From Spirochaetia bacterium (GTDB taxonomy: Bacteria; Spirochaetota; Leptospiria; Leptospirales; Leptonemataceae), in assembly GCA_009885105.1 (NCBI GenBank), contig VFLI01000029.1:1-64000 (forward strand): a DNA stretch of 64,000 nucleotides. The letters are read 5' to 3'. Of the stretch, positions 1 to 64,000 are shown piece after piece. The position numbers were made by a program, and so were the translations under genes. Below the pieces are notes generated by a model. It saw only the letters and a list, made by a program, of their open reading frames with translations, was not told where the DNA came from and ran no database searches. Within the stretch, counting starts at the first letter, position 1. Every line of letters begins with the position of its first letter.

Positions 1-1
1 C

Positions 2-1402
2 TCCTATTCCGGAGGAGGAGGAGGTGGTGGTGGTGGCGGAGGAGACAGCGGATTGGGCTGGCTGCTTATGTGGCTTCTTTTTGAGCATCCGGCGATCGGT
101 GTTCCTGTACTGATTGTTTTTGCAATTTTTTATTTTATCAGCAAGCGCAACACTCCGTCCACAACAATTGTCTCAACGGCTCCGGCGCCGGCAGTGAGAG
201 AGAGACGGATCGACTTCAATGCCCTGCTCGATGATTACAAAATGAAAGATCCGAATTTCTCGCGAATCCTTTTCCTGGATTTTGTCCAGGCGCTCTACGT
301 TCAATTCCACCAGTGGCGTTCAAAGCCGGAGCTTCGCCAGCTCTCCCCGTTTATCGATGAGCAGCTTCTGACCGAATCTGCCGCTCAGGAAAAAACGCGG
401 ATCGATGTGGATGAAATTGTGATCGGATCTCTGGACATTATCGATGTCCGCGAAACAGAAACCACGGACCGAATTGTTCTGGAGATTAATTCCAACTACA
501 CGCAGACATCGACCGGCGCGGCAAAATCAAGCATTCGCTTCATCTTAAAAGAACGCTGGCAGATGGACAGAAAGAAAGGAGTTCCCTCCGGCCCGCCGGA
601 AAAAATGCGGAAACTGGCATGCCCGTCCTGTGGAGCGTCCATTGCTCAGGATGAATTCGGCAAATGCAAATACTGCGGCACAAAGGTTCCGGCAGGCGAC
701 CTTCAATGGAAGCTGAGCAAACGTTCAATTCTGCATCAGGAAACCCGCACGGCACAGGCGCTCGGAATCTACGAAGCAGAAGTGGGAACTGACTGGCCGA
801 CTGTTTTCAGCCCGAGCCTGAATCAGGATGTGGAAACATTCAAAGCGGCACACGGCGTAACCGACTGGGGAGAGTTCTACAAAACATTCAGCGAAAAAGT
901 CGTGATGGGAATATTTAAAAATCTTTACGACTCCTGGTCGGGCCAGCAGTGGGAAAAAGCCAGGCCTTTTATGACGGATCGACTGTTTATGTCCCATGCC
1001 TACTGGATACAGGAATATAAGAATGCCGGGTTGGTCAACCGCCTCGAAAACCGTCAGGTAAGAAAAATAGAGCTGGTTAAAGTGGAACTGGATGCCTATT
1101 ATGAAGTGCTGCACATTCGCATGCATGCGTCCATGCTTGATTATGTGGTGGACCGCGGCGGAAAACTGATCGGTGGAAATAAAACAGCCGCCCGGGCTTT
1201 TACAGAATACTGGTCATTTATCCGCAGCCGCAATGCGAAGAACAAGGAAGATGCGTTCAGTCCGGACAACTGTCCGAACTGCGGAGCGGCTATAAAGATG
1301 GGTATGACCGGTGTCTGTGAATACTGCAATTCAAAGGTCACCGAGGGAGATTTCAACTGGGTTCTGGCTTTGATCACTCAGGATGAAGTATACAATGGAT
1401 GA
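2..1402 (+). CDS. Tim44-like membrane protein with two zinc ribbons (5' partial)
   Basis: The frame is open to the left edge, so the N-terminus is missing. The visible part begins with a glycine-rich run (in-frame GGA/GGT repeats), then a membrane segment (WLLMWLLF... to VFAIFYFIS), then a soluble region of about 400 residues. A Ser/Gly-rich stretch followed by one membrane helix and a soluble domain is the layout of bacterial Tim44-like (PF04280) proteins; the pattern FLDFVQALYVQFHQWRS resembles the start of that domain. Two four-cysteine ribbons are visible, CPSCG...CKYCG and CPNCG...CEYCN, each separating Tim44-like segments, so the domain may be duplicated. The GTG/TTG/ATG codons near position 53 are internal, because the frame continues upstream. 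Function is unknown; it is probably an inner-membrane protein with a cytoplasmic domain. The family call is moderate. Confidence 0.6.
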   Translation, partial: SYSGGGGGGGGGGGDSGLGWLLMWLLFEHPAIGVPVLIVFAIFYFISKRNTPSTTIVSTAPAPAVRERRIDFNALLDDYKMKDPNFSRILFLDFVQALYVQFHQWRSKPELRQLSPFIDEQLLTESAAQEKTRIDVDEIVIGSLDIIDVRETETTDRIVLEINSNYTQTSTGAAKSSIRFILKERWQMDRKKGVPSGPPEKMRKLACPSCGASIAQDEFGKCKYCGTKVPAGDLQWKLSKRSILHQETRTAQALGIYEAEVGTDWPTVFSPSLNQDVETFKAAHGVTDWGEFYKTFSEKVVMGIFKNLYDSWSGQQWEKARPFMTDRLFMSHAYWIQEYKNAGLVNRLENRQVRKIELVKVELDAYYEVLHIRMHASMLDYVVDRGGKLIGGNKTAARAFTEYWSFIRSRNAKNKEDAFSPDNCPNCGAAIKMGMTGVCEYCNSKVTEGDFNWVLALITQDEVYNG

Positions 1403-1524
1403 GGAAAATAAAAGGGACTTGCCTGCCTGACAGCCGATATTCATGCAGAACGGCCGTTTTTATACCAACTCTGTCCTGTGTTTACGGGACGGGCGGAAGG
1501 ATTTTGGATCAGAAAAGGATAAGT

Positions 1525-2295
1525 ATGCCGCCCATTGATGAAACAGAAATAAGAGACACAGTATCCACTGCTATAGAGAAGCAAAATGTTATTTCCTTGA
1601 TAACATACTACCTGAGCGACCACGGAGAAGGCATTCTTAAAATGGTAATCTCCTCTGTGCTTGAGAAATACGGCCGGATCGATTTGATGGATATTGTTTA
1701 CACGGCCGCAAAAGAACTGATTACAAACGCAACCAAAGCAAATGTGAAACGACTGGTTTTTATTGAAAACGGCCTGGACCCGGCCGTGCCGGAAGAATAT
1801 GAAAGCGGCCTGAATTTACTGCGCAGCAATATGCTTGAGGAAAATATCAAAGCCTTTAAGCCTAAATTGAAAAAAGCCGGCTACCGGGTGACGATTTCTT
1901 TCAATCACACTCCGCTGGTGTTAATAATAATTGTGAGAAACAGCGTGCCTCTTCTGCCTCAGGAAGAAGAACGTATCCGGGAAAAATTTCGCAAAGCACA
2001 GTCGTATGAAAATCTGTTTGATTTTTATCTGGAGCACGGCGACCAAACAGAGGGAGCCGGGCTCGGACTGACTCTGGTCAGCATTCTTCTGGATCAGAGC
2101 GGAATCGAAAAACATGCATTCACTCTTTACTACGATGAGAAGTCGCGCGAAACCGCAGCGCGGCTGGAGATTCCTCTCAATCCCGATTATGTGCCGCTTC
2201 GAAGGCGGTTTGAAGAAAAAGCGCGGGAAGCGGGAGAGGTAACGCCGGAAATGCGCCAGACATTTCTCAGGGAAGTTGAGCCTGACGTCTTCTGA
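1525..2295 (+). CDS. HATPase_c (histidine-kinase-like ATP-binding) protein
   Basis: A 256-residue protein from the ATG at 1525, which has AAAGGAT upstream; the 42 residues that could precede it look non-coding. An N-box (AAKELITNATKANV) and a G-box (GAGLGLTLVSILL) mark a GHKL/HATPase_c ATP-binding domain. No dimerisation/phospho-acceptor His region is evident, so it is not a complete sensor kinase. Stand-alone HATPase proteins often act as anti-sigma-type serine kinases or as kinase partners in regulatory networks. The STAS protein at 5038 and the SpoIIE phosphatases elsewhere in the window would fit a partner-switching network, but no direct link is visible. It converges on the ABC exporter genes downstream. 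Confidence 0.7.
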   Translation: MPPIDETEIRDTVSTAIEKQNVISLITYYLSDHGEGILKMVISSVLEKYGRIDLMDIVYTAAKELITNATKANVKRLVFIENGLDPAVPEEYESGLNLLRSNMLEENIKAFKPKLKKAGYRVTISFNHTPLVLIIIVRNSVPLLPQEEERIREKFRKAQSYENLFDFYLEHGDQTEGAGLGLTLVSILLDQSGIEKHAFTLYYDEKSRETAARLEIPLNPDYVPLRRRFEEKAREAGEVTPEMRQTFLREVEPDVF

Positions 2296-2317
2296 ATCAG
2301 TCGTATAACACCGCGCC

Positions 2318-3364
2318 TCAATACCATTTATAGATTTTCAGACCGGCGAGAAAAAATACTGCGCCGGTGGCCGTAAGAATTCCCGCCGGCATCAGAACCG
2401 TTGAGAGAACAGCCCCTTCATTGAATATGGCTCGAAGTGTATCCGCAAGTATCGTCAGCGGCAGGTATTGAACTATTCCTGCGGCCCAGTCGGGAAAATT
2501 GTGATAACTAAAAAACACACCGGAAAGAATCATCATCGGCATGGTCACAGCATTGATCAGACCGCTGCCGACCTGCGAGCTGGCCGCCCTGGAGGCAGCG
2601 CAGACAGCGATCCCGGAAAACGCGGCGTTGCCCGCGGCCATGATCAGCGCAAGGGCCGCAAAGCTTCCCGTCATCACCACCCCGAAATACCACCTTGCAA
2701 ATGAGAACAGAAGCAGAGCTTCAATTGAAGTCAGCAGAATCCGCGTGATAAAAAAAGAAAGCAGAAATTCTGATTTTCGCATCGGCGTTGCCACCATTAC
2801 ACGCAGCAGTTTTTTTATGCGCAGATCTACAAGATACCAGGCGATTCCCCAGAGACAGGAATTCATGATACTCATGGCCATGAGCCCCGGCGCCAGATAG
2901 TCGATGTACCGGCTGCCGGAAGTCGTGATTTTTTCCTGGCGCGCCAACTGCGTTCTCCCTGGATCCAGAGATTTTTCCAGTTTAAGATACAGATTTTCCG
3001 CTTCCTGCGAGGCAGGATCGTAGGCGAATCTCAAACCTTTCCCGGAATTTTCGCGCACAATGATCTGAATTATGCCTTTCTTCAGAGCGATTCCGGCTTC
3101 CTGTTCTGACATCTGCCTGATTTCGACTTCCGGGACCTTTCGCAGTTTTTCAATCCATGCCGCGCTACTTTTCGTCTGCTCCGGCGAATTTCCGGAGATG
3201 AAGGCGACAGTTCTCTTCATCGATGGGCGGTTTTCAAACGCAATCCCCAGAATAAAAGCGATCAGCAGGGGAAAGGCGAATCCCCAGAAAAGAATGCCCG
3301 GTTCACGATAGACAACCCGGAGCTGCATCATGACGAGATGAAATATCGGTCGATTCAATATCAA
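2318..3364 (-). CDS. ABC-2 type transporter permease
   Basis: A 348-residue membrane protein: one N-terminal helix (LFWGFAFPLLIAFILGIAF), a soluble extracytoplasmic region of about 130 residues, then five hydrophobic helices in the C-terminal half, the ABC2_membrane_3 layout of drug/lipid exporters (YhhJ/YbhS-like). It lies 7 nt downstream of the ATPase gene at 3372-4343 on the same strand, so the two form one exporter. Substrate cannot be told. The topology with one helix, a large loop and five helices is typical of a full-length permease that dimerises. Confidence 0.82.
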   Translation of the reverse strand: MILNRPIFHLVMMQLRVVYREPGILFWGFAFPLLIAFILGIAFENRPSMKRTVAFISGNSPEQTKSSAAWIEKLRKVPEVEIRQMSEQEAGIALKKGIIQIIVRENSGKGLRFAYDPASQEAENLYLKLEKSLDPGRTQLARQEKITTSGSRYIDYLAPGLMAMSIMNSCLWGIAWYLVDLRIKKLLRVMVATPMRKSEFLLSFFITRILLTSIEALLLFSFARWYFGVVMTGSFAALALIMAAGNAAFSGIAVCAASRAASSQVGSGLINAVTMPMMILSGVFFSYHNFPDWAAGIVQYLPLTILADTLRAIFNEGAVLSTVLMPAGILTATGAVFFLAGLKIYKWY

Positions 3365-3371
3365 ATTTGTA

Positions 3372-4343
3372 TCACTCCGCGAGATGCCGGCCGGTCATGG
3401 AAATAAAAAGATCGTCCAGAGTCATCCGGCGGCATTCCAGATCCAGCATATTTATTCTATTTTTTTTAGCAATATTGATAAATTCCGGCAGGGCGGTTGT
3501 CATGGCCCGGACAATCAGCTTCCACCCGGCCGTTTCCTCGTTGAAACTGCAGCCGATCAGCCCTCTGATTTTTTTAAATATTTCAGGCTTTACTTTCTCT
3601 TTCGCGCGAAATTCTATGATGTCACCGCCGTTGGAGCGGGAAATCAGTTCTGTCAGCGTGCCCTGCGCGAGAATTTTCCCGCGGTCCATGATCACGATTC
3701 GATCGCACAGATACTCGGCTTCTTCCATATAGTGCGTGGTCAGAATCATCGTGGCCCCGCCCTGTTTCAATTTTTCCAGAATCGTCCAGATATCACGTCT
3801 GGCATGCGGGTCCAGACCGGTTGTCGGCTCGTCGAGCAGAAGAATTTCCGGATTGTTCAGGAGCGCAAGACCGAGAGCGAGCCGCTGCCTCTGGCCGCCG
3901 GACAGATTCACAACTCGCGCGTCTTTTTTTTCCTGAAGCTGAACCAGGGACAGGATTTCCAGACTCCTCTCTTTGGTTCGCGAAAAAAAACTGGCGAATG
4001 TGTTGAGAGTTTCCAGCACTGTCAGCTTTTCAACGAACCGCGTTTCCTGAAGAGCGATTCCCATTTTTGTCCTGAGAAATTTTTCCGAATCTTTCCACGT
4101 CCTGCCCAGAATTCTGATTTCGCCTGCATCCGGTCTCTGAATGCCCTCAATCATTTCTATCAGCGTAGTTTTTCCGGCGCCGTTCGGTCCCAGAAGGGCC
4201 AGAAATTCTCCGCGCCCGATTGAAAGATCGAGATTGTCCACGGCGCGCAGTGGACCGAAGCATTTTAGAACATTCCTGACCTGTATCACCGCTTCCGCCG
4301 CGATCTGCTCTGCTGCCGCACTCTGACGTCCGGCGCGTCTCAT
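3372..4343 (-). CDS. ABC transporter ATP-binding protein
   Basis: A 323-residue ATPase. Walker A is GPNGAGKTT, the signature motif is LSGGQRQRLALGLAL, Walker B is ILLLDEPTTGLDP, and the switch His is in TTHYMEE, so it should be active. The C-terminal extension of about 80 residues is typical of ABC-2 exporter ATPases (DrrA/CcmA-like). It sits directly upstream of its permease, and its start overlaps the stop of the DUF2461 gene by 4 nt, so the three genes are probably one transcript. About 20 residues precede the ABC core; a later start is possible. Confidence 0.87.
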   Translation of the reverse strand: MRRAGRQSAAAEQIAAEAVIQVRNVLKCFGPLRAVDNLDLSIGRGEFLALLGPNGAGKTTLIEMIEGIQRPDAGEIRILGRTWKDSEKFLRTKMGIALQETRFVEKLTVLETLNTFASFFSRTKERSLEILSLVQLQEKKDARVVNLSGGQRQRLALGLALLNNPEILLLDEPTTGLDPHARRDIWTILEKLKQGGATMILTTHYMEEAEYLCDRIVIMDRGKILAQGTLTELISRSNGGDIIEFRAKEKVKPEIFKKIRGLIGCSFNEETAGWKLIVRAMTTALPEFINIAKKNRINMLDLECRRMTLDDLFISMTGRHLAE

Positions 4344-4996
4344 TTTCCAACCGCTCGGGCGAGAAATTTATTCAAAGGAAGCATCTCTTTATAAACGGGA
4401 AGCGCCTTTCGCAGAAAGCCGGCGGACAGACATTCGGCATCAGAGAAATTACGCAAAGCTACATAGCTTTTATAGCGGAGCAGATCCAGGTTGGGATTGT
4501 CCCGCGCGAACCCCCGGGGCGCGCTTTTCAGAGTTTCGCCGGAAAGCGATTTGAAGTTCTTCTTGAAGGAAGGCGCACTCAGAATCTTTCGGAAACTTCC
4601 CGGACTCGCATCGATTGCCCTGCGGATTTGCAGCAGCTGCGGCCCGGGAGGCATGTGAAGCCCTCCTCCCGCAAAAATGCCCCCCGGCTCGAGATGGAAA
4701 TAGTATCCCGGCTGGATGCTTTTTCTTCCCCCCGGCGCGATCCACGCGCCGAAATGATCCTTGTACGGCGATTTATCGTGTGCAAATCTAACATCGCGGA
4801 AAATTCTGAAAATGCAGTCGCGGGCTCTCAGGCGTCCCACGCCGGCATCAAATTGACTGATTCCATTGATAAGTTCCTGAATAAAGCCGGTAAAATCCTC
4901 CAGCGAGGCTTTATAATCCTTTTGATTGTCCAGAAACCATTCTTTTTTATTGTGTTTTTTAAGGCTTTTGAGAAATTCAAGTGTTGACTTTTTCAT
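4340..4996 (-). CDS. DUF2461 family protein
   Basis: A 218-residue cytoplasmic protein from the ATG at 4996 (MKKSTLEFLKSL). The opening pattern TLEFLKSLKKHNKKEWFLDNQ and the middle RIFRDVRFAHDKSPYKDHFGAW are the hallmarks of DUF2461 (TIGR02453), a widely distributed family without an assigned function. The length matches the family. An extra 12 residues to 5032 would be possible, but the family normally begins at the chosen start. It overlaps the ABC ATPase gene downstream by 4 nt. It is divergent from the STAS gene with only about 40 nt between, so the two share a small promoter region. Confidence 0.8.
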   Translation of the reverse strand: MKKSTLEFLKSLKKHNKKEWFLDNQKDYKASLEDFTGFIQELINGISQFDAGVGRLRARDCIFRIFRDVRFAHDKSPYKDHFGAWIAPGGRKSIQPGYYFHLEPGGIFAGGGLHMPPGPQLLQIRRAIDASPGSFRKILSAPSFKKNFKSLSGETLKSAPRGFARDNPNLDLLRYKSYVALRNFSDAECLSAGFLRKALPVYKEMLPLNKFLARAVGK

Positions 4997-5037
4997 AATT
5001 GACCTATCATGTATTTGGAAGGTTTTTTGCACAGCGC

Positions 5038-5394
5038 ATGGAAATTCAAGTAATAGAAAAAGAAGGCATTGTTTTTATGTCGATTTCCGGAGAACTTGAT
5101 ATGTACAATGTATCTGTCTTTCGGGAGGAGATCGACAAAATAATCCAGACACATAAATCGCATGCCATTGTCAATCTAAGCAGACTATCGTATATCGACT
5201 CGTCCGGTATCAGCGCCCTTTTCAACGGCATGAGGGCTCTCCAGAACCTGAAGGGCGACCTGCAGCTGATACAGGTGCCGGATTCCATTCATAAAGCCCT
5301 GACCATGATGCGGCTGAGCGGCTATTTTCAGTTTTTCGAAGATGAGAATGAAGCAGTCCTCTATTTCCAGAACGAAAAGAAAAAAAAACCGTGA
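5038..5394 (+). CDS. STAS-domain anti-sigma factor antagonist
   Basis: A 118-residue single STAS domain from MEIQVIEKEGIVFMSISGEL. The phospho-acceptor loop is clear: LSRLSYIDSSGISALF, with DSSG as in SpoIIAA/RsbV proteins, where the serine is phosphorylated by an anti-sigma kinase and dephosphorylated by a SpoIIE/RsbU phosphatase. This makes it a likely partner-switching protein. The window also encodes three PP2C/SpoIIE-type or HATPase proteins that could act on it, though none is adjacent. The start at 5038 is chosen because the STAS fold begins there; a TTG at 4999 would add 13 residues without homology. Confidence 0.85.
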   Translation: MEIQVIEKEGIVFMSISGELDMYNVSVFREEIDKIIQTHKSHAIVNLSRLSYIDSSGISALFNGMRALQNLKGDLQLIQVPDSIHKALTMMRLSGYFQFFEDENEAVLYFQNEKKKKP

Positions 5395-5409
5395 TCGAAT
5401 ATTGTACGG

Positions 5410-7668
5410 CTACCCCGGCTTCATAAATGCATTCAGGATTCGGGCAAGTTCGTCTTTTCGGAAAGGTTTGCAGATGCTTGCCGTAAATCCGTATGCTGCT
5501 GGATTGGCCATGATCGGATCCTCCGCGTAGCCGCTTGCCACAAAAACTGGAACTGCCGTTGATAACTTTCTGATTTCTTTGATCGCCTCTTTCCCGCCCA
5601 TGCCGCCCGGTATTGTCAGATCAAAAATTATACCGGCAATCGCACGTCCGGCCGCCTGTTCCGCATTAAAAAAATCAATGGCCTCCCTGCCGTTTTCATG
5701 GCACACTACATTGTATCCGAAAGTTTTCAGAATTTCGCTCATTATACTGCGTATCACTTCCTGATCGTCCATCACAAGGAAGGTGCCTTTCCCCTGATGC
5801 AGCGCCGAAGGATTCACTGATAATTCGCTCGCTTCATTCGTCGACGCAGGAAGATAGATAAAAAAAGTACTGCCCTCTCCCGGCGCAGATTTAACGTCCA
5901 GATATCCCCCGTGTCTGCGGACGATTGAAAAACATGTTGCCAGACCCAGTCCATGTCCATGTTTTTTGGTTGTGAAAAATGGATCGAAGATGCGCGCCAG
6001 GTTTTCCCTGGGTATGCCGATACCCTGGTCTGTGATAGCAATTTTAATATAGTCGCCCCTGGAAATTGCGGGATGATCCTCCGGTCCCAATGTGATATTT
6101 CGCGCCGTCATATCGATAGAACCGCCGGAAGGCATGGCCTGTTTGGCGTTGATGATTAGATTGTCGACAACCTGCCCGATCTGATTCCTGTCAAATCTGC
6201 AGTCCCAGATATCATCGGCGATATCAAAACGGCACGTCACATTGGAGCCGCTCAAGGCGAACTGAGCCGTCTCCTGAACAAACGGGAACAGTCGTCCGAC
6301 TTTCTGAACCGGCATGCCGCCTTTTGCGAAAGTGAGCAGCTGCCGGGTCAGTGACCTTGCTCTCTCAATCGTGCTCATGGCCGTGGTAAGATAGCTTTTT
6401 ATCTGCGAGTCATTAGACATTTCATTGGCCAGATCGATATAACCAAAAACGCCGCTCATAAGATTGTTGAAATCATGAGCGATGCCCCCGGCCAGGACGC
6501 CCAGTGATTCGAGCTTCTGAACTTTCTGAAGGGCCTCTTCCGTGTGTTTTCTCTCTGTGATATCTTCGAAAATAGTCGCAAAGCGTCCCGGAGTCGGCCG
6601 AAAAGCTCGAACACGAAAAAAACGGCTGTACGGCTCCGAATAGTATTCAAATGACAGAGGTTCGCCGGTAAGCGCCACATGGCCGTATTTTTCAATCTGC
6701 ACAGGACTGGCATTCGGCAGCACTTCAAGTATCGTGCGCCCGATAGTTTCCGAACATTTAAAACCCGTATGCCTTTCGTAAGCGGAGTTGGCGTCCAGAA
6801 TGCGAAAATCGACAGCATTCCCGCTGCTGTCTGTGATGATCTCGTTCAGACTGAAACCTTCTTCCATATTTTCAAACAGAAGCCTGTATTTGCTCTCACT
6901 CTGACGAAGCGCCTCTTCCGCCTGCCGCAGCTCCGTGATGTCCCGCGCCGTTGCGTACGTTACGCCGTCGCTTCTGTTAAAAAAAGCCGTCCAGGACAGC
7001 AGCAGGATTCTGCCGTCTTTGCACATGTATCGATTTTCAAAATTCATCGAAGGACGAACATCCACCTGCAGCTTCATTTCCAGTGCGGTTCGTTCGCGGT
7101 CTTCCGGCGCGACAAAATCAAGAAAAGGTCTGGATATCAATTCGCTCTGAGGGTAGCCCGTCATTTTCACCATCGCTGGATTGATATTTAAAAAGCAGCC
7201 GAATGGATCCGCAATGCACATGGCATCTGTTGAAAGCATGAAAAACTTGAAGTAGCTTTCTCTCTCCCTGTCCAGCCGCTTGAGTTCGGTGATGTCGCTG
7301 AAGGTGACGATAACCTGCTCGATCGTATCGTCTGACGCGAAACTCGGATCGGCGTTGACCAGAACCCAGACATCGTCCTGGGTGCCGGGTCGATGCACGC
7401 CGACAACAAAGTTCCTCAGGGGCGCCCGATTTTTGAGTACCCGGGCAACCGGAAACTCCTCATGAGGCATCATAGATCCATCTTCACGGAAAAAATGCCA
7501 GGCGGGGTCCACGGCCGTCTTGCCCTTCAGCTGATCTTCCGTCAGTCCCAGAAGGATCTCTGCGGCATGGTTGCACATCAATATGGTTGTATCAGCATTG
7601 TGCACTACAACGGCGGCCTGTATCTTCCGAAGCAGGATTCGAGAGGCATCAGCGCTTATACTGTCCAT
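5410..7668 (-). CDS. PAS-PAS-PAS hybrid sensor histidine kinase with receiver domain
   Basis: A 752-residue cytoplasmic protein with no membrane helices. Three PAS domains lie at roughly residues 10-130, 140-255 and 265-380, each ending in a DITELK/DITERK-type linker. A HisKA domain follows with phospho-acceptor His in GGIAHDFNNLMSG, then HATPase_c with N-box NLIINAKQAM and G-boxes DQGIGI and GHGLGLA. A C-terminal receiver domain (about 630-750) has acidic DD near its start and acceptor Asp in IIFDLTIPGGMGG. The HDFNNL class is common in environmental bacteria. It should sense a soluble or redox signal and relay phosphate to its own receiver; no response regulator with an output domain is nearby. 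Confidence 0.9.
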   Translation of the reverse strand: MDSISADASRILLRKIQAAVVVHNADTTILMCNHAAEILLGLTEDQLKGKTAVDPAWHFFREDGSMMPHEEFPVARVLKNRAPLRNFVVGVHRPGTQDDVWVLVNADPSFASDDTIEQVIVTFSDITELKRLDRERESYFKFFMLSTDAMCIADPFGCFLNINPAMVKMTGYPQSELISRPFLDFVAPEDRERTALEMKLQVDVRPSMNFENRYMCKDGRILLLSWTAFFNRSDGVTYATARDITELRQAEEALRQSESKYRLLFENMEEGFSLNEIITDSSGNAVDFRILDANSAYERHTGFKCSETIGRTILEVLPNASPVQIEKYGHVALTGEPLSFEYYSEPYSRFFRVRAFRPTPGRFATIFEDITERKHTEEALQKVQKLESLGVLAGGIAHDFNNLMSGVFGYIDLANEMSNDSQIKSYLTTAMSTIERARSLTRQLLTFAKGGMPVQKVGRLFPFVQETAQFALSGSNVTCRFDIADDIWDCRFDRNQIGQVVDNLIINAKQAMPSGGSIDMTARNITLGPEDHPAISRGDYIKIAITDQGIGIPRENLARIFDPFFTTKKHGHGLGLATCFSIVRRHGGYLDVKSAPGEGSTFFIYLPASTNEASELSVNPSALHQGKGTFLVMDDQEVIRSIMSEILKTFGYNVVCHENGREAIDFFNAEQAAGRAIAGIIFDLTIPGGMGGKEAIKEIRKLSTAVPVFVASGYAEDPIMANPAAYGFTASICKPFRKDELARILNAFMKPG

Positions 7669-7886
7669 ATGTATTAGAAAAATCTCCCAGGGACCTCTGT
7701 GTCATCAATAATAAATAAATGCAGTTCTGCGATTCAGGGCTTTTTTTACTGCCTGCAACCCACAGGCAGTCGGCATATTTTCCCGTTCAGTGCTGGCAGA
7801 GAAAGGCTGCCGGACTTCCTGCTGCGCGCCTTAAAAATCTAAAAAAGTAATTCCCAGCAGGTTTCTTCTTATTACTTTAGCAATCA

Positions 7887-8246
<360 letters not shown>

Positions 8247-8268
8247 TTTTTTTTGCTGGAAGAAAGAA

Positions 8269-8343
8269 AACAGGATGAACAGGAAACTCAGGATATCGGA
8301 AGAAAAAGTCCCGGCTGATCCTGCCAATCCTGATCATCCTGTT
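8269..8343. repeat. Dispersed inverted repeat overlapping the 5' end of uvrC
   Basis: Two 26-nt arms (8269-8294 and 8318-8343) are inverted copies of each other, matching at 21 of 26 positions, separated by 23 nt. Each arm is built from the motif AACAGGATGA.CAGGA....CAGGAT. Elements built from CAGGAT / ATCCTG units are a familiar type of dispersed intergenic repeat in environmental genomes. Here the element contains the only usable start codon of uvrC, so its arms encode the first 22 or so residues of that protein. Confidence 0.7.
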
Positions 8344-10179
8344 AACGATCTTCAATCCGCCATTTCCCGGGCTCCGACGGGTCCGGGCTGCTACCTCTGG
8401 AAAAATGAAAATGACGATGTGCTCTACGTCGGCAAGGCGGTAAATCTTCGCAGCCGTCTGCGAAATTACTTAAATCCCGCAGACATCAAGACTTCCGTGA
8501 TGATGTCGCATGCCCGGTCCTTCGAATGGATATCGACCGGCACGGGCAAGGAAGCGCTGATCCTGGAAGCGACTCTTGTAAAAAAGCACAACCCTCGTTT
8601 CAATGTCCGTCTCAAAGACGACAAACGATACCCCTACCTGTGCGTTTCCGTCTCCGAGCCATACCCCAGGATTTTTATCACGCGCGATACAGGCGGCGAC
8701 GGGAACCGGTACTTCGGTCCGTACACGGATGTCAGAGCCGTCAGAAACACGCTTTCGCTCATTCTGAAAATATTTCCTGTCCGCCGCGTCCCGTTGAAAC
8801 TACCGCTGAAAAAACCTCAGCGGCCCTGCATGAATTTTTTCATCAAACGATGCCTGGGTCCCTGCCAGGGAAATATTCCCGTGGAGGAATACGCGAAGCT
8901 CATCAACGAAATCATGCTCTTTCTTGAAAACCGCGGCGAGATTCTGGAATCGCAGGTTGCAAAACGAATTCAGGAATACAGCGAAAATATGCAGTATGAA
9001 AAGGCCGCCATCTACCGCGATATGCTGGCCAATATCCGCCAGACCGCGGAACGACAGAGCGTCGTCAGCCCTGGAGCGGGGGATCTGGACACCGTGGCTT
9101 TTGCCGGGGAAAAGGACGACGGACAGATCGTCATTATGGAAATCCGCGGAGGCCGCCTGACGGGCCGCAAATCGACGGCTCTTGTCGGCGTGGAGAATGC
9201 GCCGCTGGAAGAGATTCTGGATTCCTTTGTGCGTGACTATTACACACAGTCAGATATCCTGCCGGCAAGAATTCTTCTGCCGAAGAAGATTGCATTGAAA
9301 GAAGTGACCGATTACCTGTCTGAAAGGGCCGGTTTTCGAGTAAAAATTCTGGGCCCCGGAAGCGCAGAACATAAAATGCTGCTTCACCTGGCCCAAAAGA
9401 ATGCGGAGCTTCTTCTGAAAGAGAGGCTTCTGGCGGCAAAATTCCATGACAGGAAAGAGGCCGTCCGCCAGGTCCAGGAAATGTTGAAACTGCCGGAAAT
9501 CCCGGATATCATCGAATGCTACGACATATCGCACCTGCAGGGATCGCAGACCGTCGCATCCGGAGTCATGTTCGTCGACGGCCAGCCTTACAGATCGGGT
9601 TACCGCCGTTACACAATGCGAAATGTGGAAGGCATCAACGATCCGGCCATGATCCGGCAGGCGGTCGCGCGCCGGCTGCAGAAACTGATAAACGAAAACG
9701 CGGCCCTGCCCGATCTCATGGTCATTGACGGAGGCTTCACGCAGCTCACCGCCGCCTGCGAGGCGGCTGCATCTCTGGGAGCCGGCGATCTGCCGATAAT
9801 CGGTCTTGCGAAAAAACGAGAAGAAATCTATCTGCCCGGATCGCCGTCGCCCGTCGTCTTCGATCCGCAGTCGCCCGGAATGAAACTGCTTCGTCACATC
9901 CGCGATGAAGCGCACCGGTTCGGCGTGCGGCACCACAGATCGCGTCGTAATGCCGCGTCTCTAAAACATGCCGTGGAAGAGATACCCGACATCGGCCAGG
10001 CCAGAAAAAAGGCGCTGCTGCGTCATTTTACGGATAAGAAAATCGAAAGAGCCACGTTGAAAGAACTCCGCGATGTGCCGGGCATAGGACCTTCGCTTGC
10101 CCAAAAAATACTGGACCATTACAACAGCCGCAGACAAAAGTCACAGACAGCGGCCGGATTAGACAGCGAATCGCATTGA
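8275..10179 (+). CDS. uvrC: UvrABC excinuclease subunit C
   Basis: A 634-residue nucleotide-excision-repair nuclease that makes both incisions at lesions delivered by UvrA/UvrB. The GIY-YIG domain (residues about 33-110) begins GPGCYLWKN and contains VLYVGKAVNLRSRL; the UVR helix pair lies near 215-250; the RNase H-like domain has ECYDISHLQGSQTVAS and VIDGGFTQL with catalytic acidic residues; two helix-hairpin-helix motifs end the protein (IPDIGQARKKALLRHF, VPGIGPSLAQKILDHY). Family homology starts at about residue 28. No ATG, GTG or TTG exists between the repeat-encoded ATG at 8275 and that point, so the extended N-terminus seems real. It is preceded by rnpB. Confidence 0.95.
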   Translation: MNRKLRISEEKVPADPANPDHPVNDLQSAISRAPTGPGCYLWKNENDDVLYVGKAVNLRSRLRNYLNPADIKTSVMMSHARSFEWISTGTGKEALILEATLVKKHNPRFNVRLKDDKRYPYLCVSVSEPYPRIFITRDTGGDGNRYFGPYTDVRAVRNTLSLILKIFPVRRVPLKLPLKKPQRPCMNFFIKRCLGPCQGNIPVEEYAKLINEIMLFLENRGEILESQVAKRIQEYSENMQYEKAAIYRDMLANIRQTAERQSVVSPGAGDLDTVAFAGEKDDGQIVIMEIRGGRLTGRKSTALVGVENAPLEEILDSFVRDYYTQSDILPARILLPKKIALKEVTDYLSERAGFRVKILGPGSAEHKMLLHLAQKNAELLLKERLLAAKFHDRKEAVRQVQEMLKLPEIPDIIECYDISHLQGSQTVASGVMFVDGQPYRSGYRRYTMRNVEGINDPAMIRQAVARRLQKLINENAALPDLMVIDGGFTQLTAACEAAASLGAGDLPIIGLAKKREEIYLPGSPSPVVFDPQSPGMKLLRHIRDEAHRFGVRHHRSRRNAASLKHAVEEIPDIGQARKKALLRHFTDKKIERATLKELRDVPGIGPSLAQKILDHYNSRRQKSQTAAGLDSESH

Positions 10180-10188
10180 AGAGCCGAT

Positions 10189-10542
10189 TTACCCCGCCGC
10201 GTAAAAAATCCACACAATCAGAACGAACTGAAGCGGAAGCCTCAGAAGCAGAGCCCATTTTGGAATTTTACGGTTTCCCTGTAGAAACATCTGTACATTC
10301 GCCGGGAAAACTGCGATCAGGAGAACAACCAGTCCCCACGCGGCAAAAATTCGGGTCATTGGTGGAACCAGAAGCGCGCCGAGCGCAATCTCAGCGATGC
10401 CGCTGACAATCACAACAGCTCTGTGGAAAGGGATCCAGGGCGGTATCATCGCCAGATAGAACCTGGGTTTAATAAAATGCATGACGCCTGCAAAAACGAA
10501 GAGTGCAGCCAGAACATACACGTTGATTGTCTTTAAATCCAT
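10189..10542 (-). CDS. DoxX-like small membrane protein
   Basis: A 117-residue protein with four hydrophobic helices and the pattern ALFVFAGVMHFIKPRFY near the N-terminus followed by AEIALGALLVPP, as in DoxX/DUF4281-like membrane proteins (COG4270). These are inner-membrane proteins of poorly defined function, sometimes linked to oxidative stress or sulfur chemistry. It converges on uvrC (9 nt between stops) and follows the cyclophilin gene on the same strand with a gap of about 30 nt, so the two may be co-transcribed. Confidence 0.75.
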   Translation of the reverse strand: MDLKTINVYVLAALFVFAGVMHFIKPRFYLAMIPPWIPFHRAVVIVSGIAEIALGALLVPPMTRIFAAWGLVVLLIAVFPANVQMFLQGNRKIPKWALLLRLPLQFVLIVWIFYAAG

Positions 10543-10574
10543 ACTCAGTTATTTCCCGGGCCGATTTTCCTTTT

Positions 10575-11036
10575 TCAGGATTCCACGATCGTGACTTCTT
10601 CCATCACAACCGGAGTAACCGGACGATCGTCGCCGCCTGTTTTCAACTCTGTAATCTTCATAACGACATCTTCGCCTTCCACAACATGACCGAAAACCGC
10701 ATGTTTGTTATCGAGAAAATTGTTGTCCTTCACATTGATGAAGAACTGCGAGCCTCCCGTGTTGGGACCGGCGTTCGCCATGGATATCGTGAATTTATTA
10801 TTCTTGAGTGACGGATGAAATTCATCCTTGATTTTATAACCGGGCCCGCCGCGGCCGCTGCCTTCCGGATCCCCGCCCTGAATCATAAAATTCTTTATAA
10901 CACGATGAAATACAACACCGTTGTAGAAGCCTTTTTTTGCCAGCTCGGCAAAATTCCCGGCAGTTACCGGCGCTTTTTCCATCTCCAGCTCGATGCCGAT
11001 CGTACCCTGGTTTGTTTTTAATATTGCTTTTGTCAT
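10575..11036 (-). CDS. Cyclophilin-type peptidyl-prolyl cis-trans isomerase
   Basis: A 153-residue cytoplasmic cyclophilin (no signal peptide) that catalyses proline isomerisation in proteins. Core motifs are [21 protein letters not shown] (the FHR..., with catalytic Arg), GGSQFFIN and [14 protein letters not shown]. The conserved Trp of eukaryotic cyclophilins is replaced by His (KHAVFG), normal for bacterial forms. The start is taken as ATG 11036, which has GAGG 7 nt upstream; an in-frame GTG lies one codon earlier. Confidence 0.92.
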
Positions 11037-11262
11037 CACCTTTCCTCAATGCAGAGTTCTTTCCATACCGTTTGCCGGTCATCAAACAGGCAAACGGTTG
11101 CCATGTCAGAAAATCCACGCCTGATGGCTTTGACAAGAACTTGAATCTGAATCTCTGTCCACCGGATGGTCAATATTGAGCGGTGTTTAAAGAAAAATTG
11201 ACCTGTCAGACCCCTCAAATTCGAACCGGACCGGTCCGATCTTTTGAATAGAGAAAACACGA

Positions 11263-11439
11263 ATGGACAAAGATCATCCCAATCCCGAAAAAATACAGGA
11301 ATTGGCGCTGCTGGTATTTGATGTGCTCGCTCCGGCCGAGCCCGATGCCGAAACAGGCGCCCCGCAGAAGCAGGCCAAAAAAAAGGGCCGGACCGGTAAG
11401 CGGACCGAACGACCGCATACACACAGAAAGCCGCTTTAA
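11263..11439 (+). CDS. Small hypothetical protein (58 aa)
   Basis: An ATG-started frame encoding 58 residues with an acidic N-terminal half (MDKDHPNPEKIQELALLVFD, then APAEPDAE) and a strongly basic C-terminal half (KQAKKKGRTGKRTERPHTHRKPL). The charge split and sensible codon use suggest a real small gene; a nucleic-acid-associated or ribosome-associated role would fit the tail but is only a guess. No strong Shine-Dalgarno is present (GAGAAAAC upstream). It lies alone in the 0.5-kb interval between the cyclophilin and GDPD genes; nothing else is seen in that interval. Confidence 0.4.
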   Translation: MDKDHPNPEKIQELALLVFDVLAPAEPDAETGAPQKQAKKKGRTGKRTERPHTHRKPL

Positions 11440-11584
11440 CGACTCCAGATCCGGGGTCATTTTCAACCGTTGACCCGGGGGAATTTTATTGACACCGTGT
11501 CAGCGATCTGTATTTCTTACTCTTAATCGTGCTGTGCAGTTCTGGCACAGAGACATAAATATAAAACCCAAACTGGGAGAGTGT

Positions 11585-12475
11585 ATGAAAAAACTTTGGA
11601 TAATTCCCCTTGTAATGATGACCTTCGGACTACAAGCCGATCGAATCTCTGTCACTTCCGTTTACTGGAATACAATAAAACCGGCTGTTGTGGCCCATCG
11701 AGGCGCGGCAGACCAGGAAGCCCGGACCAACGGCTTTCATGAAGGAACCATAGCCGCTTACCGGTATGCCGCGTCCATCGGCGCGGATGTCCTGGAAATG
11801 GATGTACACAAGACCACAGACAACCGGCTGGCCGTTCATCATGACGACAGGCTGCCGGGTCTTTGCAACGGTCAGGATAAGATCCACAATCTTTCACTGA
11901 CACAATTGAAAGCCTGCAAGGGATCTCTCGGATACGAGATTCCGGAACTGCGCGAAATTCTCCGGACATTCCCAAGATACCGTATGACAATAGAAATGAA
12001 AACTCCGGACAACAGTCTATTCAAAAGCTATTCCGGAATTGAGGCGCTGCTCTGGAGCGAACTGGTTGCTGCGAATATGACCGGTTATGTGAGTGTTTCA
12101 AGCATCAACGGAAGCTGTGTAAAGAATTTTAGAAATATTGTAAAAGGCCTGCCGACCGGATTGAGCGCCGGAGAACAGATCAGTTTTCTTCTCTGCCACA
12201 TGGCACGTCTGCCCCAGTGGGCCTGCGCCGGCGTTCCTCGCGGAGAAAGATTCATGCTGGAAACTCCTTACTTCCATAAAGATTTGACGCTGCTGGGAGT
12301 CAACTTCACGGTCATCAGTCTCGTCACCACTTCGTTTACGAATCGTGCGCACAACTACGACTACCGTGTAAACTACTGGACTGTCAACGCGGCCGCGGAC
12401 ATTCAGCGGGTGTACAGCGTCGGGGCGGACGGCGTCATTTCCGACAATCCGCGTCTGTCCATGAGTCTGCGCTGA
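11585..12475 (+). CDS. Secreted glycerophosphodiester phosphodiesterase
   Basis: A 296-residue GDPD-family enzyme that hydrolyses glycerophosphodiesters to glycerol-3-phosphate and an alcohol. Motifs: VVAHRGAADQEARTN with catalytic His-Arg, GADVLEMDVHKTTDN with metal-binding E and D, and AVHHDDRL. The C-terminal NYWTVNAAADIQRVYSVGADGVISDNP is the typical barrel end. The start is the ATG at 11585 with GGGAGAG 5 nt upstream; it gives a signal peptide (MKKLWIIPLVMMTFGLQA). The enzyme is therefore likely periplasmic and may recover glycerophosphate from lipids. It is followed after 8 nt by the next gene. Confidence 0.88.
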   Translation: MKKLWIIPLVMMTFGLQADRISVTSVYWNTIKPAVVAHRGAADQEARTNGFHEGTIAAYRYAASIGADVLEMDVHKTTDNRLAVHHDDRLPGLCNGQDKIHNLSLTQLKACKGSLGYEIPELREILRTFPRYRMTIEMKTPDNSLFKSYSGIEALLWSELVAANMTGYVSVSSINGSCVKNFRNIVKGLPTGLSAGEQISFLLCHMARLPQWACAGVPRGERFMLETPYFHKDLTLLGVNFTVISLVTTSFTNRAHNYDYRVNYWTVNAAADIQRVYSVGADGVISDNPRLSMSLR

Positions 12476-12483
12476 TCATCAGA

Positions 12484-13038
12484 ATGCAGACCCGGACAAA
12501 AAAAAGATTATCGATATCTCTAATTATCGGGGCGGCGGTTATTGCAACCGCCGTTTTTTTCATTCTGCGCTCGTCGGACCTCAGAATTTTATCCCGCGAG
12601 TCCGATTCGGAATCCATAAGCGAGCAGGATCTTCCCGCGGATTTTGAAGAGGAATCTCAATCAGACCTCGACGATCCGAGTCTGACCCCGGCGGAAAGAG
12701 AAGAACGCCTGGCTCAAATTAAAAGAATGCACAAAGATCTTCCCGGAAATATTTTTCTCCCCCCTCTGTCCACCTCCGAAGGAGAGAAGGCGCTGGCGGA
12801 AAGAAATATTCTCCTTAAAAAAATGCGCGAGCTGGAAATAAAAATCACAAAGCATGAGGAAAACGACCAGGAAAAGGCAGAATTCATACGCCTTAAATCC
12901 AGATATCTGGACGATAAGATCGCCATGCTTCAGTATCTTGCAATCAAGGATCCTTCAGGAAAAATTCCAGAGCATATTCAGGAAATGATCGAGGAAATGC
13001 GAAGCGAGAAAAAATCCCTCGAAAAAGAATCGCGCTGA
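12484..13038 (+). CDS. Single-pass membrane protein with coiled coil, unknown function
   Basis: A 184-residue protein with a short basic N-terminus, one membrane helix (SLIIGAAVIATAVFFILRS, residues about 11-29), an acidic spacer and a long charged helical region (about residues 85-180) with a coiled-coil look (LKKMRELEIKITKHEEN, MIEEMRSEKKSLEKES). The helix probably anchors a periplasmic coiled coil. It lies 8 nt after the GDPD gene and 26 nt before the transglutaminase-like gene, suggesting one operon. No family recognised. Confidence 0.6.
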   Translation: MQTRTKKRLSISLIIGAAVIATAVFFILRSSDLRILSRESDSESISEQDLPADFEEESQSDLDDPSLTPAEREERLAQIKRMHKDLPGNIFLPPLSTSEGEKALAERNILLKKMRELEIKITKHEENDQEKAEFIRLKSRYLDDKIAMLQYLAIKDPSGKIPEHIQEMIEEMRSEKKSLEKESR

Positions 13039-13064
13039 TCGATCCGACCGCCAGAAGACAACAC

Positions 13065-14765
13065 ATGTATGCAGACCGAAACTCCCGTTGGAGAGCCATT
13101 TTTTCAGCGTTTCTGCTTACCATTGGCATTCTATCGCCTGTATCAGGCGACAGGATAAGACTCACGCCGCTGAGCGCTTACACCGATTACGGATGGCGGG
13201 ACACAGAGCTTCCTGTATTTCGTAAACCTGATCTATTGCCATCCGAAAGCTTTGAAGAAAAGGATGGATTTCTCATTGCCAGAGATCAGGCTTTCACTGT
13301 CGTATACACCGGCAGTGGAAGAGCAAGAAAATCTCTGCTGCTTGTCTACAACATTAAGACTCTGGAAACTCGGAGGTTGCCGGCCTTTGAAACAGGAATT
13401 TTCGGACTGGCCTATGACGAAAATAAACATGAAATACTTGTTCGCCTGGAAAGAAGCATCGCATTTCTGGATGAAGGGTCACTGCAAGAAAATCGATTGG
13501 CAGTATTTTCACCGGCCCGGGGCTGGCAGGATATCGCCGTTCGAAATGATGAGCTTCTGGAAATAAATCGAGAGCGGACCGGGATTAATATATTCTCGCT
13601 TCCCGCTCTTAAATTAACAACGACACTGATGGTTGCTGACGGCAAATTGCAGAGGATTTTTCCCTTGAGCGGCGGCGAAATTCTGGTCTGGTCATCATAC
13701 TGGACGCCTCCCCGTCCGATTTTTCTCGACCGCAGAAGCGGTCTTACATCGCAGAAGGCAAACATAGATCTTCCGCATCGAGCTCTTTTTAAATCAAGTC
13801 CCATGAGCGGCAACCGTCTCGGAGTCTTATCCTCGCAGCCTGGAGACAATCCATTGGTGTTGCTGCCGTGCGGCACAAACTGGATACCGGCCGGTCCTGG
13901 TATGCAGACTGACGGTAGCGGCAATGCCCATCGTTTCGCGCCATTTCAGCAGAGAATCAAGGCCGTCTTTTCTATAAGAGCAACCGAGGATATTCCTGAG
14001 GGATCGTTCCTGTTTCTTTTACCGCAAAAATCAACGTATGCCCAGGAGATCACGGATGAGCTTCCGACTGGCAGTATCGTTATAGATGTTTTTGGAAATC
14101 GATTCCTTTCTGTTCCTACAGACAGGATCCGGGCAGGGGAGCAAAAAACTATTGAGCTGTATTCTGCGAGTATTACACGATACCATGCCTGTTTCGATTT
14201 TATGTCGGCACGTGATCCATTAACCATTCCAGCCGGTTTTGATCGATACCTGGGCAATAATGAATTATTGATGCTCCAGGATGATTTAGTTCGAAATACT
14301 CACAACAGGCTTTTCTCCAGCCTCCAGCCATACAATGCCGTCGTAAAAGCAGTACATGCATTTTCCTACACAATCGACCCTCTATGGGATGGCCTGGCCG
14401 ACCCTGTCCCGCTGGTATTGAAACATATGCATGGAGGCTGCAATGAGCATACCCGGGTTATTGTGGCCATGCTCCGTCTTTCCGGTATTCCAGCCCGATT
14501 CGCCTGGAATTATCGAACAATTCAATATGAAGAGAAGAATTTTGCCGCCGATCATTTTATTGCCGAAGCCTGGGTTTCAGGCCTGGGCTGGATTCCGCTG
14601 GAAGGTTTGGCTCCATCCGAGGGTTTCCTGCGTCCTTACATAATGTTTGAAGTCGGTGTCCCAGAAAACCGGAATCACAGGCCAGAAACGACCGGCCGAG
14701 CCAACCCATGGAAAGAAAGAGGAGGCAGTATTACATGGATACTGAGCCCTGCCCCAGCCCATTAA
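13065..14765 (+). CDS. Transglutaminase-like secreted protein
   Basis: A 566-residue protein with a signal peptide (SAFLLTIGILSPVSG) and a C-terminal transglutaminase-like core (about residues 450-530). The catalytic Cys lies in HGGCNEHTRVIVAMLRLSGIPARF, the classic C-x-E-H...GIPAR pattern, and the catalytic His in ADHFIAEAWVSGLGW. The third residue, usually Asp after GW-x-x-x-D, is here Glu (GWIPLEG) or displaced. The N-terminal ~400 residues are beta-rich, with no clear family. Such proteins are usually periplasmic proteases or amidases; substrate unknown. Confidence 0.75.
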   Translation: MYADRNSRWRAIFSAFLLTIGILSPVSGDRIRLTPLSAYTDYGWRDTELPVFRKPDLLPSESFEEKDGFLIARDQAFTVVYTGSGRARKSLLLVYNIKTLETRRLPAFETGIFGLAYDENKHEILVRLERSIAFLDEGSLQENRLAVFSPARGWQDIAVRNDELLEINRERTGINIFSLPALKLTTTLMVADGKLQRIFPLSGGEILVWSSYWTPPRPIFLDRRSGLTSQKANIDLPHRALFKSSPMSGNRLGVLSSQPGDNPLVLLPCGTNWIPAGPGMQTDGSGNAHRFAPFQQRIKAVFSIRATEDIPEGSFLFLLPQKSTYAQEITDELPTGSIVIDVFGNRFLSVPTDRIRAGEQKTIELYSASITRYHACFDFMSARDPLTIPAGFDRYLGNNELLMLQDDLVRNTHNRLFSSLQPYNAVVKAVHAFSYTIDPLWDGLADPVPLVLKHMHGGCNEHTRVIVAMLRLSGIPARFAWNYRTIQYEEKNFAADHFIAEAWVSGLGWIPLEGLAPSEGFLRPYIMFEVGVPENRNHRPETTGRANPWKERGGSITWILSPAPAH

Positions 14766-14837
14766 TTAATAAAATTTTTGTTGCTTATTTGCCCGACCCT
14801 ATTTTCTATCAGTAAAATTCACCATTAAGGAACAAAA

Positions 14838-15149
14838 ATGGCAGCCATAACAAAAGCCACTCCTATTAAAAAGAATCAACTCTTAACAGAACTCTCGACG
14901 CTGACAAATCTTTCAAAGAAAGATGTGGATGCCTTTCTCACCTCCTTTGTAGAACTAGCATACAAAGAAACAAAAAAGAACGGTGCATTCATCATTCCAG
15001 GTCTTGGAAAACTGGTGTTGAGAAAAACAAAGAAACGCAAAGGCAGAAATCCGGCCACAGGCGCGGAAATTGAGATTCCGGCAAAGACAGTTGTAAAATT
15101 CTCTGTTGGAAAAGCTGCCAAAGAAGCAATCGCTCCCTTAAAGAAGTAA
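14838..15149 (+). CDS. HU/IHF-family DNA-binding protein
   Basis: A 103-residue nucleoid protein. The HU fold is recognisable from KNQLLTELSTLTNLSKKDVDAFLTSFVEL, then FIIPGLGKLVLRKTKKRKGRNPATGAEIEIPAKTVVKF, which contains the RNPATG hallmark of the DNA-binding arm. It is about ten residues longer than E. coli HU, with an extra N-terminal lysine-rich lead. AAGGA lies just before the ATG, and TTGTTG-16-TATTTT upstream of it (about 14777-14804) may be its promoter. A strong hairpin terminator follows, so it is a single-gene unit. Confidence 0.93.
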   Translation: MAAITKATPIKKNQLLTELSTLTNLSKKDVDAFLTSFVELAYKETKKNGAFIIPGLGKLVLRKTKKRKGRNPATGAEIEIPAKTVVKFSVGKAAKEAIAPLKK

Positions 15150-15179
15150 TTGCGGACTTTTTAGCCTATTATCTGCTGA

Positions 15180-15206
15180 AAGCCTGTCCACGGACAGGCT
15201 TTCTTT
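15180..15206 (+). terminator. Intrinsic terminator after HU gene
   Basis: A perfect inverted repeat, AAGCCTGTCC and GGACAGGCTT, with a very short loop is followed by TTCTTT. It lies 31 nt after the HU stop codon and matches a rho-independent terminator on the plus strand. Confidence 0.8.
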
Positions 15207-15290
15207 GTTAGCTGTAAAATCCTGTAATGAAAAAGACGTTTTCTTCGTCCAATAAATAGCGCTGTTTCCTCTATGGATACGGAGCTATTT

Positions 15291-15689
15291 ATGGATCACA
15301 ACTCACTCAACGTTTTTGTATACGGCACGCTGCGGCAGGGCAACGGTAATTTTCATCAATATCTGGGTGTCCACAATCCGGATGAAATCAAATCAGCGGT
15401 GCTGACTGACTACAGCCTTCTGGAAAAGGACGATGAAGGCAACTGGACTTTCTATGACGAAGAAATCCAGGAAAGAGTGCCTCTCGCTGTCCAGAAGCCC
15501 GGCGGCTACATACGCGGACAGGTCGTACGTTTCTGCGACCGCATGCCGGATCAGATTCAGTCAATCGTTGCGTCCCTGGACCACCTGGAAGGGCATCCTG
15601 ATATATACAATCGCATCACTGTGGTGACAAGCGAAGGCGAAGCGATCTGCTATATGTACAACTGGCGATCGAACCTGGATTCGCTGTAG
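15291..15689 (+). CDS. Gamma-glutamylcyclotransferase-like (AIG2/GGCT) protein
   Basis: A 132-residue protein. The substrate-binding loop of the family is at the N-terminus (NVFVYGTLRQGNGNFHQYL) and the catalytic Glu is likely in SLDHLEGHPDIYNR. Members cleave gamma-glutamyl amines or dipeptides, or are poorly defined housekeepers. The ATG at 15291 is preferred because GGAG lies 6 nt upstream; an ATG at 15273 would add six residues. It follows the HU terminator and so starts its own unit. Confidence 0.82.
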   Translation: MDHNSLNVFVYGTLRQGNGNFHQYLGVHNPDEIKSAVLTDYSLLEKDDEGNWTFYDEEIQERVPLAVQKPGGYIRGQVVRFCDRMPDQIQSIVASLDHLEGHPDIYNRITVVTSEGEAICYMYNWRSNLDSL

Positions 15690-15763
15690 ATCCGAAGGCT
15701 GTATCGCCACTAAAATATTTTTGTTGTCATTTAATGCCTCGGCGCTGTATAGATGACAAACCT

Positions 15764-16168
15764 ATGCATACAATCCCGCTGCAGATACGGTTTTCTGACA
15801 TCGACGCTCTGGGGCATGTGAACAATGCCGTTTATCTGAATTTTCTGGAGCTGGCCCGCGTCAGTTTCTGGAAATCTCTGTTTGTCATGAAGAACGACAT
15901 CGATTTTCCGTTCATACTGGCCCGCGCAGAAATTGATTTTCGTCATCCTTTGCATCTGAGCGATTCGGCAAATATATCCGTGCGCACCGGCCGCATTGGA
16001 AATGCCTCCTGGGACTTCCAATACATCATTCGCAGCGAAAATGAAAACCTGGTAATTATGGAAGCAAAAACAGTGCAGGTGTATTTCGATTACAGCGTCC
16101 GCAAAAGTGTTATGATACCGGAAGCAATGAGATCTGTTCTTAACAAATCCGCGGCGGAGACTTCATGA
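15764..16168 (+). CDS. 4HBT acyl-CoA thioesterase
   Basis: A 134-residue hotdog-fold thioesterase of the YbgC/FcbC type. The signature is at the N-terminus: IRFSDIDALGHVNNAVYLNFLELAR, in which the Asp after S/T and the HVNN motif form the active-site region. The start at 15764 (MHTIPLQIRF) fits the family length; 15734 is an alternative adding ten residues. Its stop overlaps the start of the GT39 gene by 4 nt, so they are translationally coupled. Substrate not determinable. Confidence 0.87.
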   Translation: MHTIPLQIRFSDIDALGHVNNAVYLNFLELARVSFWKSLFVMKNDIDFPFILARAEIDFRHPLHLSDSANISVRTGRIGNASWDFQYIIRSENENLVIMEAKTVQVYFDYSVRKSVMIPEAMRSVLNKSAAETS

Positions 16169-17688
16169 ACTCTGAAAAACTGCGCGCATTTTTTCAGAAC
16201 AATCTGTTTTCGATCATGATCGCCTGCCTGTATCTAGCAGTCCAGATCACGGCCAATGGAATTTTCGGTTTCGGCTATTTTATTGATGAATTTTATTATC
16301 TGGCCTGCGCGAAACGTCTGGCCGCGGGATATGTAGACCATCCTCCTCTGTCGATTCTGGTTCTTCGGCTGGTCATCGGAATCGCCGGCGATTCCCGGCT
16401 GATCATTCGTCTTATTCCAGCTCTGGCCGGCTCTGTTTCAATTCTGCTCACCGGAATGCTGGCGCGAAAGCTGGGCGCGGGGAGAGGAGCCGCCGGTCTC
16501 GCTTCGCTGGCAATCGTCACTGCGCCGATCTACAATATTATTTTCGGCTTCTATTCCATGAACAGTCTCGAGATTCTGATCTGGATCTCTCTGACATTTT
16601 ATACCGTCCGCCTTGTGCTGGAAGACAATCCGCGTCACTGGATCGCAATCGGTCTTTTGGCGGGGCTCGGAATTGAAAACAAGCATACGATGGCTCTGTA
16701 CGGGGCGGCTCTTTTCACAGGGATGCTGTTCACACCGCAAAGAAAGTTTTTTCGAAGCCGGTTTTTCTGGATCGGAGGAGCGGCGGCTTTTATTCTTGTT
16801 CTGCCGAACTTGATCTGGCAGGCGGGAAATTCCTGGCCCAGCATTGAATTCTATATTAATGCGACAGTATATAAAAATATATCGACTCCGCCCTGGCAGA
16901 CCGTCATCGATCAGATTCTTTCGCAGAATCCGGCTCTCCTGCCTCTATGGCTGTCCGGTGTAGTTTTCTTTTTCCGGGGAGAATCACTCCGGGCGCTGGG
17001 CTGGATGTATGTCATTCTTCTGACTGTGATGATTGTCAGTTCATCCAGCCGCCCGGATCGAATCGTAGCCGCATATCCCGCGCTGTTTGCCGCCGGCGCC
17101 GCCGCATTCGACAGATTCGCTGTCCAGAAAGGACGAGCCTGGGTCTTTAAGGCAGCTTCAGTCACAGCATTGGTATCCGGATTGTTACTTGCTCCCGTCG
17201 GTCTGCCGATTCTGCCGCCGGAGCAGCTTTCGCGTTATGCCGCGCTTATCGGCGTTATACCGCAGATCGAAAAAGGAAAGAGCACGGCACTGCCGCAGTG
17301 GTTCGGCGACAGGTTTGACTGGGAAAAAGTCAGCGATTCCGTATCCGCCGCTTACCGCAGTCTCTCTCCCTCAGATCAGACTCGCGCCGTAATTTTCGCT
17401 GTCGATTACGGAAAAGCAGGCGCGATTGAAAAACTCGGCGAAAATCTGCCTCCTGTTATAAGCGGGCATAACAGCTGGTATCTCTGGGGCCCCGGGCCGG
17501 CAACCGGCGAAGTTGTGATTGCGGTGGGAATGCCGCGCGAAAAACTTTTAGAATTCTTTGAGGAAGTCGTCCCGGCTGGCGGATATTCCCGGCGATACAG
17601 CCGGGATGAAAATATCGGAATTTTTATCTGCCGCAGACTGAAGCGGCCGCTGCGTGAGATCTGGCCCCGAATCAGATTTTTTGTCTGA
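16165..17688 (+). CDS. Glycosyltransferase family 39 (ArnT/PMT-like) membrane protein
   Basis: A 507-residue polytopic protein with about ten membrane helices. The N-terminal loop has GYFIDEFYYLACAKRLAAGYVDHPP, in which the conserved D-E pair and DHPP motif mark GT-C enzymes of the PMT_2/ArnT group that move sugars from polyprenyl phosphate carriers. The C-terminal ~120 residues form a soluble periplasmic domain ending in a short basic tail. It probably glycosylates a lipid or protein in the envelope. Coupled to the thioesterase gene upstream. Confidence 0.85.
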   Translation: MNSEKLRAFFQNNLFSIMIACLYLAVQITANGIFGFGYFIDEFYYLACAKRLAAGYVDHPPLSILVLRLVIGIAGDSRLIIRLIPALAGSVSILLTGMLARKLGAGRGAAGLASLAIVTAPIYNIIFGFYSMNSLEILIWISLTFYTVRLVLEDNPRHWIAIGLLAGLGIENKHTMALYGAALFTGMLFTPQRKFFRSRFFWIGGAAAFILVLPNLIWQAGNSWPSIEFYINATVYKNISTPPWQTVIDQILSQNPALLPLWLSGVVFFFRGESLRALGWMYVILLTVMIVSSSSRPDRIVAAYPALFAAGAAAFDRFAVQKGRAWVFKAASVTALVSGLLLAPVGLPILPPEQLSRYAALIGVIPQIEKGKSTALPQWFGDRFDWEKVSDSVSAAYRSLSPSDQTRAVIFAVDYGKAGAIEKLGENLPPVISGHNSWYLWGPGPATGEVVIAVGMPREKLLEFFEEVVPAGGYSRRYSRDENIGIFICRRLKRPLREIWPRIRFFV

Positions 17689-17754
17689 TATTCGGCCGGA
17701 ACTCAGGCCTGTCATTGGAGGCATTATTGTGGTTGATTTTTTTTCCAGATTCAT

Positions 17755-17987
17755 AAATACTGGTTTCATCTCCTGGGAGGAAGTCGGGTGAAATTCCCGC
17801 GCTGACCCGCAACTGTGTGTGCGATTATTTTCGCATGAGCCAGAGCTTCCCGCGAATCAACGCTTCGAGGTTTGAGCGCTTCGCTGTAACTCGCCTTTCG
17901 CAATCGTGCGACGAGGGGCCCCAGAGATACCAGGGGCTCATGTTCATTTGAAGATCTGCCCCTGAATATTTGCTCAGGAGGCAATAG
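17755..17987 (+). promoter_or_regulatory. Cobalamin riboswitch (leader of the two lipoprotein genes)
   Basis: The aptamer core is evident: GGGAGGAAGTCGGGTGAAAT then CCCGCGCTGACCCGCAACTGTG (17775-17817) follows the GGGAA..GGTGAAAATCC..GACCCGCAACTGT consensus, and GAGCCAGAGCTTCCCGC (17837-17853) is the B12-box element. The expression platform can be drawn: AGGGGC (17932-17937) can pair with GCCCC (17918-17922) or with GCCCCT (17958-17963); the latter overlaps CCTGA (17961-17965), which otherwise pairs with TCAGG (17974-17978) and hides the AGGAGG Shine-Dalgarno (17976-17981). This predicts control of translation of the lipoprotein at 17988: free RNA on, B12-bound RNA off. Confidence 0.88.
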
Positions 17988-18530
17988 ATGAAAAAAATAT
18001 TAAATATGTCCGCAGTCATACTGCTCTGCGGTGTTATGTCGGCCTGCCCTTTCTTAAGCTCGGGAACGACTGAGGGTCCCAGTCAGGCAAGCCTTGCTGC
18101 CTTTGCGCTGGCAGCGGTGGAACAGAGCAATTCAACCGTGCCGGTTCAGGGAACCTGGAGCTGCACGGAATCGAGTTTTGGTACCGTCAGCACTTTTCGC
18201 ATCACGCAGAACACCGTCACATATGTAGACACGTTCACTCCGGAGCCGGGCCTGTCTGTCAATATCCGGCTGGTTCAGAGTCCATTCAACCGTCTCTACT
18301 ATCAGAATCCTTCAACAGGCAGCAATCCAAATAAATATTTTCGCTTCCTCTGGGTCTTTCCCAGCACGGCCAGCGGAGGGAAAACCGGTCTGTGCTACGA
18401 TGGTTTCTGTCCGGCCGGCTGTTCTGATAGTCTTGCAGGAATGATGGCGATCACTTCGCCGTCCAATCCGCTGAACCTCACATCCGGTTGCAACGGTTAC
18501 GCCTGGAATCTCTGCACGCGTACCAATTGA
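17988..18530 (+). CDS. B12-riboswitch-controlled lipoprotein (unknown family)
   Basis: A 180-residue lipoprotein. The signal ends at a lipobox (VMSAC, Cys21), then a Ser/Thr-rich linker. The mature part has several cysteines (CTESS, GLCYDGFCPAGCSDS, SGCNGYAWNLC) that could form disulfides. It starts 7 nt after a strong AGGAGG that is part of the riboswitch expression platform. Because the riboswitch would shut it off when cobalamin is plentiful, a role in corrinoid capture or transport at the cell surface is likely. No family was recognised. Confidence 0.75.
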   Translation: MKKILNMSAVILLCGVMSACPFLSSGTTEGPSQASLAAFALAAVEQSNSTVPVQGTWSCTESSFGTVSTFRITQNTVTYVDTFTPEPGLSVNIRLVQSPFNRLYYQNPSTGSNPNKYFRFLWVFPSTASGGKTGLCYDGFCPAGCSDSLAGMMAITSPSNPLNLTSGCNGYAWNLCTRTN

Positions 18531-18546
18531 AGGAAGCCGCTCCTCA

Positions 18547-19419
18547 ATGAAAATACAGATCATTTTATTTTCGTTGCTTTCAATCACAATCCAGTGCGGC
18601 CTTTTTTTGCCCGCACAAAAAACAGATCCAAACGCGCTGGCGGCGCTCCTGCTTCTGCAGCCCGGAAGCTCATTTCTATCCCGTCCCTGCGCGCCGTATA
18701 CCGCATCTTCGCCGACAGGAATATATGCGGCCGATACTGTCGTTTCAGCGCCTGGCTCCACAGGCTACGGATACGATGATTCCTACTGCGCCGTAAACGG
18801 AGTGCGCGGGCTGGGTCTTGACAACGGATCCATCGATGTGTATACAATGCCTGCGACTGGAAGCTCCGCGTACATGACGCTGCGCTGGGCCGGCAAACGA
18901 ATTGTAAACGGAAGCGGCGATGACTTTATCGTGTATGAAAATCCATTTCAGGTTTCCGGGAGCAGCTCCAATATTTTTCTGGAAGCTCTCATCGTTGAAG
19001 TGAGCGCGGACAATGCCGTCTGGTGCGGATTCGGTCCAAACTATACTTTCGCGCCGGAAACCACATTCAGTTCCAATCCCGCAAACTGGTTGAATTTTGC
19101 CGGACTCAAACCGGCGCTCTACCATCAGGAATTGAATTTTCTGAATGCCGCAAATACTTTCACGCCGTCTCAGGGCGGAGGGGATTTTTTCGATCTGGCC
19201 AACATCGTAACGGATGCAGGCTGCACGGCGGGAATCGCAAACAATATCAAGGACACAAATTCGCTCAACGCGGCGCGCGGATTCCTGTATCTTCGTCTGA
19301 CTGCCGCAACCGCGCGAACCAATGCCGATTCAGGTCAGCCCTTTCCACAGAATTCCAATGCGGCCGGCGGAGGACCTGATATTGACGGAGTTATGGCCCG
19401 TTATTCGGCGGTCGAATAG
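18547..19419 (+). CDS. Cell-surface lipoprotein of B12-uptake type
   Basis: A 290-residue lipoprotein with a lipobox-like ITIQC. The body resembles surface proteins encoded in B12 (btuB) loci of other phyla: GLGLDNGSIDVYTMP, then YMTLRWAGKRIVNGSGDDFIVYENPFQ, an all-beta domain with the N-G-x-G-x-D-F-x-V-x-E-N pattern, followed by EALIVEVSADNAVWC. It lies 16 nt after the first lipoprotein and should share the riboswitch mRNA. The link to corrinoid capture comes from the riboswitch and this family likeness; binding has not been shown. Confidence 0.72.
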   Translation: MKIQIILFSLLSITIQCGLFLPAQKTDPNALAALLLLQPGSSFLSRPCAPYTASSPTGIYAADTVVSAPGSTGYGYDDSYCAVNGVRGLGLDNGSIDVYTMPATGSSAYMTLRWAGKRIVNGSGDDFIVYENPFQVSGSSSNIFLEALIVEVSADNAVWCGFGPNYTFAPETTFSSNPANWLNFAGLKPALYHQELNFLNAANTFTPSQGGGDFFDLANIVTDAGCTAGIANNIKDTNSLNAARGFLYLRLTAATARTNADSGQPFPQNSNAAGGGPDIDGVMARYSAVE

Positions 19420-19537
19420 AGATACGGCAGGTCTAAATTTCAGAGTGTATTTTTTCAGGGCCCGGACTGCCGTCAAAACAATTCCATGTTGACCTCTGAG
19501 CTCTGTTCGGCCTCGCTGGTTCGATTCAACAAAAAAA

Positions 19538-20830
19538 ATGAATTCACAGATCCATATATTCTCGACCGGCACAGAACTTTCCTCAGGCCGGACTATCGAC
19601 ACGAACGGGCCGGAAATCGCCGGAGCTCTTGTCGAATCCGGTTTTCGTGTGCACGGCATGTCGATTCTTCCGGATGATCCTGAAATTCTGCACGATGAAA
19701 TATTTTCCAAAATAAGCAGGCAGGAAGTCGACGCTGTCATTGTCACAGGAGGACTGGGCCCGACTGCCGACGACCATACCGTGGATGTTTGCGCAAAACT
19801 GCTCGGCAGAGCCGTCGTGGAGGAGAGCGGCGCTCTGCGTAAGATTGAAATTATTTCAAAAAGAACTGGAGGTCGCATCAAATTCGAAGATGCGCGAAGA
19901 CAGACGCGAATCGTGGAGGGCGCGACTCCCGTCGCCAACACATCTGGACTGGCGCCCGGCTTTATAACGCATTTCAGGAATGAAAAAGACAGAGATGTGA
20001 TACTGGCCGCCCTGCCCGGCGTGCCGCAGGAAATGAAACCTATGTTTCTGGAAACAGTGCTTCCCTATTTCAAGGACCATCTTCGCTCTTACACCTGCAG
20101 CCGGCGCGTTTTTTATCTGTACGGCCTGGGAGAGTCGACCTTTCAGTCTCGTTTTTTTGGACTACCAGGCAGGGCGGGCAGAGAAGCCGTACCCGGTCTT
20201 TATGGACCCGATTCGCTTTCGCCGGAATTCGAATGGGGGATCACGGCCGGCCACGGTCATCTCAAGATTTTTTTTGAATCGAGCAGCGAAAATGAAGTCG
20301 AAACTCTCACTCAGGCTGCCCGGAAAGAATTTCTGGAAGCGTTTTTGCATCGGCCCGCGCCGGATCTTCTGCATGAAATATGCATAGAAAAAAAAATCCG
20401 CATCGGCGGCGCCGAATCGTGCACAGGCGGACTGGCCGGAAAAATTCTGACTGACCGGGCCGGAAGCTCCGCATTTTTCAACGGCTGCGCTGTCACCTAT
20501 TCCAATCAGGCAAAGCACGATCTTCTGGATGTGCCGCTGGAGATTCTGAACGGACCCGGCGCCGTAAGCGAGGACTGCGCCAGCTCTATGGCCCAGGGCG
20601 CCATCAAACGGCTCAGCTGCGACTATGCTTTTTCCATCACCGGCATTGCCGGCCCGGACGGCGGCACACCGCAAAAGCCGGTCGGCACAGTTTTTATGGC
20701 CGTTGCGGGAAAGTCAAACGTGGAGGTGTTTCGATTTGTTCTGCCCATGGATCGGGACCGCTTCCGGCAGTATGCGGCCAATATGGCGATTTTCAGGTTG
20801 TACAGAGCGATTGTGGCTGACAATCTTTGA
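19538..20830 (+). CDS. cinA: CinA family nicotinamide-nucleotide amidohydrolase
   Basis: A 430-residue two-domain CinA. The N-terminal MoCF/COG1058 domain has IFSTGTELSSGRTIDTNGP and VIVTGGLGPTADD. The C-terminal amidase domain (about residues 270-430) has GGAESCTGGLAGKILTDRAGSS and SITGIAGPDGGTPQKPVGTV, with the catalytic Ser in the ESCTGG loop. It deamidates NMN in NAD recycling and may hydrolyse ADP-ribose. It starts at an ATG after A8. Downstream the defence island begins. Confidence 0.92.
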   Translation: MNSQIHIFSTGTELSSGRTIDTNGPEIAGALVESGFRVHGMSILPDDPEILHDEIFSKISRQEVDAVIVTGGLGPTADDHTVDVCAKLLGRAVVEESGALRKIEIISKRTGGRIKFEDARRQTRIVEGATPVANTSGLAPGFITHFRNEKDRDVILAALPGVPQEMKPMFLETVLPYFKDHLRSYTCSRRVFYLYGLGESTFQSRFFGLPGRAGREAVPGLYGPDSLSPEFEWGITAGHGHLKIFFESSSENEVETLTQAARKEFLEAFLHRPAPDLLHEICIEKKIRIGGAESCTGGLAGKILTDRAGSSAFFNGCAVTYSNQAKHDLLDVPLEILNGPGAVSEDCASSMAQGAIKRLSCDYAFSITGIAGPDGGTPQKPVGTVFMAVAGKSNVEVFRFVLPMDRDRFRQYAANMAIFRLYRAIVADNL

Positions 20831-21069
20831 TTTCTCGCCGGATCGGATATCGGCAAGCCTCGGACTTTTCTGATCGGGATACTGGTGCAACCTCTGAATG
20901 TTAGAAAGAATCCACTGCGGGCATAGCGAAACACGGAGGAAGAACATAGGAATCGGCAGACATAGTCTCCCATCATCTTCAGAATTCCACGATCGAAATT
21001 AAACAAAGTAGAGTATTCCCAGATAGCTTGACAGTTTGACTGCATAGATTGTCCCATTTCAAAAAGCCT

Positions 21070-23456
21070 ATGCTGACCCAGAAAGAAAAGAAGGCCCTGA
21101 GTGAGCGGGATATTTGCACGAAATTCATCACTCCAGCCCTGGATGAAGCCGGATGGAGTATTGACACACAAATCCGTGAGGAAGTGACGTTTACAGAGGG
21201 CCGGATTATTCTCAGGGGCAAACTGACTTCGCGCGGCCAGAAAAGCGCGCGGATTATATCCTCTACCTGAAGCCGAATATACCTCTGGCCATTATCGAGG
21301 CAAAGGACAACAAGCAGCCGATCGGCGGCGGCATGCAGCAAGCCCTTGAATATGGAATGATGCTCGATATTCCATTTATTTACAGCTCAAATGGTGATGG
21401 TTTCATTGAACATGATCGCACCGGTATGAGCAAATCAATCGAACGTGAGCTTGCTCTGGATGAGTTTCCATCGCCCCAGAATCTCTGGGAAAGATACAGC
21501 AAATGGAAGGGATTTACAGAGCAACAGTCAAAAATTGCTACGCAGGAATATTTCGTCGATCCGAGTGGTAAGGAGCCCCGTTATTACCAGCGCATAGCAA
21601 TCAACCGGGTTATGGAAACCGTTGCACAGGGCCAGAATCGTGTCCTGCTTGTCATGGCGACGGGTGTCGGAAAAACCTATGTGGCATTTCAAATCATCTG
21701 GCGTTTGTGGAAGGCAGGAGTAAAGAAGCGTATCCTCTTTCTGGCAGACAGGAATATTCTGGTCGATCAGGCGAAGACTAATGACTTCAAGCCATTTGAG
21801 TCGGTGATGACAAAATTCAACAGGGCCAAATTCGATAAGTCATACGAAGTCTACCTCGCTCTCTATCAATCGCTTACAGGACCCGAGGAAAGTCAGAAGG
21901 CGTATAAGGAATTCTCGCGCGACTTCTTCGACATGATCGTAATAGATGAATGTCATCGCGGAAGCGCAGCGGAGGACAGCGCATGGAGAGAAATACTTGA
22001 ATACTTCACAGGAGCGACACAGATCGGACTGACCGCCACACCGAAAGAAACAAAGTATGTTTCGAATATCCATTACTTCGGAGAACCGGTCTATCAGTAC
22101 ACACTGCGCCAGGGGATTCAGGACGGATTTCTGGCTCCCTATCGTGTGGTTCGTATAGACATCGATCGTGATCTTGCCGGATGGCGGCCTGAGAAAGGCC
22201 AGAAAGACAAGCATGGAAACCTGATTGAGGATCGTGTATATGACCAGAAGGACTTTGATAAAAACCTTGTCATCGATGAACGAACGGAATTGGTGGCCCG
22301 TAAAGTGACCGAATTCTTGCAGGGCACGGACCCGATGAGCAAGACCATCGTCTTTTGCGAAGACATCGACCATGCAGAACGAATGCGCCGGGCGTTGATC
22401 AATGAAAATTATGAACTGTATCAGAAAAACAATAAGTATGTTGTGCGCATCACCGGCGACAGTGAGGAGAGATATGCCGGACTGGATGATTTTATCACAG
22501 CGTCTTCGCGCTATCCTGTGATCGCCACGACATCAAAGCTTCTGACTACCGGAGTTGATGTAACCACCTGCAAGCTGATCGTGCTGGACAGTACTATCAA
22601 TTCCATGACTGAGTTCAAACAGATTATCGGTCGCGGCACACGGGTGAATGAGGATTACGGCAAGACTCATTTCTCGATTATGGATTTCAAGAAAGCCACG
22701 GAACTGTTTGCCGATCCGGATTTCGATGGCGATCCAGTACAAGTCTATGAGCCTGGAGAAAATGGGAATCCCGTTCCTCCCGATATCGAGGAAAGTCTGG
22801 ACGACGAAGAGACAGAAGGGATTCCGGATGGTATCAACATATCCCAACCATTCCCGGAGTCCGAAGAAATGCCGGATGGCAAGCATATCCCCCGCCTGAA
22901 GCACTATGTCAATGGCGTTGAAGTGCGCATTGTTGGCGAGCGAGTGCAGTACTACGATGCTCACGGAAAGCTCATCACGGAATCGCTCAAAGATTATACA
23001 ATAAAAACTATAAAAAAAGAATACCGATCGCTTGGCGATTTTCTGAAGAAATGGGCCGGTTCAGACCGAAAGCAGGCCATTATTGAGGAACTGAGGGAAC
23101 AGGGAATATTCTTTGAGGCTCTGGCCGATGAGGTTGGTCGGGAATATGAACCGTTCGATCTGATTGCTCACGTGGCCTTTGGGCAGCCGCCGTTGACCCG
23201 GAAAGAACGGGCCGAAAATGTTCGCAAACGCAACTACTTTGGCAAGTACGGCGATTCGGCGCGGATGGTCATGGATGCGCTATTGCAAAAGTACGCGGAT
23301 CGGGGAATCGAAGACATTGAAGAAATGGATGTTCTGAAGCTCAAACCCATCAGCGACATTGGAACGCCAGTTGAAATTATACAGAGTTTCGGCGGGAAAG
23401 AGAAATATATCACTGCGATCAAGGAACTCGAATCGCTTCTGTATGAAAGCGCGTAG
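21070..23456 (+). pseudogene. hsdR: Type I restriction enzyme R subunit, interrupted by a 1-nt frameshift
   Basis: The motor-nuclease subunit of a type I R-M enzyme. The first segment (21070 to about 21240, MLTQKEKKALSERDICTKFITPALDEAGW) runs into a stop, and the homologous protein continues in the -1 frame. The break is at the A-run 21241-21244: with five A instead of four the reading would be [18 protein letters not shown], the expected family sequence. The nuclease motif [11 protein letters not shown], Walker A MATGVGKT (about 21656), DECHRG and GLTATP all lie in the downstream frame and are intact. It is either a recent inactivation, a slippage switch, or a sequence error. The total would be about 795 residues. 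Confidence 0.88.
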
Positions 23457-23465
23457 GAAAGCATC

Positions 23466-24905
23466 ATGAATATCAGCACAACCATCAAATCGATCCAGGA
23501 TATTATGCGCAAAGATGTGGGCGTGGACGGAGACGCCCAGCGGATCGGGCAGATCGTCTGGATGCTCTTCCTGAAGATATTCGATGATCTGGAAAAAGAA
23601 AAAGAAATCATGGATGATTCGTATAAATCGCCCATTCCAAAAAAAATGCGCTGGGCGAACTGGGCCGGTGATGATGAAGGGATCACGGGCGATACTCTGA
23701 TGAGTTTCGTGAATAACGAACTGTTTCCAAAACTAAAAGAGCTTCCAGGCAGCGCGGCGAACCCGCGCGGGCTCATTATTCGCTCCGTATTTTCTGATGC
23801 CTACAATTACATGAAATCCGGCACGCTCATGCGGCAGGTAATAAATAAAGTAAACGAAGTCGATTTTAATAAAAAGGCCGATCGTCATCTCTTTGGCGAT
23901 ATTTACGAGAAAATCCTCAAAGACCTGCAGAGCGCGGGAAACGCCGGGGAATACTACACGCCGCGCGCCGTAACGCAGTTCATGACGCAGATGATCGATC
24001 CGCAGCTGAAAGAAAAGATGCTCGATCCTGCCTGCGGCACCGGAGGGTTTCTTGTCAGCGTGATCGAGCATGTCCGGGCCCATTACGTCAAGACAAACAC
24101 CGACAGGGAAAAATTGCAGAAGATGGTTAAGGGCATCGAAAAAAAGCCACTGCCGCATCTTCTGTGTGTGACAAACATGATTCTGCACGGTATTGAGGTT
24201 CCCACGCAGGTGCTCCGCGACAATACGCTCACCCGTCCGCTCCGCGACTACGGCCCGTCAGACCAGGTCGATGTGATCCTGACAAATCCGCCGTTTGGAG
24301 GTATGGAAGAAGACGGAATCGAAAACAACTTCCCTACTGCTTTTCGCACGCGAGAAACGGCCGATCTGTTTCTCATCCTGATCATGACGCTGCTCAAAGA
24401 CGGCGGACGCGGGGCCATCGTTCTGCCGGACGGCACTCTTTTTGGCGAAGGCGTTAAAACCAAGATCAAGGAGAAACTTCTGGAAGAATGCAATCTGCAT
24501 ACAATCGTACGGCTTCCCAACGGCGTGTTTGCTCCGTACACCGGCATAAAGACCAACCTTCTGTTCTTCACAAAAGGCGAACCGACAAAAGAAATCTGGT
24601 ACTACGAACACCCGTATCCGGAAGGCGTGAAATCGTACAATAAGACCAAACCGATGGTTATCGAAGAATTTGAACCGGAGAAAAAATGGTGGAACAAGAG
24701 AAAAGAAACTGACCGGGCCTGGAAAGTGACGGCGGTGCAGATCAAGGCCAACAACTTCAATCTCGACATAAAGAACCCGCATGTAAAGGATGAAGGACCC
24801 AGCGATCCGGAAGAAATCCTGCGTCAGTTTCAGGCGCTGTCAGCCGAAATTGCCGCCAAACGTGAACAGTTGAAGAACGAGCTTGTTACGGCATTGGAAC
24901 GATGA
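23466..24905 (+). CDS. hsdM: Type I restriction-modification DNA methyltransferase subunit M
   Basis: A 479-residue N6-adenine methyltransferase. The N-terminal helical HsdM_N domain (about 1-140) is followed by the catalytic domain with the SAM motif LDPACGTGGFLVSV (about residues 186-199) and catalytic NPPFGG (about 273-278). ATG at 23466 lies 9 nt after the hsdR stop. It modifies host sites together with HsdS, and also forms the core of the restriction complex. The gene is intact, so methylation should persist even if hsdR is dead. Confidence 0.95.
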   Translation: MNISTTIKSIQDIMRKDVGVDGDAQRIGQIVWMLFLKIFDDLEKEKEIMDDSYKSPIPKKMRWANWAGDDEGITGDTLMSFVNNELFPKLKELPGSAANPRGLIIRSVFSDAYNYMKSGTLMRQVINKVNEVDFNKKADRHLFGDIYEKILKDLQSAGNAGEYYTPRAVTQFMTQMIDPQLKEKMLDPACGTGGFLVSVIEHVRAHYVKTNTDREKLQKMVKGIEKKPLPHLLCVTNMILHGIEVPTQVLRDNTLTRPLRDYGPSDQVDVILTNPPFGGMEEDGIENNFPTAFRTRETADLFLILIMTLLKDGGRGAIVLPDGTLFGEGVKTKIKEKLLEECNLHTIVRLPNGVFAPYTGIKTNLLFFTKGEPTKEIWYYEHPYPEGVKSYNKTKPMVIEEFEPEKKWWNKRKETDRAWKVTAVQIKANNFNLDIKNPHVKDEGPSDPEEILRQFQALSAEIAAKREQLKNELVTALER

Positions 24906-24949
24906 AAAACTGGTGGACTAAAAAGCGGTTTTGAAACAAGGATATATTT

Positions 24950-25165
24950 ATGAAAGCTGAGCGATCCATAATTGAAAATCTGCCCGAGACTATCGTCACT
25001 CCGCCGGAGATGCGGGGGCGCAAGGTTGAGGTTCTATACGTTGATCTGGAAGATGCACAGAGAAACAAGGCTCAGGCTCATCAAAAGCTCCCTTACTATG
25101 GGTCTATTGAACTTACGATTGATCCAATGGAATATCAGCGTTCCGTCCGCGGTGAGTGGGATTGA
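24950..25165 (+). CDS. Small antitoxin-like protein (71 aa)
   Basis: A 71-residue protein, MKAERSIIENLPETIVTPPE then MRGRKVEVLYVDLEDAQRNK. The pattern LPE...P.E.RG.KVEV is like the short N-terminal part of many small antitoxins (VapB/DUF2281-type), but no family can be named with certainty. It starts 44 nt after hsdM and ends 73 nt before the nucleotidyltransferase. It may form a unit with that gene, or it may be a stray addition to the hsd operon. Confidence 0.5.
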   Translation: MKAERSIIENLPETIVTPPEMRGRKVEVLYVDLEDAQRNKAQAHQKLPYYGSIELTIDPMEYQRSVRGEWD

Positions 25166-25238
25166 AAACCCGCGTCGCGGAATTGCAAGTTATTGCGTTG
25201 GAACTATTGTGAAATTCAAATCAGGAATTGGCGGCACT

Positions 25239-25550
25239 GTGAATGAACGCGAAACAATCCGATCGATCCTTGACGAAGTCTACGGAGCAGACATTTCCCA
25301 GGTGATCCTGTTTGGCTCCCGGGCTGGTGGGGATTTTCACAATGAAAGCGATTTTGATGTAATGGTGGTGCTCATCAGACCCCTGCCCCGGCCTGAATAT
25401 CTGGCTCTTGTAAAGGACGCAAGGATGCGCTTGGCCCGGGCAAGAATCAGCGCAGACTTACTCGTTCGGACGCAGGATGAAATTGATTTTTATCGAAACG
25501 TTCCGGGAACCGTTTCTTACCATGCTCTTCTGGAAGGCGTCGCAATATGA
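25239..25550 (+). CDS. MNT-type minimal nucleotidyltransferase
   Basis: About 103 residues from GTG 25239 (VNERETIRSILDEVYG); GTG 25209 is an alternative. The nucleotidyltransferase signature is complete: VILFGSRAGGDFHNESDFDVMVVL, with GS...D.D metal-binding residues. In toxin-antitoxin pairs these enzymes AMPylate and silence a HEPN RNase encoded next door. Here the expected ATG of a partner overlaps the stop (ATATGA at 25547) but that frame ends after 12 codons, so the HEPN gene seems lost. Function alone is unclear. Confidence 0.8.
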   Translation: MNERETIRSILDEVYGADISQVILFGSRAGGDFHNESDFDVMVVLIRPLPRPEYLALVKDARMRLARARISADLLVRTQDEIDFYRNVPGTVSYHALLEGVAI

Positions 25551-25653
25551 CTGAGCTGCCGGATACTAAAGATCAGTCGCAATGAATATACCTGGTATTG
25601 AATCCGGCCGGGTAATTCTTCAAATTGTCACAGGGATGTGTTACTCTTAAAGT

Positions 25654-26565
25654 ATGGGCAAAAGCAAAGGACAGAAATTCGGCGGTGACTGGACGAACGT
25701 AAAGCTTGAGGTGATTGCTAAGTACCTAAGAGCTTACACAACTGCGTTGAAGAACTCGCCAACCCCGGAAACGCCATTCCATAAGATCTACATTGATGCT
25801 TTTGCCGGAACCGGCTATCGTGATGCCCGGCGGGATGATGCATCTAAGGATCAGCAGAATCTGATCTTCCCTGACATCGCAGAGCCGGGGCCACAGGCCT
25901 TACTGGAGGGCTCGGCCCGAATGGCTTTGCAGATCAAACCGCTCTTTGATGAATATATTTTTATCGAACAAAAAGCAGCAAGTTGTGTTCACCTTGAAGA
26001 ATTGAAGATTGAATTTCCGCACCTGGCTGATGCCATCAGTGTTCAACAAGGTGATGCCAATATCGAGATTCAGAGCCTATGCGTCGCTCGCTCGTGGAAA
26101 ATGGATAGAGCTGTGCTGTTCCTCGATCCTTTTGGAATGCAGGTGGACTGGAGGACAATTGAATCGATCGCCGAAACGAAGGCGATCGACCTGTGGTTGC
26201 TCTTCCCCCTCGGCATAGGGGTGAACCGCCTGTTAACGCGTTCGGGTGACATACCTGATCCCTGGCGCAAACGTCTATCTGCGTTTCTTGGTACGGATGA
26301 TTGGTATGACGAGTTTTATAAAGTAGAAGCCGGCAGCGACACTCTTTTCCCGCAGGAACGTATCATCAAAGCTTCAATGGATGTTATAGGGCGCTACTTC
26401 AACAATCGTTTGAAAACTATCTTCGAAGGCGTTGCCGAAACACCGGGCGTCCTGCGCAATTCTGCGAACAATCCGTTATATCTTTTGTGTTTTGCGGTCG
26501 GCAATAAGAATGGACGGCCCATTGCCTTAAATATCGCCGAGCACCTGCTGAAGGCGGTGCGCTGA
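25654..26565 (+). CDS. tcmP: Three-Cys-motif partner protein TcmP
   Basis: A 303-residue protein of the TcmP family (TIGR04474 as I recall it). The N-terminal pattern [17 protein letters not shown], then [16 protein letters not shown], is the family start; the second motif resembles SAM-binding motif I of Rossmann methyltransferases, and [13 protein letters not shown] fits the D-P-F/Y catalytic-type loop. Families of this type are found next to a small protein with a three-cysteine motif, which is exactly the next gene. Its stop shares one base with the start of that gene (26565). Reaction unknown; methyl transfer is a guess from motif I. Confidence 0.85.
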
Positions 26566-27302
26566 TGGCCAAAGGGACCGGCATAGAATGGACGGAGTCA
26601 ACGTGGAATCCTGTCACTGGTTGCACGAAGATCAGCGCAGGTTGCAAGTACTGCTATGCCGAGCGAATGGCGGAGAGATTGCAGGCGATGCGTCAACCAA
26701 ATTACGCGAATGGATTTCAACTCACACTCCAGCCGCATATGCTGGATCTTCCTCTGCGATGGAAGAAGCCGCAAACTATCTTTGTCAATTCTATGAGCGA
26801 TCTTTTTCATAATGATGTGCCTCTGTCTTACATCCGTCGTGTCTTTGATGTCATGGAGCAGGCTTCCTGGCACCACTTCCAGGTTTTGACAAAAAGGGCC
26901 GGTCGCCTCGCGCAGCTTGCTTCCAGTCTGAATTGGGCGGACAATATCTGGATGGGAGTCAGTGTCGAGAACGATCGACAGCGAAATAGGATTGATGATT
27001 TGCGCAAGACGGAAGCCCGTATCCGATTTCTTTCCCTTGAACCGCTGATCGGGCCGCTTCACGATTTGAACCTTGAGGGAATTGATTGGGTGATCGTTGG
27101 CGGCGAATCCGGTCCGTCGGCCCGGCCAGTCGAAATCGAGTGGATTCAGGACATTCGCGATCAGTGTCTGAAGACAAGAGTGCCGTTCTTCTTCAAGCAA
27201 TGGGGCGGTAGGAACAAGACGAAAGCAGGAAGATTGCTCGATGGACGCACATGGGAGGAAATGCCTGCATTCACGGGCGACAGGAGACTCGCCGCCGTAT
27301 GA
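26565..27302 (+). CDS. Three-Cys-motif Gp37/Gp68 (DUF5131) protein
   Basis: A 245-residue protein of the phage Gp37/Gp68 family (PF07505). The opening [19 protein letters not shown] leads to the three-Cys motif C-x6-C-x2-C (Cys20, Cys27, Cys30; [15 protein letters not shown]), like a radical-SAM-type or Fe-S cluster site. Later family motifs are [43 protein letters not shown] and [13 protein letters not shown]. It is the partner of TcmP, with a 1-nt overlap upstream, and overlaps hsdS by 4 nt (ATGA). Members are common in phages and mobile islands; the reaction is unknown. Confidence 0.88.
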
Positions 27303-28912
27303 TCCAAAAAATCCTCAATGAACAGTTCGATACGCTTCTCGATGCGCCGGAATCAATCCCGAAGATGCGGGAAATGATTCTACAGCTGGCGGTGATGGGG
27401 AAGCTGGTGCCGCAAGATCCGAATGATGAACCGGCGAGTGAGTTGCTATTTCGGGCTGGAATTTCTGCCTCTAATGGAAAACCTACGGAATCCATGCAAC
27501 CAGGTTGGATGTGTATTACGCTGGAACCATTGATCCAACTTGTTTCTGGGCAACACATCCTCCATACAGACTACAACGACCATGGCGTAGGAATCCCCTA
27601 CCTCACAGGACCCGCTGATTTTGGGGATAGGTTTCCAATCGTCACGAAATGGACGGAGAGGCCGAAGGCTGTAGCCGTTGCGGATGACGTGCTGGTCACG
27701 GTTAAAGGCGCAGGATTGGGCAAATTAAACATTGTAAATGTTCAAACGCTGGCCATTAGTCGGCAACTGATGGCGGTTCGCAGTCAATTTCTGGAGAAGA
27801 TGTTCCTTTTTTATTTACTGAAATCCCATTACAATCACTTCCAAGCATCTGGCGTCGGCATCGCTATACCGGGTCTATCCCGGAGTGATTTGCTGGAATT
27901 GGACGTGCGCCTCCCGCCCCTGGCCGAGCAAAAACGCATCGTCGAGAAAGTCGATCGGCTTATGGCCTTTCTGGACGAACTGGAGGCCCGACAAAAAGAG
28001 CGCGATCGCGTTCAGGTGGCTTTCAGCGGGGCAGCTCTTTCCAAACTCACCGAGGTTCAGGAGCCGCCGCAGTTTGCGATCAACCTGAACCGTGTGAAGG
28101 GCCATTTTGATTTGATCGTGAAGACGCCGGCTGATGTGAAGAAAGTGCGCGAGACGATTCTCCAGCTGGCGGTGATGGGGAAGCTGGTGCCGCAAGATGC
28201 GAATGATGAGCCCGCTAGTGAATTGCTGAAGAGGATTGCGAAGGAGAAGGAGACGCTGATTGCGGAGGGGAAGATCAAGAGGCCGAAGGAATTGCCGCCG
28301 GTGGGGGATGAGGAGAAGCCGTTTGCGCTGCCGCCGGGATGGGAGTGGGTGAGGTTCGACTTCATAGCTGATATCGAAACGAATCTCATTGCCCCAGTGG
28401 GTAAATACAGACTCTTCCCACATATCGCCCCAAATCATATTGAAAAAGATACAGGTAAACTTCTGGAATATAGTACTGTAGCTGATGATGACGTGCGCAG
28501 TGGAAAGCACTTGTTCCAGGCTGGTAGAATTCTCTATTCAAAAATTCGACCCAACTTGAACAAAGTTGTAATAGTAGATTTTCCCGGCCTTTGCAGTGCA
28601 GACATGTATCCAGTCTTTACGCGGATTGTCCCGAAGTTTCTTCATCGCTTAATGCTTTCAAATATATTCTTATCTCAAGTAGTGCGCGAAGACAACAGAA
28701 TTGCGATGCCAAAAGTAAATCAGGAACAATTGTCAGTCGTGCAACTCCCCCTCCCGCCCCTGGCCGAACAAAAGCGCATTGTGGAGAAAGTTGATCGGCT
28801 TATGACGCTCTGCGATGAACTGGAAGCGAAACTTACAAAATCACGCGAAGAGGGAGCGCGTCTGCTGGAGGCGGTTGTAAGCAGGATTGCGGGAGGTGTT
28901 AGCCAACTTTGA
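27299..28912 (+). CDS. hsdS: Type I restriction-modification specificity subunit S
   Basis: A 537-residue specificity subunit with two target-recognition domains. ATG 27299 overlaps the stop of the three-Cys gene (ATGA). The order is: conserved N-terminal arm ([17 protein letters not shown]), TRD1, conserved helix ([18 protein letters not shown]), a second copy of the arm ([17 protein letters not shown]), TRD2, and a second copy of the helix near the C-terminus. The two halves are direct repeats at DNA level, so TRDs could be exchanged. TRD2 is AT-richer than TRD1. With HsdM it sets the bipartite target site, which cannot be read from sequence. Confidence 0.93.
27383..27446 (+). repeat. hsdS arm repeat, copy 1
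   Basis: Direct repeat of the segment at 28163-28226; the first 36 nt (27383-27418) are identical, with a few third-position changes after. It encodes [13 protein letters not shown] and the following residues of the first conserved arm. Confidence 0.9.
27911..27986 (+). repeat. hsdS helix repeat, copy 1
   Basis: Direct repeat of 28751-28826; it encodes [18 protein letters not shown], the long helix that spaces the two TRDs. The DNA copies differ at scattered synonymous positions. Confidence 0.88.
28163..28226 (+). repeat. hsdS arm repeat, copy 2
   Basis: Second copy of the 27383-27446 segment, 780 nt downstream and in the same frame and orientation. Confidence 0.9.
28751..28826 (+). repeat. 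hsdS helix repeat, copy 2
   Basis: Second copy of the 27911-27986 segment, 840 nt downstream. Together with the arm repeats it makes the whole gene an internal tandem duplication with divergent TRDs. Confidence 0.88.
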
Positions 28913-30027
28913 AAACAGTTGTGATAGTAGGTTCCGGATTTTCGCGCAGCATTGCTGGGTTTCCGGTACAGGGGGCATTCTGGAAAGATATCGAAAGATA
29001 CATCGAAGCCTCTGGTGCGGGACTGTATCATGATGCATTAGTCGAAAGGTTAAAACATTCTGTGAGGTACGAGTCACATTTTCCTAATCTCGACTATAAC
29101 AACATTGAACAGGTTTTCACCGTCCTTCATGACATTACTAATTTCAGCGGCTTCACCATCGCAAAAATTGCTGCGAAGGACCTAACAATTTTTTATCGAT
29201 TGATGATTGTTGAATGTTTTCGTCAGGCAGAATCAAAAGTTGATCTGGACTGGGCTTCAAACAGATGGACGCAATTTATCGCAAGATTTCCTGCGGCCAC
29301 AACCCACTGGATTTCAACAAACTATGATGAAATTCTTGAACGGTTACTTGGGATTGTCTCACATTATAGCTTTGATAAACTGGCGGGAATTTGCCAACCC
29401 CAGGCTGCAAAGAATTCTATAATCAAATTGCATGGTTCAAGAACATGGTGGGAGAAGCGTTCCTGGGATTCCGTCAGGGGACAGTTTGCGACTCCAGACA
29501 GCGGACCGGAGTGGTTTAAAGAAAGCAATGAAAAGAATTGGGGCCGCCATCCTCTTCAAGCGGGTATGGCCGCTCTCAGTAGTATATTAAACCGTAGCGA
29601 TGAGCTTGCGCTTACTGCTTATACACCGGCAATTATTCCGTTTTTCTGGCAAAAAATACAGTGGTATTCCGAAAAGTGGAGAAAGGTGTTCCAGCCAATT
29701 TTTATAGAATGTGCCCGTTTGATTGCAGATGCCGACCATATCCTTCTCCTTGGATACGGGCTGCCGGATGCTGATTGGCCGCTCATTAGCATGCTTACAT
29801 CAAATGTGATGTGTAAAGTGACGCTCATTGCGCCGCCGGACGGGATCAATTGTGATCACCGGGAGTGCAATTGTGGAAATATTTCAGATGAGCGGCGGAG
29901 CTCGGCGTCTGAAAGCCGAGTGCGTACTGTATTCAAAAGTAGACTGGAATGGAAACCATACTGCGTTCGCGAGTTCCTGCATAGAATAGAAAGTGGAAAG
30001 GAGGTCGGAGATTTTGCATCACCTTGA
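28909..30027 (+). CDS. SIR2-like domain protein coupled to hsdS
   Basis: A 372-residue protein with a SIR2-like NAD-binding domain. VVIVGSGFSRSIAGFPV is the glycine-rich NAD loop; STNYDEILE (N138, D140) and IIKLHGSRTW (His175) match the catalytic N-D and H of the SIR2_2 (PF13289) group; ILLLGYGLPDADWPL is the last Rossmann strand. The zinc ribbon of deacetylases is absent, as in defence NADases. The TTG start overlaps the hsdS stop (TTTGA), with GGGAGGTG 8 nt upstream, so it is co-translated with HsdS. The gene is AT-rich compared with hsdM. It is likely an NAD-depleting abortive-infection effector, by inference. Confidence 0.85.
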   Translation: MKTVVIVGSGFSRSIAGFPVQGAFWKDIERYIEASGAGLYHDALVERLKHSVRYESHFPNLDYNNIEQVFTVLHDITNFSGFTIAKIAAKDLTIFYRLMIVECFRQAESKVDLDWASNRWTQFIARFPAATTHWISTNYDEILERLLGIVSHYSFDKLAGICQPQAAKNSIIKLHGSRTWWEKRSWDSVRGQFATPDSGPEWFKESNEKNWGRHPLQAGMAALSSILNRSDELALTAYTPAIIPFFWQKIQWYSEKWRKVFQPIFIECARLIADADHILLLGYGLPDADWPLISMLTSNVMCKVTLIAPPDGINCDHRECNCGNISDERRSSASESRVRTVFKSRLEWKPYCVREFLHRIESGKEVGDFASP

Positions 30028-30166
30028 ACAGACCAATAACGCCTTGTTTTGCCATAACCGGAATTTTTCTATTTTTGCGTATTTTTCCTGCAAATTGCGG
30101 GTGAATCCTTCAATTTACAAATTCCCAAGGATTTCTGAAGATTTTTCCTAATAATTCCCAAAAAAT

Positions 30167-30207
30167 TTAGAATCATTCTTGACAAAAAACCCCGTCCTAT
30201 TTATTTA
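30167..30207 (+). promoter_or_regulatory. Promoter and 7-1-7 palindrome upstream of the tetR-alkB-ferredoxin genes
   Basis: TTGACA (30179-30184) and TATTTA (30202-30207) are spaced by 17 nt. A 7-1-7 palindrome-like box, TTAGAAT-C-ATTCTTG (30167-30181), overlaps the -35 element. A closely related box lies before the ABC genes at 32419-32433. The box could be the operator of the TetR protein encoded just downstream, or a PerR/Fur-type site, whose consensus is also 7-1-7 and begins TTAGAAT. Confidence 0.6.
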
Positions 30208-30252
30208 TAACAATCGTTCGATATAAATAAACCGACTGGTTGGGAAAGCTCA

Positions 30253-30819
30253 ATGCCAAAAATAGTCGATCATGGAAAAACACGAGATGAGATCCTCACT
30301 CAGAGTTATGAACTGTTTGCCCGCAAGGGCTTTTCTGTCATAACCATGCGGGAAATCGCCGCCGAGCTGGGCATTTCCACCGGCACTCTCTATCATTATT
30401 TCGATTCCAAAGAGTCGATCTTTCAGCAGATGCTGCAGCAACTCAGCACTCAGGATGTCCTGGAAGCTGTATCCATTCTGCCCGCGATGGCCTCCGTCGA
30501 ACAGAGACTGGACATTTTTTTTCAGTTTGTCAGTCTTCGCGAAACATATTTTCAGAATCTTATTTTCATTATCCTGGACTATTTTCGTCACGGCTCCCCC
30601 GGTTCGATGGAAGTGATCCGGGACACGGCCCGGTACTACCGCGACGCAATCTGCGAACATGTTGGCGAATCGGACCCGCAACTGGGCAGTCTGATATTCA
30701 GCATCGTGCTGGGCATGATCCTGCAGCGAATCATGGATTCGGAGGCAGTCCGGATCGACGAGCATGCGGAGCTGACCGCAACTATGTTTTGCGCATACTT
30801 GAAATCGCGAAATGACTAA
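30253..30819 (+). CDS. TetR-family transcriptional regulator
   Basis: A 188-residue repressor-type protein. The HTH is clear: TRDEILTQSYELFARKGFSVITMREIAAELGISTGTLYHYFDSKESIFQQML, ending in the LYHYF-x-SKE signature. The C-terminal two-thirds is a ligand-binding helical domain that cannot be assigned. It is the first gene of a unit with alkB (16 nt apart) and probably represses it, responding to alkane, fatty acid or a related compound; this is inferred from position. Confidence 0.9.
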   Translation: MPKIVDHGKTRDEILTQSYELFARKGFSVITMREIAAELGISTGTLYHYFDSKESIFQQMLQQLSTQDVLEAVSILPAMASVEQRLDIFFQFVSLRETYFQNLIFIILDYFRHGSPGSMEVIRDTARYYRDAICEHVGESDPQLGSLIFSIVLGMILQRIMDSEAVRIDEHAELTATMFCAYLKSRND

Positions 30820-30835
30820 TAAAGGAGAAAATACG

Positions 30836-32002
30836 ATGATTAAATATGTGAAATATCTGTTCACAACGCTCTTACTGGGGATTCTTATCGCATCGGTGAT
30901 TGCCGGAGGACACTGGATGTGGGCCGGACTGGCCATGGTTTTTGTAATCATGATCGGAGGCGATGCGCTCACCGGCGAAGATCTGAGCGAACCGGTTTAC
31001 GCTCATACATGGATATTGAACGCCATGCTTTTTGTGATGCCCGTTTTTCTTCTGTCGGCGCTCCTGCTTTTCGCCTGGATGGCGGGTTCTGGCAATTCGG
31101 ATTTTCTTCTTTTAGGCAGAACTGTGCGCCAGCTGACAGGATACGATTTGTTCGCCGCCCGGGCCGGCACAATCTGGAGCGACTATATCGGCGGCGCGCT
31201 GGGACTCGGACTGGCCGTGGCGGGATACGGAACGAACATCGCGCATGAACTGACGCACAGGACCAAGGATAAAGTTTCCCTCATTGTGGGAAGATGGCTT
31301 CTGGCCTTCAGCTGCAACGCCGATTTTTCAATCGAGCATGTGTACGGGCACCATCTGCATGTGGCCACGCAGAAAGATCCGGCCACGGCCCGTCGCGGCG
31401 AAAATATCTATTCCTTCATCGTCCGGTCGATCATCTACAGTCATGTAAGCGCCTGGCGGCTGGAAAAAAATCGCCTGAAGAAAAAAGGATTTTCGCTGTA
31501 TTCCTGGCGCAATCTGATGTTTCGCGGATATCTGATGAGCATCGCTCTTGCGGCTGTGTTCTTCGCGGCCGCGGGCTGGGCCGGAGTCGCTCTTTTTCTG
31601 GGACAGGCTCTCTGGGCGAAGGTGATTCTCGAAATCGTAAACTACATGGAACACTACGGTCTTGTCCGCATCGAAGGCAAACCCGTCGAGCCGCGTCATT
31701 CCTGGAATACAAATAAAATCGTCAGCAGTCTTGTGCTTTTCTCACTGACGCGGCATTCCGCGCATCATGAAAAGGGCGATCTGCCCTTCTGGAAACTCAA
31801 GCCGTACAAAGACGCGCCGGAAATGCCGTTTGGCTATCTCACCACAATCGTGCTTTGCCTGGTGCCGCCTCTCTGGTTTAAGATCATGGCGCCGAAAATC
31901 CAGGACTGGGATGCAAGATTCGCCTCGGCCCCGGAAAGAAAACTGGCCGCGAAACTGGAAAAGAAATCTGCCTGGAGCGATATGACCCTGGTCGGCGCCT
32001 GA
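30836..32002 (+). CDS. alkB: AlkB-type alkane 1-monooxygenase
   Basis: A 388-residue membrane di-iron hydroxylase that oxidises terminal methyl groups of alkanes or similar chains. The eight-His pattern is present: HELTHR (HE-x-x-H), EHVYGHHLHVATQKDPATA (E-H-x-x-G-H-H), NYMEHYG (N-Y-x-E-H-Y-G) and TRHSAHHEKG (R-H-S-x-H-H). About six membrane helices precede and separate them. The ATG at 30836 has AAAGGAG 8 nt upstream and is better than the ATG at 30812. A ferredoxin gene follows 19 nt later. Substrate range cannot be read; long-chain or lipid-tail hydroxylation are both possible. Confidence 0.9.
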   Translation: MIKYVKYLFTTLLLGILIASVIAGGHWMWAGLAMVFVIMIGGDALTGEDLSEPVYAHTWILNAMLFVMPVFLLSALLLFAWMAGSGNSDFLLLGRTVRQLTGYDLFAARAGTIWSDYIGGALGLGLAVAGYGTNIAHELTHRTKDKVSLIVGRWLLAFSCNADFSIEHVYGHHLHVATQKDPATARRGENIYSFIVRSIIYSHVSAWRLEKNRLKKKGFSLYSWRNLMFRGYLMSIALAAVFFAAAGWAGVALFLGQALWAKVILEIVNYMEHYGLVRIEGKPVEPRHSWNTNKIVSSLVLFSLTRHSAHHEKGDLPFWKLKPYKDAPEMPFGYLTTIVLCLVPPLWFKIMAPKIQDWDARFASAPERKLAAKLEKKSAWSDMTLVGA

Positions 32003-32021
32003 AGCACAGAGAAGGGGTTCC

Positions 32022-32318
32022 ATGTTTTTTTCTAAGAAACCTACCAATCATCGCGCCGTGCTCGAACCGTCCGGAATCGTAGTAGAAGTTCCGGCCGGCA
32101 GCACACTGCTTCAAGCCGCTCTCGATGCCGGCGTCGATTATCCGCACAGCTGCCGCGTGGGAAGCTGCTGCACCTGCATGAGCTATCTCAAAGAGGGCCG
32201 GGTCAAAGAGCTGTCCGATTCGGCCTATGTGCTGTCGGAAGAAGATCTGAAAAACGGAGCAATACTGGCCTGCCAGAGTCAACTGTTGTCGGATATCAGG
32301 CTGGAGGTGGAGATATAG
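32022..32318 (+). CDS. [2Fe-2S] plant-type ferredoxin
   Basis: A 98-residue ferredoxin with the cluster ligands in HSCRVGSCCTCMSYL (C-x4-C-x2-C) and a final Cys in ILACQS. It lies directly after alkB and is likely its electron donor. Classical AlkB systems use rubredoxin; none is encoded here. The reductase is also not nearby and must come from elsewhere in the genome. The sequence is typical of the ferredoxin domain of oxygenase reductases. Confidence 0.92.
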   Translation: MFFSKKPTNHRAVLEPSGIVVEVPAGSTLLQAALDAGVDYPHSCRVGSCCTCMSYLKEGRVKELSDSAYVLSEEDLKNGAILACQSQLLSDIRLEVEI

Positions 32319-32413
32319 GGTGATGTGGGGGATGCGAGGGATGTTGGGGCGGAGATGATGGGACAGGGCATTGCCAGATCGGGGCGCGGCGACAATTTAC
32401 TTTTTTTAATTCG

Positions 32414-32440
32414 CCAATTTAGAACCATTCTAAATATTGG
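32414..32440. promoter_or_regulatory. Operator-like palindrome before the ABC exporter genes
   Basis: CCAA-TTTAGAA-CCA-TTCTAAA-TA-TTGG is a near-perfect extended dyad. Its core TTAGAAC-C-ATTCTAA (32419-32433) differs from the box at 30167 by only a few bases. It lies 27 nt before the ABC ATPase start, where a repressor site would be expected, in a 118-nt gap that otherwise shows only a T-rich stretch. Confidence 0.6.
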
Positions 32441-32466
32441 CCGCTCACCGCAATGTCGGAACCAAT

Positions 32467-33423
32467 ATGAGCTTAGAAATCCGCAACATCTCAAAAACCT
32501 ATAAAAAGTTCCTGTCGCGCAAACCACCCCTGGAGGCTGTGAAACAGGTCAGCTTCACCATCGGCGAGGGACAGATTTACGCGCTTCTCGGACCGAACGG
32601 AGCCGGTAAATCGACGATCATCAAAATGATCGCAGGTCTGATCATGCCTTCCAGCGGAAGTGTTCTCTTCAATGGGCGGGATCTGACCCAGGGACAGGCG
32701 CATTACAAGGAACTCTCGGCAATACTGGAAGGCACAAGAAATGTGTACTGGCGGCTGACTCCTCTGGAGAATCTTCACTATTTCGCGAATCTTCGCGGCA
32801 TCTCTTCGCACAGCATCAAAGACCGGGTTACGGAGCTGCTGACGTTTCTCGAAATCGAGGGCAAGAAAAAAAATCAGAGCCAGCATCTTTCGCGCGGCAT
32901 GCTGCAGAAACTGGCCCTGGCATCGGCGCTGATTACGAATCCCAGGATTCTGCTTCTGGACGAACCAACACTCGGTCTGGATGTCGGCAGCGCAAGGCGC
33001 ATCAAAGAAATGATCCGGCATCTGGCGAAAGAAGAAGGAAGGATCATTCTGCTCACGACGCATCAGATGGATCTGGTGGAAGAGCTGGCTGACAGAGTCG
33101 GCATCATCCGCCAGGGCAAACTGGTGGTGGAAGGATCGCTGAGCGAGCTCAAGGCGATTTTTAAAAGCAACATTTACAAATTCAAGGTGCGCGGCCGGTT
33201 CAGAATTCCGGCTGTCTGGAAATCAAAGTACGAAGCCGTGATGCTTGCGGAGCATGAAGACTCGACAGAATTCGAACTCGACTGCAAAAACGCCGCCGGT
33301 GTTTACGCCGTCGTTGCCGATTTGAAGAAATCCGGAAAAGATATACTGTCGATGGGACGAGTCGTCGAGGATCTTGAAGAAATTTTCCTGCGCGTTCTCG
33401 AGAAAGGAGACAATCAGAAATGA
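32467..33423 (+). CDS. ABC transporter ATP-binding protein
   Basis: A 318-residue ABC-2 exporter ATPase. Walker A is GPNGAGKST, the signature is degenerate (LSRGMLQKLALASAL), Walker B is ILLLDEPTLGLD, and the switch is TTHQMD. A C-terminal domain of about 90 residues follows. The chosen ATG (MSLEIRNISKTY) begins at the first beta strand; the upstream TTG at 32437 lies in the palindrome and is unlikely. Its stop overlaps the permease start by 4 nt. It may share control with alkB through the common palindrome. Confidence 0.88.
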   Translation: MSLEIRNISKTYKKFLSRKPPLEAVKQVSFTIGEGQIYALLGPNGAGKSTIIKMIAGLIMPSSGSVLFNGRDLTQGQAHYKELSAILEGTRNVYWRLTPLENLHYFANLRGISSHSIKDRVTELLTFLEIEGKKKNQSQHLSRGMLQKLALASALITNPRILLLDEPTLGLDVGSARRIKEMIRHLAKEEGRIILLTTHQMDLVEELADRVGIIRQGKLVVEGSLSELKAIFKSNIYKFKVRGRFRIPAVWKSKYEAVMLAEHEDSTEFELDCKNAAGVYAVVADLKKSGKDILSMGRVVEDLEEIFLRVLEKGDNQK

Positions 33424-34244
33424 ATCCAGCTCAGGCCCTCCTGTTTATTAAAGATTTTTTACTTCTTTTCAAAGCTGAAGTCAAGCGCGATTTGCTTTTT
33501 ATGAAGCGGTATCCGCTGGAGCCGATATCGTTTCTGTTTTTCATGTATCTGATTCTGTTTTCCATCAATCAGGGTTTTTCAAAACTCATGAAAACGGAAA
33601 CCAGTCTGATCAACCAGGAGAAAATGATTCTGGGATACTGCCTGATGCAGTTTGTGCTGGCCACACAGATGGGATGGTCCGGCCAGATTCAGAATGAAAG
33701 CCAGACAGGCACACTGGAACAGCTCTCGATTTCCGGCCACAGACTGGGTGGGGTGCTTTTCTCGCGCGGGACGGCGCAGCTGCCTCGGCAGATACTGAGT
33801 TTTTTTATTCTATTGGGCGCTTACTGTTTGAGTATGCCGGGAACAAACATTGACCTCTGGGCTTTTTATAAAGCCGTTCCCGTTCTTATGATAATGGCCG
33901 TCGGAATATTCGGTGTGTCGTTTCTTTTCGCGGGACTCACACTCATTTTCAAGAGAGTCGGTTTTTTCTTTCAGATCATCAATTTTGGTTTTCTGGGTTT
34001 GTTCTGGCAGGAACGCGCGAAGCTCACGGACGGCAGCCTACCTGCGTTTCTGTACGACAATTTCCCTTTGACGATGGGCATGGAGAAACTTCAGGCAATT
34101 CTTGTGCCGTCGTATTCGACAAAGTATGATCCGCATATTTTATTCTTTATCCCGGCCTGTATTGTCAGCGCCGGCGTCGGCTACTGGGTGTTTCGTTCCA
34201 TGGAAATAAAGGCGCGAAAATACGGACTTCTCTCGCAGTATTAA
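33420..34244 (+). CDS. ABC-2 type transporter permease
   Basis: A 274-residue membrane protein with six predicted helices (e.g. PISFLFFMYLILFSI, VLMIMAVGIFGVSFLFAGLTLIF). The ATG overlaps the ATPase stop. Without a big periplasmic loop it resembles ABC2_membrane permeases of the lipid or antibiotic exporter type. Substrate unknown; its position after the alkane-oxidation genes would fit export of a toxic or modified lipid, as inference only. It converges on the minus-strand beta-propeller gene, with a CCTTAACTAAGG palindrome at 34249-34260 over the stops. Confidence 0.82.
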   Translation: MNPAQALLFIKDFLLLFKAEVKRDLLFMKRYPLEPISFLFFMYLILFSINQGFSKLMKTETSLINQEKMILGYCLMQFVLATQMGWSGQIQNESQTGTLEQLSISGHRLGGVLFSRGTAQLPRQILSFFILLGAYCLSMPGTNIDLWAFYKAVPVLMIMAVGIFGVSFLFAGLTLIFKRVGFFFQIINFGFLGLFWQERAKLTDGSLPAFLYDNFPLTMGMEKLQAILVPSYSTKYDPHILFFIPACIVSAGVGYWVFRSMEIKARKYGLLSQY

Positions 34245-34254
34245 ACTTCCTTAA

Positions 34255-35409
34255 CTAAGGCAGATAGAGCAATTCAAACGGCCGCAGTCCCACATTTATC
34301 GGCTGCGATGTCAGACGGATATCGTCGCGAGAAGTATCGTAGATCATAACACCGGGGCTGGAGAAACTTGCGTCGCCGGCATACAGCCGCCCGTCGGGTG
34401 TGAGAAGCAGTCCTGCCACCGTTCCAGCATTGGATGGGAATCGAGCGATCACTGAAAGTAACCGCCCCGTTGACGGATCAAAACGATGCAGATATTTATT
34501 GAATGCCGCGTCCAGCACAAGCGCGTATCCGGTCGTGTCGTTTTTTATTTCCACATCCAGAATATCGCCGCCTGCTGCGGTCTCTGCGTACAGAAAGCCG
34601 GGACGGAACATCCGAGTGGCGAGATTGAAAGCTTCGACTCCGCCGTCAAGGGCGCTCAAGAAACCCATTCGATTCGGACAGGCGACAACAATATGCGGCT
34701 GTCCGTCTATGATAGCTCTCTTCAATTTGCTGAAGGGATTGCGGCTCTGAAACTGGAAAACACCCGTGACGGCATCGGACGCCGTGCTGATTTCAACAAG
34801 ATAGGAGGGGCTGTTGGGCGGAAGTTTTCCCGAGGCGTCGTTTCTGTCCAATCTCTGCAGGGCTACGTAAAGAGAAGCGCCTTCTATCAGCATGCTGTCC
34901 ATCTCCGGCAGATTGTCCGCGATTCCGGAAGTAGAATATGTGTCCGCATACGGTGCAAGCGAAATCGAACCGGTGGCGATGCCGGCTGCGGGATTGACGA
35001 TAAGAAGATTCGCACGGTTGTAGAGCGTGATGTATGCTTTGTTTTCGCTGGCTTTGATAAAATCATGAGGATTGGTGCCGGCGCCTGTAGAAAATTCCAG
35101 AGTTGTCAGGAATCCCAGCGCAGGCTGCAGGACCTGAATATTATCCCGATTCAGCCGGTTGATTGTATAAACAAGTCCGTCCTGATACCGGGCTGAAGCA
35201 TCTGAGTGTACGGAGGGCGAACCAGGCAGAGCGAATCCCTCCGGATTCAGCACGGCAAACCTGCCCAGCGATCCAAAATCTGTCGTAACGACTCCGATAC
35301 TTCCATGCGATCCGCCGGCGAACAAAGTGAAAATCGAAGGCTGCTGAATATCACGGCAGCCCAGAACCAGCGCAAGAAAGACGGCAGACAACATTCGAAT
35401 ATGATTCAC
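34255..35409 (-). CDS. YncE-like beta-propeller lipoprotein
   Basis: A 384-residue lipoprotein with a lipobox ALVLGC (Cys18 from the GTG at 35409; ATG 35394 is an alternative). The mature part has repeated blades of the YVTN/YncE type: GRFAVLNPEG, GAGTNPHDFIKASENKAYITLYNRANLLIVNPAAG, TSYLVEISTASDAVTG-like segments, GYALVLDAAFNKYLHRFDPSTGRLLSV. Such propellers bind corrinoids in some surface systems (BtuG), and a TonB receptor is two genes upstream on the same strand, but a B12 role is not proven; no riboswitch lies in front. The start overlaps the SpoIIE-TPR stop (GTGA). Confidence 0.75.
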   Translation of the reverse strand: MNHIRMLSAVFLALVLGCRDIQQPSIFTLFAGGSHGSIGVVTTDFGSLGRFAVLNPEGFALPGSPSVHSDASARYQDGLVYTINRLNRDNIQVLQPALGFLTTLEFSTGAGTNPHDFIKASENKAYITLYNRANLLIVNPAAGIATGSISLAPYADTYSTSGIADNLPEMDSMLIEGASLYVALQRLDRNDASGKLPPNSPSYLVEISTASDAVTGVFQFQSRNPFSKLKRAIIDGQPHIVVACPNRMGFLSALDGGVEAFNLATRMFRPGFLYAETAAGGDILDVEIKNDTTGYALVLDAAFNKYLHRFDPSTGRLLSVIARFPSNAGTVAGLLLTPDGRLYAGDASFSSPGVMIYDTSRDDIRLTSQPINVGLRPFELLYLP

Positions 35410-37643
35410 AGAGGCAGCTTCTCCAGAATTTTTTTAGCACGGCTGTTTTCCGGTTCAATAGTCTGAACTTCCGCAATCATCGAGCGACTTCTATTCTGGT
35501 TGCCCTTTACGAGATACATTTCCGCCAGATTAACGAGATTCTTGACAAGCGAAGGCTCTCTTAGCCGGACACGCTCTGCCGAGTCGATCGCCCGATCATA
35601 ACGCCGGGCTTTTTTCAAGCAGTGCGACGCCACAAACATCATTTCCGTATCCGCCGGATGCAGCTCGCTGAATTTCTCAGCAAACTCAGCCGCTTTCTCG
35701 TAATTATCAATATTTATGTAAAGTTTCACCAGCAGCCGCAGGACAGCGGTGTCTTCCGGGTGATATCCGTGTATTTCTTCAAGTTTGCGCAGAGCCTCTT
35801 CCCGTCTGCCTCTGTGCCAGTCCTGGCGGGCCTCATTGATGTCCTGTGTTTCATTGATAAATTCGGATTGCGGCTCATTTTCGTGGAAGCCGATGCGAAG
35901 CAGTGAAAAATCATCCGTAAGCTCGCCTTTTTCATGGATGACCTCCTCAATACGCGTCAGCTGGCCGGCGCCGTCATTGACAACGGACAAGAAAAGCTGC
36001 TCATTTTCATTGATTTCTCTTTCGCCGTCCTTTCTGGCCATATTTAAATCATCTCGACCGTCTGAACCGGCGATGATTACATCGCCAGGTTTCATCTGAA
36101 AGGTGCGCACATAAATCCCTCCGTCCAGCCCCTGTGTGCCGAGTTTGTGAAACATGTATTCTGCATCGATAAACGACGCCTGATTCTGCCGGAAAAGAAC
36201 CATCGGCGGGTGTTCCGCATTCATGAAGTATACCAGGCCGGTTTCATCCTCGACCATGCCGAGCACCATGGAAACGAGCATCGTCCCGTCGAAACTTTCG
36301 AACACTTTTTGAAGTTCCACAAATGAATTTTTCATCCATCTTTCCGGATACTGATCCGCAGTCTGGGCCGTGAGCCGGGTCCTTTCAATAATCGATTGAA
36401 ATACAGCGCCGAGAACCAGCGCCCCGCCTGCGCCCTGAATGGATTTCCCCATCGCATCCGCGTTTAAGAAAACCGTGTACGGCCGTTTCTTCAGAGAAAT
36501 ACTGTGAGCGATGCAGATATCGCCGCCGATTTCCTCTTTCCAGACGCGGAATTCGAAACGCTTTTTCTGCCGGATTAAAAAATCTACCGTGACAGGATTA
36601 CCTCTGGTTGTGTTTGCCGCCAGAGGTTTGAGCAGCAGCGAAGTAAGAAAATAGTCTCCGTCCTGCTGCGTCTTCAATTCCTGTACTTTCCCGAGAGTCT
36701 GAGCCAGTTCTTCCGTCCGCACCTGAACTTTATGCTCCAGATTTTCATTCAGACTGGTAATCTGTTCGTACATTGCGCGGAGTTTTTCCGTAATGATAGA
36801 GAGAAGATATGACTGGTCCCCGAAATCATCCGCCGATGTGCGAAGACTGGTCACATCGAACAGTCCGTTCCCCAGATTTGTCAGCGCATTGTTGGATACG
36901 GACAATCCGCCTTTGACGGCCCTTGCCACAACAAACGATGCCACCACAAGCGCTGCGAAAACAAGAAACACCATGATGCCGATATGAACCAGCGGATGCG
37001 AAAGAGTGATAATACCATTGTTGGTAGCGTACAGAAAATATCCCATCAGGGTGAAGGGCATAACCGTCACTGCCAGAATCGTGGCCAGCAGCCTTCTGAA
37101 ATATCCAAAACGCCGCACCATATGCGCGGGCGGCGAACTGTTTCGCAGAGCCTCCGACTGCAGAAGGGGACGGACGTTGTCCTCCGTGATGAAAAGATAC
37201 ACGATGGCGGAAATGGGAATTGTAATGAACAAAAGATATGGAATTGTCATGTGCGCCTGTGGCTGCAGCTGGAAATTCTTGGCCATTACAAAGCCCAGGT
37301 GAGCGAGAGGAACACCCAGGGCCCATCGAAGGATGATTAATTTCACCTCAAAATACGGATAGTGGAGAAGCAAGAGAGAGGCCCGAGCAGGATTGGGGAG
37401 TTGGCAGCCGGGACCGGGAATATTCTTAAAAATGCTTTTCACTTTGATAATTCGGAATACAAGGGCAACTCCGATAACAACAACGGCGGCCACGGTTCCC
37501 ATGCCAAGGGCGAGCAGAGTATCATCGATATTCTTAAAACCGGAAGCCACGGCTGAAAAATATATGCCGATCGGCACGGGAATCAGATGTGTGAACAACT
37601 CCAGCTTCAGGGTGAGCTTGAGAATAAATTTGTTGGGTTTCAT
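35406..37643 (-). CDS. Membrane SpoIIE/PP2C phosphatase with HAMP-like and TPR regions
   Basis: A 745-residue protein. Six or so membrane helices occupy residues 15-265, then a coiled coil (LNENLEHKVQVRTEELAQTL), then a PP2C/SpoIIE-type phosphatase domain (about 345-575): GGDICIAHSI, FLNADAMGKSIQGAG, NAEHPPMVLF, DVIIAGSDGRDD, LTDDFSLLRI. The usual GDVSGHG loop is changed to ADAMGKS but keeps the Asp. Tetratricopeptide repeats finish the protein (about 600-745). It probably dephosphorylates STAS-type antagonists in response to a membrane signal. It is coupled by 4 nt to the propeller lipoprotein. Confidence 0.82.
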   Translation of the reverse strand: MKPNKFILKLTLKLELFTHLIPVPIGIYFSAVASGFKNIDDTLLALGMGTVAAVVVIGVALVFRIIKVKSIFKNIPGPGCQLPNPARASLLLLHYPYFEVKLIILRWALGVPLAHLGFVMAKNFQLQPQAHMTIPYLLFITIPISAIVYLFITEDNVRPLLQSEALRNSSPPAHMVRRFGYFRRLLATILAVTVMPFTLMGYFLYATNNGIITLSHPLVHIGIMVFLVFAALVVASFVVARAVKGGLSVSNNALTNLGNGLFDVTSLRTSADDFGDQSYLLSIITEKLRAMYEQITSLNENLEHKVQVRTEELAQTLGKVQELKTQQDGDYFLTSLLLKPLAANTTRGNPVTVDFLIRQKKRFEFRVWKEEIGGDICIAHSISLKKRPYTVFLNADAMGKSIQGAGGALVLGAVFQSIIERTRLTAQTADQYPERWMKNSFVELQKVFESFDGTMLVSMVLGMVEDETGLVYFMNAEHPPMVLFRQNQASFIDAEYMFHKLGTQGLDGGIYVRTFQMKPGDVIIAGSDGRDDLNMARKDGEREINENEQLFLSVVNDGAGQLTRIEEVIHEKGELTDDFSLLRIGFHENEPQSEFINETQDINEARQDWHRGRREEALRKLEEIHGYHPEDTAVLRLLVKLYINIDNYEKAAEFAEKFSELHPADTEMMFVASHCLKKARRYDRAIDSAERVRLREPSLVKNLVNLAEMYLVKGNQNRSRSMIAEVQTIEPENSRAKKILEKLPL

Positions 37644-37769
37644 ATTTCTTGCGATTGCTGGTTTCCTGTAGCCTGGAAGTGCGCTAAGTTTTCCCTCACC
37701 CTTTATTCATACAATAAGTTTTCAAGACCGGATACCGTAAGCTGTGATGGATCAATTCTATACAATTAC

Positions 37770-39794
37770 TTAGAATTTACTGCTCAGAGTGACATAAACA
37801 GAACGACCCGGAAGCGGGTAACCGGTGATATCAGAAACCCTTGTATCCAGGATATTTTTCACCTCCATACCCAGCAGAATCTCCGTATCACGGCGGCTGC
37901 GTCCGTAAACAGAATACATTAAAAAAACATTATAGATTATGCGAGCCGGCTGGTAATTGAAATAATCGTTTGTCCTGTCTCTGAAAACCGCGCCCGTATA
38001 GGCGATTTCGGTTCCCGTTTCCAGATGCTCATTGAAATAGGAAAGTCCCCCGTGCGCCTCATGGCGGGGACGCAGCGGCAGAATCTTACCCTTCAGGTAG
38101 GTGACATCGCTGGTGTTGACAGCATTCTGATATGTATAATTTATATAATTTTTTATATGATCCAGCAGCTTCAGCCGCAGTGTGAATTCGGCCCCGCGGA
38201 TGGAAGCGGAATCTATATTCTCCGGGCGCAGAGAAAACTGCGAGTTAGGAACAAACAGAATCATGTCCTGCACCTTTCTGTCAAATGCTGTCAAAAATAT
38301 TTCGCCGGGATTGCGCCTCTGCAGAAATTTTACTCCCATTCCGGCGTCAACGGTGCGGGATTTTTCCGGTCGAAGCTCCTGATTGCCGATGATGCTTCCT
38401 CGCTCTCCAAAAAGTTCTAGAAAATTCGGCATTCTTCTATCGGAGGCAGCGTCCGCTCTGATCTGGAATTCGGCCCAGGAAGCGCGGAAAGGAACAAACA
38501 GCGCCCCGACTGCAAAGGCGGCAAACTCATTGTACGATTTTGCCGATCTGTACGGGTCCCAGGTCGAAGCGGAATATTCGTCATTGAACGAATCCGTATA
38601 TTTTTGATATTTCGCCAGCGGAGTGATCACAATTCTTTTATCCTGAAAGAAAATCTCGTCTTCAATGTGCGCCGATGAATGATTGCGGAACTTTGCCGGA
38701 ATTTTCTGAGTGATATCGTCGAATCTGTCGCGCCGGTCGCCGTGAAACGCCTCACGTTCAATTCCCAGGAAAAAGCGGATGATCTGGTGATAATCGATTA
38801 AATAGAGCTCCGGGATAAGGTGCGTTCCGTACATCTGGATACGCGAATGCGAATCGGGACTTCCCGATGAAAGCTCCTGAGCCGGATCAAAAAAAGATTC
38901 CTGCCCTTCCGAATAAAAAACCCTCGTACCCAGACGAAGATTCTTAATCAAAAAACCCTTTGTATCCGAACCGGCTCCCAGCGTGTCGCGCCAGTATTCT
39001 CGTCTTGTGTCATGCGTCTGATTGCTGCCGGGCCCTGGAACGCCGTGGTAACGGTAAATATAGTCATCGAGAATTTTCCATTCTGTATTGCCTGTTTTGT
39101 AATTCGCCCGCCCGGTGAAAGAATTGTCGCGAATCTGAGCGTTGCGTCGTTTATCGTCGAAATCATCAGTCCGATTCACGAAAGGCGTGCCGTTATCATT
39201 GTGAAACCGATAATCCTGATCCGATTTCCTCATCCCTCCCGACACTGCCCAGGCCAGTTTATCGCCTCCCCAGGCCTGCCCCACAGCGCGGGCAGTTCCG
39301 AATGACCCTCCTGAAAATACCAACCGCTGGCCTGCCCCCTCCGGCTGGCCGGGAATCAGATTGATCGAACCGCCGGCTGCTGAGCCGGAGAAGGCTCCCG
39401 GTGAACCGGAGCGGAACATCTCTATGGAAGAAATTGAATCGAGGTTGATGTCGGAAAGATTCACCTCGCCCGAGCCTGCATTGTTGAGAGGAATGCCGTC
39501 GATGAAAATGTTTACCTGATTGGCGTTGGAACCGCGGATCGACAGAGTGGAGTACGACCCAAGACCGCCATACCGCCGGACATTGATGCCGGCCTCCTGT
39601 TCCAGAATCTCGTCCAGACTCTGGAAACGGCCTTTCTCCGGAGTTTCAATCACTGTCGCGGAAGAGTTTCGGCTGGCTGCGCCTGCCGAGCGTTTCGCCT
39701 CCACAACAACTTCAGACTCCTGAGATTCCTGCCCAGGGAGCGATGTGGTGATAAGAAGAAAAAAAAGGAAGAAAAGGTATCTGTTCGAGTTCAA
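37770..39794 (-). CDS. TonB-dependent outer-membrane receptor (BtuB/vitamin-type)
   Basis: About 674 residues from a TTG at 39794 (NSNRYLFFLFFLLITTSLPGQ is a signal peptide); a GTG at 39845 would add 17 residues coded by a dispersed repeat. The plug domain is typical: SLDEILEQEAGINVRRYGGLGSYSTLSIRGSNANQVNIFIDGIPLN, then SSIEMFRSGSPGAFSGSAAGGSINL. A 22-strand-barrel-like remainder ends in a terminal aromatic residue (YVTLSSKF). Short plug and absent N-terminal regulatory domain suit vitamin B12 or siderophore receptors. The substrate is not shown by sequence; the neighbouring propeller lipoprotein makes corrinoid a candidate. Confidence 0.85.
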   Translation of the reverse strand: MNSNRYLFFLFFLLITTSLPGQESQESEVVVEAKRSAGAASRNSSATVIETPEKGRFQSLDEILEQEAGINVRRYGGLGSYSTLSIRGSNANQVNIFIDGIPLNNAGSGEVNLSDINLDSISSIEMFRSGSPGAFSGSAAGGSINLIPGQPEGAGQRLVFSGGSFGTARAVGQAWGGDKLAWAVSGGMRKSDQDYRFHNDNGTPFVNRTDDFDDKRRNAQIRDNSFTGRANYKTGNTEWKILDDYIYRYHGVPGPGSNQTHDTRREYWRDTLGAGSDTKGFLIKNLRLGTRVFYSEGQESFFDPAQELSSGSPDSHSRIQMYGTHLIPELYLIDYHQIIRFFLGIEREAFHGDRRDRFDDITQKIPAKFRNHSSAHIEDEIFFQDKRIVITPLAKYQKYTDSFNDEYSASTWDPYRSAKSYNEFAAFAVGALFVPFRASWAEFQIRADAASDRRMPNFLELFGERGSIIGNQELRPEKSRTVDAGMGVKFLQRRNPGEIFLTAFDRKVQDMILFVPNSQFSLRPENIDSASIRGAEFTLRLKLLDHIKNYINYTYQNAVNTSDVTYLKGKILPLRPRHEAHGGLSYFNEHLETGTEIAYTGAVFRDRTNDYFNYQPARIIYNVFLMYSVYGRSRRDTEILLGMEVKNILDTRVSDITGYPLPGRSVYVTLSSKF

Positions 39795-39819
39795 AACCCA
39801 GGAAAACAGAAGACTTATT

Positions 39820-39990
39820 GAACACAGATGAACACGAATACACACGGATAATCACAGAAAACAAAGACGAAGCCAGAAGAAAAGTAAGATTTTGGCGCGA
39901 TAAAATCTGCCGGGAGATTCACGGGGGATTTTTCCCTTTAACCTGTCAATACTCTTCCAGTTTAATCTGTGTTTATCCGCGGGTAAAAAC
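39820..39990. repeat. Dispersed repeat arms in the fabG-TonB intergenic region
   Basis: The left arm (39820-39866) holds AACACAGATGAACACGAATA and CACACGGATAATCACAG; the right arm (39960-39990) holds TTTAATCTGTGTTTATCCGCG in the opposite orientation. The ACACAGATGAACACxxAT / ATCTGTGTTTATC unit is a familiar type of dispersed intergenic repeat. The spacer between holds no gene that I can support. The left arm contains the alternative GTG start of the TonB receptor. Confidence 0.6.
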
Positions 39991-40003
39991 TTACCGTCTC
40001 TTC

Positions 40004-40771
40004 TCACATACCGGTTGCGGTTCCGCCGTCAACGCGGATTACATTGCCGGTGATAAAACCCGCGTCCTCTGAGCAGAGAAAGCGAACCACACGCGAAATA
40101 TCCTTTACCTGTCCTGGACGTCCTAGAGGAACCGATGCCTTCAGCATATCCTGAACGGCCTGGGGCAGAGCTGCTGTGAGTTCTGTCTGAACAAATCCCG
40201 GGCAGATGGCGTTGCAGAGAAGACCCTTCGATGCATATTCGCGGGCGATAACCTTTGTCAGTCCCAGGAGTCCTGCTTTGCTGGACGAGTAATTCGCCTG
40301 TCCGGGCTGACCCACAACGCCGGAAATCGAACTGATGTTGACGATGCGTCCGCCGCCCTCCGCTTTCATCAGAAAACGAAGCATGGCCTGAGAGACAAGG
40401 AACGCGCCTTTGAGATTCACATCCAGCACGAGGTCCCATTCTTCCTCTTTCATTCGAAGAAGGAGATTGTCCCGGAGAATCCCCGCATTGTTAACGAGAA
40501 AATGGAGACCGCCCATTTCAGATTTTATGCGATCTGCGGCTGCCTCCACTTCATCTTTTTTTGTAACGTTGCACTGTATTGCAATGGTTTTCACACCGTA
40601 TTTGGATGATATCTCGGACGCCGTTTTCTGGCAGTCCTCCAGTTTCACGTCCAGTATCACACTGTCCGCGCCCCATTCCGCCAGGTCTTCCGCAATGGCT
40701 CTTCCGATTCCTCTTGCCGAACCTGTAACAAGCGCGATTTTTCCCTTAAAAGGTCTGTCTGTATTGCTCAT
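40004..40771 (-). CDS. fabG: 3-oxoacyl-ACP reductase
   Basis: A 255-residue short-chain dehydrogenase of the FabG type, the NADPH-dependent reductase of fatty-acid elongation. TGSARGIGRAIAEDLA is the cofactor loop, NNAGILRDNLLLRM includes the FabG-typical N-N-A-G-I-x-R-D, and the catalytic set is S in NISSISG, Y-x-x-x-K in ANYSSSKAG. The end DAGFITGNVIRVDGGTATGM is the usual FabG tail. It may act in fatty-acid synthesis or as a specialised reductase; it stands alone on the minus strand. Confidence 0.9.
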   Translation of the reverse strand: MSNTDRPFKGKIALVTGSARGIGRAIAEDLAEWGADSVILDVKLEDCQKTASEISSKYGVKTIAIQCNVTKKDEVEAAADRIKSEMGGLHFLVNNAGILRDNLLLRMKEEEWDLVLDVNLKGAFLVSQAMLRFLMKAEGGGRIVNISSISGVVGQPGQANYSSSKAGLLGLTKVIAREYASKGLLCNAICPGFVQTELTAALPQAVQDMLKASVPLGRPGQVKDISRVVRFLCSEDAGFITGNVIRVDGGTATGM

Positions 40772-40881
40772 AATAGAACACAGGATTTTTGCTTCAAATC
40801 AGGATGCAAGGCTTTTCTATTTGACAGTCCGCGTTTTGTGCATGATTTTACTCATAGAGCGGGGGAATTCAGCAGAATAGT

Positions 40882-41217
40882 ATGGATATTCAATTTGTTT
40901 ACATAACTGTCCGCAGTCCAGAAGAGGCAAAAAAAATCGCCGTGGATCTGGTTGAAACTCAGCTGGCGGCCTGCGCCAATATCATTCCGGGAATGCAGTC
41001 CGTGTACCGCTGGAAGGGAGAAATTGCGCAGGATACGGAAACGGTGCTGATACTGAAAACATCATCCCCATCTTTGAAAGCACTGACAGCCAGAGTGAAG
41101 GAGCTGCACAGTTATGAATGTCCTTGTGTGGCTGTCTGGTCGATTGAGAACGGATACGAACCGTATCTGGACTGGATCCGGGAAAACTCACAGGGCACAG
41201 CAGGCGGGGCAGAATGA
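40882..41217 (+). CDS. cutA: CutA divalent-cation tolerance protein
   Basis: A 111-residue trimeric small protein. Family motifs: VYITVRSPEEAKKIAVDLVETQLAACANIIPGMQSVYRWKGEI, then ETVLILKTSSP and LHSYECPCVAVWSIENGYEPYLDWI. The A-C-x-N-I/V motif and YEPY-W-I end are diagnostic. Role is only loosely linked to copper tolerance. Its stop overlaps the argJ start by 4 nt. Confidence 0.95.
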   Translation: MDIQFVYITVRSPEEAKKIAVDLVETQLAACANIIPGMQSVYRWKGEIAQDTETVLILKTSSPSLKALTARVKELHSYECPCVAVWSIENGYEPYLDWIRENSQGTAGGAE

Positions 41218-42467
41218 CAGAAAACACATCCAATCAATATCCTCTTGAATTTCTTGCAGCAGGCTGGAATGCCGGCATCAAAGACGCGACGCTTGACTTC
41301 GGCGTTCTGTTCAGTAAAAGACCGTGCGTCTCCGCGGCGATATTCACCAGAAATAATTTCCCCGGGAATCCTGTGATTGTGGGCCGGGAACACTCGGCGC
41401 GGGGCGCGATTCGGGCGGTCGTTGTAAATTCAAAGAATGCGAATGTGGCGACCGGTCCGCAGGGCCTGCAGCTGGCGCGAGATTTCTGCAGATGGACGGC
41501 GGAGAGTCTTTCGATTCGAGAGGACGAGGTTCTGCCTTCAAGCACCGGCGTGATCGGAAGACCCATCGATCCAGAAAAAATAAAAGCGGCATGCGAAGCA
41601 ATTCCGCAGAAACTGGTTTCGGCTGATTTTCCCGGTTTCGCCCGGGCGATCATGACTACAGATCAGTTCATGAAAATGCGTTCCGTGCAAATGAAATCCG
41701 GCGCACGCCTTACCGCTGTGGCGAAAGGCGCGGGCATGATTCAACCGGACATGGCGACAATGCTCTCGTATGTCGCGACAGACGCCAGGCTGGAAAAAGC
41801 CGATCTTGACAGACTGCTGAAATGCACGGCGAACAGAACGCTCAACAGACTCTCCGTTGACGGCGACACTTCCACCAGTGATACTTTCGCCGTTCTTGCC
41901 AACGGAGCTTCCAATGTGAAAATTTCATTCCCACAAAATGCTGCGGACGCGTATGAAACAATCGCGGATCCGTTTATTCCAGGCGCTCTGAGCAGCCTGC
42001 CCGCAATGAGCACAGCGGAGATTGAATTCCTGCTGGAATTTCAGAATGCGGCGCGGGACCTGACAAAAATGATCGCTTCCGACGGCGAAGGCGCCACAAA
42101 ACTTATTGAGCTTCAAGTCGTTGATGCGCGGGACAGATCTCAGGCGCTCAAAATTGCAAGGTCAATTATCAACAGCCCGCTTGTAAAAACGGCCGTCTAC
42201 GGCGGAGATCCCAACTGGGGCCGCCTGATCATGGCGATTGGGAAGGTTTTTGACGAGCCTGTGAATCCCGAAAAACTTAAGATTTTTTTTGGAGATCTGC
42301 CGCTGGGAAAAGCGGGGGAAGAAAATCTACAGGCTCTTTCCAATTACTTGAAAAATAAAGAAATTTTGATCCGGGTGTCTCTCGGAGAGGGAAAAGCAGC
42401 TGAAACCCTCTGGGGCTGCGATGTCACGGAAGAGTACATCAGAATCAACTCTTTTTATACAACGTGA
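41214..42467 (+). CDS. argJ: Bifunctional ornithine acetyltransferase/N-acetylglutamate synthase
   Basis: A 417-residue autoprocessing enzyme of arginine synthesis that moves acetyl from N-acetylornithine to glutamate, and may also make N-acetylglutamate from acetyl-CoA. The self-cleavage site is in KGAGMIQPDMATMLSYV, where Thr of MATML is the nucleophile and start of the beta chain. Other family motifs: AGIKDATLDFGVL, VVVNSKNANVATGPQG, SSTGVIGRPI, DGDTSTSDTFAVLAN, YGGDPNWGRLIMAIG. The next gene begins at a GTG overlapping its stop. Confidence 0.96.
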   Translation: MTENTSNQYPLEFLAAGWNAGIKDATLDFGVLFSKRPCVSAAIFTRNNFPGNPVIVGREHSARGAIRAVVVNSKNANVATGPQGLQLARDFCRWTAESLSIREDEVLPSSTGVIGRPIDPEKIKAACEAIPQKLVSADFPGFARAIMTTDQFMKMRSVQMKSGARLTAVAKGAGMIQPDMATMLSYVATDARLEKADLDRLLKCTANRTLNRLSVDGDTSTSDTFAVLANGASNVKISFPQNAADAYETIADPFIPGALSSLPAMSTAEIEFLLEFQNAARDLTKMIASDGEGATKLIELQVVDARDRSQALKIARSIINSPLVKTAVYGGDPNWGRLIMAIGKVFDEPVNPEKLKIFFGDLPLGKAGEENLQALSNYLKNKEILIRVSLGEGKAAETLWGCDVTEEYIRINSFYTT

Positions 42468-43804
42468 AAGGCCGGATCAACAAATACTTCTCGGGAGTCC
42501 TTTCCTTTCGCGTAAAGGGGTGGATATTTTCAGGCATCTTCGGGATCTTTGTGGTGTTGTGTTTTTACGCAATCCAGTGGGCCGTTCCCGCATCCAATCC
42601 CAATTACGATGAAATTGTGACCGTTCTGTTCATCATTCTTTCCGTTCTGATTCTGTTTCCGGCACGCGAAAGGTTGCTTAAATTTATATTCAAAAAACAG
42701 GAATACTTCTCATTCTTCGGCCGGGAATTTCACCACCTGGATTTTATTGCTCGTCAATTCACTTACGAGGCCATGGTAGAGGAGATATTTCCTGAACTGC
42801 TTGCCTGGCTGAGAGTTCGGTCCGGCAAACTGGCGATACTGGATAGTTTAAGAAGAGACTTAAAACTGCATTCCTATCGAAGGGGCGTGATACGTGAAGA
42901 CCGAATGCATTCAAGGTATCCTATTAAAAAACTTACTGAATATGTCCTCCAGAATCCGGGAATTTTAAGAATTGACCGGCCAAATATTCCAGAAGTAGAA
43001 TCTGAATTCCTGCGAAAATTCAATGCCGCCGTTCTCCAGCCTTTCATGCACCGCCGCCGTCTGCTTGGTTTCCTGATACTTCATGAAATGCCGCGGAATA
43101 GATTTTTTCAAAGAGCCCTTGATCTCTTCGCGGGAAAGGCCGCGGTGAGCATTCAGAATTATATTCTCTCCTCAAAAATAATCGACAGCCGCATGTACGA
43201 ACAGGAATTCTCCGCGGCGGAAAAAATCCGCAATCTGCTTCAGAGTTCGAAAATTCCCGAATTGCATCATATCTCTATCAGAAACTTGAAACGGAAGAGT
43301 TTTCCGTGCATACTGGAATTTTTTCAAAGCGAATCGGGCAAATGGTTTCTGGTGATCCTCTGCACGCCGAGACTGACCAGCGCGGCTGGCATCCTGCTTT
43401 ACGGAGTCCTGGGGCATCTCTATTCCTATATTCATACCGAAAAAAGTATTCAGCTGAACCGGTTATTGTCTCATCTGCGTCACGATCCAGAGCTGTCGAC
43501 GGCAGAATATCGAATGGATATTCTTGTGGCGGAGATTCAACCGCAGGAGCAGATTCTGACCACATTGATCGACGGAAAAAATTTTCGCGTCAAGAACGCT
43601 CTGACGGACGAGCCGATAGTGATATCCTCGGGCTGGCGGAATTTTCTTGAATTGAAAACGGGCAGTCCTGTTCGTATAGAATACGCCTCGGAAAAACTGC
43701 TGGAATTTTCCGCACAGGATATGACATTTTCAGAAGCATTGCCGGCAGGAAAAGAATCAGCGAATCCATCAACCTCATTGAAGGATGAACGAGATCCAAA
43801 ATGA
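42464..43804 (+). CDS. Two-helix membrane protein with GAF-like region, unknown
   Basis: A 446-residue protein from GTG 42464 (overlapping the argJ stop as GTGA). Two membrane helices (about residues 20-35 and 45-65: IFSGIFGIFVVLCFYAI, ITVLFIILSVLILFPA) are followed by a soluble region whose middle (HRRRLLGFLILHEMPRNRFFQRALDLFAGKAAVSIQNYIL) looks like the end of a GAF domain. The C-terminal third is unassigned. It overlaps the SpoIIE phosphatase gene by 4 nt, so it is probably the signal-sensing or scaffold partner of that phosphatase. No known family recognised. Confidence 0.65.
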   Translation: MKGRINKYFSGVLSFRVKGWIFSGIFGIFVVLCFYAIQWAVPASNPNYDEIVTVLFIILSVLILFPARERLLKFIFKKQEYFSFFGREFHHLDFIARQFTYEAMVEEIFPELLAWLRVRSGKLAILDSLRRDLKLHSYRRGVIREDRMHSRYPIKKLTEYVLQNPGILRIDRPNIPEVESEFLRKFNAAVLQPFMHRRRLLGFLILHEMPRNRFFQRALDLFAGKAAVSIQNYILSSKIIDSRMYEQEFSAAEKIRNLLQSSKIPELHHISIRNLKRKSFPCILEFFQSESGKWFLVILCTPRLTSAAGILLYGVLGHLYSYIHTEKSIQLNRLLSHLRHDPELSTAEYRMDILVAEIQPQEQILTTLIDGKNFRVKNALTDEPIVISSGWRNFLELKTGSPVRIEYASEKLLEFSAQDMTFSEALPAGKESANPSTSLKDERDPK

Positions 43805-46275
43805 ATCTTAGCAGATTGAATTATTTAATCGGCTGCGCATTTCTGGCTTTGATTTACACATTCTATTTCAAACCCGGCGGATTTAGACTGCCGCGCTACT
43901 ATATGCCCGACGGCATCATACTGCCCGTGGGAAATATACCGGCAGATTATTCTTCTGGAAGATTCCTTGAAATTAATGGAACGGATCCTTCAGCCGCCGA
44001 GGCAATATTTCCGGATTCAGCCCCCGTCATAGTCGTGACGGAATCCGGACCCGGCCTTATGCGGACGGTGCCCAACAGCATCTGGACGATTGTAATTGAC
44101 TTTAAATTCTTCATTATTTTTTCATTCCTGTTTTTGATCTGCGGTTTCTGGTTCATTGAATCCGGCAACGATATACACCTGGCATTTCTTTCGTTCACAT
44201 TTTCCGGATTCTACTGCACAACAACCCTGTATCTGGCATTTCATGAACTGCAGCTTACCTGGCAGATCTTATTTTTGATGATATCTCCGGCGCTGATCAA
44301 TATGGCGCTTCGCACAACAGGAAAAGAAATCAGCGGATCACTGCTAATCGGGGAATCTATTTTTCTGACTTTTGTTTCGCTGATAGCTTATGTGGGGCGT
44401 GATAATGCTCAGACATTTTACAATCTGAATCTTCTGGGATCGCTGCTCTTTTTCCTGTCAGTAGTTTTTACCGTGCTCCTGCAGCTTGACAATTCAATGC
44501 GAAAGACAGACGATCCGGTCGAGAAAGTGAAGCGCTGGGCGTTGACCGCTGGAAGTTTTCTCGGGCTTTTTCTGGCGGCGGTGCTGCTTCAATTCCGGCA
44601 AATCTGGCATAGGAGCGGAGACCCTTTCATCTTTCTCGCCGGACTGGCATTTCTTTTTCCGCTGACCCTCCTCTACGGAACATACAGAATCCGCCTTGTG
44701 CCGTTTCAATTTGTTCTGACACGGTCGATCCTGGCAGGAATGCTGACAGTTTTTCTGGTGGCGGTCTACGGATTGGTGCTTCTCGTGCACAGTCTTCTCC
44801 TCCCCAATCAGGAGCAGTCCAACCAGTGGATTGTGAATCTTATATTCGTCCTCATCCTGGTATTCTTTCTAGACCCGGCGCGCAGACAGTTTGCATTCTT
44901 TCTCGAGAGAAGAATCTTCAGACTGGACGCGGAGCTGACGGAATCGATCAACCGGCTTTCGCATCTGCTGTCTTCGCCTATCAGAATTCTGTTCACCGCG
45001 AATTCTTTTCTTTCTGAAGTAAGGGAAGCTCTTCAGATCGAAAAAATCAGCCTTCTGTTTTCAAACGAAACGTTTCCAGAATTAAATTTAAAGCAGGGAA
45101 GCCTGATGCGCCTTTCCTCCCGCAGCCAGATCTGGAAATATCTGACTGCGGAAAAAATTATTGTTACAAACTATCTGACTTACGGCGCTGGTTCGCGAGG
45201 CGAGGTTTATCGGTTTCTTTACCGAAACAATTTTCTGCTTGCTGTCGGAATCACAGGTTCGGAAAGCAGATTCAAAAACTTTCCCGGTATTCTGAAGATG
45301 ACAGGCCGCTTTGAAGGTGACAGTGCGGATATGCCGGAGAGCGGACCGGTAATCCTCGCAGCTCTGCTGGTGGGAAGAAGGCATGACGGCCGCAAACTGC
45401 GTCTCACTCAAATCCGATATTTACAGGAAGCGGCCAAACTGGCAGGTCTGCTCGTTTATAATTATGCACTTCTCATTCAGGAAGTTGAAAAAAGACGGCG
45501 GGTCCGGGATCTGTATCTGGCCGGACAGATGCAGAGAAGTCTGACCGGAGTGAATTTTGAGGAGGAGCCTTCCCTCCGCCTTTCATATTTCAGCATGCCG
45601 GTTCTATCTGTGACAGGCGATTATGTTGATCTCATCAATCTGCCAAGACATCAGACTGCTTTCATGCTGGGCGATGTCAGCGGACACGGCCTGGGCACTG
45701 GCTATCTTGTCAGCACTGTTCGTGCGATTGTAAGATCGCATCTGCAGAAGGGAGTGTCCCTGCTCCAGACTGTCCAAATACTCAATCAGTTTTTGATCGA
45801 ACGCTACCAGGGCAATGAATTCATCACTCTTTTTGCTTTTATGCTGAACACGGACAGCGGCGAAATGGAATATGTGAATGCTGCTCATCCTGGTCCGTAT
45901 ATCAAGAGTGCGGGCAGCCGTTCGACGATTCGGCTCTCGGACAGCCAGCGGCTTCTCGGAATTCTTCCTAAGCCGTACAGCTCCACAAAAATTCTTCTGA
46001 AGCCGGGACAGCGGATTTTTCTGTATTCTGACGGCGTTACAGAAACTTTCAACGCCGCGGAAGAGCCGTTTGGCGACACATTAATGCAAAACTTCATTCA
46101 GGACAGGGGCGACGCTCCGCTGGAAACAATAACGGAAGAGCTGAAAGCCGCCCTTCTTGAATTTCGCGGATCAAAAAATCTGACTGACGATACCAGTTTT
46201 GTCGTTATTGAATATTCGCAGAAATTCCAGCCTCTGCGGGCAATGCTTTCTTTTCTCGGCGGCTCAAAAACATGA
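43801..46275 (+). CDS. Polytopic membrane SpoIIE-type serine phosphatase
   Basis: An 824-residue protein. An N-terminal helix is followed by a short periplasmic segment, about seven or eight membrane helices up to residue 355, a GAF-like region (400-560) and a complete PP2C/SpoIIE domain (about 600-800). Metal sites are visible: SVTGDYVDLINLP, FMLGDVSGHGLGTGYL, FLYSDGVTETFN and LTDDTSFVVIEY. It should dephosphorylate a STAS-domain antagonist and so release a sigma or other effector. The gene is coupled to its neighbours on both sides by 4-nt overlaps. Confidence 0.88.
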   Translation: MNLSRLNYLIGCAFLALIYTFYFKPGGFRLPRYYMPDGIILPVGNIPADYSSGRFLEINGTDPSAAEAIFPDSAPVIVVTESGPGLMRTVPNSIWTIVIDFKFFIIFSFLFLICGFWFIESGNDIHLAFLSFTFSGFYCTTTLYLAFHELQLTWQILFLMISPALINMALRTTGKEISGSLLIGESIFLTFVSLIAYVGRDNAQTFYNLNLLGSLLFFLSVVFTVLLQLDNSMRKTDDPVEKVKRWALTAGSFLGLFLAAVLLQFRQIWHRSGDPFIFLAGLAFLFPLTLLYGTYRIRLVPFQFVLTRSILAGMLTVFLVAVYGLVLLVHSLLLPNQEQSNQWIVNLIFVLILVFFLDPARRQFAFFLERRIFRLDAELTESINRLSHLLSSPIRILFTANSFLSEVREALQIEKISLLFSNETFPELNLKQGSLMRLSSRSQIWKYLTAEKIIVTNYLTYGAGSRGEVYRFLYRNNFLLAVGITGSESRFKNFPGILKMTGRFEGDSADMPESGPVILAALLVGRRHDGRKLRLTQIRYLQEAAKLAGLLVYNYALLIQEVEKRRRVRDLYLAGQMQRSLTGVNFEEEPSLRLSYFSMPVLSVTGDYVDLINLPRHQTAFMLGDVSGHGLGTGYLVSTVRAIVRSHLQKGVSLLQTVQILNQFLIERYQGNEFITLFAFMLNTDSGEMEYVNAAHPGPYIKSAGSRSTIRLSDSQRLLGILPKPYSSTKILLKPGQRIFLYSDGVTETFNAAEEPFGDTLMQNFIQDRGDAPLETITEELKAALLEFRGSKNLTDDTSFVVIEYSQKFQPLRAMLSFLGGSKT

Positions 46276-47147
46276 AAAAAATTCTGGATGCCATGGCCGA
46301 TCGTTTCGACAGGAGCGAATATATCTTCTCCGATCCTGTCGAATTTCCACGGCATTTTTCCGACCCGGGCGATCGTGAAATTGCCGCATATATTTCTTCT
46401 CTCTTCGCATACGGCGGAGTCAAGGCTATGAAATCTTTTCTTGCTTCGCTCTTTGCGAGTCTTGGAGACCGTCCTCTGCTGTCTCTGATTGCAGGCAATT
46501 TTCGGCGCGGCAATCTGTATTACAGATTTCAGAATTCAGACGATGTGGATATATTTCTTCGCACCCTGAGCGGCATGGCCCGCGAAAGCGGAGGATTGCC
46601 GGTTCTCGAAAGGTTCACCGGCGGACAGGAACTGCCACTGGAGAAAAGAATTGACTCACTACGCCGGGCTTTCCTGGACAGAGTGCCGGAGAAAAAAAGA
46701 AGCCGCGGTCTGGTTCATCTAATTGGCGGTCCGTCCCGCAGCAGCGCTCGAAAAAGATACTGCATGTTTCTGAGATGGGCCGTCCGCTCCGATTTTCCCG
46801 ATCTGGGTCTGTATCAAACATTCCAGGCCTCGTCCCTGGTCATACCACTCGACAGACATATTGCCGGAATAGCCCGCAACATGGGCTGGACAAAGCGAGC
46901 ATCGGCGGACTGGAAGACTGCTCTGGAAATCACGGAACATCTTCGGATTTTCAGCCCCGCGGATCCGTTGAAATATGATTTTGCCCTGAGCCGGGCCGGT
47001 ATTTTGAGAGAGTGCCGGCATAAATTTATCCCAGAACTTTGTGAATCCTGTGTTCTCAGAAAACATTGCCGGTGTTACCGAAGTGCCCGGCTGGATACAG
47101 GATTGGCATCCATTTCCGGCCGGAAAATTCCGCAGATGATTGCTTGA
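46272..47147 (+). CDS. TIGR02757 (DUF2400) family protein
   Basis: A 291-residue cytoplasmic protein. Motifs: DPVEFPRHFSDPGDREIAAYISSLFAYG near the N-terminus, FLRWAVRSDFPDLGLY and SLVIPLDRHIAGIARNMGW, then a C-terminal Cys cluster (CESCVLRKHCRCY). The pattern P-L-D-x-H and the Cys end resemble HhH-GPD/endonuclease III-like folds, and the family is common in Bacteroidetes and Leptospira. Function unassigned. ATG overlaps the SpoIIE stop by 4 nt. Confidence 0.8.
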   Translation: MKKILDAMADRFDRSEYIFSDPVEFPRHFSDPGDREIAAYISSLFAYGGVKAMKSFLASLFASLGDRPLLSLIAGNFRRGNLYYRFQNSDDVDIFLRTLSGMARESGGLPVLERFTGGQELPLEKRIDSLRRAFLDRVPEKKRSRGLVHLIGGPSRSSARKRYCMFLRWAVRSDFPDLGLYQTFQASSLVIPLDRHIAGIARNMGWTKRASADWKTALEITEHLRIFSPADPLKYDFALSRAGILRECRHKFIPELCESCVLRKHCRCYRSARLDTGLASISGRKIPQMIA

Positions 47148-47190
47148 AACTATCGCCAAAGAAACCTGATCTCATGATATTGACCGAGTA

Positions 47191-47877
47191 ATGACAATCA
47201 TGAATTTTTTATGCATTGGAGCACATCCCGATGATGTGGAAATCGGGATGGGAGGAACCGCAGCGGCGCTGTCTGAACAGGGACATAAAGTCTTTGTGCT
47301 TGATCTGACAAACGGAGAACCGACTCCTCACGGCACTCCGGAAATCCGGGCTGCAGAATCGGCAAACTCTGCGATGATTCTTGGCGTGGATCGGCGGACT
47401 CTGGACATGCCCAACCGATATCTTACAGATACAATCGAAAATCGGAAACAGATCGCCGGGGTGATTCGTGAAATACAGCCCCATTATGTATTTGCGCCCT
47501 TCCCTGTGGATGCTCATCCGGATCATATAGCCGCTGGAGAGCTTGCGGAGGCGGCTCGATTCTACGCCAAGCTGACCAAATCGGACATAGAGGGGGAACC
47601 GTTTTTTCCGGGCAGAGTGATTTACTATTTCCCTGTTCATCTGAGGCTTCGTCAGGAACCTTCATTCCTGAACGATATCAGTTCCACGCTTTCAAAAAAA
47701 GAACAGGCGATACGCTGCTACAAATCTCAATTTACAGCGCCCGGAAAAGAAACATTTATTGATCTGATTTTAAATGAAAACAAATACTGGGGTTTTCAGG
47801 CAGGACTGGGCGCGGCAGAACCTTTTTTTCAGAGAGAACTGACCGCCTTCAGCCGCTGGCCGGACGGTTACAGATAA
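47191..47877 (+). CDS. bshB1: Bacillithiol biosynthesis deacetylase BshB1
   Basis: A 228-residue PIG-L/LmbE zinc deacetylase. The metal motif AHPDDVEIGMGGTAA (A-H-P-D-D) is near the N-terminus; AHPDHIAAGELAEAARFYAKL carries the second His pair; ETPHG-like GEPTPHGTPEIRAAE is the family loop. BshB removes acetyl from GlcNAc-malate in bacillithiol synthesis. The stop overlaps bshC by one base, which confirms the pathway. ATG 47200 is an alternative start. Confidence 0.9.
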   Translation: MTIMNFLCIGAHPDDVEIGMGGTAAALSEQGHKVFVLDLTNGEPTPHGTPEIRAAESANSAMILGVDRRTLDMPNRYLTDTIENRKQIAGVIREIQPHYVFAPFPVDAHPDHIAAGELAEAARFYAKLTKSDIEGEPFFPGRVIYYFPVHLRLRQEPSFLNDISSTLSKKEQAIRCYKSQFTAPGKETFIDLILNENKYWGFQAGLGAAEPFFQRELTAFSRWPDGYR

Positions 47878-49322
47878 TGGAAATTTTTCTTCCAGACAGT
47901 CCGGATCAAATAGCTGCGAAACTCAGGAGGAGACTGACCGGATCAGGCCGGAGCGGGATTCTGAATGAAGATCGTTTGAAGAGCGAATCCGCATCCCTGC
48001 GAAATTTGATCGTCCATTCCGGCAGCGGAAAATACTCTCCGAATTCGCCTTTGATCCTCACAGGTCACCAGCCGATTTTTTATCCGCCCGGCATCCTGAT
48101 CAAAGACTATCTTGCCGATGCGGTCGCCAGTTCTGTGAACGGCACAGCCTGCAATATTGTGGTCGATACGGATGAAGCGAGAATTATTTTTCAATATCCA
48201 CAGATCCGGGAATTTTCATCTGACGGAAAAACAACAGCTGTAAAAGAATCCATAACACTGAATCGACCCGGTGAGGCTCTCAGGTTCCAGGCGTTGAGCG
48301 CCGCCGACAGGGATCGCTTTCACAGAGCTTTAAAAAATTATGAACTCGGCATCAGCTCTGTTTTTTCACCGGCCAGGACGGGAGAAATCCGCCGCTGGAT
48401 TGCAAACCTGTCAGATATCGTGCTTGAATCCAAATGGACAGGCGGACCCGGAGTTGCGCTGCGTGAAACATGGGAAAAAGAAAACGATTTGAATCTCAAA
48501 ACTATTTATGCAAGCGAAATCGTTCAATCTTCCGCATTCCGTTATTTTCTTGAATTCATAGCTTCCCGGGGGCGTGATTTTCGAGCCTCCTACAACAATG
48601 CTCTTTCAGAATACCGGCATGTTCATCGCATAAAGAACACAGCGCAGCCTCTGCCGGATTTGAATGAGGAAAAAAGAGAGCTGCCTTTCTGGACGATTTC
48701 CTCCGGCCGCCGTGAGCCGCTGACGGAAGTCACTGCGGAAAAGAACGCCGTTGTATTTCCCCGGGCAGTAACTCTGACTCTGTTCTGCAGAATTTTTCTG
48801 TGCGATCTTTTCATCCACGGACGCGGTGGCGGCCGTTACGATCAGATTACGGACAGAATCCTTGAGACTTTTTTCGGCTGTGACGCTTCCCCGTTCACCG
48901 TGGCATCCGCCACACTTTCTCTGGACAGCCGCGCCGATTATCCCATGCTTTCGCGCACTTCTCAGGAAATCTGGCAGGATATTCGAGCCGTGCATTTCGA
49001 TCCGACAAGATTTCTGGACCCGGATCATTCCCTGCGCCGGGAAAAAAACGATCTTCTGAACTTATTTAACTCCGAAACTGGCAGGCGCAGGCCGCTGCAT
49101 CTGCGTATAATAGAATTGAATCAGAAGGCATCCGCGCTTCTTCATGACTTTCAAAGAACGCTGCAGATCGAACTGGAACGAGAAACCATCGCCTCAAGAA
49201 ATCGGTCAGTATTTCTGGATCGGACGTTTCCGTTTATTTTTTACGATTTGAGCTTCTTCTCCGAAGCGCTGCGCCCTTACCGGACTCCTTTCCGGCTTGC
49301 CGATGCCGCTGTGAACAAATAA
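47877..49322 (+). CDS. bshC: Bacillithiol biosynthesis cysteine-adding enzyme BshC
   Basis: A 481-residue protein of the BshC family, which joins cysteine to GlcN-malate as the last step of bacillithiol synthesis. Nucleotide-binding-fold motifs typical of the family are LILTGHQPIFYPPGILIKDYLA (G-H-Q-P), NIVVDTDEARI (usual D-x-D-E) and FIHGRGGGRYDQITDRIL (H-G-x-G-G-x-x-Y). Length is slightly shorter than the Bacillus enzyme (about 540). It follows bshB1 directly. bshA is not in the window. Confidence 0.85.
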   Translation: MEIFLPDSPDQIAAKLRRRLTGSGRSGILNEDRLKSESASLRNLIVHSGSGKYSPNSPLILTGHQPIFYPPGILIKDYLADAVASSVNGTACNIVVDTDEARIIFQYPQIREFSSDGKTTAVKESITLNRPGEALRFQALSAADRDRFHRALKNYELGISSVFSPARTGEIRRWIANLSDIVLESKWTGGPGVALRETWEKENDLNLKTIYASEIVQSSAFRYFLEFIASRGRDFRASYNNALSEYRHVHRIKNTAQPLPDLNEEKRELPFWTISSGRREPLTEVTAEKNAVVFPRAVTLTLFCRIFLCDLFIHGRGGGRYDQITDRILETFFGCDASPFTVASATLSLDSRADYPMLSRTSQEIWQDIRAVHFDPTRFLDPDHSLRREKNDLLNLFNSETGRRRPLHLRIIELNQKASALLHDFQRTLQIELERETIASRNRSVFLDRTFPFIFYDLSFFSEALRPYRTPFRLADAAVNK

Positions 49323-49328
49323 TTGTAT

Positions 49329-49664
49329 TTATTTCCCGGGATCTTTTGAAAACAATCCGCCGAGCACATCTTTTGCCGTAGCTTTATCATAGTCATCCCG
49401 GTCGATCAGTGTGAGCTTCAGAGATTCCGCATGAATCCTTGCGAGAATTTTGGCTATATCACCGGGCGTTTTCAGGCGTGTTGCGATGTAGCGAAACTCG
49501 TTTTTGCAGGCCGGACAGCTTTTATCCTTTAAGTAATTCAGACCGAGCTGTTTGCAGTTTCCGCAGGAGCCGTACAGGTCCTCAATCAGGAGCAGGTGTT
49601 TTTTGACTTCGTCCAGATCAACTTCCGTCCAGACCCGTATACTGCGCTTTCCAGCTTTTTCCAT
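49329..49664 (-). CDS. Small zinc-ribbon protein, unknown function
   Basis: A 111-residue protein with four cysteines arranged C-x2-C and C-x2-C (SCGNCKQL, SCPACKNEF), likely one zinc site, inside an otherwise alpha-rich chain. N-terminal half: RSIRVWTEVDLDEVKKHLLLIEDLYG. No family was recognised with confidence. It converges on bshC, and pyrD follows it on the same strand after 30 nt. Confidence 0.65.
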   Translation of the reverse strand: MEKAGKRSIRVWTEVDLDEVKKHLLLIEDLYGSCGNCKQLGLNYLKDKSCPACKNEFRYIATRLKTPGDIAKILARIHAESLKLTLIDRDDYDKATAKDVLGGLFSKDPGK

Positions 49665-49694
49665 GACGCAATATCGATCCTCACAGATCCGGTG

Positions 49695-50777
49695 TCAAGA
49701 TTTATTTTCAGCTCCCACCAGATCACTCAGAGAGATATTATTTTTCAGACAGTAGGAATCCAGAAATTCATTGATTTCTCCGGGAAGTCCCGGTCCCTGA
49801 TAGATGTAGCCCGTATAAATTTGTACCAGACTCGCCCCGGCGAGAATTTTTTCCAGAGCATCCGGACCGGAGAGAATCCCCCCCACTCCCATGATCACAA
49901 GCCGCCCCGAGGTTCTTCTGTAGACTTTCCTGACAAATTCCGTGCTCTTTTCGCGCAGCGGCATACCGGAAAGACCTCCTTCTATATTGGCAGCGGCGGG
50001 GACAGAGCTCTTATCGATGGTTGTATTTGTGAGAATCAGTCCGTCGATGGAAAGTTCCAGGGACACCTCCAGAATGTCGTCCAGTTCCGCGTCGCTCATG
50101 TCGGGCGCAATTTTAACAAAAAGCGGAAGACGCGCGGCGCCCGTCTTTATTTCTTCCATAATATTAATTATATATTTCAATAAATTTTTCAGTTTATCTT
50201 TTTCCTGCAGACGGCGCAGGTCCGGAGTGTTCGGCGAGCTTATGTTGACCGCAATATAATCCCCGAACGGCGCCAGAAGCCGCAGGGAAATTTCATAGTC
50301 GTATGCTGCATTTTCCAGTTCAGTAATTTTGCTCTTGCCGATGTTGATCCCGCGGGGCAGGCGCCGGGACTGGCGGGCCAGAATTTCCGCCGCTTTCTCT
50401 GCGCCGGGATTGTTGAAACCCATCCGGTTCACGAGAGCCTGCTCTTCCTTCACTCGAAACAGACGGGGTTTGGGATTGCCCGGCTGTGCATGCGCCGTGA
50501 ATGTTCCGCTCTCCACACATCCAAAACCCATGACCGACAGGAAGGGGTAGAGTTCACCGGTTTTATCAAATCCGGCCGCCATGCCAACAGGATTGGGAAA
50601 CTCAATTCCGCATACCGTCGACTTCAGCCGCGGCGAAGCGAAACCAAACATGCTGTCCAGAATCGCCCCAGCGGCCGGCAGCCGCGAAAAATTTGAAAGC
50701 AGAGCGATTGTCTCATGCGCCGTTTCCGGATCCATCTGGAAAAGCGCGGGGCGAATGAGGTTATAAATCAAGTTCAA
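49695..50777 (-). CDS. pyrD: Dihydroorotate dehydrogenase (quinone), class 2
   Basis: A 360-residue membrane-associated flavoenzyme of pyrimidine synthesis. N-terminal LIRPALFQMDPETAHE is the class 2 amphipathic arm; NPVGMAAGFDKTGELYPFL binds FMN; the base Ser is in AVNISSPNTPDLRRLQ; VKIAPDMSDAELDDILEV and GLILTNTT fit; the end includes GVGGILSGPDALEKILAGASLVQIYTGYIYQGP. The start overlaps the LexA stop by 4 nt, so the two may be co-transcribed. Confidence 0.95.
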   Translation of the reverse strand: MNLIYNLIRPALFQMDPETAHETIALLSNFSRLPAAGAILDSMFGFASPRLKSTVCGIEFPNPVGMAAGFDKTGELYPFLSVMGFGCVESGTFTAHAQPGNPKPRLFRVKEEQALVNRMGFNNPGAEKAAEILARQSRRLPRGINIGKSKITELENAAYDYEISLRLLAPFGDYIAVNISSPNTPDLRRLQEKDKLKNLLKYIINIMEEIKTGAARLPLFVKIAPDMSDAELDDILEVSLELSIDGLILTNTTIDKSSVPAAANIEGGLSGMPLREKSTEFVRKVYRRTSGRLVIMGVGGILSGPDALEKILAGASLVQIYTGYIYQGPGLPGEINEFLDSYCLKNNISLSDLVGAENKS

Positions 50778-51391
50778 AACTGTCTGTAAATCCCCACCAG
50801 CCTGCCGAGCACCGTGGCATCCTGCGTCAGGATCGGTTTGTACGCCTTGTTGGCCGGCTGCAATCGCACCTTTTTTTTATCCTTAAAGAAATACTTCAGC
50901 GTTGCTTCTTCTTCTATCATGGCCACGACGATCTCACCGTTGATGGCCGATTCCTGTTTTTTTATAACAGCGATATCTCCGTCAAAAATTCCCGCATCCT
51001 TCATGGAATCTCCCGCCACTCGCAGGGCAAAAACACCGTCATCCGGCACCATGGATTTGGGAAAGGCCAGATATTCGTCCACGTTCTCCGCGGCCGTGAT
51101 TGGAATACCGGCGGCCACACGGCCCACCAGAGGCACACTGACGACATTGGGAGAAGGAATGTGCTCCTCACCGCCGGAAGTGCGCAGAAGTTCGATGGCC
51201 CGGCTGCGGTTTTTCTCACATTTTATGTATCCCTTTTTTTCAATGGCCTTCAGATGATCGTACGCCCCTTTGGCCGTGATCTCAAACTTCTCGCCAATCT
51301 CCCGGATTGTGGGCGGATAACCCTGCTCCACAATGTATTCTTCTATATAAATGAGTATATTTTGCTGTTTGTCTGTCAGGTCTTTCTTCAT
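50774..51391 (-). CDS. lexA: SOS repressor LexA
   Basis: A 205-residue LexA. The HTH domain reads DLTDKQQNILIYIEEYIVEQGYPPTIREIGEKF. The autocleavage site is VAAGIPITA (Ala-Gly), the catalytic Ser is in RVAGDSMKDAGIFDGD, and the Lys in GEIVVAMIEEEATLKY. The start MKKDLTDKQQ (51391) is taken from homology; upstream codons to 51544 are not LexA-like. A possible promoter (TTGACA-17-ACATAT) lies so close upstream that the mRNA may be leaderless. It represses SOS genes until RecA filaments trigger cleavage. Confidence 0.94.
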   Translation of the reverse strand: MKKDLTDKQQNILIYIEEYIVEQGYPPTIREIGEKFEITAKGAYDHLKAIEKKGYIKCEKNRSRAIELLRTSGGEEHIPSPNVVSVPLVGRVAAGIPITAAENVDEYLAFPKSMVPDDGVFALRVAGDSMKDAGIFDGDIAVIKKQESAINGEIVVAMIEEEATLKYFFKDKKKVRLQPANKAYKPILTQDATVLGRLVGIYRQF

Positions 51392-51398
51392 GCTATAC

Positions 51399-51427
51399 AT
51401 ATGTCTGGCAAATGGATAGTATGTCAA
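51399..51427 (-). promoter_or_regulatory. Putative lexA promoter
   Basis: On the minus strand TTGACA (51427-51422) is followed by a 17-nt spacer and ACATAT (51404-51399). If used, transcription would begin within a few bases of the LexA start codon at 51391. The TTTGCCAGACAT segment inside resembles half of a TTTG-N5-CAAA LexA box. Confidence 0.4.
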
Positions 51428-51562
51428 CATAATTTTAGTTGTTCCGGAGAAAAAATTTGGGATAAAAATCCAGGGGTTTTTCAAGCCCAACTGGAAGAAT
51501 TTCAGAAACACTGCCACAAATATTTTCTTTGACAAGCATTCCAATCTGCCCTTTACTGAACC

Positions 51563-51826
51563 ATGCTGTTGAAATCCGCTTTCTGGGATTATCCTGAACT
51601 CTGCGATGAAAAGAATCTTGCAGATTTTTTGCGCAAGAATGAAGAGAATTCTGTTCGATACAACTGGGCGGTCTCCCGGCTTCTGGAAGGCGCCCGAGTG
51701 AAAGATATTCTCGTTTTCCTTTCCTGGGGGGAAATTGAATCCGCACTTTCTATCGTCAAAATTTCGGAAGAACAGAGACGCAAATGGATTCGTCTTCTGG
51801 AAGTGTATGCCGCCCAGCGAAAATAG
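51563..51826 (+). CDS. Small DUF6922-like antitoxin partner of AbiEii
   Basis: An 87-residue protein, FWDYPELCDEKNLADFLRKN then VRYNWAVSRLLEGARVKDILVFL, with a helical C-terminal half (SEEQRRKWIRLLEVYAA). The F-W-D start, ERVL-like helix and late W-I/L pattern match small proteins of the DUF6922 type often encoded before AbiEii nucleotidyltransferases. Its stop overlaps the start of the next gene by 20 nt, so the pair is translationally coupled, as in type IV toxin-antitoxin modules. Confidence 0.6.
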   Translation: MLLKSAFWDYPELCDEKNLADFLRKNEENSVRYNWAVSRLLEGARVKDILVFLSWGEIESALSIVKISEEQRRKWIRLLEVYAAQRK

Positions 51827-52481
51827 AAATTGTTATGCCTCGCCGGGGATGCGCACAGTGCTTGTGCGTCTAGCGCGCACAAAAATCTTGGATTCTTTCT
51901 TCTTAACCGGCGGAACGGCTCTTTCCGTTTTCTATCTCGAGCATCGGATTTCTGAGGACCTTGATTTCTTTTCGGTTGATACTGTTGATCTGGGTGAAAT
52001 TGATTTCTTGATTAAAAGAGCAGGTTTTGATTCGCTGCAATCCGTAAAATCTTCAAAGGGTTTTATACGCTGCCTAATCGATGGTGTGAAAGTTGATCTT
52101 GTCCACGATCCTCTTTCATTGCCGGGAAACAGAACGCCTGTAGCAATCGATGATACCTCTGTCGCCGTCGATTTTATCGAAAATATTTTTTCTAATAAGC
52201 TTACGACTCTGGTGAGTCGGACCGAACCAAAAGATTTCATTGATTTTTTTTTCTTAAACTCCGCCTGCCCCGATTTTACACTTGATCGTCTCTACACATT
52301 GGCGGGAAAAAAGGATGCGATTTTTGACGATCCTGCCAGCGCCGCTTATCGTATCGAAGAAAACCTGAATGCAATTCTCAAACTGGGCATGCTTCCGACT
52401 CTGCTTAAAATAATAGATGTTAAAGAATTTGAAGCATTCTTTCGCGGAATAATCGCGGCGATTTATAGACGGCAGAATTAA
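51807..52481 (+). CDS. AbiEii/AbiGii-family nucleotidyltransferase toxin
   Basis: A 224-residue protein from ATG 51807 (MPPSENRNCYASPGMRTVLV). The nucleotidyltransferase core is FFLTGGTALSVFYLEHRISEDLDFFSVD, with the GG and D-x-D of AbiEii toxins, then ISNKLTTLVSRTEPKDFIDFFFL. These enzymes modify tRNA 3' ends and stop translation in phage-infected cells. The upstream small gene overlaps it and is the likely antitoxin. The longer start at 51735 would lie inside that gene and is rejected. Confidence 0.85.
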   Translation: MPPSENRNCYASPGMRTVLVRLARTKILDSFFLTGGTALSVFYLEHRISEDLDFFSVDTVDLGEIDFLIKRAGFDSLQSVKSSKGFIRCLIDGVKVDLVHDPLSLPGNRTPVAIDDTSVAVDFIENIFSNKLTTLVSRTEPKDFIDFFFLNSACPDFTLDRLYTLAGKKDAIFDDPASAAYRIEENLNAILKLGMLPTLLKIIDVKEFEAFFRGIIAAIYRRQN

Positions 52482-52541
52482 TCCACTCTTCACCGCACTG
52501 GCTGCCCCTCTCAGCTCGAAAGGAAATGCCGCGCGCAAGCC

Positions 52542-53168
52542 TCACCAAGTGATCGGCGTGATGCAGCTGGCCGTATCATTGCTGGAGGTTACCGTCACCA
52601 TTGTCGACGTTCGCGAGGCGCCTGTTTTCAAAAGACAGCCGGCCATTGCGATCTGCGCTTCAAAGCCGCCGGATAGTGCTGCCATCGTTGCCGAAACAAC
52701 GCCGCAGGAATCGGCAGGATTGAGAAGTCGGATTGTATCATCGTTGCTGCCGGTTCCGCCCGGGGGGCGTAAGGCGACCGTAAAAGGTCCTGATGCAACA
52801 ACTGAGCCGGCTGAAATACGAAAATATAGATTCGTCGAATCCTTGGTGATTAATATCGAACCAATGTCTGTACCAGTACCACTTCCGCCAGCATCCGAAG
52901 TTGCATCAATAAACAAAGGGTTACCAGTAAAAATGCCCCAGTCAGCTCCAGCAGCGCCGTCAATGATGATCGTTCCCGATGGAACCGAGTAAGACGTACC
53001 AGGCGGGAGTGTATTCGTGCCAGAGCCGCAAAGCCAACCAAAATTATTAAAGCGATAGGCCGCCGCTAAAGCCGTACCCAGTGGCTCCTTCATAACTTCG
53101 TTTTCGGGAGCGTTGGGCACACAACCGGCTAAAGCCAACAAAATTAAAAGAATCTTTTTCAATTCCAT
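52542..53168 (-). CDS. Hypothetical lipoprotein
   Basis: A 208-residue lipoprotein: signal LKKILLILLALAGC (lipobox LAGC), then a Pro/Asn-rich linker and a beta-rich body. Five cysteines after the lipobox (WLCGSG, DSCGVV, AGCLL, ASCITP) suggest disulfides. The glycine-rich repeats (GSGTGTDIGSIL, GGTGSNDD) look like an exposed surface protein. It starts 6 nt after the CsgG-like gene on the same strand, so it is the second gene of that operon. No family recognised. Confidence 0.65.
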   Translation of the reverse strand: MELKKILLILLALAGCVPNAPENEVMKEPLGTALAAAYRFNNFGWLCGSGTNTLPPGTSYSVPSGTIIIDGAAGADWGIFTGNPLFIDATSDAGGSGTGTDIGSILITKDSTNLYFRISAGSVVASGPFTVALRPPGGTGSNDDTIRLLNPADSCGVVSATMAALSGGFEAQIAMAGCLLKTGASRTSTMVTVTSSNDTASCITPITW

Positions 53169-53174
53169 CCTCCT

Positions 53175-54230
53175 TCAGTATACAAATATCAGGGAAGCCG
53201 TCCATTGACGATCCGTCAAAATGCCGAATTGCTTCTCCGATCGATAATAAATAGAACATACAACTGGAGTCGGAACATCCGCATTGAGTTCGCCCACCCC
53301 AGTATTTCGTTCGCTAACCATGGAATGGATCACGTTCCACAGATAAAGCGCCGCAAGAGATATCGCCGCCCCCCTCAACCGTCTGCGTTCGCCTGCCTCC
53401 TGAGATTTCAACTGAGAAAGGGACATATCACCAATTATTATGGTTGGGCCCAATGCAATGTTCGAGGATCGGCTTGATTGTTCCAATGTATTCCAATAAA
53501 GATAAATCGGAACAAGCGGCACAATCGGATCTGAATAATGCGCTGCAGTATTTAAGTACTTCGTCCGCAGGCCAAAGTATGCCGCGCCCAGACCCACAAA
53601 ACTCCCCGCGAAAAACTTCGCCCAGCCCCTGTCGCCGTTGTGGTACTGGCCCCAGCCGGGAAATACTATCGATCGCCATATGTACGGCCACTCCGTTGCC
53701 TTCTGCGGAACAAGGCTGCTGGTGTCCACTCCCGTAATTCTTCCGGCGATTTTCGCGGCCAGTTCCTGAATCGCCGTCTCCAGCCCGTCCAGTGAATCAG
53801 CGGAATTGCTTTCAGCAAAGTCGAGCTTTCCGAGTTCCACATCGACAATCTGGGCATTGATATAATATTTAGACCCGACTTTTACAAGCGTGCCTGTCAT
53901 GATTTTGCTGGCAGCCAGCAACTGACCGATCTGCACAACACAGGATGTGTCCGTGCATCCGCTGTGCTTGAGAGCCTGTTCTTTAATAACGGCATCCAAC
54001 TGCTTTCTCTCTACGATTGTAAAAAGCCTGGTATTGACCATTGCGGTCTGCAGCATATTTGATGAGAAATCAGCCAGGGCAGGTGACGCACCCTCACCCG
54101 CTTTAATATCAAGGATTGCCAGTCGAGGTTTTTCTTTTTCTTCCGTCGGCTGGGCCTGAATCGAGCCGGTAAGGCAGAGTAGAAGACTCAGTAGAACTAT
54201 GCGGTGCGGTGCGGTGCGGAAAATCGCCAA
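53175..54230 (-). CDS. CsgG-like/DUF5683-type envelope protein with repeat at its start
   Basis: A 351-residue protein with a signal peptide (RIVLLSLLLCLTGSIQA). The first half resembles CsgG/LpoB-type domains: RLAILDIKAGEGASPALADFSSNMLQTAMVNTRLFTIVERKQLDAVIKEQ, QLLAASKIMTGTLVKVGSKYYINAQIVDVE. The second half (WRSIVFPGWGQYHNGDRGWAKFFAGSFVGLGAAYFGL) is a DUF5683-like membrane module. The only in-frame start is TTG 54230. An ATG at 54238 is out of frame with the four TGCGG copies at 54200-54219; removing one copy would put it in frame. It probably acts in envelope assembly or transport. Confidence 0.75.
   Translation of the reverse strand: MAIFRTAPHRIVLLSLLLCLTGSIQAQPTEEKEKPRLAILDIKAGEGASPALADFSSNMLQTAMVNTRLFTIVERKQLDAVIKEQALKHSGCTDTSCVVQIGQLLAASKIMTGTLVKVGSKYYINAQIVDVELGKLDFAESNSADSLDGLETAIQELAAKIAGRITGVDTSSLVPQKATEWPYIWRSIVFPGWGQYHNGDRGWAKFFAGSFVGLGAAYFGLRTKYLNTAAHYSDPIVPLVPIYLYWNTLEQSSRSSNIALGPTIIIGDMSLSQLKSQEAGERRRLRGAAISLAALYLWNVIHSMVSERNTGVGELNADVPTPVVCSIYYRSEKQFGILTDRQWTASLIFVY
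54200..54219. repeat. TGCGG x4 tandem repeat over the 5' codons
   Basis: Four exact 5-nt units, CCGCA when read on the coding strand, lie between the start and the signal peptide of the CsgG-like gene. A change of one unit alters the reading frame, as in phase-variable genes. Four copies is short for a fast-switching repeat. Confidence 0.75.
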
Positions 54231-54309
54231 ACAGTCATATGACTATTGCAACATTACCACGAAAAAATTGTCTATTACTTTATATATATGAATAAAAAAT
54301 TTACCCGGC

Positions 54310-54410
54310 GACGATCCTTTATCGTCTAATATATTAACAAAAAAATGACTGGCGCGGGAATATCGGCCGGTCCGGTATAGACCTCGGCAGGCAGGCCGAG
54401 AGGATGTATT
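54310..54410 (+). promoter_or_regulatory. Leader of the caspase-like gene with two hairpins
   Basis: A perfect 6-bp hairpin GACGAT-CCTTT-ATCGTC lies at 54310-54326. A second, CTCGGC-AGGCAG-GCCGAG, lies at 54383-54400 and its 3' arm abuts the Shine-Dalgarno GAGAGGA (54398-54404), which is 7 nt before the ATG. The second stem could limit translation. No riboswitch class was recognised; the 180-nt gap between the divergent genes holds both promoters. Confidence 0.4.
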
Positions 54411-55895
54411 ATGATTTTTACTAATAAACTAAAGTTTTCTTTCCGACCGGCAGCCGCAGTCTTTTTCTCTCTGGCTGCTCTCGCCATTTTCAACATACAG
54501 GGCCAGAGTCCGCAGATGTCCGTCTCTCCTCAGGCAATTCGCATTCCCGCCGGAATGGCGGTTCTCACCCGAGAAGTCCAGCCCCTGCCGGGCCGGGTTC
54601 GGATTGGCAATTTGAAGGCCGTTCTGATCGGCGCGCCGATTGACGGTGACAGAGGCAGCTGGACTCTTTCCGAAATTGCGAATCTTCGCAAGGCCGCCGC
54701 CGTGCTTCGCGCGAACAATGTCAACGTGCGCGAATTTTACACGCCGCAGAACGACTGGGCCGCGATCAAAGAAGCTTCGCGCGGCGCTCAGTTTCTTCTC
54801 TATCGCGGACACGGCGTGTACGACGGCAGCCAGCCGCCCAGGAAGGTCGGAGGGTTCGCGCTCAAGAGCGGATTTTTTTCCGGCGATCAGATCAAGTCCG
54901 ATCTTCAGCTCGCCCCCGGAGCGATAATCATGCTCTACGGATGTTTTACGGCCGGGAATTCCGGTTTCGACATGGGTCTGATCGACGAGCGGGAGGCCAA
55001 ACGTCGTGTCGCCATGTACTCTCTGCCATTCATGGAAATGCGCGCCTCCGGCTACTACGCCAACTGGTTCGGCGACGCTTTCGCAAGTTTTCTCTCTTCG
55101 CTTTTTGACGGCAAGACTCTCGGTGAATCGTATAAATCGTACAATGACTTCAATGCCCAGAGTGTCAGCTATGACGTGCATCCGCAGGCCTCGGGGAAGA
55201 AAATGTGGGTCGATCATGACAACTGGGATCATAAAATCGTGTACAACAACGCTTTTGTGGGAGAGCCGGAGAAAAATCTGCTGCAGCTTTTTGGCGGCCA
55301 AACTCCGCAGCCAATTCCCGAGCCGGTCCCGACGCCCAATCCGCAGCCTGGCCCGCAGCCAAATCCAAATCCTTCTCCGCAGAATGATCCCGTATCTTCC
55401 GGCGACTGCATTTCAGCCGGAGAATCGCGTCTGCTTTCTCTCATCATGGATTATCGCCGGTCACGCGGCCTGCGGGCCGTGCCGGTCTCGCGCTCGCTCA
55501 GCAGAGTCGCCCGCATGCATGCCCGTGATCTATCGGAGAATCCTCCTCGCGGCGAATGCAATATGCACAGCTGGTCCAGCAGCACAAAATGGTCGGCCTG
55601 CTGCTACACGCCCAACCACGCAAGATCTCAGTGCATGTGGAATAAACCCCGCGAACTCAGCCGTTATCCCGGCAACGGATATGAAATATCTTACGGCGGT
55701 TCAATGCATGCCGATCCGGAAGGCGCGCTGCATGGCTGGCAGGGTTCAACCGGACACAACAGTGTGATCATCAATGCCGGAATCTGGTCATCGCATCCAT
55801 GGGGAGCGATTGGAGCCGGCATCGTCGGCGGTTATGCCGTCGTCTGGTTTGGAGAAGAAACGGATCCGGAGGGACCGGCGCAGGCCTGCCGCTGA
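54411..55895 (+). CDS. Secreted caspase-like domain fused to a CAP/SCP domain
   Basis: A 494-residue secreted protein. After a signal peptide (VFFSLAALAIFNIQG) comes a clan CD (caspase/gingipain-like) domain at about residues 60-300: VLIGAPIDGDRGSW, catalytic-type His in FLLYRGHGVYDG (His134) and Cys in IIMLYGCFTAGNSG (Cys178). A Pro/Asn-rich linker of about 35 residues follows (about 295-330), then a CAP/SCP domain (about 340-485) with ESRLLSLIMDYRRSRGLRAV, MHARDLSE and GSTGHNSVIINAGIWSS. This combination is unusual. It has no neighbour of similar function and starts its own unit. Protease activity is inferred from the H/C pair only. Confidence 0.82.
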   Translation: MIFTNKLKFSFRPAAAVFFSLAALAIFNIQGQSPQMSVSPQAIRIPAGMAVLTREVQPLPGRVRIGNLKAVLIGAPIDGDRGSWTLSEIANLRKAAAVLRANNVNVREFYTPQNDWAAIKEASRGAQFLLYRGHGVYDGSQPPRKVGGFALKSGFFSGDQIKSDLQLAPGAIIMLYGCFTAGNSGFDMGLIDEREAKRRVAMYSLPFMEMRASGYYANWFGDAFASFLSSLFDGKTLGESYKSYNDFNAQSVSYDVHPQASGKKMWVDHDNWDHKIVYNNAFVGEPEKNLLQLFGGQTPQPIPEPVPTPNPQPGPQPNPNPSPQNDPVSSGDCISAGESRLLSLIMDYRRSRGLRAVPVSRSLSRVARMHARDLSENPPRGECNMHSWSSSTKWSACCYTPNHARSQCMWNKPRELSRYPGNGYEISYGGSMHADPEGALHGWQGSTGHNSVIINAGIWSSHPWGAIGAGIVGGYAVVWFGEETDPEGPAQACR

Positions 55896-55899
55896 AGAC

Positions 55900-56691
55900 T
55901 TACCTGCGCTTCCATCCTGTGATCTGAACCAGCCATCGCACAAGCGGCGCGCAGATCAGATGATTCCAGTATACAAAGCGCATCATGAAAGGTACAACGA
56001 TCATGCGCTGGCTGCTGTTGAGTGATTTCATAATCAGTTCCGCTGTTTTCTCCGTGGAAAGCACCGGAATCATTCTGTCGATTTTAGGAATCCGTTCTTC
56101 GCTGCCCGGATTATTTGCAAAGTATGAGCTTTCCACTTTTCCGGCCAGAAATAATTTGGCCCGGACGCCGGTTCCGCGAAGGTCGGCCTGCAGAGCTTCC
56201 GTAAAACCTCGCAGGGCCCATCTCGCGCAGCTGTAAGCCGCTGCACCGGGAATTGCCAGAATCGACGCCGGAGATGTGACATTCACAATCTCTCCGCTGC
56301 CGCGCGCGATCATCGCGGGAAGAAACGGCGCCGTCGTAAAGAACGCCGCGAAATACGGAGCGCCCATCATGGACACAACTTCTTCCGCGGGGGTTTCATC
56401 GACCGCCAGCCAGCGGCCCGCGCCGGCATTGTTGACGATTACATCGGGAGCCGGATATTTTTTTTGTATTGCTTTCACCACAGACGCGGCCGATTTTACA
56501 TTCGCAAGGTCGCCCTGAAAAACTTCAACCTTTCCCCCGGTTTTACGGATGGAAGAGGCCACCTGGTCCAGTTTCTTTTTGTTTCGGGCAATCATCAGAA
56601 CCTGAAAGCCCCGGATTGCCGCCGCCCTGGCCACCGCCTCGCCGATTCCGCTGGACGCGCCAGTTATTATAAGTATTTTATTGTAATTCAT
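55900..56691 (-). CDS. SDR family oxidoreductase
   Basis: A 263-residue short-chain dehydrogenase. ITGASSGIGEAVARAAA is the NAD(P) loop, NNAGAGRW is the structural motif, and the catalytic set is S in VTSPAS and Y-x-x-x-K replaced by YSCARWAL (Y-x-x-x-R, with Lys absent). The missing Lys may weaken or change the activity. The hydrophobic C-terminus (MRFVYWNHLICAPLVRWLVQITGW) may bind membranes, as in lipid-modifying SDRs. The ORF start overlaps murI's stop by 4 nt. Confidence 0.8.
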   Translation of the reverse strand: MNYNKILIITGASSGIGEAVARAAAIRGFQVLMIARNKKKLDQVASSIRKTGGKVEVFQGDLANVKSAASVVKAIQKKYPAPDVIVNNAGAGRWLAVDETPAEEVVSMMGAPYFAAFFTTAPFLPAMIARGSGEIVNVTSPASILAIPGAAAYSCARWALRGFTEALQADLRGTGVRAKLFLAGKVESSYFANNPGSEERIPKIDRMIPVLSTEKTAELIMKSLNSSQRMIVVPFMMRFVYWNHLICAPLVRWLVQITGWKRR

Positions 56692-57506
56692 TGAATATTT
56701 CCTTCGCCTATACTGATTTCTTCAACCGACTGAAACGGCATACCGAAAAACAGCTTCTCCAGCTGACGCATCTGTTCCGTCAGGTCAGTCAGGAAAATGC
56801 GGGGAGGACTGCCCGGGGATCCGGACGAAGATATTTTTTCTTTTTCAAGCTCCCGCTTCACTTCAGCGGCGGTTTCCACGGACGAATCCACCAGCTGCAG
56901 CAACGGAAATTCTCCATAGATTGCTTTTTTTAACAGAGGATAATGAGTGCAGCCAAGAACGATTGTGTCAACCTCCTCTCGGACAAGTTCAGAAAGATAT
57001 TCCTGAACGACGAGCGATGTGATTTTTTTATCGAGCCAGCCTTCTTCGACAAGCGGCACAAAGAGCGGGCATGCCTTGCTGAATACACTCACGCTCGGAT
57101 TCAGACGCCGAATCTGATTTTCGTAGGCGCTGGATTTAATAGTCGACCTTGTTCCGATAACACCGACGCGTCTGTTCCTGGTCCGCGCCAGAAGCGCGTT
57201 CACTCCCGGTTCAATCACGCCGATCACGGGAAGCGGCAGCGATTCTGTCAATTCCTGTTTTGCATGCGCGCTGGCCGTATTGCAGGCGATCACCAGCATT
57301 TTAATGCCCGACTGCATAAGATACCCGGCAACTTCACGGCTGTAACGCTGAATGGTCCGCGGCGAACGCGAACCGTAGGGGACTCTTGCCGTGTCACCCA
57401 GATAGATGAACGATTCTCCAGGAAGAAGACGGACCAGTTCTGCAAGCACGGTAAGACCGCCCATCCCGGAATCAAACACGCCGATGGGTCGATTGTCAGG
57501 GCTCAC
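56688..57506 (-). CDS. murI: Glutamate racemase
   Basis: A 272-residue enzyme that makes D-glutamate for peptidoglycan. Motifs: IGVFDSGMGGLTVLAEL, YLGDTARVPYG, VIACNTASAHA (first catalytic Cys), GVIEPGV and VLGCTHYPLLKKAI (second catalytic Cys). The GTG at 57506 is chosen: it has GAAGGGAG about 9 nt upstream and leaves the usual short lead before the GVFDSG motif. The 18 extra residues from 57560 are Pro-rich and unlike the family. Confidence 0.93.
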   Translation of the reverse strand: MSPDNRPIGVFDSGMGGLTVLAELVRLLPGESFIYLGDTARVPYGSRSPRTIQRYSREVAGYLMQSGIKMLVIACNTASAHAKQELTESLPLPVIGVIEPGVNALLARTRNRRVGVIGTRSTIKSSAYENQIRRLNPSVSVFSKACPLFVPLVEEGWLDKKITSLVVQEYLSELVREEVDTIVLGCTHYPLLKKAIYGEFPLLQLVDSSVETAAEVKRELEKEKISSSGSPGSPPRIFLTDLTEQMRQLEKLFFGMPFQSVEEISIGEGNIQ

Positions 57507-57612
57507 AGGGGGTATCTCCCTTCGGACTGGCGGAGGACCGCCCACGTCCTCGGAAGACACCCCGCTGCTCGCTGAACAAAGAGACGACGTATCGCAACAT
57601 CATTTTCTTTAT

Positions 57613-57658
57613 CTCCGAGTTCTCCGAGTTCTCCGTGTTCTCTGCGTCTCTGCGTGAG
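57613..57658. repeat. Dispersed-type repeat between lysC and murI
   Basis: CTCCGAGTTCTCCGAGTTCTCCGTGTTCTC then TGCGTCTCTGCGTGAG is a known style of dispersed intergenic sequence in environmental genomes. It occupies the middle of the 177-nt gap between the murI start and lysC stop and contains no gene. Confidence 0.5.
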
Positions 57659-57683
57659 AAAATCTTCTCTTACGAACTGGATG

Positions 57684-58895
57684 TTACGACTGGCCCAGGC
57701 CGAAAGCTTCGTGCACGGCTTCGAGCGCTTTTTTGCCCTGATCTTTTTTCACAACAACGGAGATTTTGATTTCTGAAGTGCTGATCATATCAATATTGAT
57801 ATTCTGCTTTGCCAGCGCCTGAAACATGCTGGCCGCAACGCCTGAATGCGATTTCATTCCCACACCCACGGCAGATAAAATTGAAATATTCTGATCCAGC
57901 TCCATCGTGCCGCCGGTTTCTTTGAGAAAAGCTTCAACAATAGTTTTTGCATTCGTCACTGCCGATTCTGGCAGAGTGAATGATATAGTATTCAGCGAAT
58001 TTTTTCCGCCGCTCTGCACGATCATATCCACATTCACATTGGCTTGCGCCAGACGGCCGAAAAGATTCGCTGCAAGGCCCGGTCTGTCCGGAATATCCAT
58101 CGCGGACATGCGCGCTTCGTCAGATTTCAGTGTCACTCCCCGAACAAGAACTTTTTCCATTACTTTTTCCTCCGGCATAACAAGCGTGCCTGTAGAATTA
58201 TTAAAACTGGACCTTACATGAATTACAACGCCATATTTAGAAGCAAGTTCCACGCTGCGGCTGTGCAGAACTCCGGCGCCCAGCCTGGCAAGCTCCAGCA
58301 TTTCCTCATAGCTGATCCTTTCGATTTTTTTTGCCGTCGGGACTTTGTTGGGATCGGTTGTGTAGACTCCGTCCACGTCGGTATAGATTTCGCACTCATC
58401 CGCCTTTACGGCAACGGCCAGAGCGACGGCTGTTGTGTCGCTTCCGCCGCGGCCCAGCGTCGTAATATTTCCCTCTTTGTCGACGCCCTGAAATCCTGCC
58501 ACGATGCAGACTTTTTTTTCCTTCATGGCTTTGAGAAGAACTGAGGCATCGATTTCCTGAATGCGGGCATCCGAATGTTTTTCATCGGTCAGAATGTTGA
58601 CCTGCCCGCCCGTAAAAGAAATGGCCGGCACCTGGATTCTTTCCAGAGCCATGGCCAGTACGGCGATGGAAACCTGCTCTCCTGTTGAAAGCAGCATGTC
58701 CATTTCCCGCTTGCTGGGATTGGGATTGACTTTCAAGGCCAGGTCGATCAGATGATCGGTCGTATGTCCCATGGCCGACACAACCACAACAAGACTGTGC
58801 CCCTGGTCATAATACATTTTAATTCTGTTGGCTACATTGGCAATTCGGTCCGCGTCGCCAACAGAAGTGCCGCCAAATTTTTGAGCGATTATCAT
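57684..58895 (-). CDS. lysC: Aspartate kinase
   Basis: A 403-residue aspartokinase that starts the lysine/threonine/methionine pathway and diaminopimelate supply. The kinase motif is [17 protein letters not shown] at the N-terminus, with [40 protein letters not shown] and [17 protein letters not shown]. Two C-terminal ACT domains (about 265-400) contain [18 protein letters not shown]-like ([15 protein letters not shown]) and [30 protein letters not shown], typical of feedback-inhibited forms. No riboswitch lies upstream. Confidence 0.96.
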
Positions 58896-59118
58896 ATTTT
58901 TTTCGCCTGCTCGATGTGTCAGGATTTTTAGGAGGTCCGGGAGTTTAAACTATTTTTCTCTTTCCGATTCAAGAGCTTTTTTTCAGCCGAGCAGATTATG
59001 TCTCATTTACCGGGACCTGTAATACCGCGATTTTTCCAACTATTCTTTCCTTTTTCCGCAAGTTTCCGCATGCTGCGCTTCATCTTTCTGCATTTATTGA
59101 TATCTTAGAGGTCCGTTT

Positions 59119-59619
59119 ATGCCATCTATCGAACTTTATCAGGGCGACATCACACAGCTTGCCGTGGATGCAATCGTCAACGCCGCCAACAATTCGCTTC
59201 TGGGAGGCGGCGGAGTCGACGGAGCGATCCATAGAGCGGCCGGACCGGATCTTCTGGTCGAATGCCGCGCACTGAAAGGATGCGAAACCGGGCAGGCAAA
59301 AATCACAAAGGGGCACCGGTTAAAAGCGAAACACGTGATCCACACTGTGGGGCCGGTCTGGAGCGGCGGATCCCGGAATGAGGACGAGCTTCTTTCGCTG
59401 TGCTACAAAAATTCTCTGCAGCTTGCGGCACAAAATGGTCTGCATTCGATCGCCTTCCCGTCGATCAGCACAGGAGTGTACGGATTTCCCGTCGAACGCG
59501 CTGCGCCCATCGCCGTGAGGGAAATCCGGAATTTCGGGGAATCCTCTCTGGAGAAAGCGATCTTTGTCTGCTTTGATTCTGCGACGATGGATGTTTACAG
59601 AAAGATTCTGAAACTATAG
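59119..59619 (+). CDS. Macrodomain O-acetyl-ADP-ribose deacetylase-like protein
   Basis: A 166-residue single macrodomain of the MacroD type that removes ADP-ribose adducts or deacetylates O-acetyl-ADP-ribose. Motifs: [31 protein letters not shown] near the N-terminus, with the G-x-G-V-D-x-A-I-H loop and catalytic Asp, then [20 protein letters not shown] and [18 protein letters not shown]. It is monocistronic, with no visible ADP-ribosyltransferase partner in the window. Confidence 0.92.
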
Positions 59620-59647
59620 TAAGCGGCGCCCGGTGATGATCAGGCGA

Positions 59648-60742
59648 TTACATGCAGGCCCAGAAAGGATACCCCATCACCAGATGGGATGACTGTTCCG
59701 TAGATTTCAGAGGAGCCTCGCGTTTTTCAAAGTGCGTAAACTGATCCGTTGAGAAATAAAGATATCCGCTTTTTTCGTCTTTTGCAGAGGCGATCAAATA
59801 ATCCCCGACAGAAATGATTTCTTCCACATTCTCCAGTATCCTGATCCAGGTGGTCCCTCCGTTTATGGTTTTGTACAGGCCCATGGGAGTGCTGCCGTCG
59901 GACGGCGTCGCGACAATGAAACCGTTCATTTGAGAAAGAAAAAGGACTCGCAATATGATCCATTGCGCACCGTTACCTGTGAGGCTCCATGTGCTTCCGC
60001 CATCGCTTGTGCGCAAAATCCCCAGATGGCTTGCAATCCATCCGTTATTGGAATCGAGAAAGAAATAATTGCCCATATAGTAGGTTGATCCGTCACCCAA
60101 ATACTCATACAGAAGCGTCCAGGTCTGCGCGCCATCCGTTGTCTTATAAACTTGATTCGATGATACAAACCAGCCTACGCTGTTATTGATAAAATAGCTT
60201 CTGCCCACATGTGCGCCCGGGGGATCGGAACGCGTCCAGGTTTCGCCGCCATCAGTGGAGTAGGCGGCAATCCCTGTGATATAATCTGGCCTGAAAAAAC
60301 CTGCACGAAAGGCATGCGTTGCGTCTGAAAAACCAATCGAACTCCAGTATTCGGTGGAGGCAGTCGGCATCGGAGTCCAACTGTAGCCACCGGTGACACT
60401 CCTGTGCAATGTACCGGCGTTAACCATATAGATATCGGATTGTCCCGTCATCTGCATGGGAAAGGAACTGCCCGGGCGATAAATGCTGCGCGAATAGTCA
60501 CTCCATGTGTGCCCTCCATCGCCTGTGCCAAGCAAAGTTACTTGCTCATCACCTGTATAGAGGGGGGAGCGAATTCCGATAATCCCATGCTTCGAATCAA
60601 AGAAAGCGATGCTATCCGCGGCTTGATGTTTCAGTGAGTAATCATAGTCCGTGTGGCAAGGAATGATCAGTTCATAGTCTTCCCGTTCCACACATCCGCT
60701 AAATGTCAGAATGCAAACGAAAACAAACAATATCTTTTTCAT
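59648..60742 (-). CDS. BNR/Asp-box repeat (Ycf48-like) lipoprotein
   Basis: A 364-residue lipoprotein (VCILTFSGC lipobox) with repeated Asp-box motifs: TGDGGHTWSDY, GGYSWTPM, STDGGETWTRS, TDGAQTWTLL, TSDGGSTWSLT, NGGTTWIRI. These make a beta-propeller of the sialidase/Ycf48 fold, on the outer surface or in the periplasm. Enzymatic residues are not evident. It stands alone, with 28 nt to the macrodomain gene stop, and has no clear function. Confidence 0.82.
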   Translation of the reverse strand: MKKILFVFVCILTFSGCVEREDYELIIPCHTDYDYSLKHQAADSIAFFDSKHGIIGIRSPLYTGDEQVTLLGTGDGGHTWSDYSRSIYRPGSSFPMQMTGQSDIYMVNAGTLHRSVTGGYSWTPMPTASTEYWSSIGFSDATHAFRAGFFRPDYITGIAAYSTDGGETWTRSDPPGAHVGRSYFINNSVGWFVSSNQVYKTTDGAQTWTLLYEYLGDGSTYYMGNYFFLDSNNGWIASHLGILRTSDGGSTWSLTGNGAQWIILRVLFLSQMNGFIVATPSDGSTPMGLYKTINGGTTWIRILENVEEIISVGDYLIASAKDEKSGYLYFSTDQFTHFEKREAPLKSTEQSSHLVMGYPFWACM

Positions 60743-60891
60743 CCCGTGATTTTACTACTATTTTCAGCGGAGGCAAGCATTCTGGGGTGAAATGCACCCT
60801 GTTAGCGCGAATTGCATTCATGAGCGGCCCAAACTCGCTCTGAGCATTTTCGAAGACAGCGGATGGCCTTGAGCGGACACACTGAGACTCT

Positions 60892-62094
60892 TCAATCTCC
60901 GATTCGGGATCCGGTGAGTATCAGTCTGGTAATTTCCGAGTCTGCGCCTGACCTCATGGGAGGCCCCCAGTATCCGGTGCCGCTGCTCACATACAGCCAG
61001 ATCCCGCCCAGATCATGCAGGCCCGGCCGGTACGGATAAAAAAATCTGAGCAGCATATTCCAGGGAATAAACTGGCCGCCATGCGTGTGCCCGGACAGCT
61101 GCAGATTGAAACCCGATTTCCGCGCTTCAGTCACGGACAGCGGCTGGTGCGCCAGCAGAATTTTCACAGGGCATTCCGGCGCGCCCTCGATCGCTTTCGC
61201 GGGACTGCTGGCATGTTCGCGTACAAACCGTTCCGCCTGATAATCCGCGGCGCCCGCCAAAAGAATGCGCGACGCTCCTCTGCGGATAATACGGTGCGAA
61301 TTGTTCAATACATAAAATCCCATTCTGGTAAATTCATCGCACCAGGACAGCGCGTCCCAGTAGTACTCGTGATTCCCTGTCACGAAGTACACGCCGTCGC
61401 GGCACTTCAGCTGCGACAATACGCCAATCTCAGACCTGAGATCCGGCACAAAGCCGTCTATAAAATCTCCGGTCAACGCAATGAGATCCGGCTTGAGTCT
61501 GTTGGCCGCTTCGACGACGTGGCCGGCGTAATCGCCGCGGATCGACGGACCGATATGCAAATCGCTCAGCTGCACAATGGTATAGCCCTCAAAAGCCGGC
61601 GGTAGACCGGGGAGAGGGACGCGCACTTCTTTTATCACAGGCATTCTTTTCGCGCCAGCCAGTCCTTTCACCGTGAGCATTCCTGTGATTCCGAGAACAG
61701 CGGTGTTTGTTACGTATGCAAGAAAACGCCGGCGGTCGTGTTTATACGCATGACTCTGCGGCTGCCGGCTGGGGCGCAATCTGTTGTACAGCCGCGCGGC
61801 GATATAAAGCAGATCGCGCAGAATCACGAGCGGGAGCGCCACGGCGAAAGTTCCCATGTAGACATACAGAGCGTAGTGGACGGGAAAATACCAGGTCTGC
61901 CCGGAAAAATATCTGTCAGAGACCAGGGCGGCCGGAGCGGTCATCATCAGAAGGATCATCAAACCGGTTTTGTATCCGTTTTTTTTCTTTTTCCGCAGTG
62001 ACGGTCCGATCAAACGATTTTTCAAATAGATATGCGCCAGAACCCATAGACAGGATCCTGTGATCAGGAAAGCGGCTTGAAACAGGTTCGACAT
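60892..62094 (-). CDS. Membrane-anchored metallophosphoesterase (YkuE/YaeI-like)
   Basis: A 400-residue protein with four or five membrane helices in the first 190 residues, then RRRFLAYVTNTAVLGITG, a Tat-like or signal-anchor stretch, and a calcineurin-like phosphoesterase domain. Metal motifs: QLSDLHIGP, ALTGDFIDG, VTGNHEYYW, LLAHQPLSV and LSGHTHGGQFIPW. YaeI/YkuE relatives act on lipid-type phosphodiesters at the membrane. It follows the sphingosine-1-phosphate lyase gene by 33 nt on the same strand, which suggests a lipid-related operon. Confidence 0.88.
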   Translation of the reverse strand: MSNLFQAAFLITGSCLWVLAHIYLKNRLIGPSLRKKKKNGYKTGLMILLMMTAPAALVSDRYFSGQTWYFPVHYALYVYMGTFAVALPLVILRDLLYIAARLYNRLRPSRQPQSHAYKHDRRRFLAYVTNTAVLGITGMLTVKGLAGAKRMPVIKEVRVPLPGLPPAFEGYTIVQLSDLHIGPSIRGDYAGHVVEAANRLKPDLIALTGDFIDGFVPDLRSEIGVLSQLKCRDGVYFVTGNHEYYWDALSWCDEFTRMGFYVLNNSHRIIRRGASRILLAGAADYQAERFVREHASSPAKAIEGAPECPVKILLAHQPLSVTEARKSGFNLQLSGHTHGGQFIPWNMLLRFFYPYRPGLHDLGGIWLYVSSGTGYWGPPMRSGADSEITRLILTGSRIGD

Positions 62095-62127
62095 AATCGA
62101 TGGTTTGATATACGGCCCTGATCGCTA

Positions 62128-63672
62128 TCAAACTTTATAATTTAAATCCATAAATTTTTTCAACAGATCTCCGATCAGACTGCGCACGGGGATCGACGCC
62201 GCCATCCCGTATACCGGAGCATTGCCTCCCTTTTCGGAAGGATTCGTTTTTACAAATTGGACCGCCGCCTTCAAGTCTTTTATCAGTCTCGCCGCAACGC
62301 CCGGCTGTGTGTGGCGCAGAGTCAGAGCGATGTGCACGCAGGCCGGTCTGTGCAGACCGTTCAGATTCCAGTGACGCTGCGTCATAAAATCCATAACACG
62401 ATATATATCCAGCGAGTCGGAAGCGAAAGAAATTACCCACAGTGGGTCGTTCAGAATGCGAAGCTCGGGTATTGAGCGAATTCCTTTTTTTACAATCTCC
62501 GCTGTTTTCAGTATTTTTTTTGCCGATTCCATGTAGCCTTTCTCGCCCATGGAAATCATAGCCGCCCAGGCGGCGGCCACAAGTCCTCCCGGCCGGCTTC
62601 CGGCTATGGTCGGGGAGAAGTACAGGCCGCCCGGCCATTCCGTTGTTGTAAAATACTGGAACTGACGAAGCTCATTACCGCGGTACAGAACCACGGAAGT
62701 GCCTTTGGCAGCATAGCCGTATTTGTGCGTATCGGCTGACATCGACGTGACTCCCGGAAGACGAAAATCGTACGACGGCACATTGTATTTCAGTTTCTCA
62801 GCCCAGGGCAGAATAAACCCGCCGAGGCAGGCGTCCGTGTGAAATCCTATATTGTTTTCGCGCGCCAGTTCCGACATTTCTTCAATAGGATCTACCACGC
62901 CGTGCGGAAAAGTCACCGCCGATCCGACTATGGCGACCGTGTTGCCGCTGATCGCCCGCTTCACGGCCTTCACATCGGCGCGGAAATCCGGGCCTATTGG
63001 AATTTTCCTCAGTTTGATTTTAAAAAACTGCGCCGCCTTGTCAAATGCGGCGTGCGCCGTCACCGGAGCGATCATCTCCGGCCTCTTAATGCCGTAAAGA
63101 GCCCGGCCCCTGTCGCGGTAAGATTTCATTGCCAGAAGAATGCTTTCTGTTCCGCCCGATGACACCGAACCGCAGATCGGCCCCCGCTCCGGCGGCACAT
63201 GGGAAGCGCCCAGCATATTGGCCGTCATCGAAATAACCTCAGCCTCGTACTTTCCGATGCTCGGCCAGAGATCCGAATGAAGCGGATTGGTCTGTGAATT
63301 TATGGCATAGACACGATTCAAAAAATCGATGTGGCCTTCATCGCCGTGATAGACGGCGCCGGAAACAAATCCCTTTTTCCAGCGCGGCTTTTCGCGCTGA
63401 TACATTTTCTGCATATCCGCAAGCACTTTCTGACGGCTCAGACCCTTCGCGGGGATCGCCGGGTAAGAGTCGAATTTACCGCGGTACGGCTTCACGTCTT
63501 TTTCCAGCGACGCCATAATCGCATCATACTCTTTATCGATCTGCTTTCGCACCGACGGAAGAGATTTAATGTAATTCTCAATAAAAGGAAATCTTTTCAG
63601 CGATTTTTCTACAAAGGCCACCAGCCGGGGATATTTTGCCGGCAGGTTTTTTGCTTTCTCCATTATGTCCAT
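62128..63672 (-). CDS. Sphingosine-1-phosphate-lyase-like PLP enzyme
   Basis: A 514-residue PLP enzyme of the group II decarboxylase fold, with close likeness to eukaryotic sphingosine-1-phosphate lyase (SGPL1/Dpl1). Matching blocks include [88 protein letters not shown] (PLP Lys) and [17 protein letters not shown], and [12 protein letters not shown] at the end. The N-terminal membrane anchor of the human enzyme is not evident, but a short basic segment remains. It would split a phosphorylated long-chain base into phosphoethanolamine and an aldehyde. Substrate in this host is unknown. The kinase gene upstream is 10 nt away. Confidence 0.85.
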
Positions 63673-63682
63673 AAGTCCTCTG

Positions 63683-64000
63683 TTACGATGCGGCGTAAGA
63701 ATTCAGCCGCGCATAGCTTTTTTTGTTAATTTTGTAAAGATTTATAAATTCTTTAAATAATTCATCGTATATCTTTCTGTTGTCCGGATTTGGATGAAAT
63801 ATTTTTTCAATCTTTATGACGCTCGGAATCTGATCAAAAGTCATATGTCCCAGAGCGACAGAAGCCAAATAACCGGCGCCCCGCGCATTGGCATGGAGCG
63901 GATCCTTCACCTGTTTTATCGTCCTGTTCAGCACGTCTGCGTGAATCTGGCACCAGAGCGGCGATCTTGCGCCCCCCCCGATCATATTGATCGACTCCAT
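63683..64000 (-). CDS. FGGY-family carbohydrate kinase, C-terminal part (cut by window edge)
   Basis: The last 105 residues of an FGGY kinase (xylulokinase/ribulokinase/glycerol-kinase type) on the minus strand; the start lies beyond 64000. [29 protein letters not shown] is the FGGY_C phosphate-binding motif, and [20 protein letters not shown] follows. Substrate cannot be told from this part. The gly codons include a run of eight C on the plus strand (63971-63978). It precedes the lyase gene by 10 nt, so the two are likely in one transcript. Confidence 0.82.

Follow-up and report, generated by a model that had tools for sequence, protein, structure and literature searches.

In a 64-kb stretch of spirochaete DNA, hereafter the window, we found a cobalamin riboswitch aptamer upstream of two tandem lipoprotein genes whose role is very probably corrinoid acquisition. 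We consider it likely that the element is a translational riboswitch that would respond to adenosylcobalamin by repressing an outer-membrane corrinoid-capture operon. The second lipoprotein belongs to the LIC_13355 family, so far described as a Leptospira adhesin and probably a vitamin B12 catcher. Most descriptions of surface B12 capture by lipoproteins concern gut Bacteroides or DUF4465 proteins; if our reading is true, spirochaetes and Myxococcota join them with a protein family of their own, and a directly testable function can be assigned to two families that databases list without a role.

A cobalamin riboswitch and the lipoprotein pair behind it

The features of the locus are as follows.

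17754-17890, + strand: cobalamin (AdoCbl-type) riboswitch aptamer (RF01482, below the gathering score; 104.4 bits with model R1; covariation in 35 relatives)
17916-17939, + strand: hairpin A, part of the expression platform and able to form in the OFF state (computed fold, -13.5 kcal/mol)
17931-17964, + strand: hairpin B, putative anti-sequestor of the ON state, ribosome site free (computed fold, -17.6 kcal/mol, z -3.75)
17957-17983, + strand: hairpin C, putative sequestor of AGGAGG (computed fold, -13.7 kcal/mol, z -2.60)
17988-18530, + strand: first lipoprotein, 180 aa, divergent member of the LIC13354 family (43.2 bits to the relatives' profile; alignment A2)
18547-19419, + strand: second lipoprotein, 290 aa, LIC_13355 family (NF033170, 247.1 bits)
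18907-18942, + strand: NGSGDDFIVYEN motif in the second lipoprotein (five residues invariant in 48 sequences)

The B12 aptamer that the initial annotation had read upstream of the lipoproteins was confirmed with RF01482, the AdoCbl family (17752-17881, + strand, 41.7 bits, E 2.6e-6), and with R1, a covariance model built from 35 related leaders (alignment A6), the window's own leader included, for which the aptamer was the sole match in the 64 kb. A default Rfam scan of the window did not report the aptamer because it scores under both Rfam cut-offs (gathering score of 50 for RF01482; 24.3 bits vs a cut-off of 31.5 for RF00174, E 5e-4 across the whole 3.6-Mb genome), and lower thresholds were therefore applied. 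The aptamer core and the stem order are like those of RF01482, whereas the outer stems and the 3' hairpin region diverge; the aptamers of this clade have simply drifted from the Rfam models. Across the 35 relatives, 97.1% of the cells in three core helices retained pairing. Double changes occurred in 25 cells vs 6.5 in shuffles, and the covariation score was reached by 0 of 500 shuffles. With regard to membership in the AdoCbl riboswitch class (RF01482, clan CL00101), the element thus falls below the gathering threshold while having the conserved core and covarying helices across relatives, and we regard it as almost certainly genuine. The sub-threshold Rfam scores could also be those of a degenerate relic that has lost its switching, but this is extremely improbable given the clade-wide conservation and covariation, the 104-bit score with R1, and the intact alternative hairpins. 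Elsewhere in the source genome (3.6 Mb, 78% complete), a second riboswitch candidate (C103, 17.3 bits) was supported neither by cmscan at E 0.5 nor by R1 (L162), and was therefore taken as a chance match.

The ribosome-binding site AGGAGG (17976-17981) lies 6 nt ahead of the ATG at 17988, and five of its six bases are paired in hairpin C. In the computed folds, hairpins A and C are compatible and hairpin B is incompatible with either, which agrees with the competing stems proposed earlier to mask this site. The layout fits a translational OFF switch whose ON form is hairpin B: at low adenosylcobalamin this hairpin would form, leaving AGGAGG free so that both lipoproteins would be made, and once the coenzyme is bound by the aptamer, hairpins A and C would be favoured and AGGAGG hidden. 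Among 25 relatives' leaders, pairing of the ribosome site had a median of 0.80 vs 0.60 in controls (p = 0.08, not significant), and a general tendency of these leaders to pair the site is only suggestive. Exact 5-mer complements just upstream were enriched (8/25 leaders vs 6/94 control genes, p = 0.0017), with 3/25 vs 2/94 for exact 6-mers (p = 0.06); a bulge in its stem keeps the window leader out of both counts.

The two genes are separated by 16 nt, and each encodes a short signal peptide followed by a Cys, so that the tandem lipoproteins and the motif first noted in the second one were both recovered. Within this motif, residues G124, D126, V129, E131, and N132 are invariant across 48 sequences; as a guess based on residue spacing relative to BtuH Asn399, D126, E131, and N132 might line a phosphate or calcium site. 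The second protein is a full member of the LIC_13355 family (NF033170) of Leptospira, at 247.1 bits vs a curated cut-off of 120. The first, a distant relative of the LIC13354 family (NF047669) of Leptospira, had no database family match above cut-off and did not reach the cut-off of 130 for NF047669, a model matched at E 0.01 or better by 10 of the 23 members of alignment A2, the window protein not among them. It was nevertheless the sole match among 296 window ORFs to a LIC13354 profile made from its relatives. Since these same-place relatives match LIC13354, the window pair is most likely the counterpart of LIC13354-LIC13355. Hence, of the proposal that these are new corrinoid-binding surface proteins, the novelty does not stand, as both families are already in databases (NF033170, NF047669), while the corrinoid-binding reading gains support from the evidence below.

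The immediate neighbours of the pair are a PMT_2 membrane protein upstream and CinA downstream. The earlier statement that no btuB is adjacent therefore holds for immediate neighbours, but it overlooked BtuB-like and BtuG-like genes 15-20 kb away.

37770-39845, - strand: BtuB-like TonB-dependent receptor (808 bits to alignment A4; Plug domain)
34255-35409, - strand: BtuG-like propeller lipoprotein (504 bits to alignment A5)

The ten best PDB matches of the receptor profile are all BtuB or BtuB-type receptors. For the propeller lipoprotein no Pfam family was found, and its best PDB matches are YncE-type or surface-layer chains, including a BtuB partner chain, all weak (E 0.008-0.01); we call it BtuG-like on the basis of these matches and of synteny. 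On the - strand, the propeller lipoprotein, a SpoIIE-TPR gene, and the receptor stand in a row (34255-39845), the SpoIIE-TPR gene splitting the receptor set. No riboswitch was detected near these genes by Rfam at E 10 or by R1 unfiltered (best 3.2 bits). In the assembled part of the genome, the riboswitch would therefore control the capture lipoproteins but leave the transporter outside its control, and to this extent the proposal that it serves lipoproteins instead of a transporter is borne out; another riboswitch could lie in the missing part. CobT was likewise not found in this genome, at 78% completeness.

Riboswitch and B12 gene associations across genomes

Next, we evaluated the association between the riboswitch and the LIC_13355 family in related genomes, which were found by name and are mostly Leptospiraceae or Leptospirales MAGs. 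LIC_13355 was present in 26 of 30 genomes of the order, and 24 of these 26 carry a same-strand aptamer upstream of it. The two exceptions are G027, which has no upstream riboswitch, and G020, whose contig ends within the gene; G004 has its aptamer 3.3 kb upstream, beyond intervening receptor and propeller genes. G027 and G023 carry a LIC13354-like gene under a riboswitch, apart from LIC_13355, and the two families therefore follow the riboswitch independently. As a held-out check, we examined six class-level LIC_13355 loci, drawn from 11 matching class-level genomes and none used in building R1, and all six had a riboswitch (35-54 bits by R1).

The gene content around the pair also points to B12. 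In some genomes of the order, genes for a DUF4430 lipoprotein (8 members) and for a membrane protein of the DUF6580 family (13 members) come after the pair, while in others it lies near a TonB receptor and a propeller lipoprotein, or near CobT/CobS/CobC, CobT being within a few kb of LIC_13355 in G006, G011, G018, and G019. A BtuB-like receptor shares an operon with LIC_13355 in G004, G013, G014, and G023, and seven genomes (G005, G006, G008, G017, G018, G019, and G024) have a second riboswitch directly ahead of a BtuB-like gene. We also observed back-to-back divergent riboswitches in L033 (~5271-6207) and L039 (~12112-12502), one for a LIC13354-type gene and the other for a BtuB-like receptor. 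The DUF4430 lipoproteins (e.g., L041:9012-9452, - strand, and relatives) may be bacterial relatives of the transcobalamin C-terminal domain, DUF4430 being that domain according to one passage of PMC4350170. The DUF6580 protein of the same operons (L041:8436-8990, - strand, and relatives) is a candidate inner-membrane component of corrinoid transport.

Outside the order, 37 of 59 LIC_13355 loci had a same-strand cobalamin riboswitch no more than 4 kb upstream. This count combines 33 of 42 loci by Rfam at the gathering score and 4 of 13 by R1, the other 4 loci being without a direct scan. Several of the 59 contigs start close to the gene, and misses there are therefore no evidence of absence. 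These loci are mostly from Myxococcota and other Deltaproteobacteria, with some from CSSED10-310, Sumerlaeota, and others. They remain from an initial 80 after 21 were dropped, i.e., L101 as incomplete and 20 as repeats of order genomes (L063-L074, L077, L086, L091, L097, L105, L106, L109, and L114); L080, L083, and L115 seem to be the same sites as L057, L061, and L062, with equal R1 scores. Three further loci are not among the 37: in L076 the riboswitch is 6 kb upstream, in L118 its distance slightly exceeds 4 kb, and in L119 it is on the opposite strand. Riboswitches previously assigned to L098 and L103 from contig coordinates, when the count stood at 32/49, were refuted by direct scans.

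Within 3 kb on either strand, the 59 loci included a BtuB-like receptor in 25 cases, a propeller lipoprotein in 15, and LIC13354 in 21, with some of these matches on the opposite strand (e.g., L087, L092, L119). Receptor matches were confined to this range, with 26 within 3 kb (371 kb scanned) and none farther away (476 kb). Orthologues elsewhere are thus found beside btuB-like genes, and the counts of riboswitches in the order (24/26) and outside it (37/59) run clearly against the possibility, raised with the initial annotation, that orthologues are never associated with B12 riboswitches or genes.

Predicted fold and proposed role in corrinoid capture

The AlphaFold2 model of the second lipoprotein was good (pLDDT 85.9). 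Among 985 chains aligned to it, the top two were both from B12-related lipoproteins of Bacteroides thetaiotaomicron: BtuG1 residues 388-660 (Z 12.4, rmsd 3.8, 176 aligned) and BtuH2 residues 316-592 (Z 12.1, rmsd 3.5, 163 aligned), followed by PAPP-A (Z 10.5) and CBM32-type domains (9.3 or below). According to passages of PMC10404256 and PMC8941943, the aligned part of BtuG1, a G-H fusion (PMC10404256), is its C-terminal H-domain, and that of BtuH2 is its C-terminal domain, the one with B12 bound in the crystal structure. Residues ~51-286 of the second lipoprotein are thus predicted to form a BtuH-like B12-binding domain, and our best guess is that the protein works like an H-domain. This fold match supports corrinoid binding independently of gene context, at the level of a model: the C-terminal H-domain fold of the BtuH family is seen on the predicted structure only (Z 12.1-12.4), identity over the match is 14%, the best Foldseek hit reached only E 2.5e-3 (probability 0.93), and jelly-rolls are common, as illustrated by the CBM32 and PAPP-A matches at Z 8-10.5.

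The comparison with Bacteroides extends beyond the fold. The H-domain of BtuH and BtuG1 (PDB 7biz, 8blw) likewise belongs to a riboswitch-controlled lipoprotein encoded beside BtuB and BtuG, and the predicted LIC_13355 fold is alike over ~230 residues. The operon shared with BtuB, a trait of the BtuH family, was found in relatives of the window; in the window itself the BtuB-like gene is 18 kb away. Unlike BtuH, the LIC_13355 family occurs in different phyla and has its own motif (NGxGxDFxVxEN), and in Leptospirae it is a small stand-alone lipoprotein paired with LIC13354. Profile searches of PDB sequences detected no sequence similarity to BtuH or BtuG1. B12-binding jelly-roll lipoproteins of the DUF4465 (BtuJ) type, as described in PMC13398666, are riboswitch-controlled and near TonB receptors and propellers, and a HI-loop tyrosine motif is quoted for them there; Pfam DUF4465 had no match on LIC_13355 at E 1.

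Domain arrangements provide a further parallel. The H-domain stands behind a propeller in BtuG1, as does the LIC_13355 domain in L104 and probably L079; in L140 the LIC_13355 domain stands behind an Ig-like domain, as the H-domain of BtuH2 does behind PKD domains. In L104 (8831-10654), the propeller fused to the LIC_13355 domain has an SGL match above the Pfam cut-off and follows the same G-H order as BtuG1; the fusion in L079 (19-1626) is probable, its propeller matches being weak only. On a contig titled as a Thermoplasmata archaeon MAG (L140:5170-9087), a propeller gene, an Ig-LIC_13355 gene, and a DUF4430 gene are consecutive.

Taken together, these observations suggest that the second lipoprotein would bind corrinoids at the cell surface via a jelly-roll like the H-domain of BtuH and BtuG1, and that the corrinoids would then be handed to a BtuB-like receptor with a BtuG-like lid, whose genes lie elsewhere (in the window, at a distance of 15-20 kb). 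The first lipoprotein would probably contribute to this capture step as a second component. Direct B12 binding of this kind is likely for the second protein; for the first, the case is weaker and the chances are even. The model of the first lipoprotein was poor (pLDDT 65) and matched generic small barrels only (Z 8.2 and below), and its matches to avidin-like and designed barrels were left uninterpreted because of the low model confidence. More broadly, and with moderate confidence, we propose that LIC_13355 and LIC13354 form the core of an unrecognised corrinoid-capture module across spirochaetes, Myxococcota, and other phyla, in which the domain of LIC_13355 would be either a look-alike or a very remote sister of the Bacteroides H-domain, with BtuB-like, BtuG-like, and DUF4430 (transcobalamin-like) partners.

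Alternatively, the lipoproteins may be B12-regulated without binding corrinoids, and may serve the BtuB-like receptor as structural partners, as lids, or as helpers in its assembly. Operon and fold evidence is indeed no proof of binding, Bacteroides BtuL and BtuK2, which come from such operons, bound no cobalamin according to a passage of PMC12751083, and the first lipoprotein offers a poor model with generic matches only. We consider this alternative unlikely, however, as no other solved chain listed matches the second protein's fold as well as a B12-binding domain does.

The LIC_13355 family in the literature and other features of the window

In print, the two Leptospira proteins are known as a lipoprotein or exoprotein without known function, or as an adhesin (LIC_13355, in PMC11891782). 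A lipoprotein pair was already listed in the Leptospira cobII cluster in 2016 (PMC4758666), as LA_4202/LA_4203, which we infer to be LIC13354/LIC13355 from the lipoprotein-lipoprotein-cobT order and from PMC8055020, where the LIC_13355 gene is two locus tags from CobT. This listing is the only B12 link of the two proteins in the open literature searched, in which we found no paper connecting LIC_13355 with B12 binding. Known Leptospira cobalamin riboswitches precede btuB and the cob operon, according to PMC3493377 and PMC3953431, and a passage of PMC7567364 counts three such riboswitches without naming their targets there.

A 2024 study treats LIC_13355 as an adhesin, and the words cobalamin, B12, and riboswitch are absent from it (PMC11891782). 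It reports that the refolded recombinant protein binds laminin, plasminogen, and endothelial cells, and the LIC13355 transcript was 3.7-fold up in rat-implanted chambers (PMC3953431), so that LIC_13355 proteins might be host-matrix adhesins for which B12, via the riboswitch, is a signal of the host environment. Yet the recombinant protein was insoluble before refolding (PMC11891782), and the family is widespread in environmental genomes of Myxococcota and relatives, where riboswitch and receptor neighbours are the same; this makes the explanation highly improbable. If LIC_13355 is instead a vitamin receptor, the earlier adhesin binding data need rereading, and Leptospira would take up surface B12 through a receptor that has been investigated as an adhesin.

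Beyond the B12-related genes, the window contains type I restriction-modification-like genes (21070-28912, + strand), named from their reading frames, the first of which seems interrupted near 21270, and a bacterial RNase P RNA of class A (7890-8247, + strand), detected by the Rfam scan at 262 bits.

Follow-up and report, generated by a model that had tools for sequence, protein, structure and literature searches.

CAP proteins are widespread, and what the bacterial members do is poorly understood. The plus strand of the window (the whole stretch of 64,000 nucleotides analyzed here, from a Spirochaetia bacterium) encodes a protein in which such a domain forms the tail of a predicted caspase-like peptidase. 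This arrangement raises two questions: to which peptidase family does the N-terminal half belong, and what does the CAP domain do for it? The literature searched, which lay largely outside subscription journals, yielded no described peptidase-CAP fusion. The reading that we favor, at a probability of roughly 0.55, is that the protein is an exported protease, probably directed at Arg or Lys, that works in the envelope or outside the cell and is docked by its CAP tail; we infer its activity, P1 preference, location, and ligand, as well as the docking role of the CAP domain. This reading builds on the fold of the peptidase domain, the conservation of its dyad, the CAP domain, the covariation of its cysteines, and the exchange of tails among relatives, all of which were established computationally.

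Architecture of the fusion protein

The open reading frame is unbroken, with an ATG start, 494 codons, and a stop at 55893. A preliminary description of the locus had proposed a signal peptide, a Pro-rich linker, and a CAP/SCP domain in one chain, and each of these was recovered. Mean hydropathy is 2.2 across residues 13–27, as expected for a plausible Sec-type signal peptide, and a hydropathy scan of the 494-residue protein reveals no further hydrophobic or membrane-spanning segment. The linker comprises 14 Pro in 37 residues (296–332), and the CAP domain exceeds the curated cutoff of PF00188 (29.2 bits versus 21.1) within the same intact frame. The mature protein contains seven Cys, six in the CAP domain and C178, the only one outside it. 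Table 1 lists the features with reference to two alignments: A1, which comprises 15 peptidase relatives from Spirochaetota, Bacteroidota, and Chloroflexota, and A2, which comprises 19 CAP sequences.

Table 1 Features of the peptidase-CAP gene and its product (positions in the window).
Feature	Position	Strand	Basis
Gene for exported clan CD peptidase-CAP fusion (predicted)	54411..55895	+	494 aa plus stop; ORF read
Ribosome-binding-like GAGAGG	54398..54403	+	7 nt before ATG; read by sequence
Signal peptide, residues about 1–31	54411..54503	+	Hydropathy; cleavage site approximate
Clan CD (caspase-fold) peptidase domain, residues 36–298	54516..55304	+	Alignment A1, model, Foldseek, hhalign; folded core from about residue 62
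D78, candidate S1 acidic residue	54642..54644	+	Invariant; loop between beta1 and alpha1; compared with RgpB Asp163
H134, candidate catalytic His, GHG motif (YRGHG)	54810..54812	+	Invariant; its GHG aligns with that of families C25 and A3
C178, candidate nucleophile (LYGCF)	54942..54944	+	Invariant; aligned to GGC Cys of C25
W219, candidate S1 lid	55065..55067	+	Invariant; right after next core strand; compared with RgpB Trp284
Pro-rich linker, residues 296–332	55296..55406	+	No Lys or Arg
CAP domain, residues 333–494, six covarying Cys	55407..55892	+	PF00188 E=1.8e-6; alignment A2; Cys pattern
H386, invariant CAP His	55566..55568	+	Alignment A2
E425, invariant CAP Glu	55683..55685	+	Alignment A2
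H449, CAP His, in 17/19 relatives	55755..55757	+	Alignment A2

The N-terminal domain has a clan CD fold

H134 and C178, named in the preliminary description as a clan CD dyad, are present as described and unchanged in all 15 A1 relatives, which span three phyla. Other positions invariant in A1 include D78 and W219. The peptidase domain was modeled by AlphaFold2 with A1, which resulted in a pLDDT of 88.2 and a pTM of 0.86; a single-sequence model of the full-length protein was unusable (pLDDT 33). In the domain model, a strand at 93–97 leads to H99, which corresponds to H134, and a strand at 137–141 leads to C143, which corresponds to C178. The layout is thus that of a clan CD dyad, in which His precedes Cys, each residue ends a core strand, and Gly precedes the His. 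The stretch ahead of the core is short (about 35 amino acids) and variable.

A Foldseek comparison of the model with the PDB returned SAVED-CHAT (4.0e-5) and the TPR-CHAT of Craspase (3.4e-4) as best matches, together with caspase-9 (1.9e-3), a C11 enzyme of Bacteroides (2.8e-3), the gingipains Kgp (gingipain K; 3.8e-3) and RgpB (gingipain R; 5.2e-3), separase, and metacaspase. The matches belong mostly to clan CD and their TM-scores are modest (about 0.3–0.4 by query), so that this evidence applies to the clan rather than to the family. Profile comparison by hhalign places the GHG of A1 over that of A3, another caspase-like family (E=1.2e-5), and superposes both the GHG and the Cys on three C25 sequences (E=1.8e-4, at a probability of only 48). 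Structure prediction had been put forward in the preliminary description as a check on the protease fold and on the placement of His and Cys, and the model, Foldseek, and hhalign bear out both at the level of fold and strands. We assign to the N-terminal domain a clan CD cysteine peptidase fold with a putative H134/C178 dyad and consider it a probable protease.

CHAT proteins provide the best fold matches, and clan CD includes pseudo-orthocaspases, members that lack the catalytic residues (PMC6426788). Both points would suit a domain that is no longer a protease and instead serves as a caspase-fold binding or scaffold domain. The invariance of the dyad across three phyla and the position of C178 as the single Cys outside the CAP domain argue against such a loss of activity, which we regard as highly unlikely.

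The peptidase probably represents an unlisted clan CD family nearest to C25

Which family within the clan the domain belongs to is a separate matter. The preliminary description had pointed to C14 or C25, neither of which is recognizable by Pfam. The N-terminal half of the fusion protein has no Pfam match; C25 (PF01364) fails to match the protein at E values up to 1, and a C25 search of the source genome found nothing. No C14 match was obtained in the fusion protein or in any of the 15 relatives. Weak C25 matches do appear in 7 of these relatives (best E=0.0022), and one relative shows a weak match to CHAT.

The domain shares the clan CD fold with C25 (gingipain) and has candidates for the acidic S1 residue and for the Trp lid at similar positions; its GHG, together with the Cys beyond the following strand, tentatively aligns with that of C25 in hhalign. 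It differs in lacking a large N-terminal prodomain and in being followed by a CAP domain. Proteins of the CHAT and caspase-like (C14) groups, which include the best fold matches (SAVED-CHAT, Craspase, and caspases), likewise have the His-then-Cys order, but the fusion protein has a signal peptide and no Pfam match to C14. We read the peptidase as a member of an unlisted clan CD family that is nearest to C25 and absent from the protein-family libraries searched. The A1 peptidases have no Pfam match above cutoff, yet their dyad is invariant in three phyla, which makes them candidates for a new clan CD family beyond gingipains, clostripains, and metacaspases.

The likeness to C25 may extend to the putative substrate pocket. 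Gingipain R builds its S1 pocket from Asp163 in the first helix and the two Gly that flank the catalytic His, with Trp284 acting as lid (PMC4357240). In A1, an invariant Asp (D78) lies just ahead of the first helix, the His is flanked as GHG, and an invariant Trp (W219) follows the next core strand. By analogy in sequence position and strand order, this constellation suggests Arg or Lys at P1.

A single-domain A1 peptidase (L121, 3-899) also occupies a terminal position on a viral contig of IMG/VR. Judged by eye, the genes beside it resemble those for terminase and portal proteins, and it may mark a prophage edge or be a phage gene.

A Cys-rich CAP domain with three predicted disulfides

H386, E425, and H449 are what we take to be the classical His/Glu cavity residues of CAP proteins. 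The fusion protein has these residues (H449 being mostly conserved) and a PF00188 match above cutoff in common with bacterial CAP proteins such as BB0689 of Borrelia and YkwD. Unlike them, its CAP domain belongs to a Cys-rich subfamily with the pattern CNxHSW...CCYT...CMWxKP. Members of this subfamily are usually stand-alone exported proteins of about 190–230 amino acids, whereas here the domain follows a peptidase. Among solved CAP proteins, BB0689 comes nearest by profile, the A2 profile finding its chain 4d53 at E=0.0098; the ligands usual for CAP proteins are reportedly not bound by BB0689 (PMC11784157).

The six Cys of the CAP domain vary in pairs. Within the limits set by the trimmed ends of A2, a sequence has either both C333 and C493 or neither; in L026 and L006, the first Cys of the pair lies at or just beyond the trimmed edge. 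C383 and C398 are lost from L036, which keeps C397 and C408; the reverse holds for L119 and L120, in which C397 and C408 are lost and C383 and C398 are kept. The six residues therefore likely form three disulfide pairs (C333/C493, C383/C398, and C397/C408), a prediction from covariation that would leave C178 as a single free thiol. Such disulfides would be in keeping with export.

The preliminary description also assigned the CAP domain a possible role in virulence or host interaction. This assignment found no support in the partly complete source genome, which presents no virulence context. Four CAP matches to A2 (L045, L046, L047, and L052) were each reported with one internal stop codon (TAA or TGA).

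Peptidase and CAP domains occur in other combinations

Beyond what had been described, the A1 peptidases form a shuffling family that pairs with several modules, among them CAP, and the CAP subfamily of the fusion is also found on A3. The tail of L020 contains thioredoxin and PA14 (8e-24); L021 and its kin have a LamG-type tail (Laminin_G_3, 4e-22); that of L029 is BACON-like (1e-4); and L002, L010, L011, L015, and L016 carry ankyrin-like repeats. L003, at 308 amino acids, has little past the peptidase domain. Within the same phylum, genome G153 encodes a 652-residue homologue equal in length and tail to L021, which comes from Spirochaetes bacterium GWF1_49_6. The counts of the fusion itself cover the window's phylum, in which the exact A1-CAP combination occurs in the source genome only among 393 genomes. 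Phage records gave no match, and plasmids contained relatives of the CAP domain only. A Saprospiraceae protein (L034) considered as a further A1 peptidase was rejected because only its CAP part is real.

A second peptidase-CAP protein, L004, is encoded in a genome (G018) of the source's taxonomic family, where an A2-type CAP domain lies behind an A3 peptidase. L004 resembles the fusion protein in its signal peptide, its clan CD-type dyad (SHG...DQC), and its C-terminal CAP domain, which belongs to the same subfamily and is 57% identical. It differs in that its peptidase belongs to A3, with metacaspase-like motifs, and in that a repeat-rich spacer stands where the fusion has the Pro-rich linker. 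The HG...C dyad of A3 is likewise conserved. The CAP domains of the two proteins group together with moderate support (87/85); accordingly, they may descend from one fusion followed by a swap of the peptidase, or from two fusions.

These proteins bear on whether the fusion is real. Its occurrence in one genome, a draft of 3.6 Mb that is 78% complete and split into 115 contigs, might suggest that assembly or gene calling has joined two genes. A single open frame without a stop, a clean linker with well-formed domains on both sides, and the parallel fusion in the genome that encodes L004 make such an artefact extremely improbable.

It is tempting to speculate that exported peptidases of at least two caspase-fold families take their interchangeable tails, such as CAP and ankyrin, from one shared stock, which would make them an undescribed system of modular surface or extracellular proteases for different ligands. 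We offer this only tentatively. Three CAP proteins from the source's taxonomic family (L113, L114, and L117) have an ankyrin-like tail like that of A1 peptidases (E 1e-11 to 6e-9), a likeness which indicates that peptidases and CAP proteins share tails. The source genome also encodes a second exported caspase-like protein, the 406-residue L078 of the A3 family (G000:C75:26850-27530), whose C-terminal part is rich in repeats similar to those of L070, L073, and L074.

Possible roles of the CAP tail in docking, release, or regulation

One role for the peptidase would be to cut its own chain after export and thereby free the variable C-terminal module, here the CAP domain. Indeed, caspase-like domains have been proposed to release the C-terminal module in polymorphic toxins, and the polarity of the fusion is that described for processing peptidases (PMC3482391). 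The linker bears directly on this possibility. No Lys or Arg occurs from residue 289 to 339, between K288 and R340, a stretch that spans the linker, extends into the CAP domain, and would offer an Arg/Lys enzyme no site to cut. As read from its composition, such a linker would shield the chain from an enzyme of this kind, a weak argument against self-release because linkers rich in Pro contain few charged residues in any case. The known tails resemble binding modules more than toxins, and neither an immunity gene nor a toxin-system neighbor was recognized around the fusion gene. Polymorphic toxins are defined by a toxin module with an adjacent immunity gene; here the tail is a CAP domain and the neighbors are unrelated. 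We consider self-release unlikely.

Alternatively, the CAP domain could regulate the peptidase, either as an autoinhibitor or as a ligand sensor whose occupancy switches on proteolysis. Legumain offers a precedent for inhibition by a C-terminal domain (PMC4357240), and the roughly 35 residues ahead of the core leave no room for a large, gingipain-like prodomain. The length of the Pro-rich linker favors independent domains, however, and close relatives have unrelated tails or, like L003, almost none. Regulation of this kind appears distinctly unlikely.

We return to a docked protease as the favored reading. Sec would export the protein and signal peptidase would process the precursor, which would fold outside the cytoplasm, three disulfides holding its CAP domain in shape. 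The peptidase domain would act as a clan CD cysteine endopeptidase using H134 and C178, and, on the model of gingipain R, D78 and W219 would help to form an S1 pocket that accepts Arg or Lys. Tethered by a flexible Pro-rich linker, which an enzyme of Arg/Lys specificity would leave intact, the CAP domain would be an interchangeable docking module, keeping the peptidase close to its substrate or attached to a ligand of the envelope or matrix. The LamG, PA14, BACON-like, and ankyrin tails may dock the relatives likewise. If the CAP tail does dock the enzyme, substrates of the protease would report what the domain binds and provide a handle on the function of bacterial CAP proteins.

Genomic setting

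The genes on both sides of the fusion gene are unrelated and lie on the opposite strand, and the gene thus appears to be transcribed alone. Scans for promoters and terminators yielded no more than they did on shuffled sequence. No conserved gene neighborhood was found across relatives, and the neighbors hint at no substrate. An adjoining short-chain dehydrogenase was considered as a conserved partner and set aside as generic, with at most 30% identity to those near L026 and L128. Elsewhere on the plus strand of the window, open reading frames at 51735-52481 and 59119-59619 resemble, by eye, an AbiEii-type nucleotidyltransferase and a macrodomain (ADP-ribose-type) protein, respectively.
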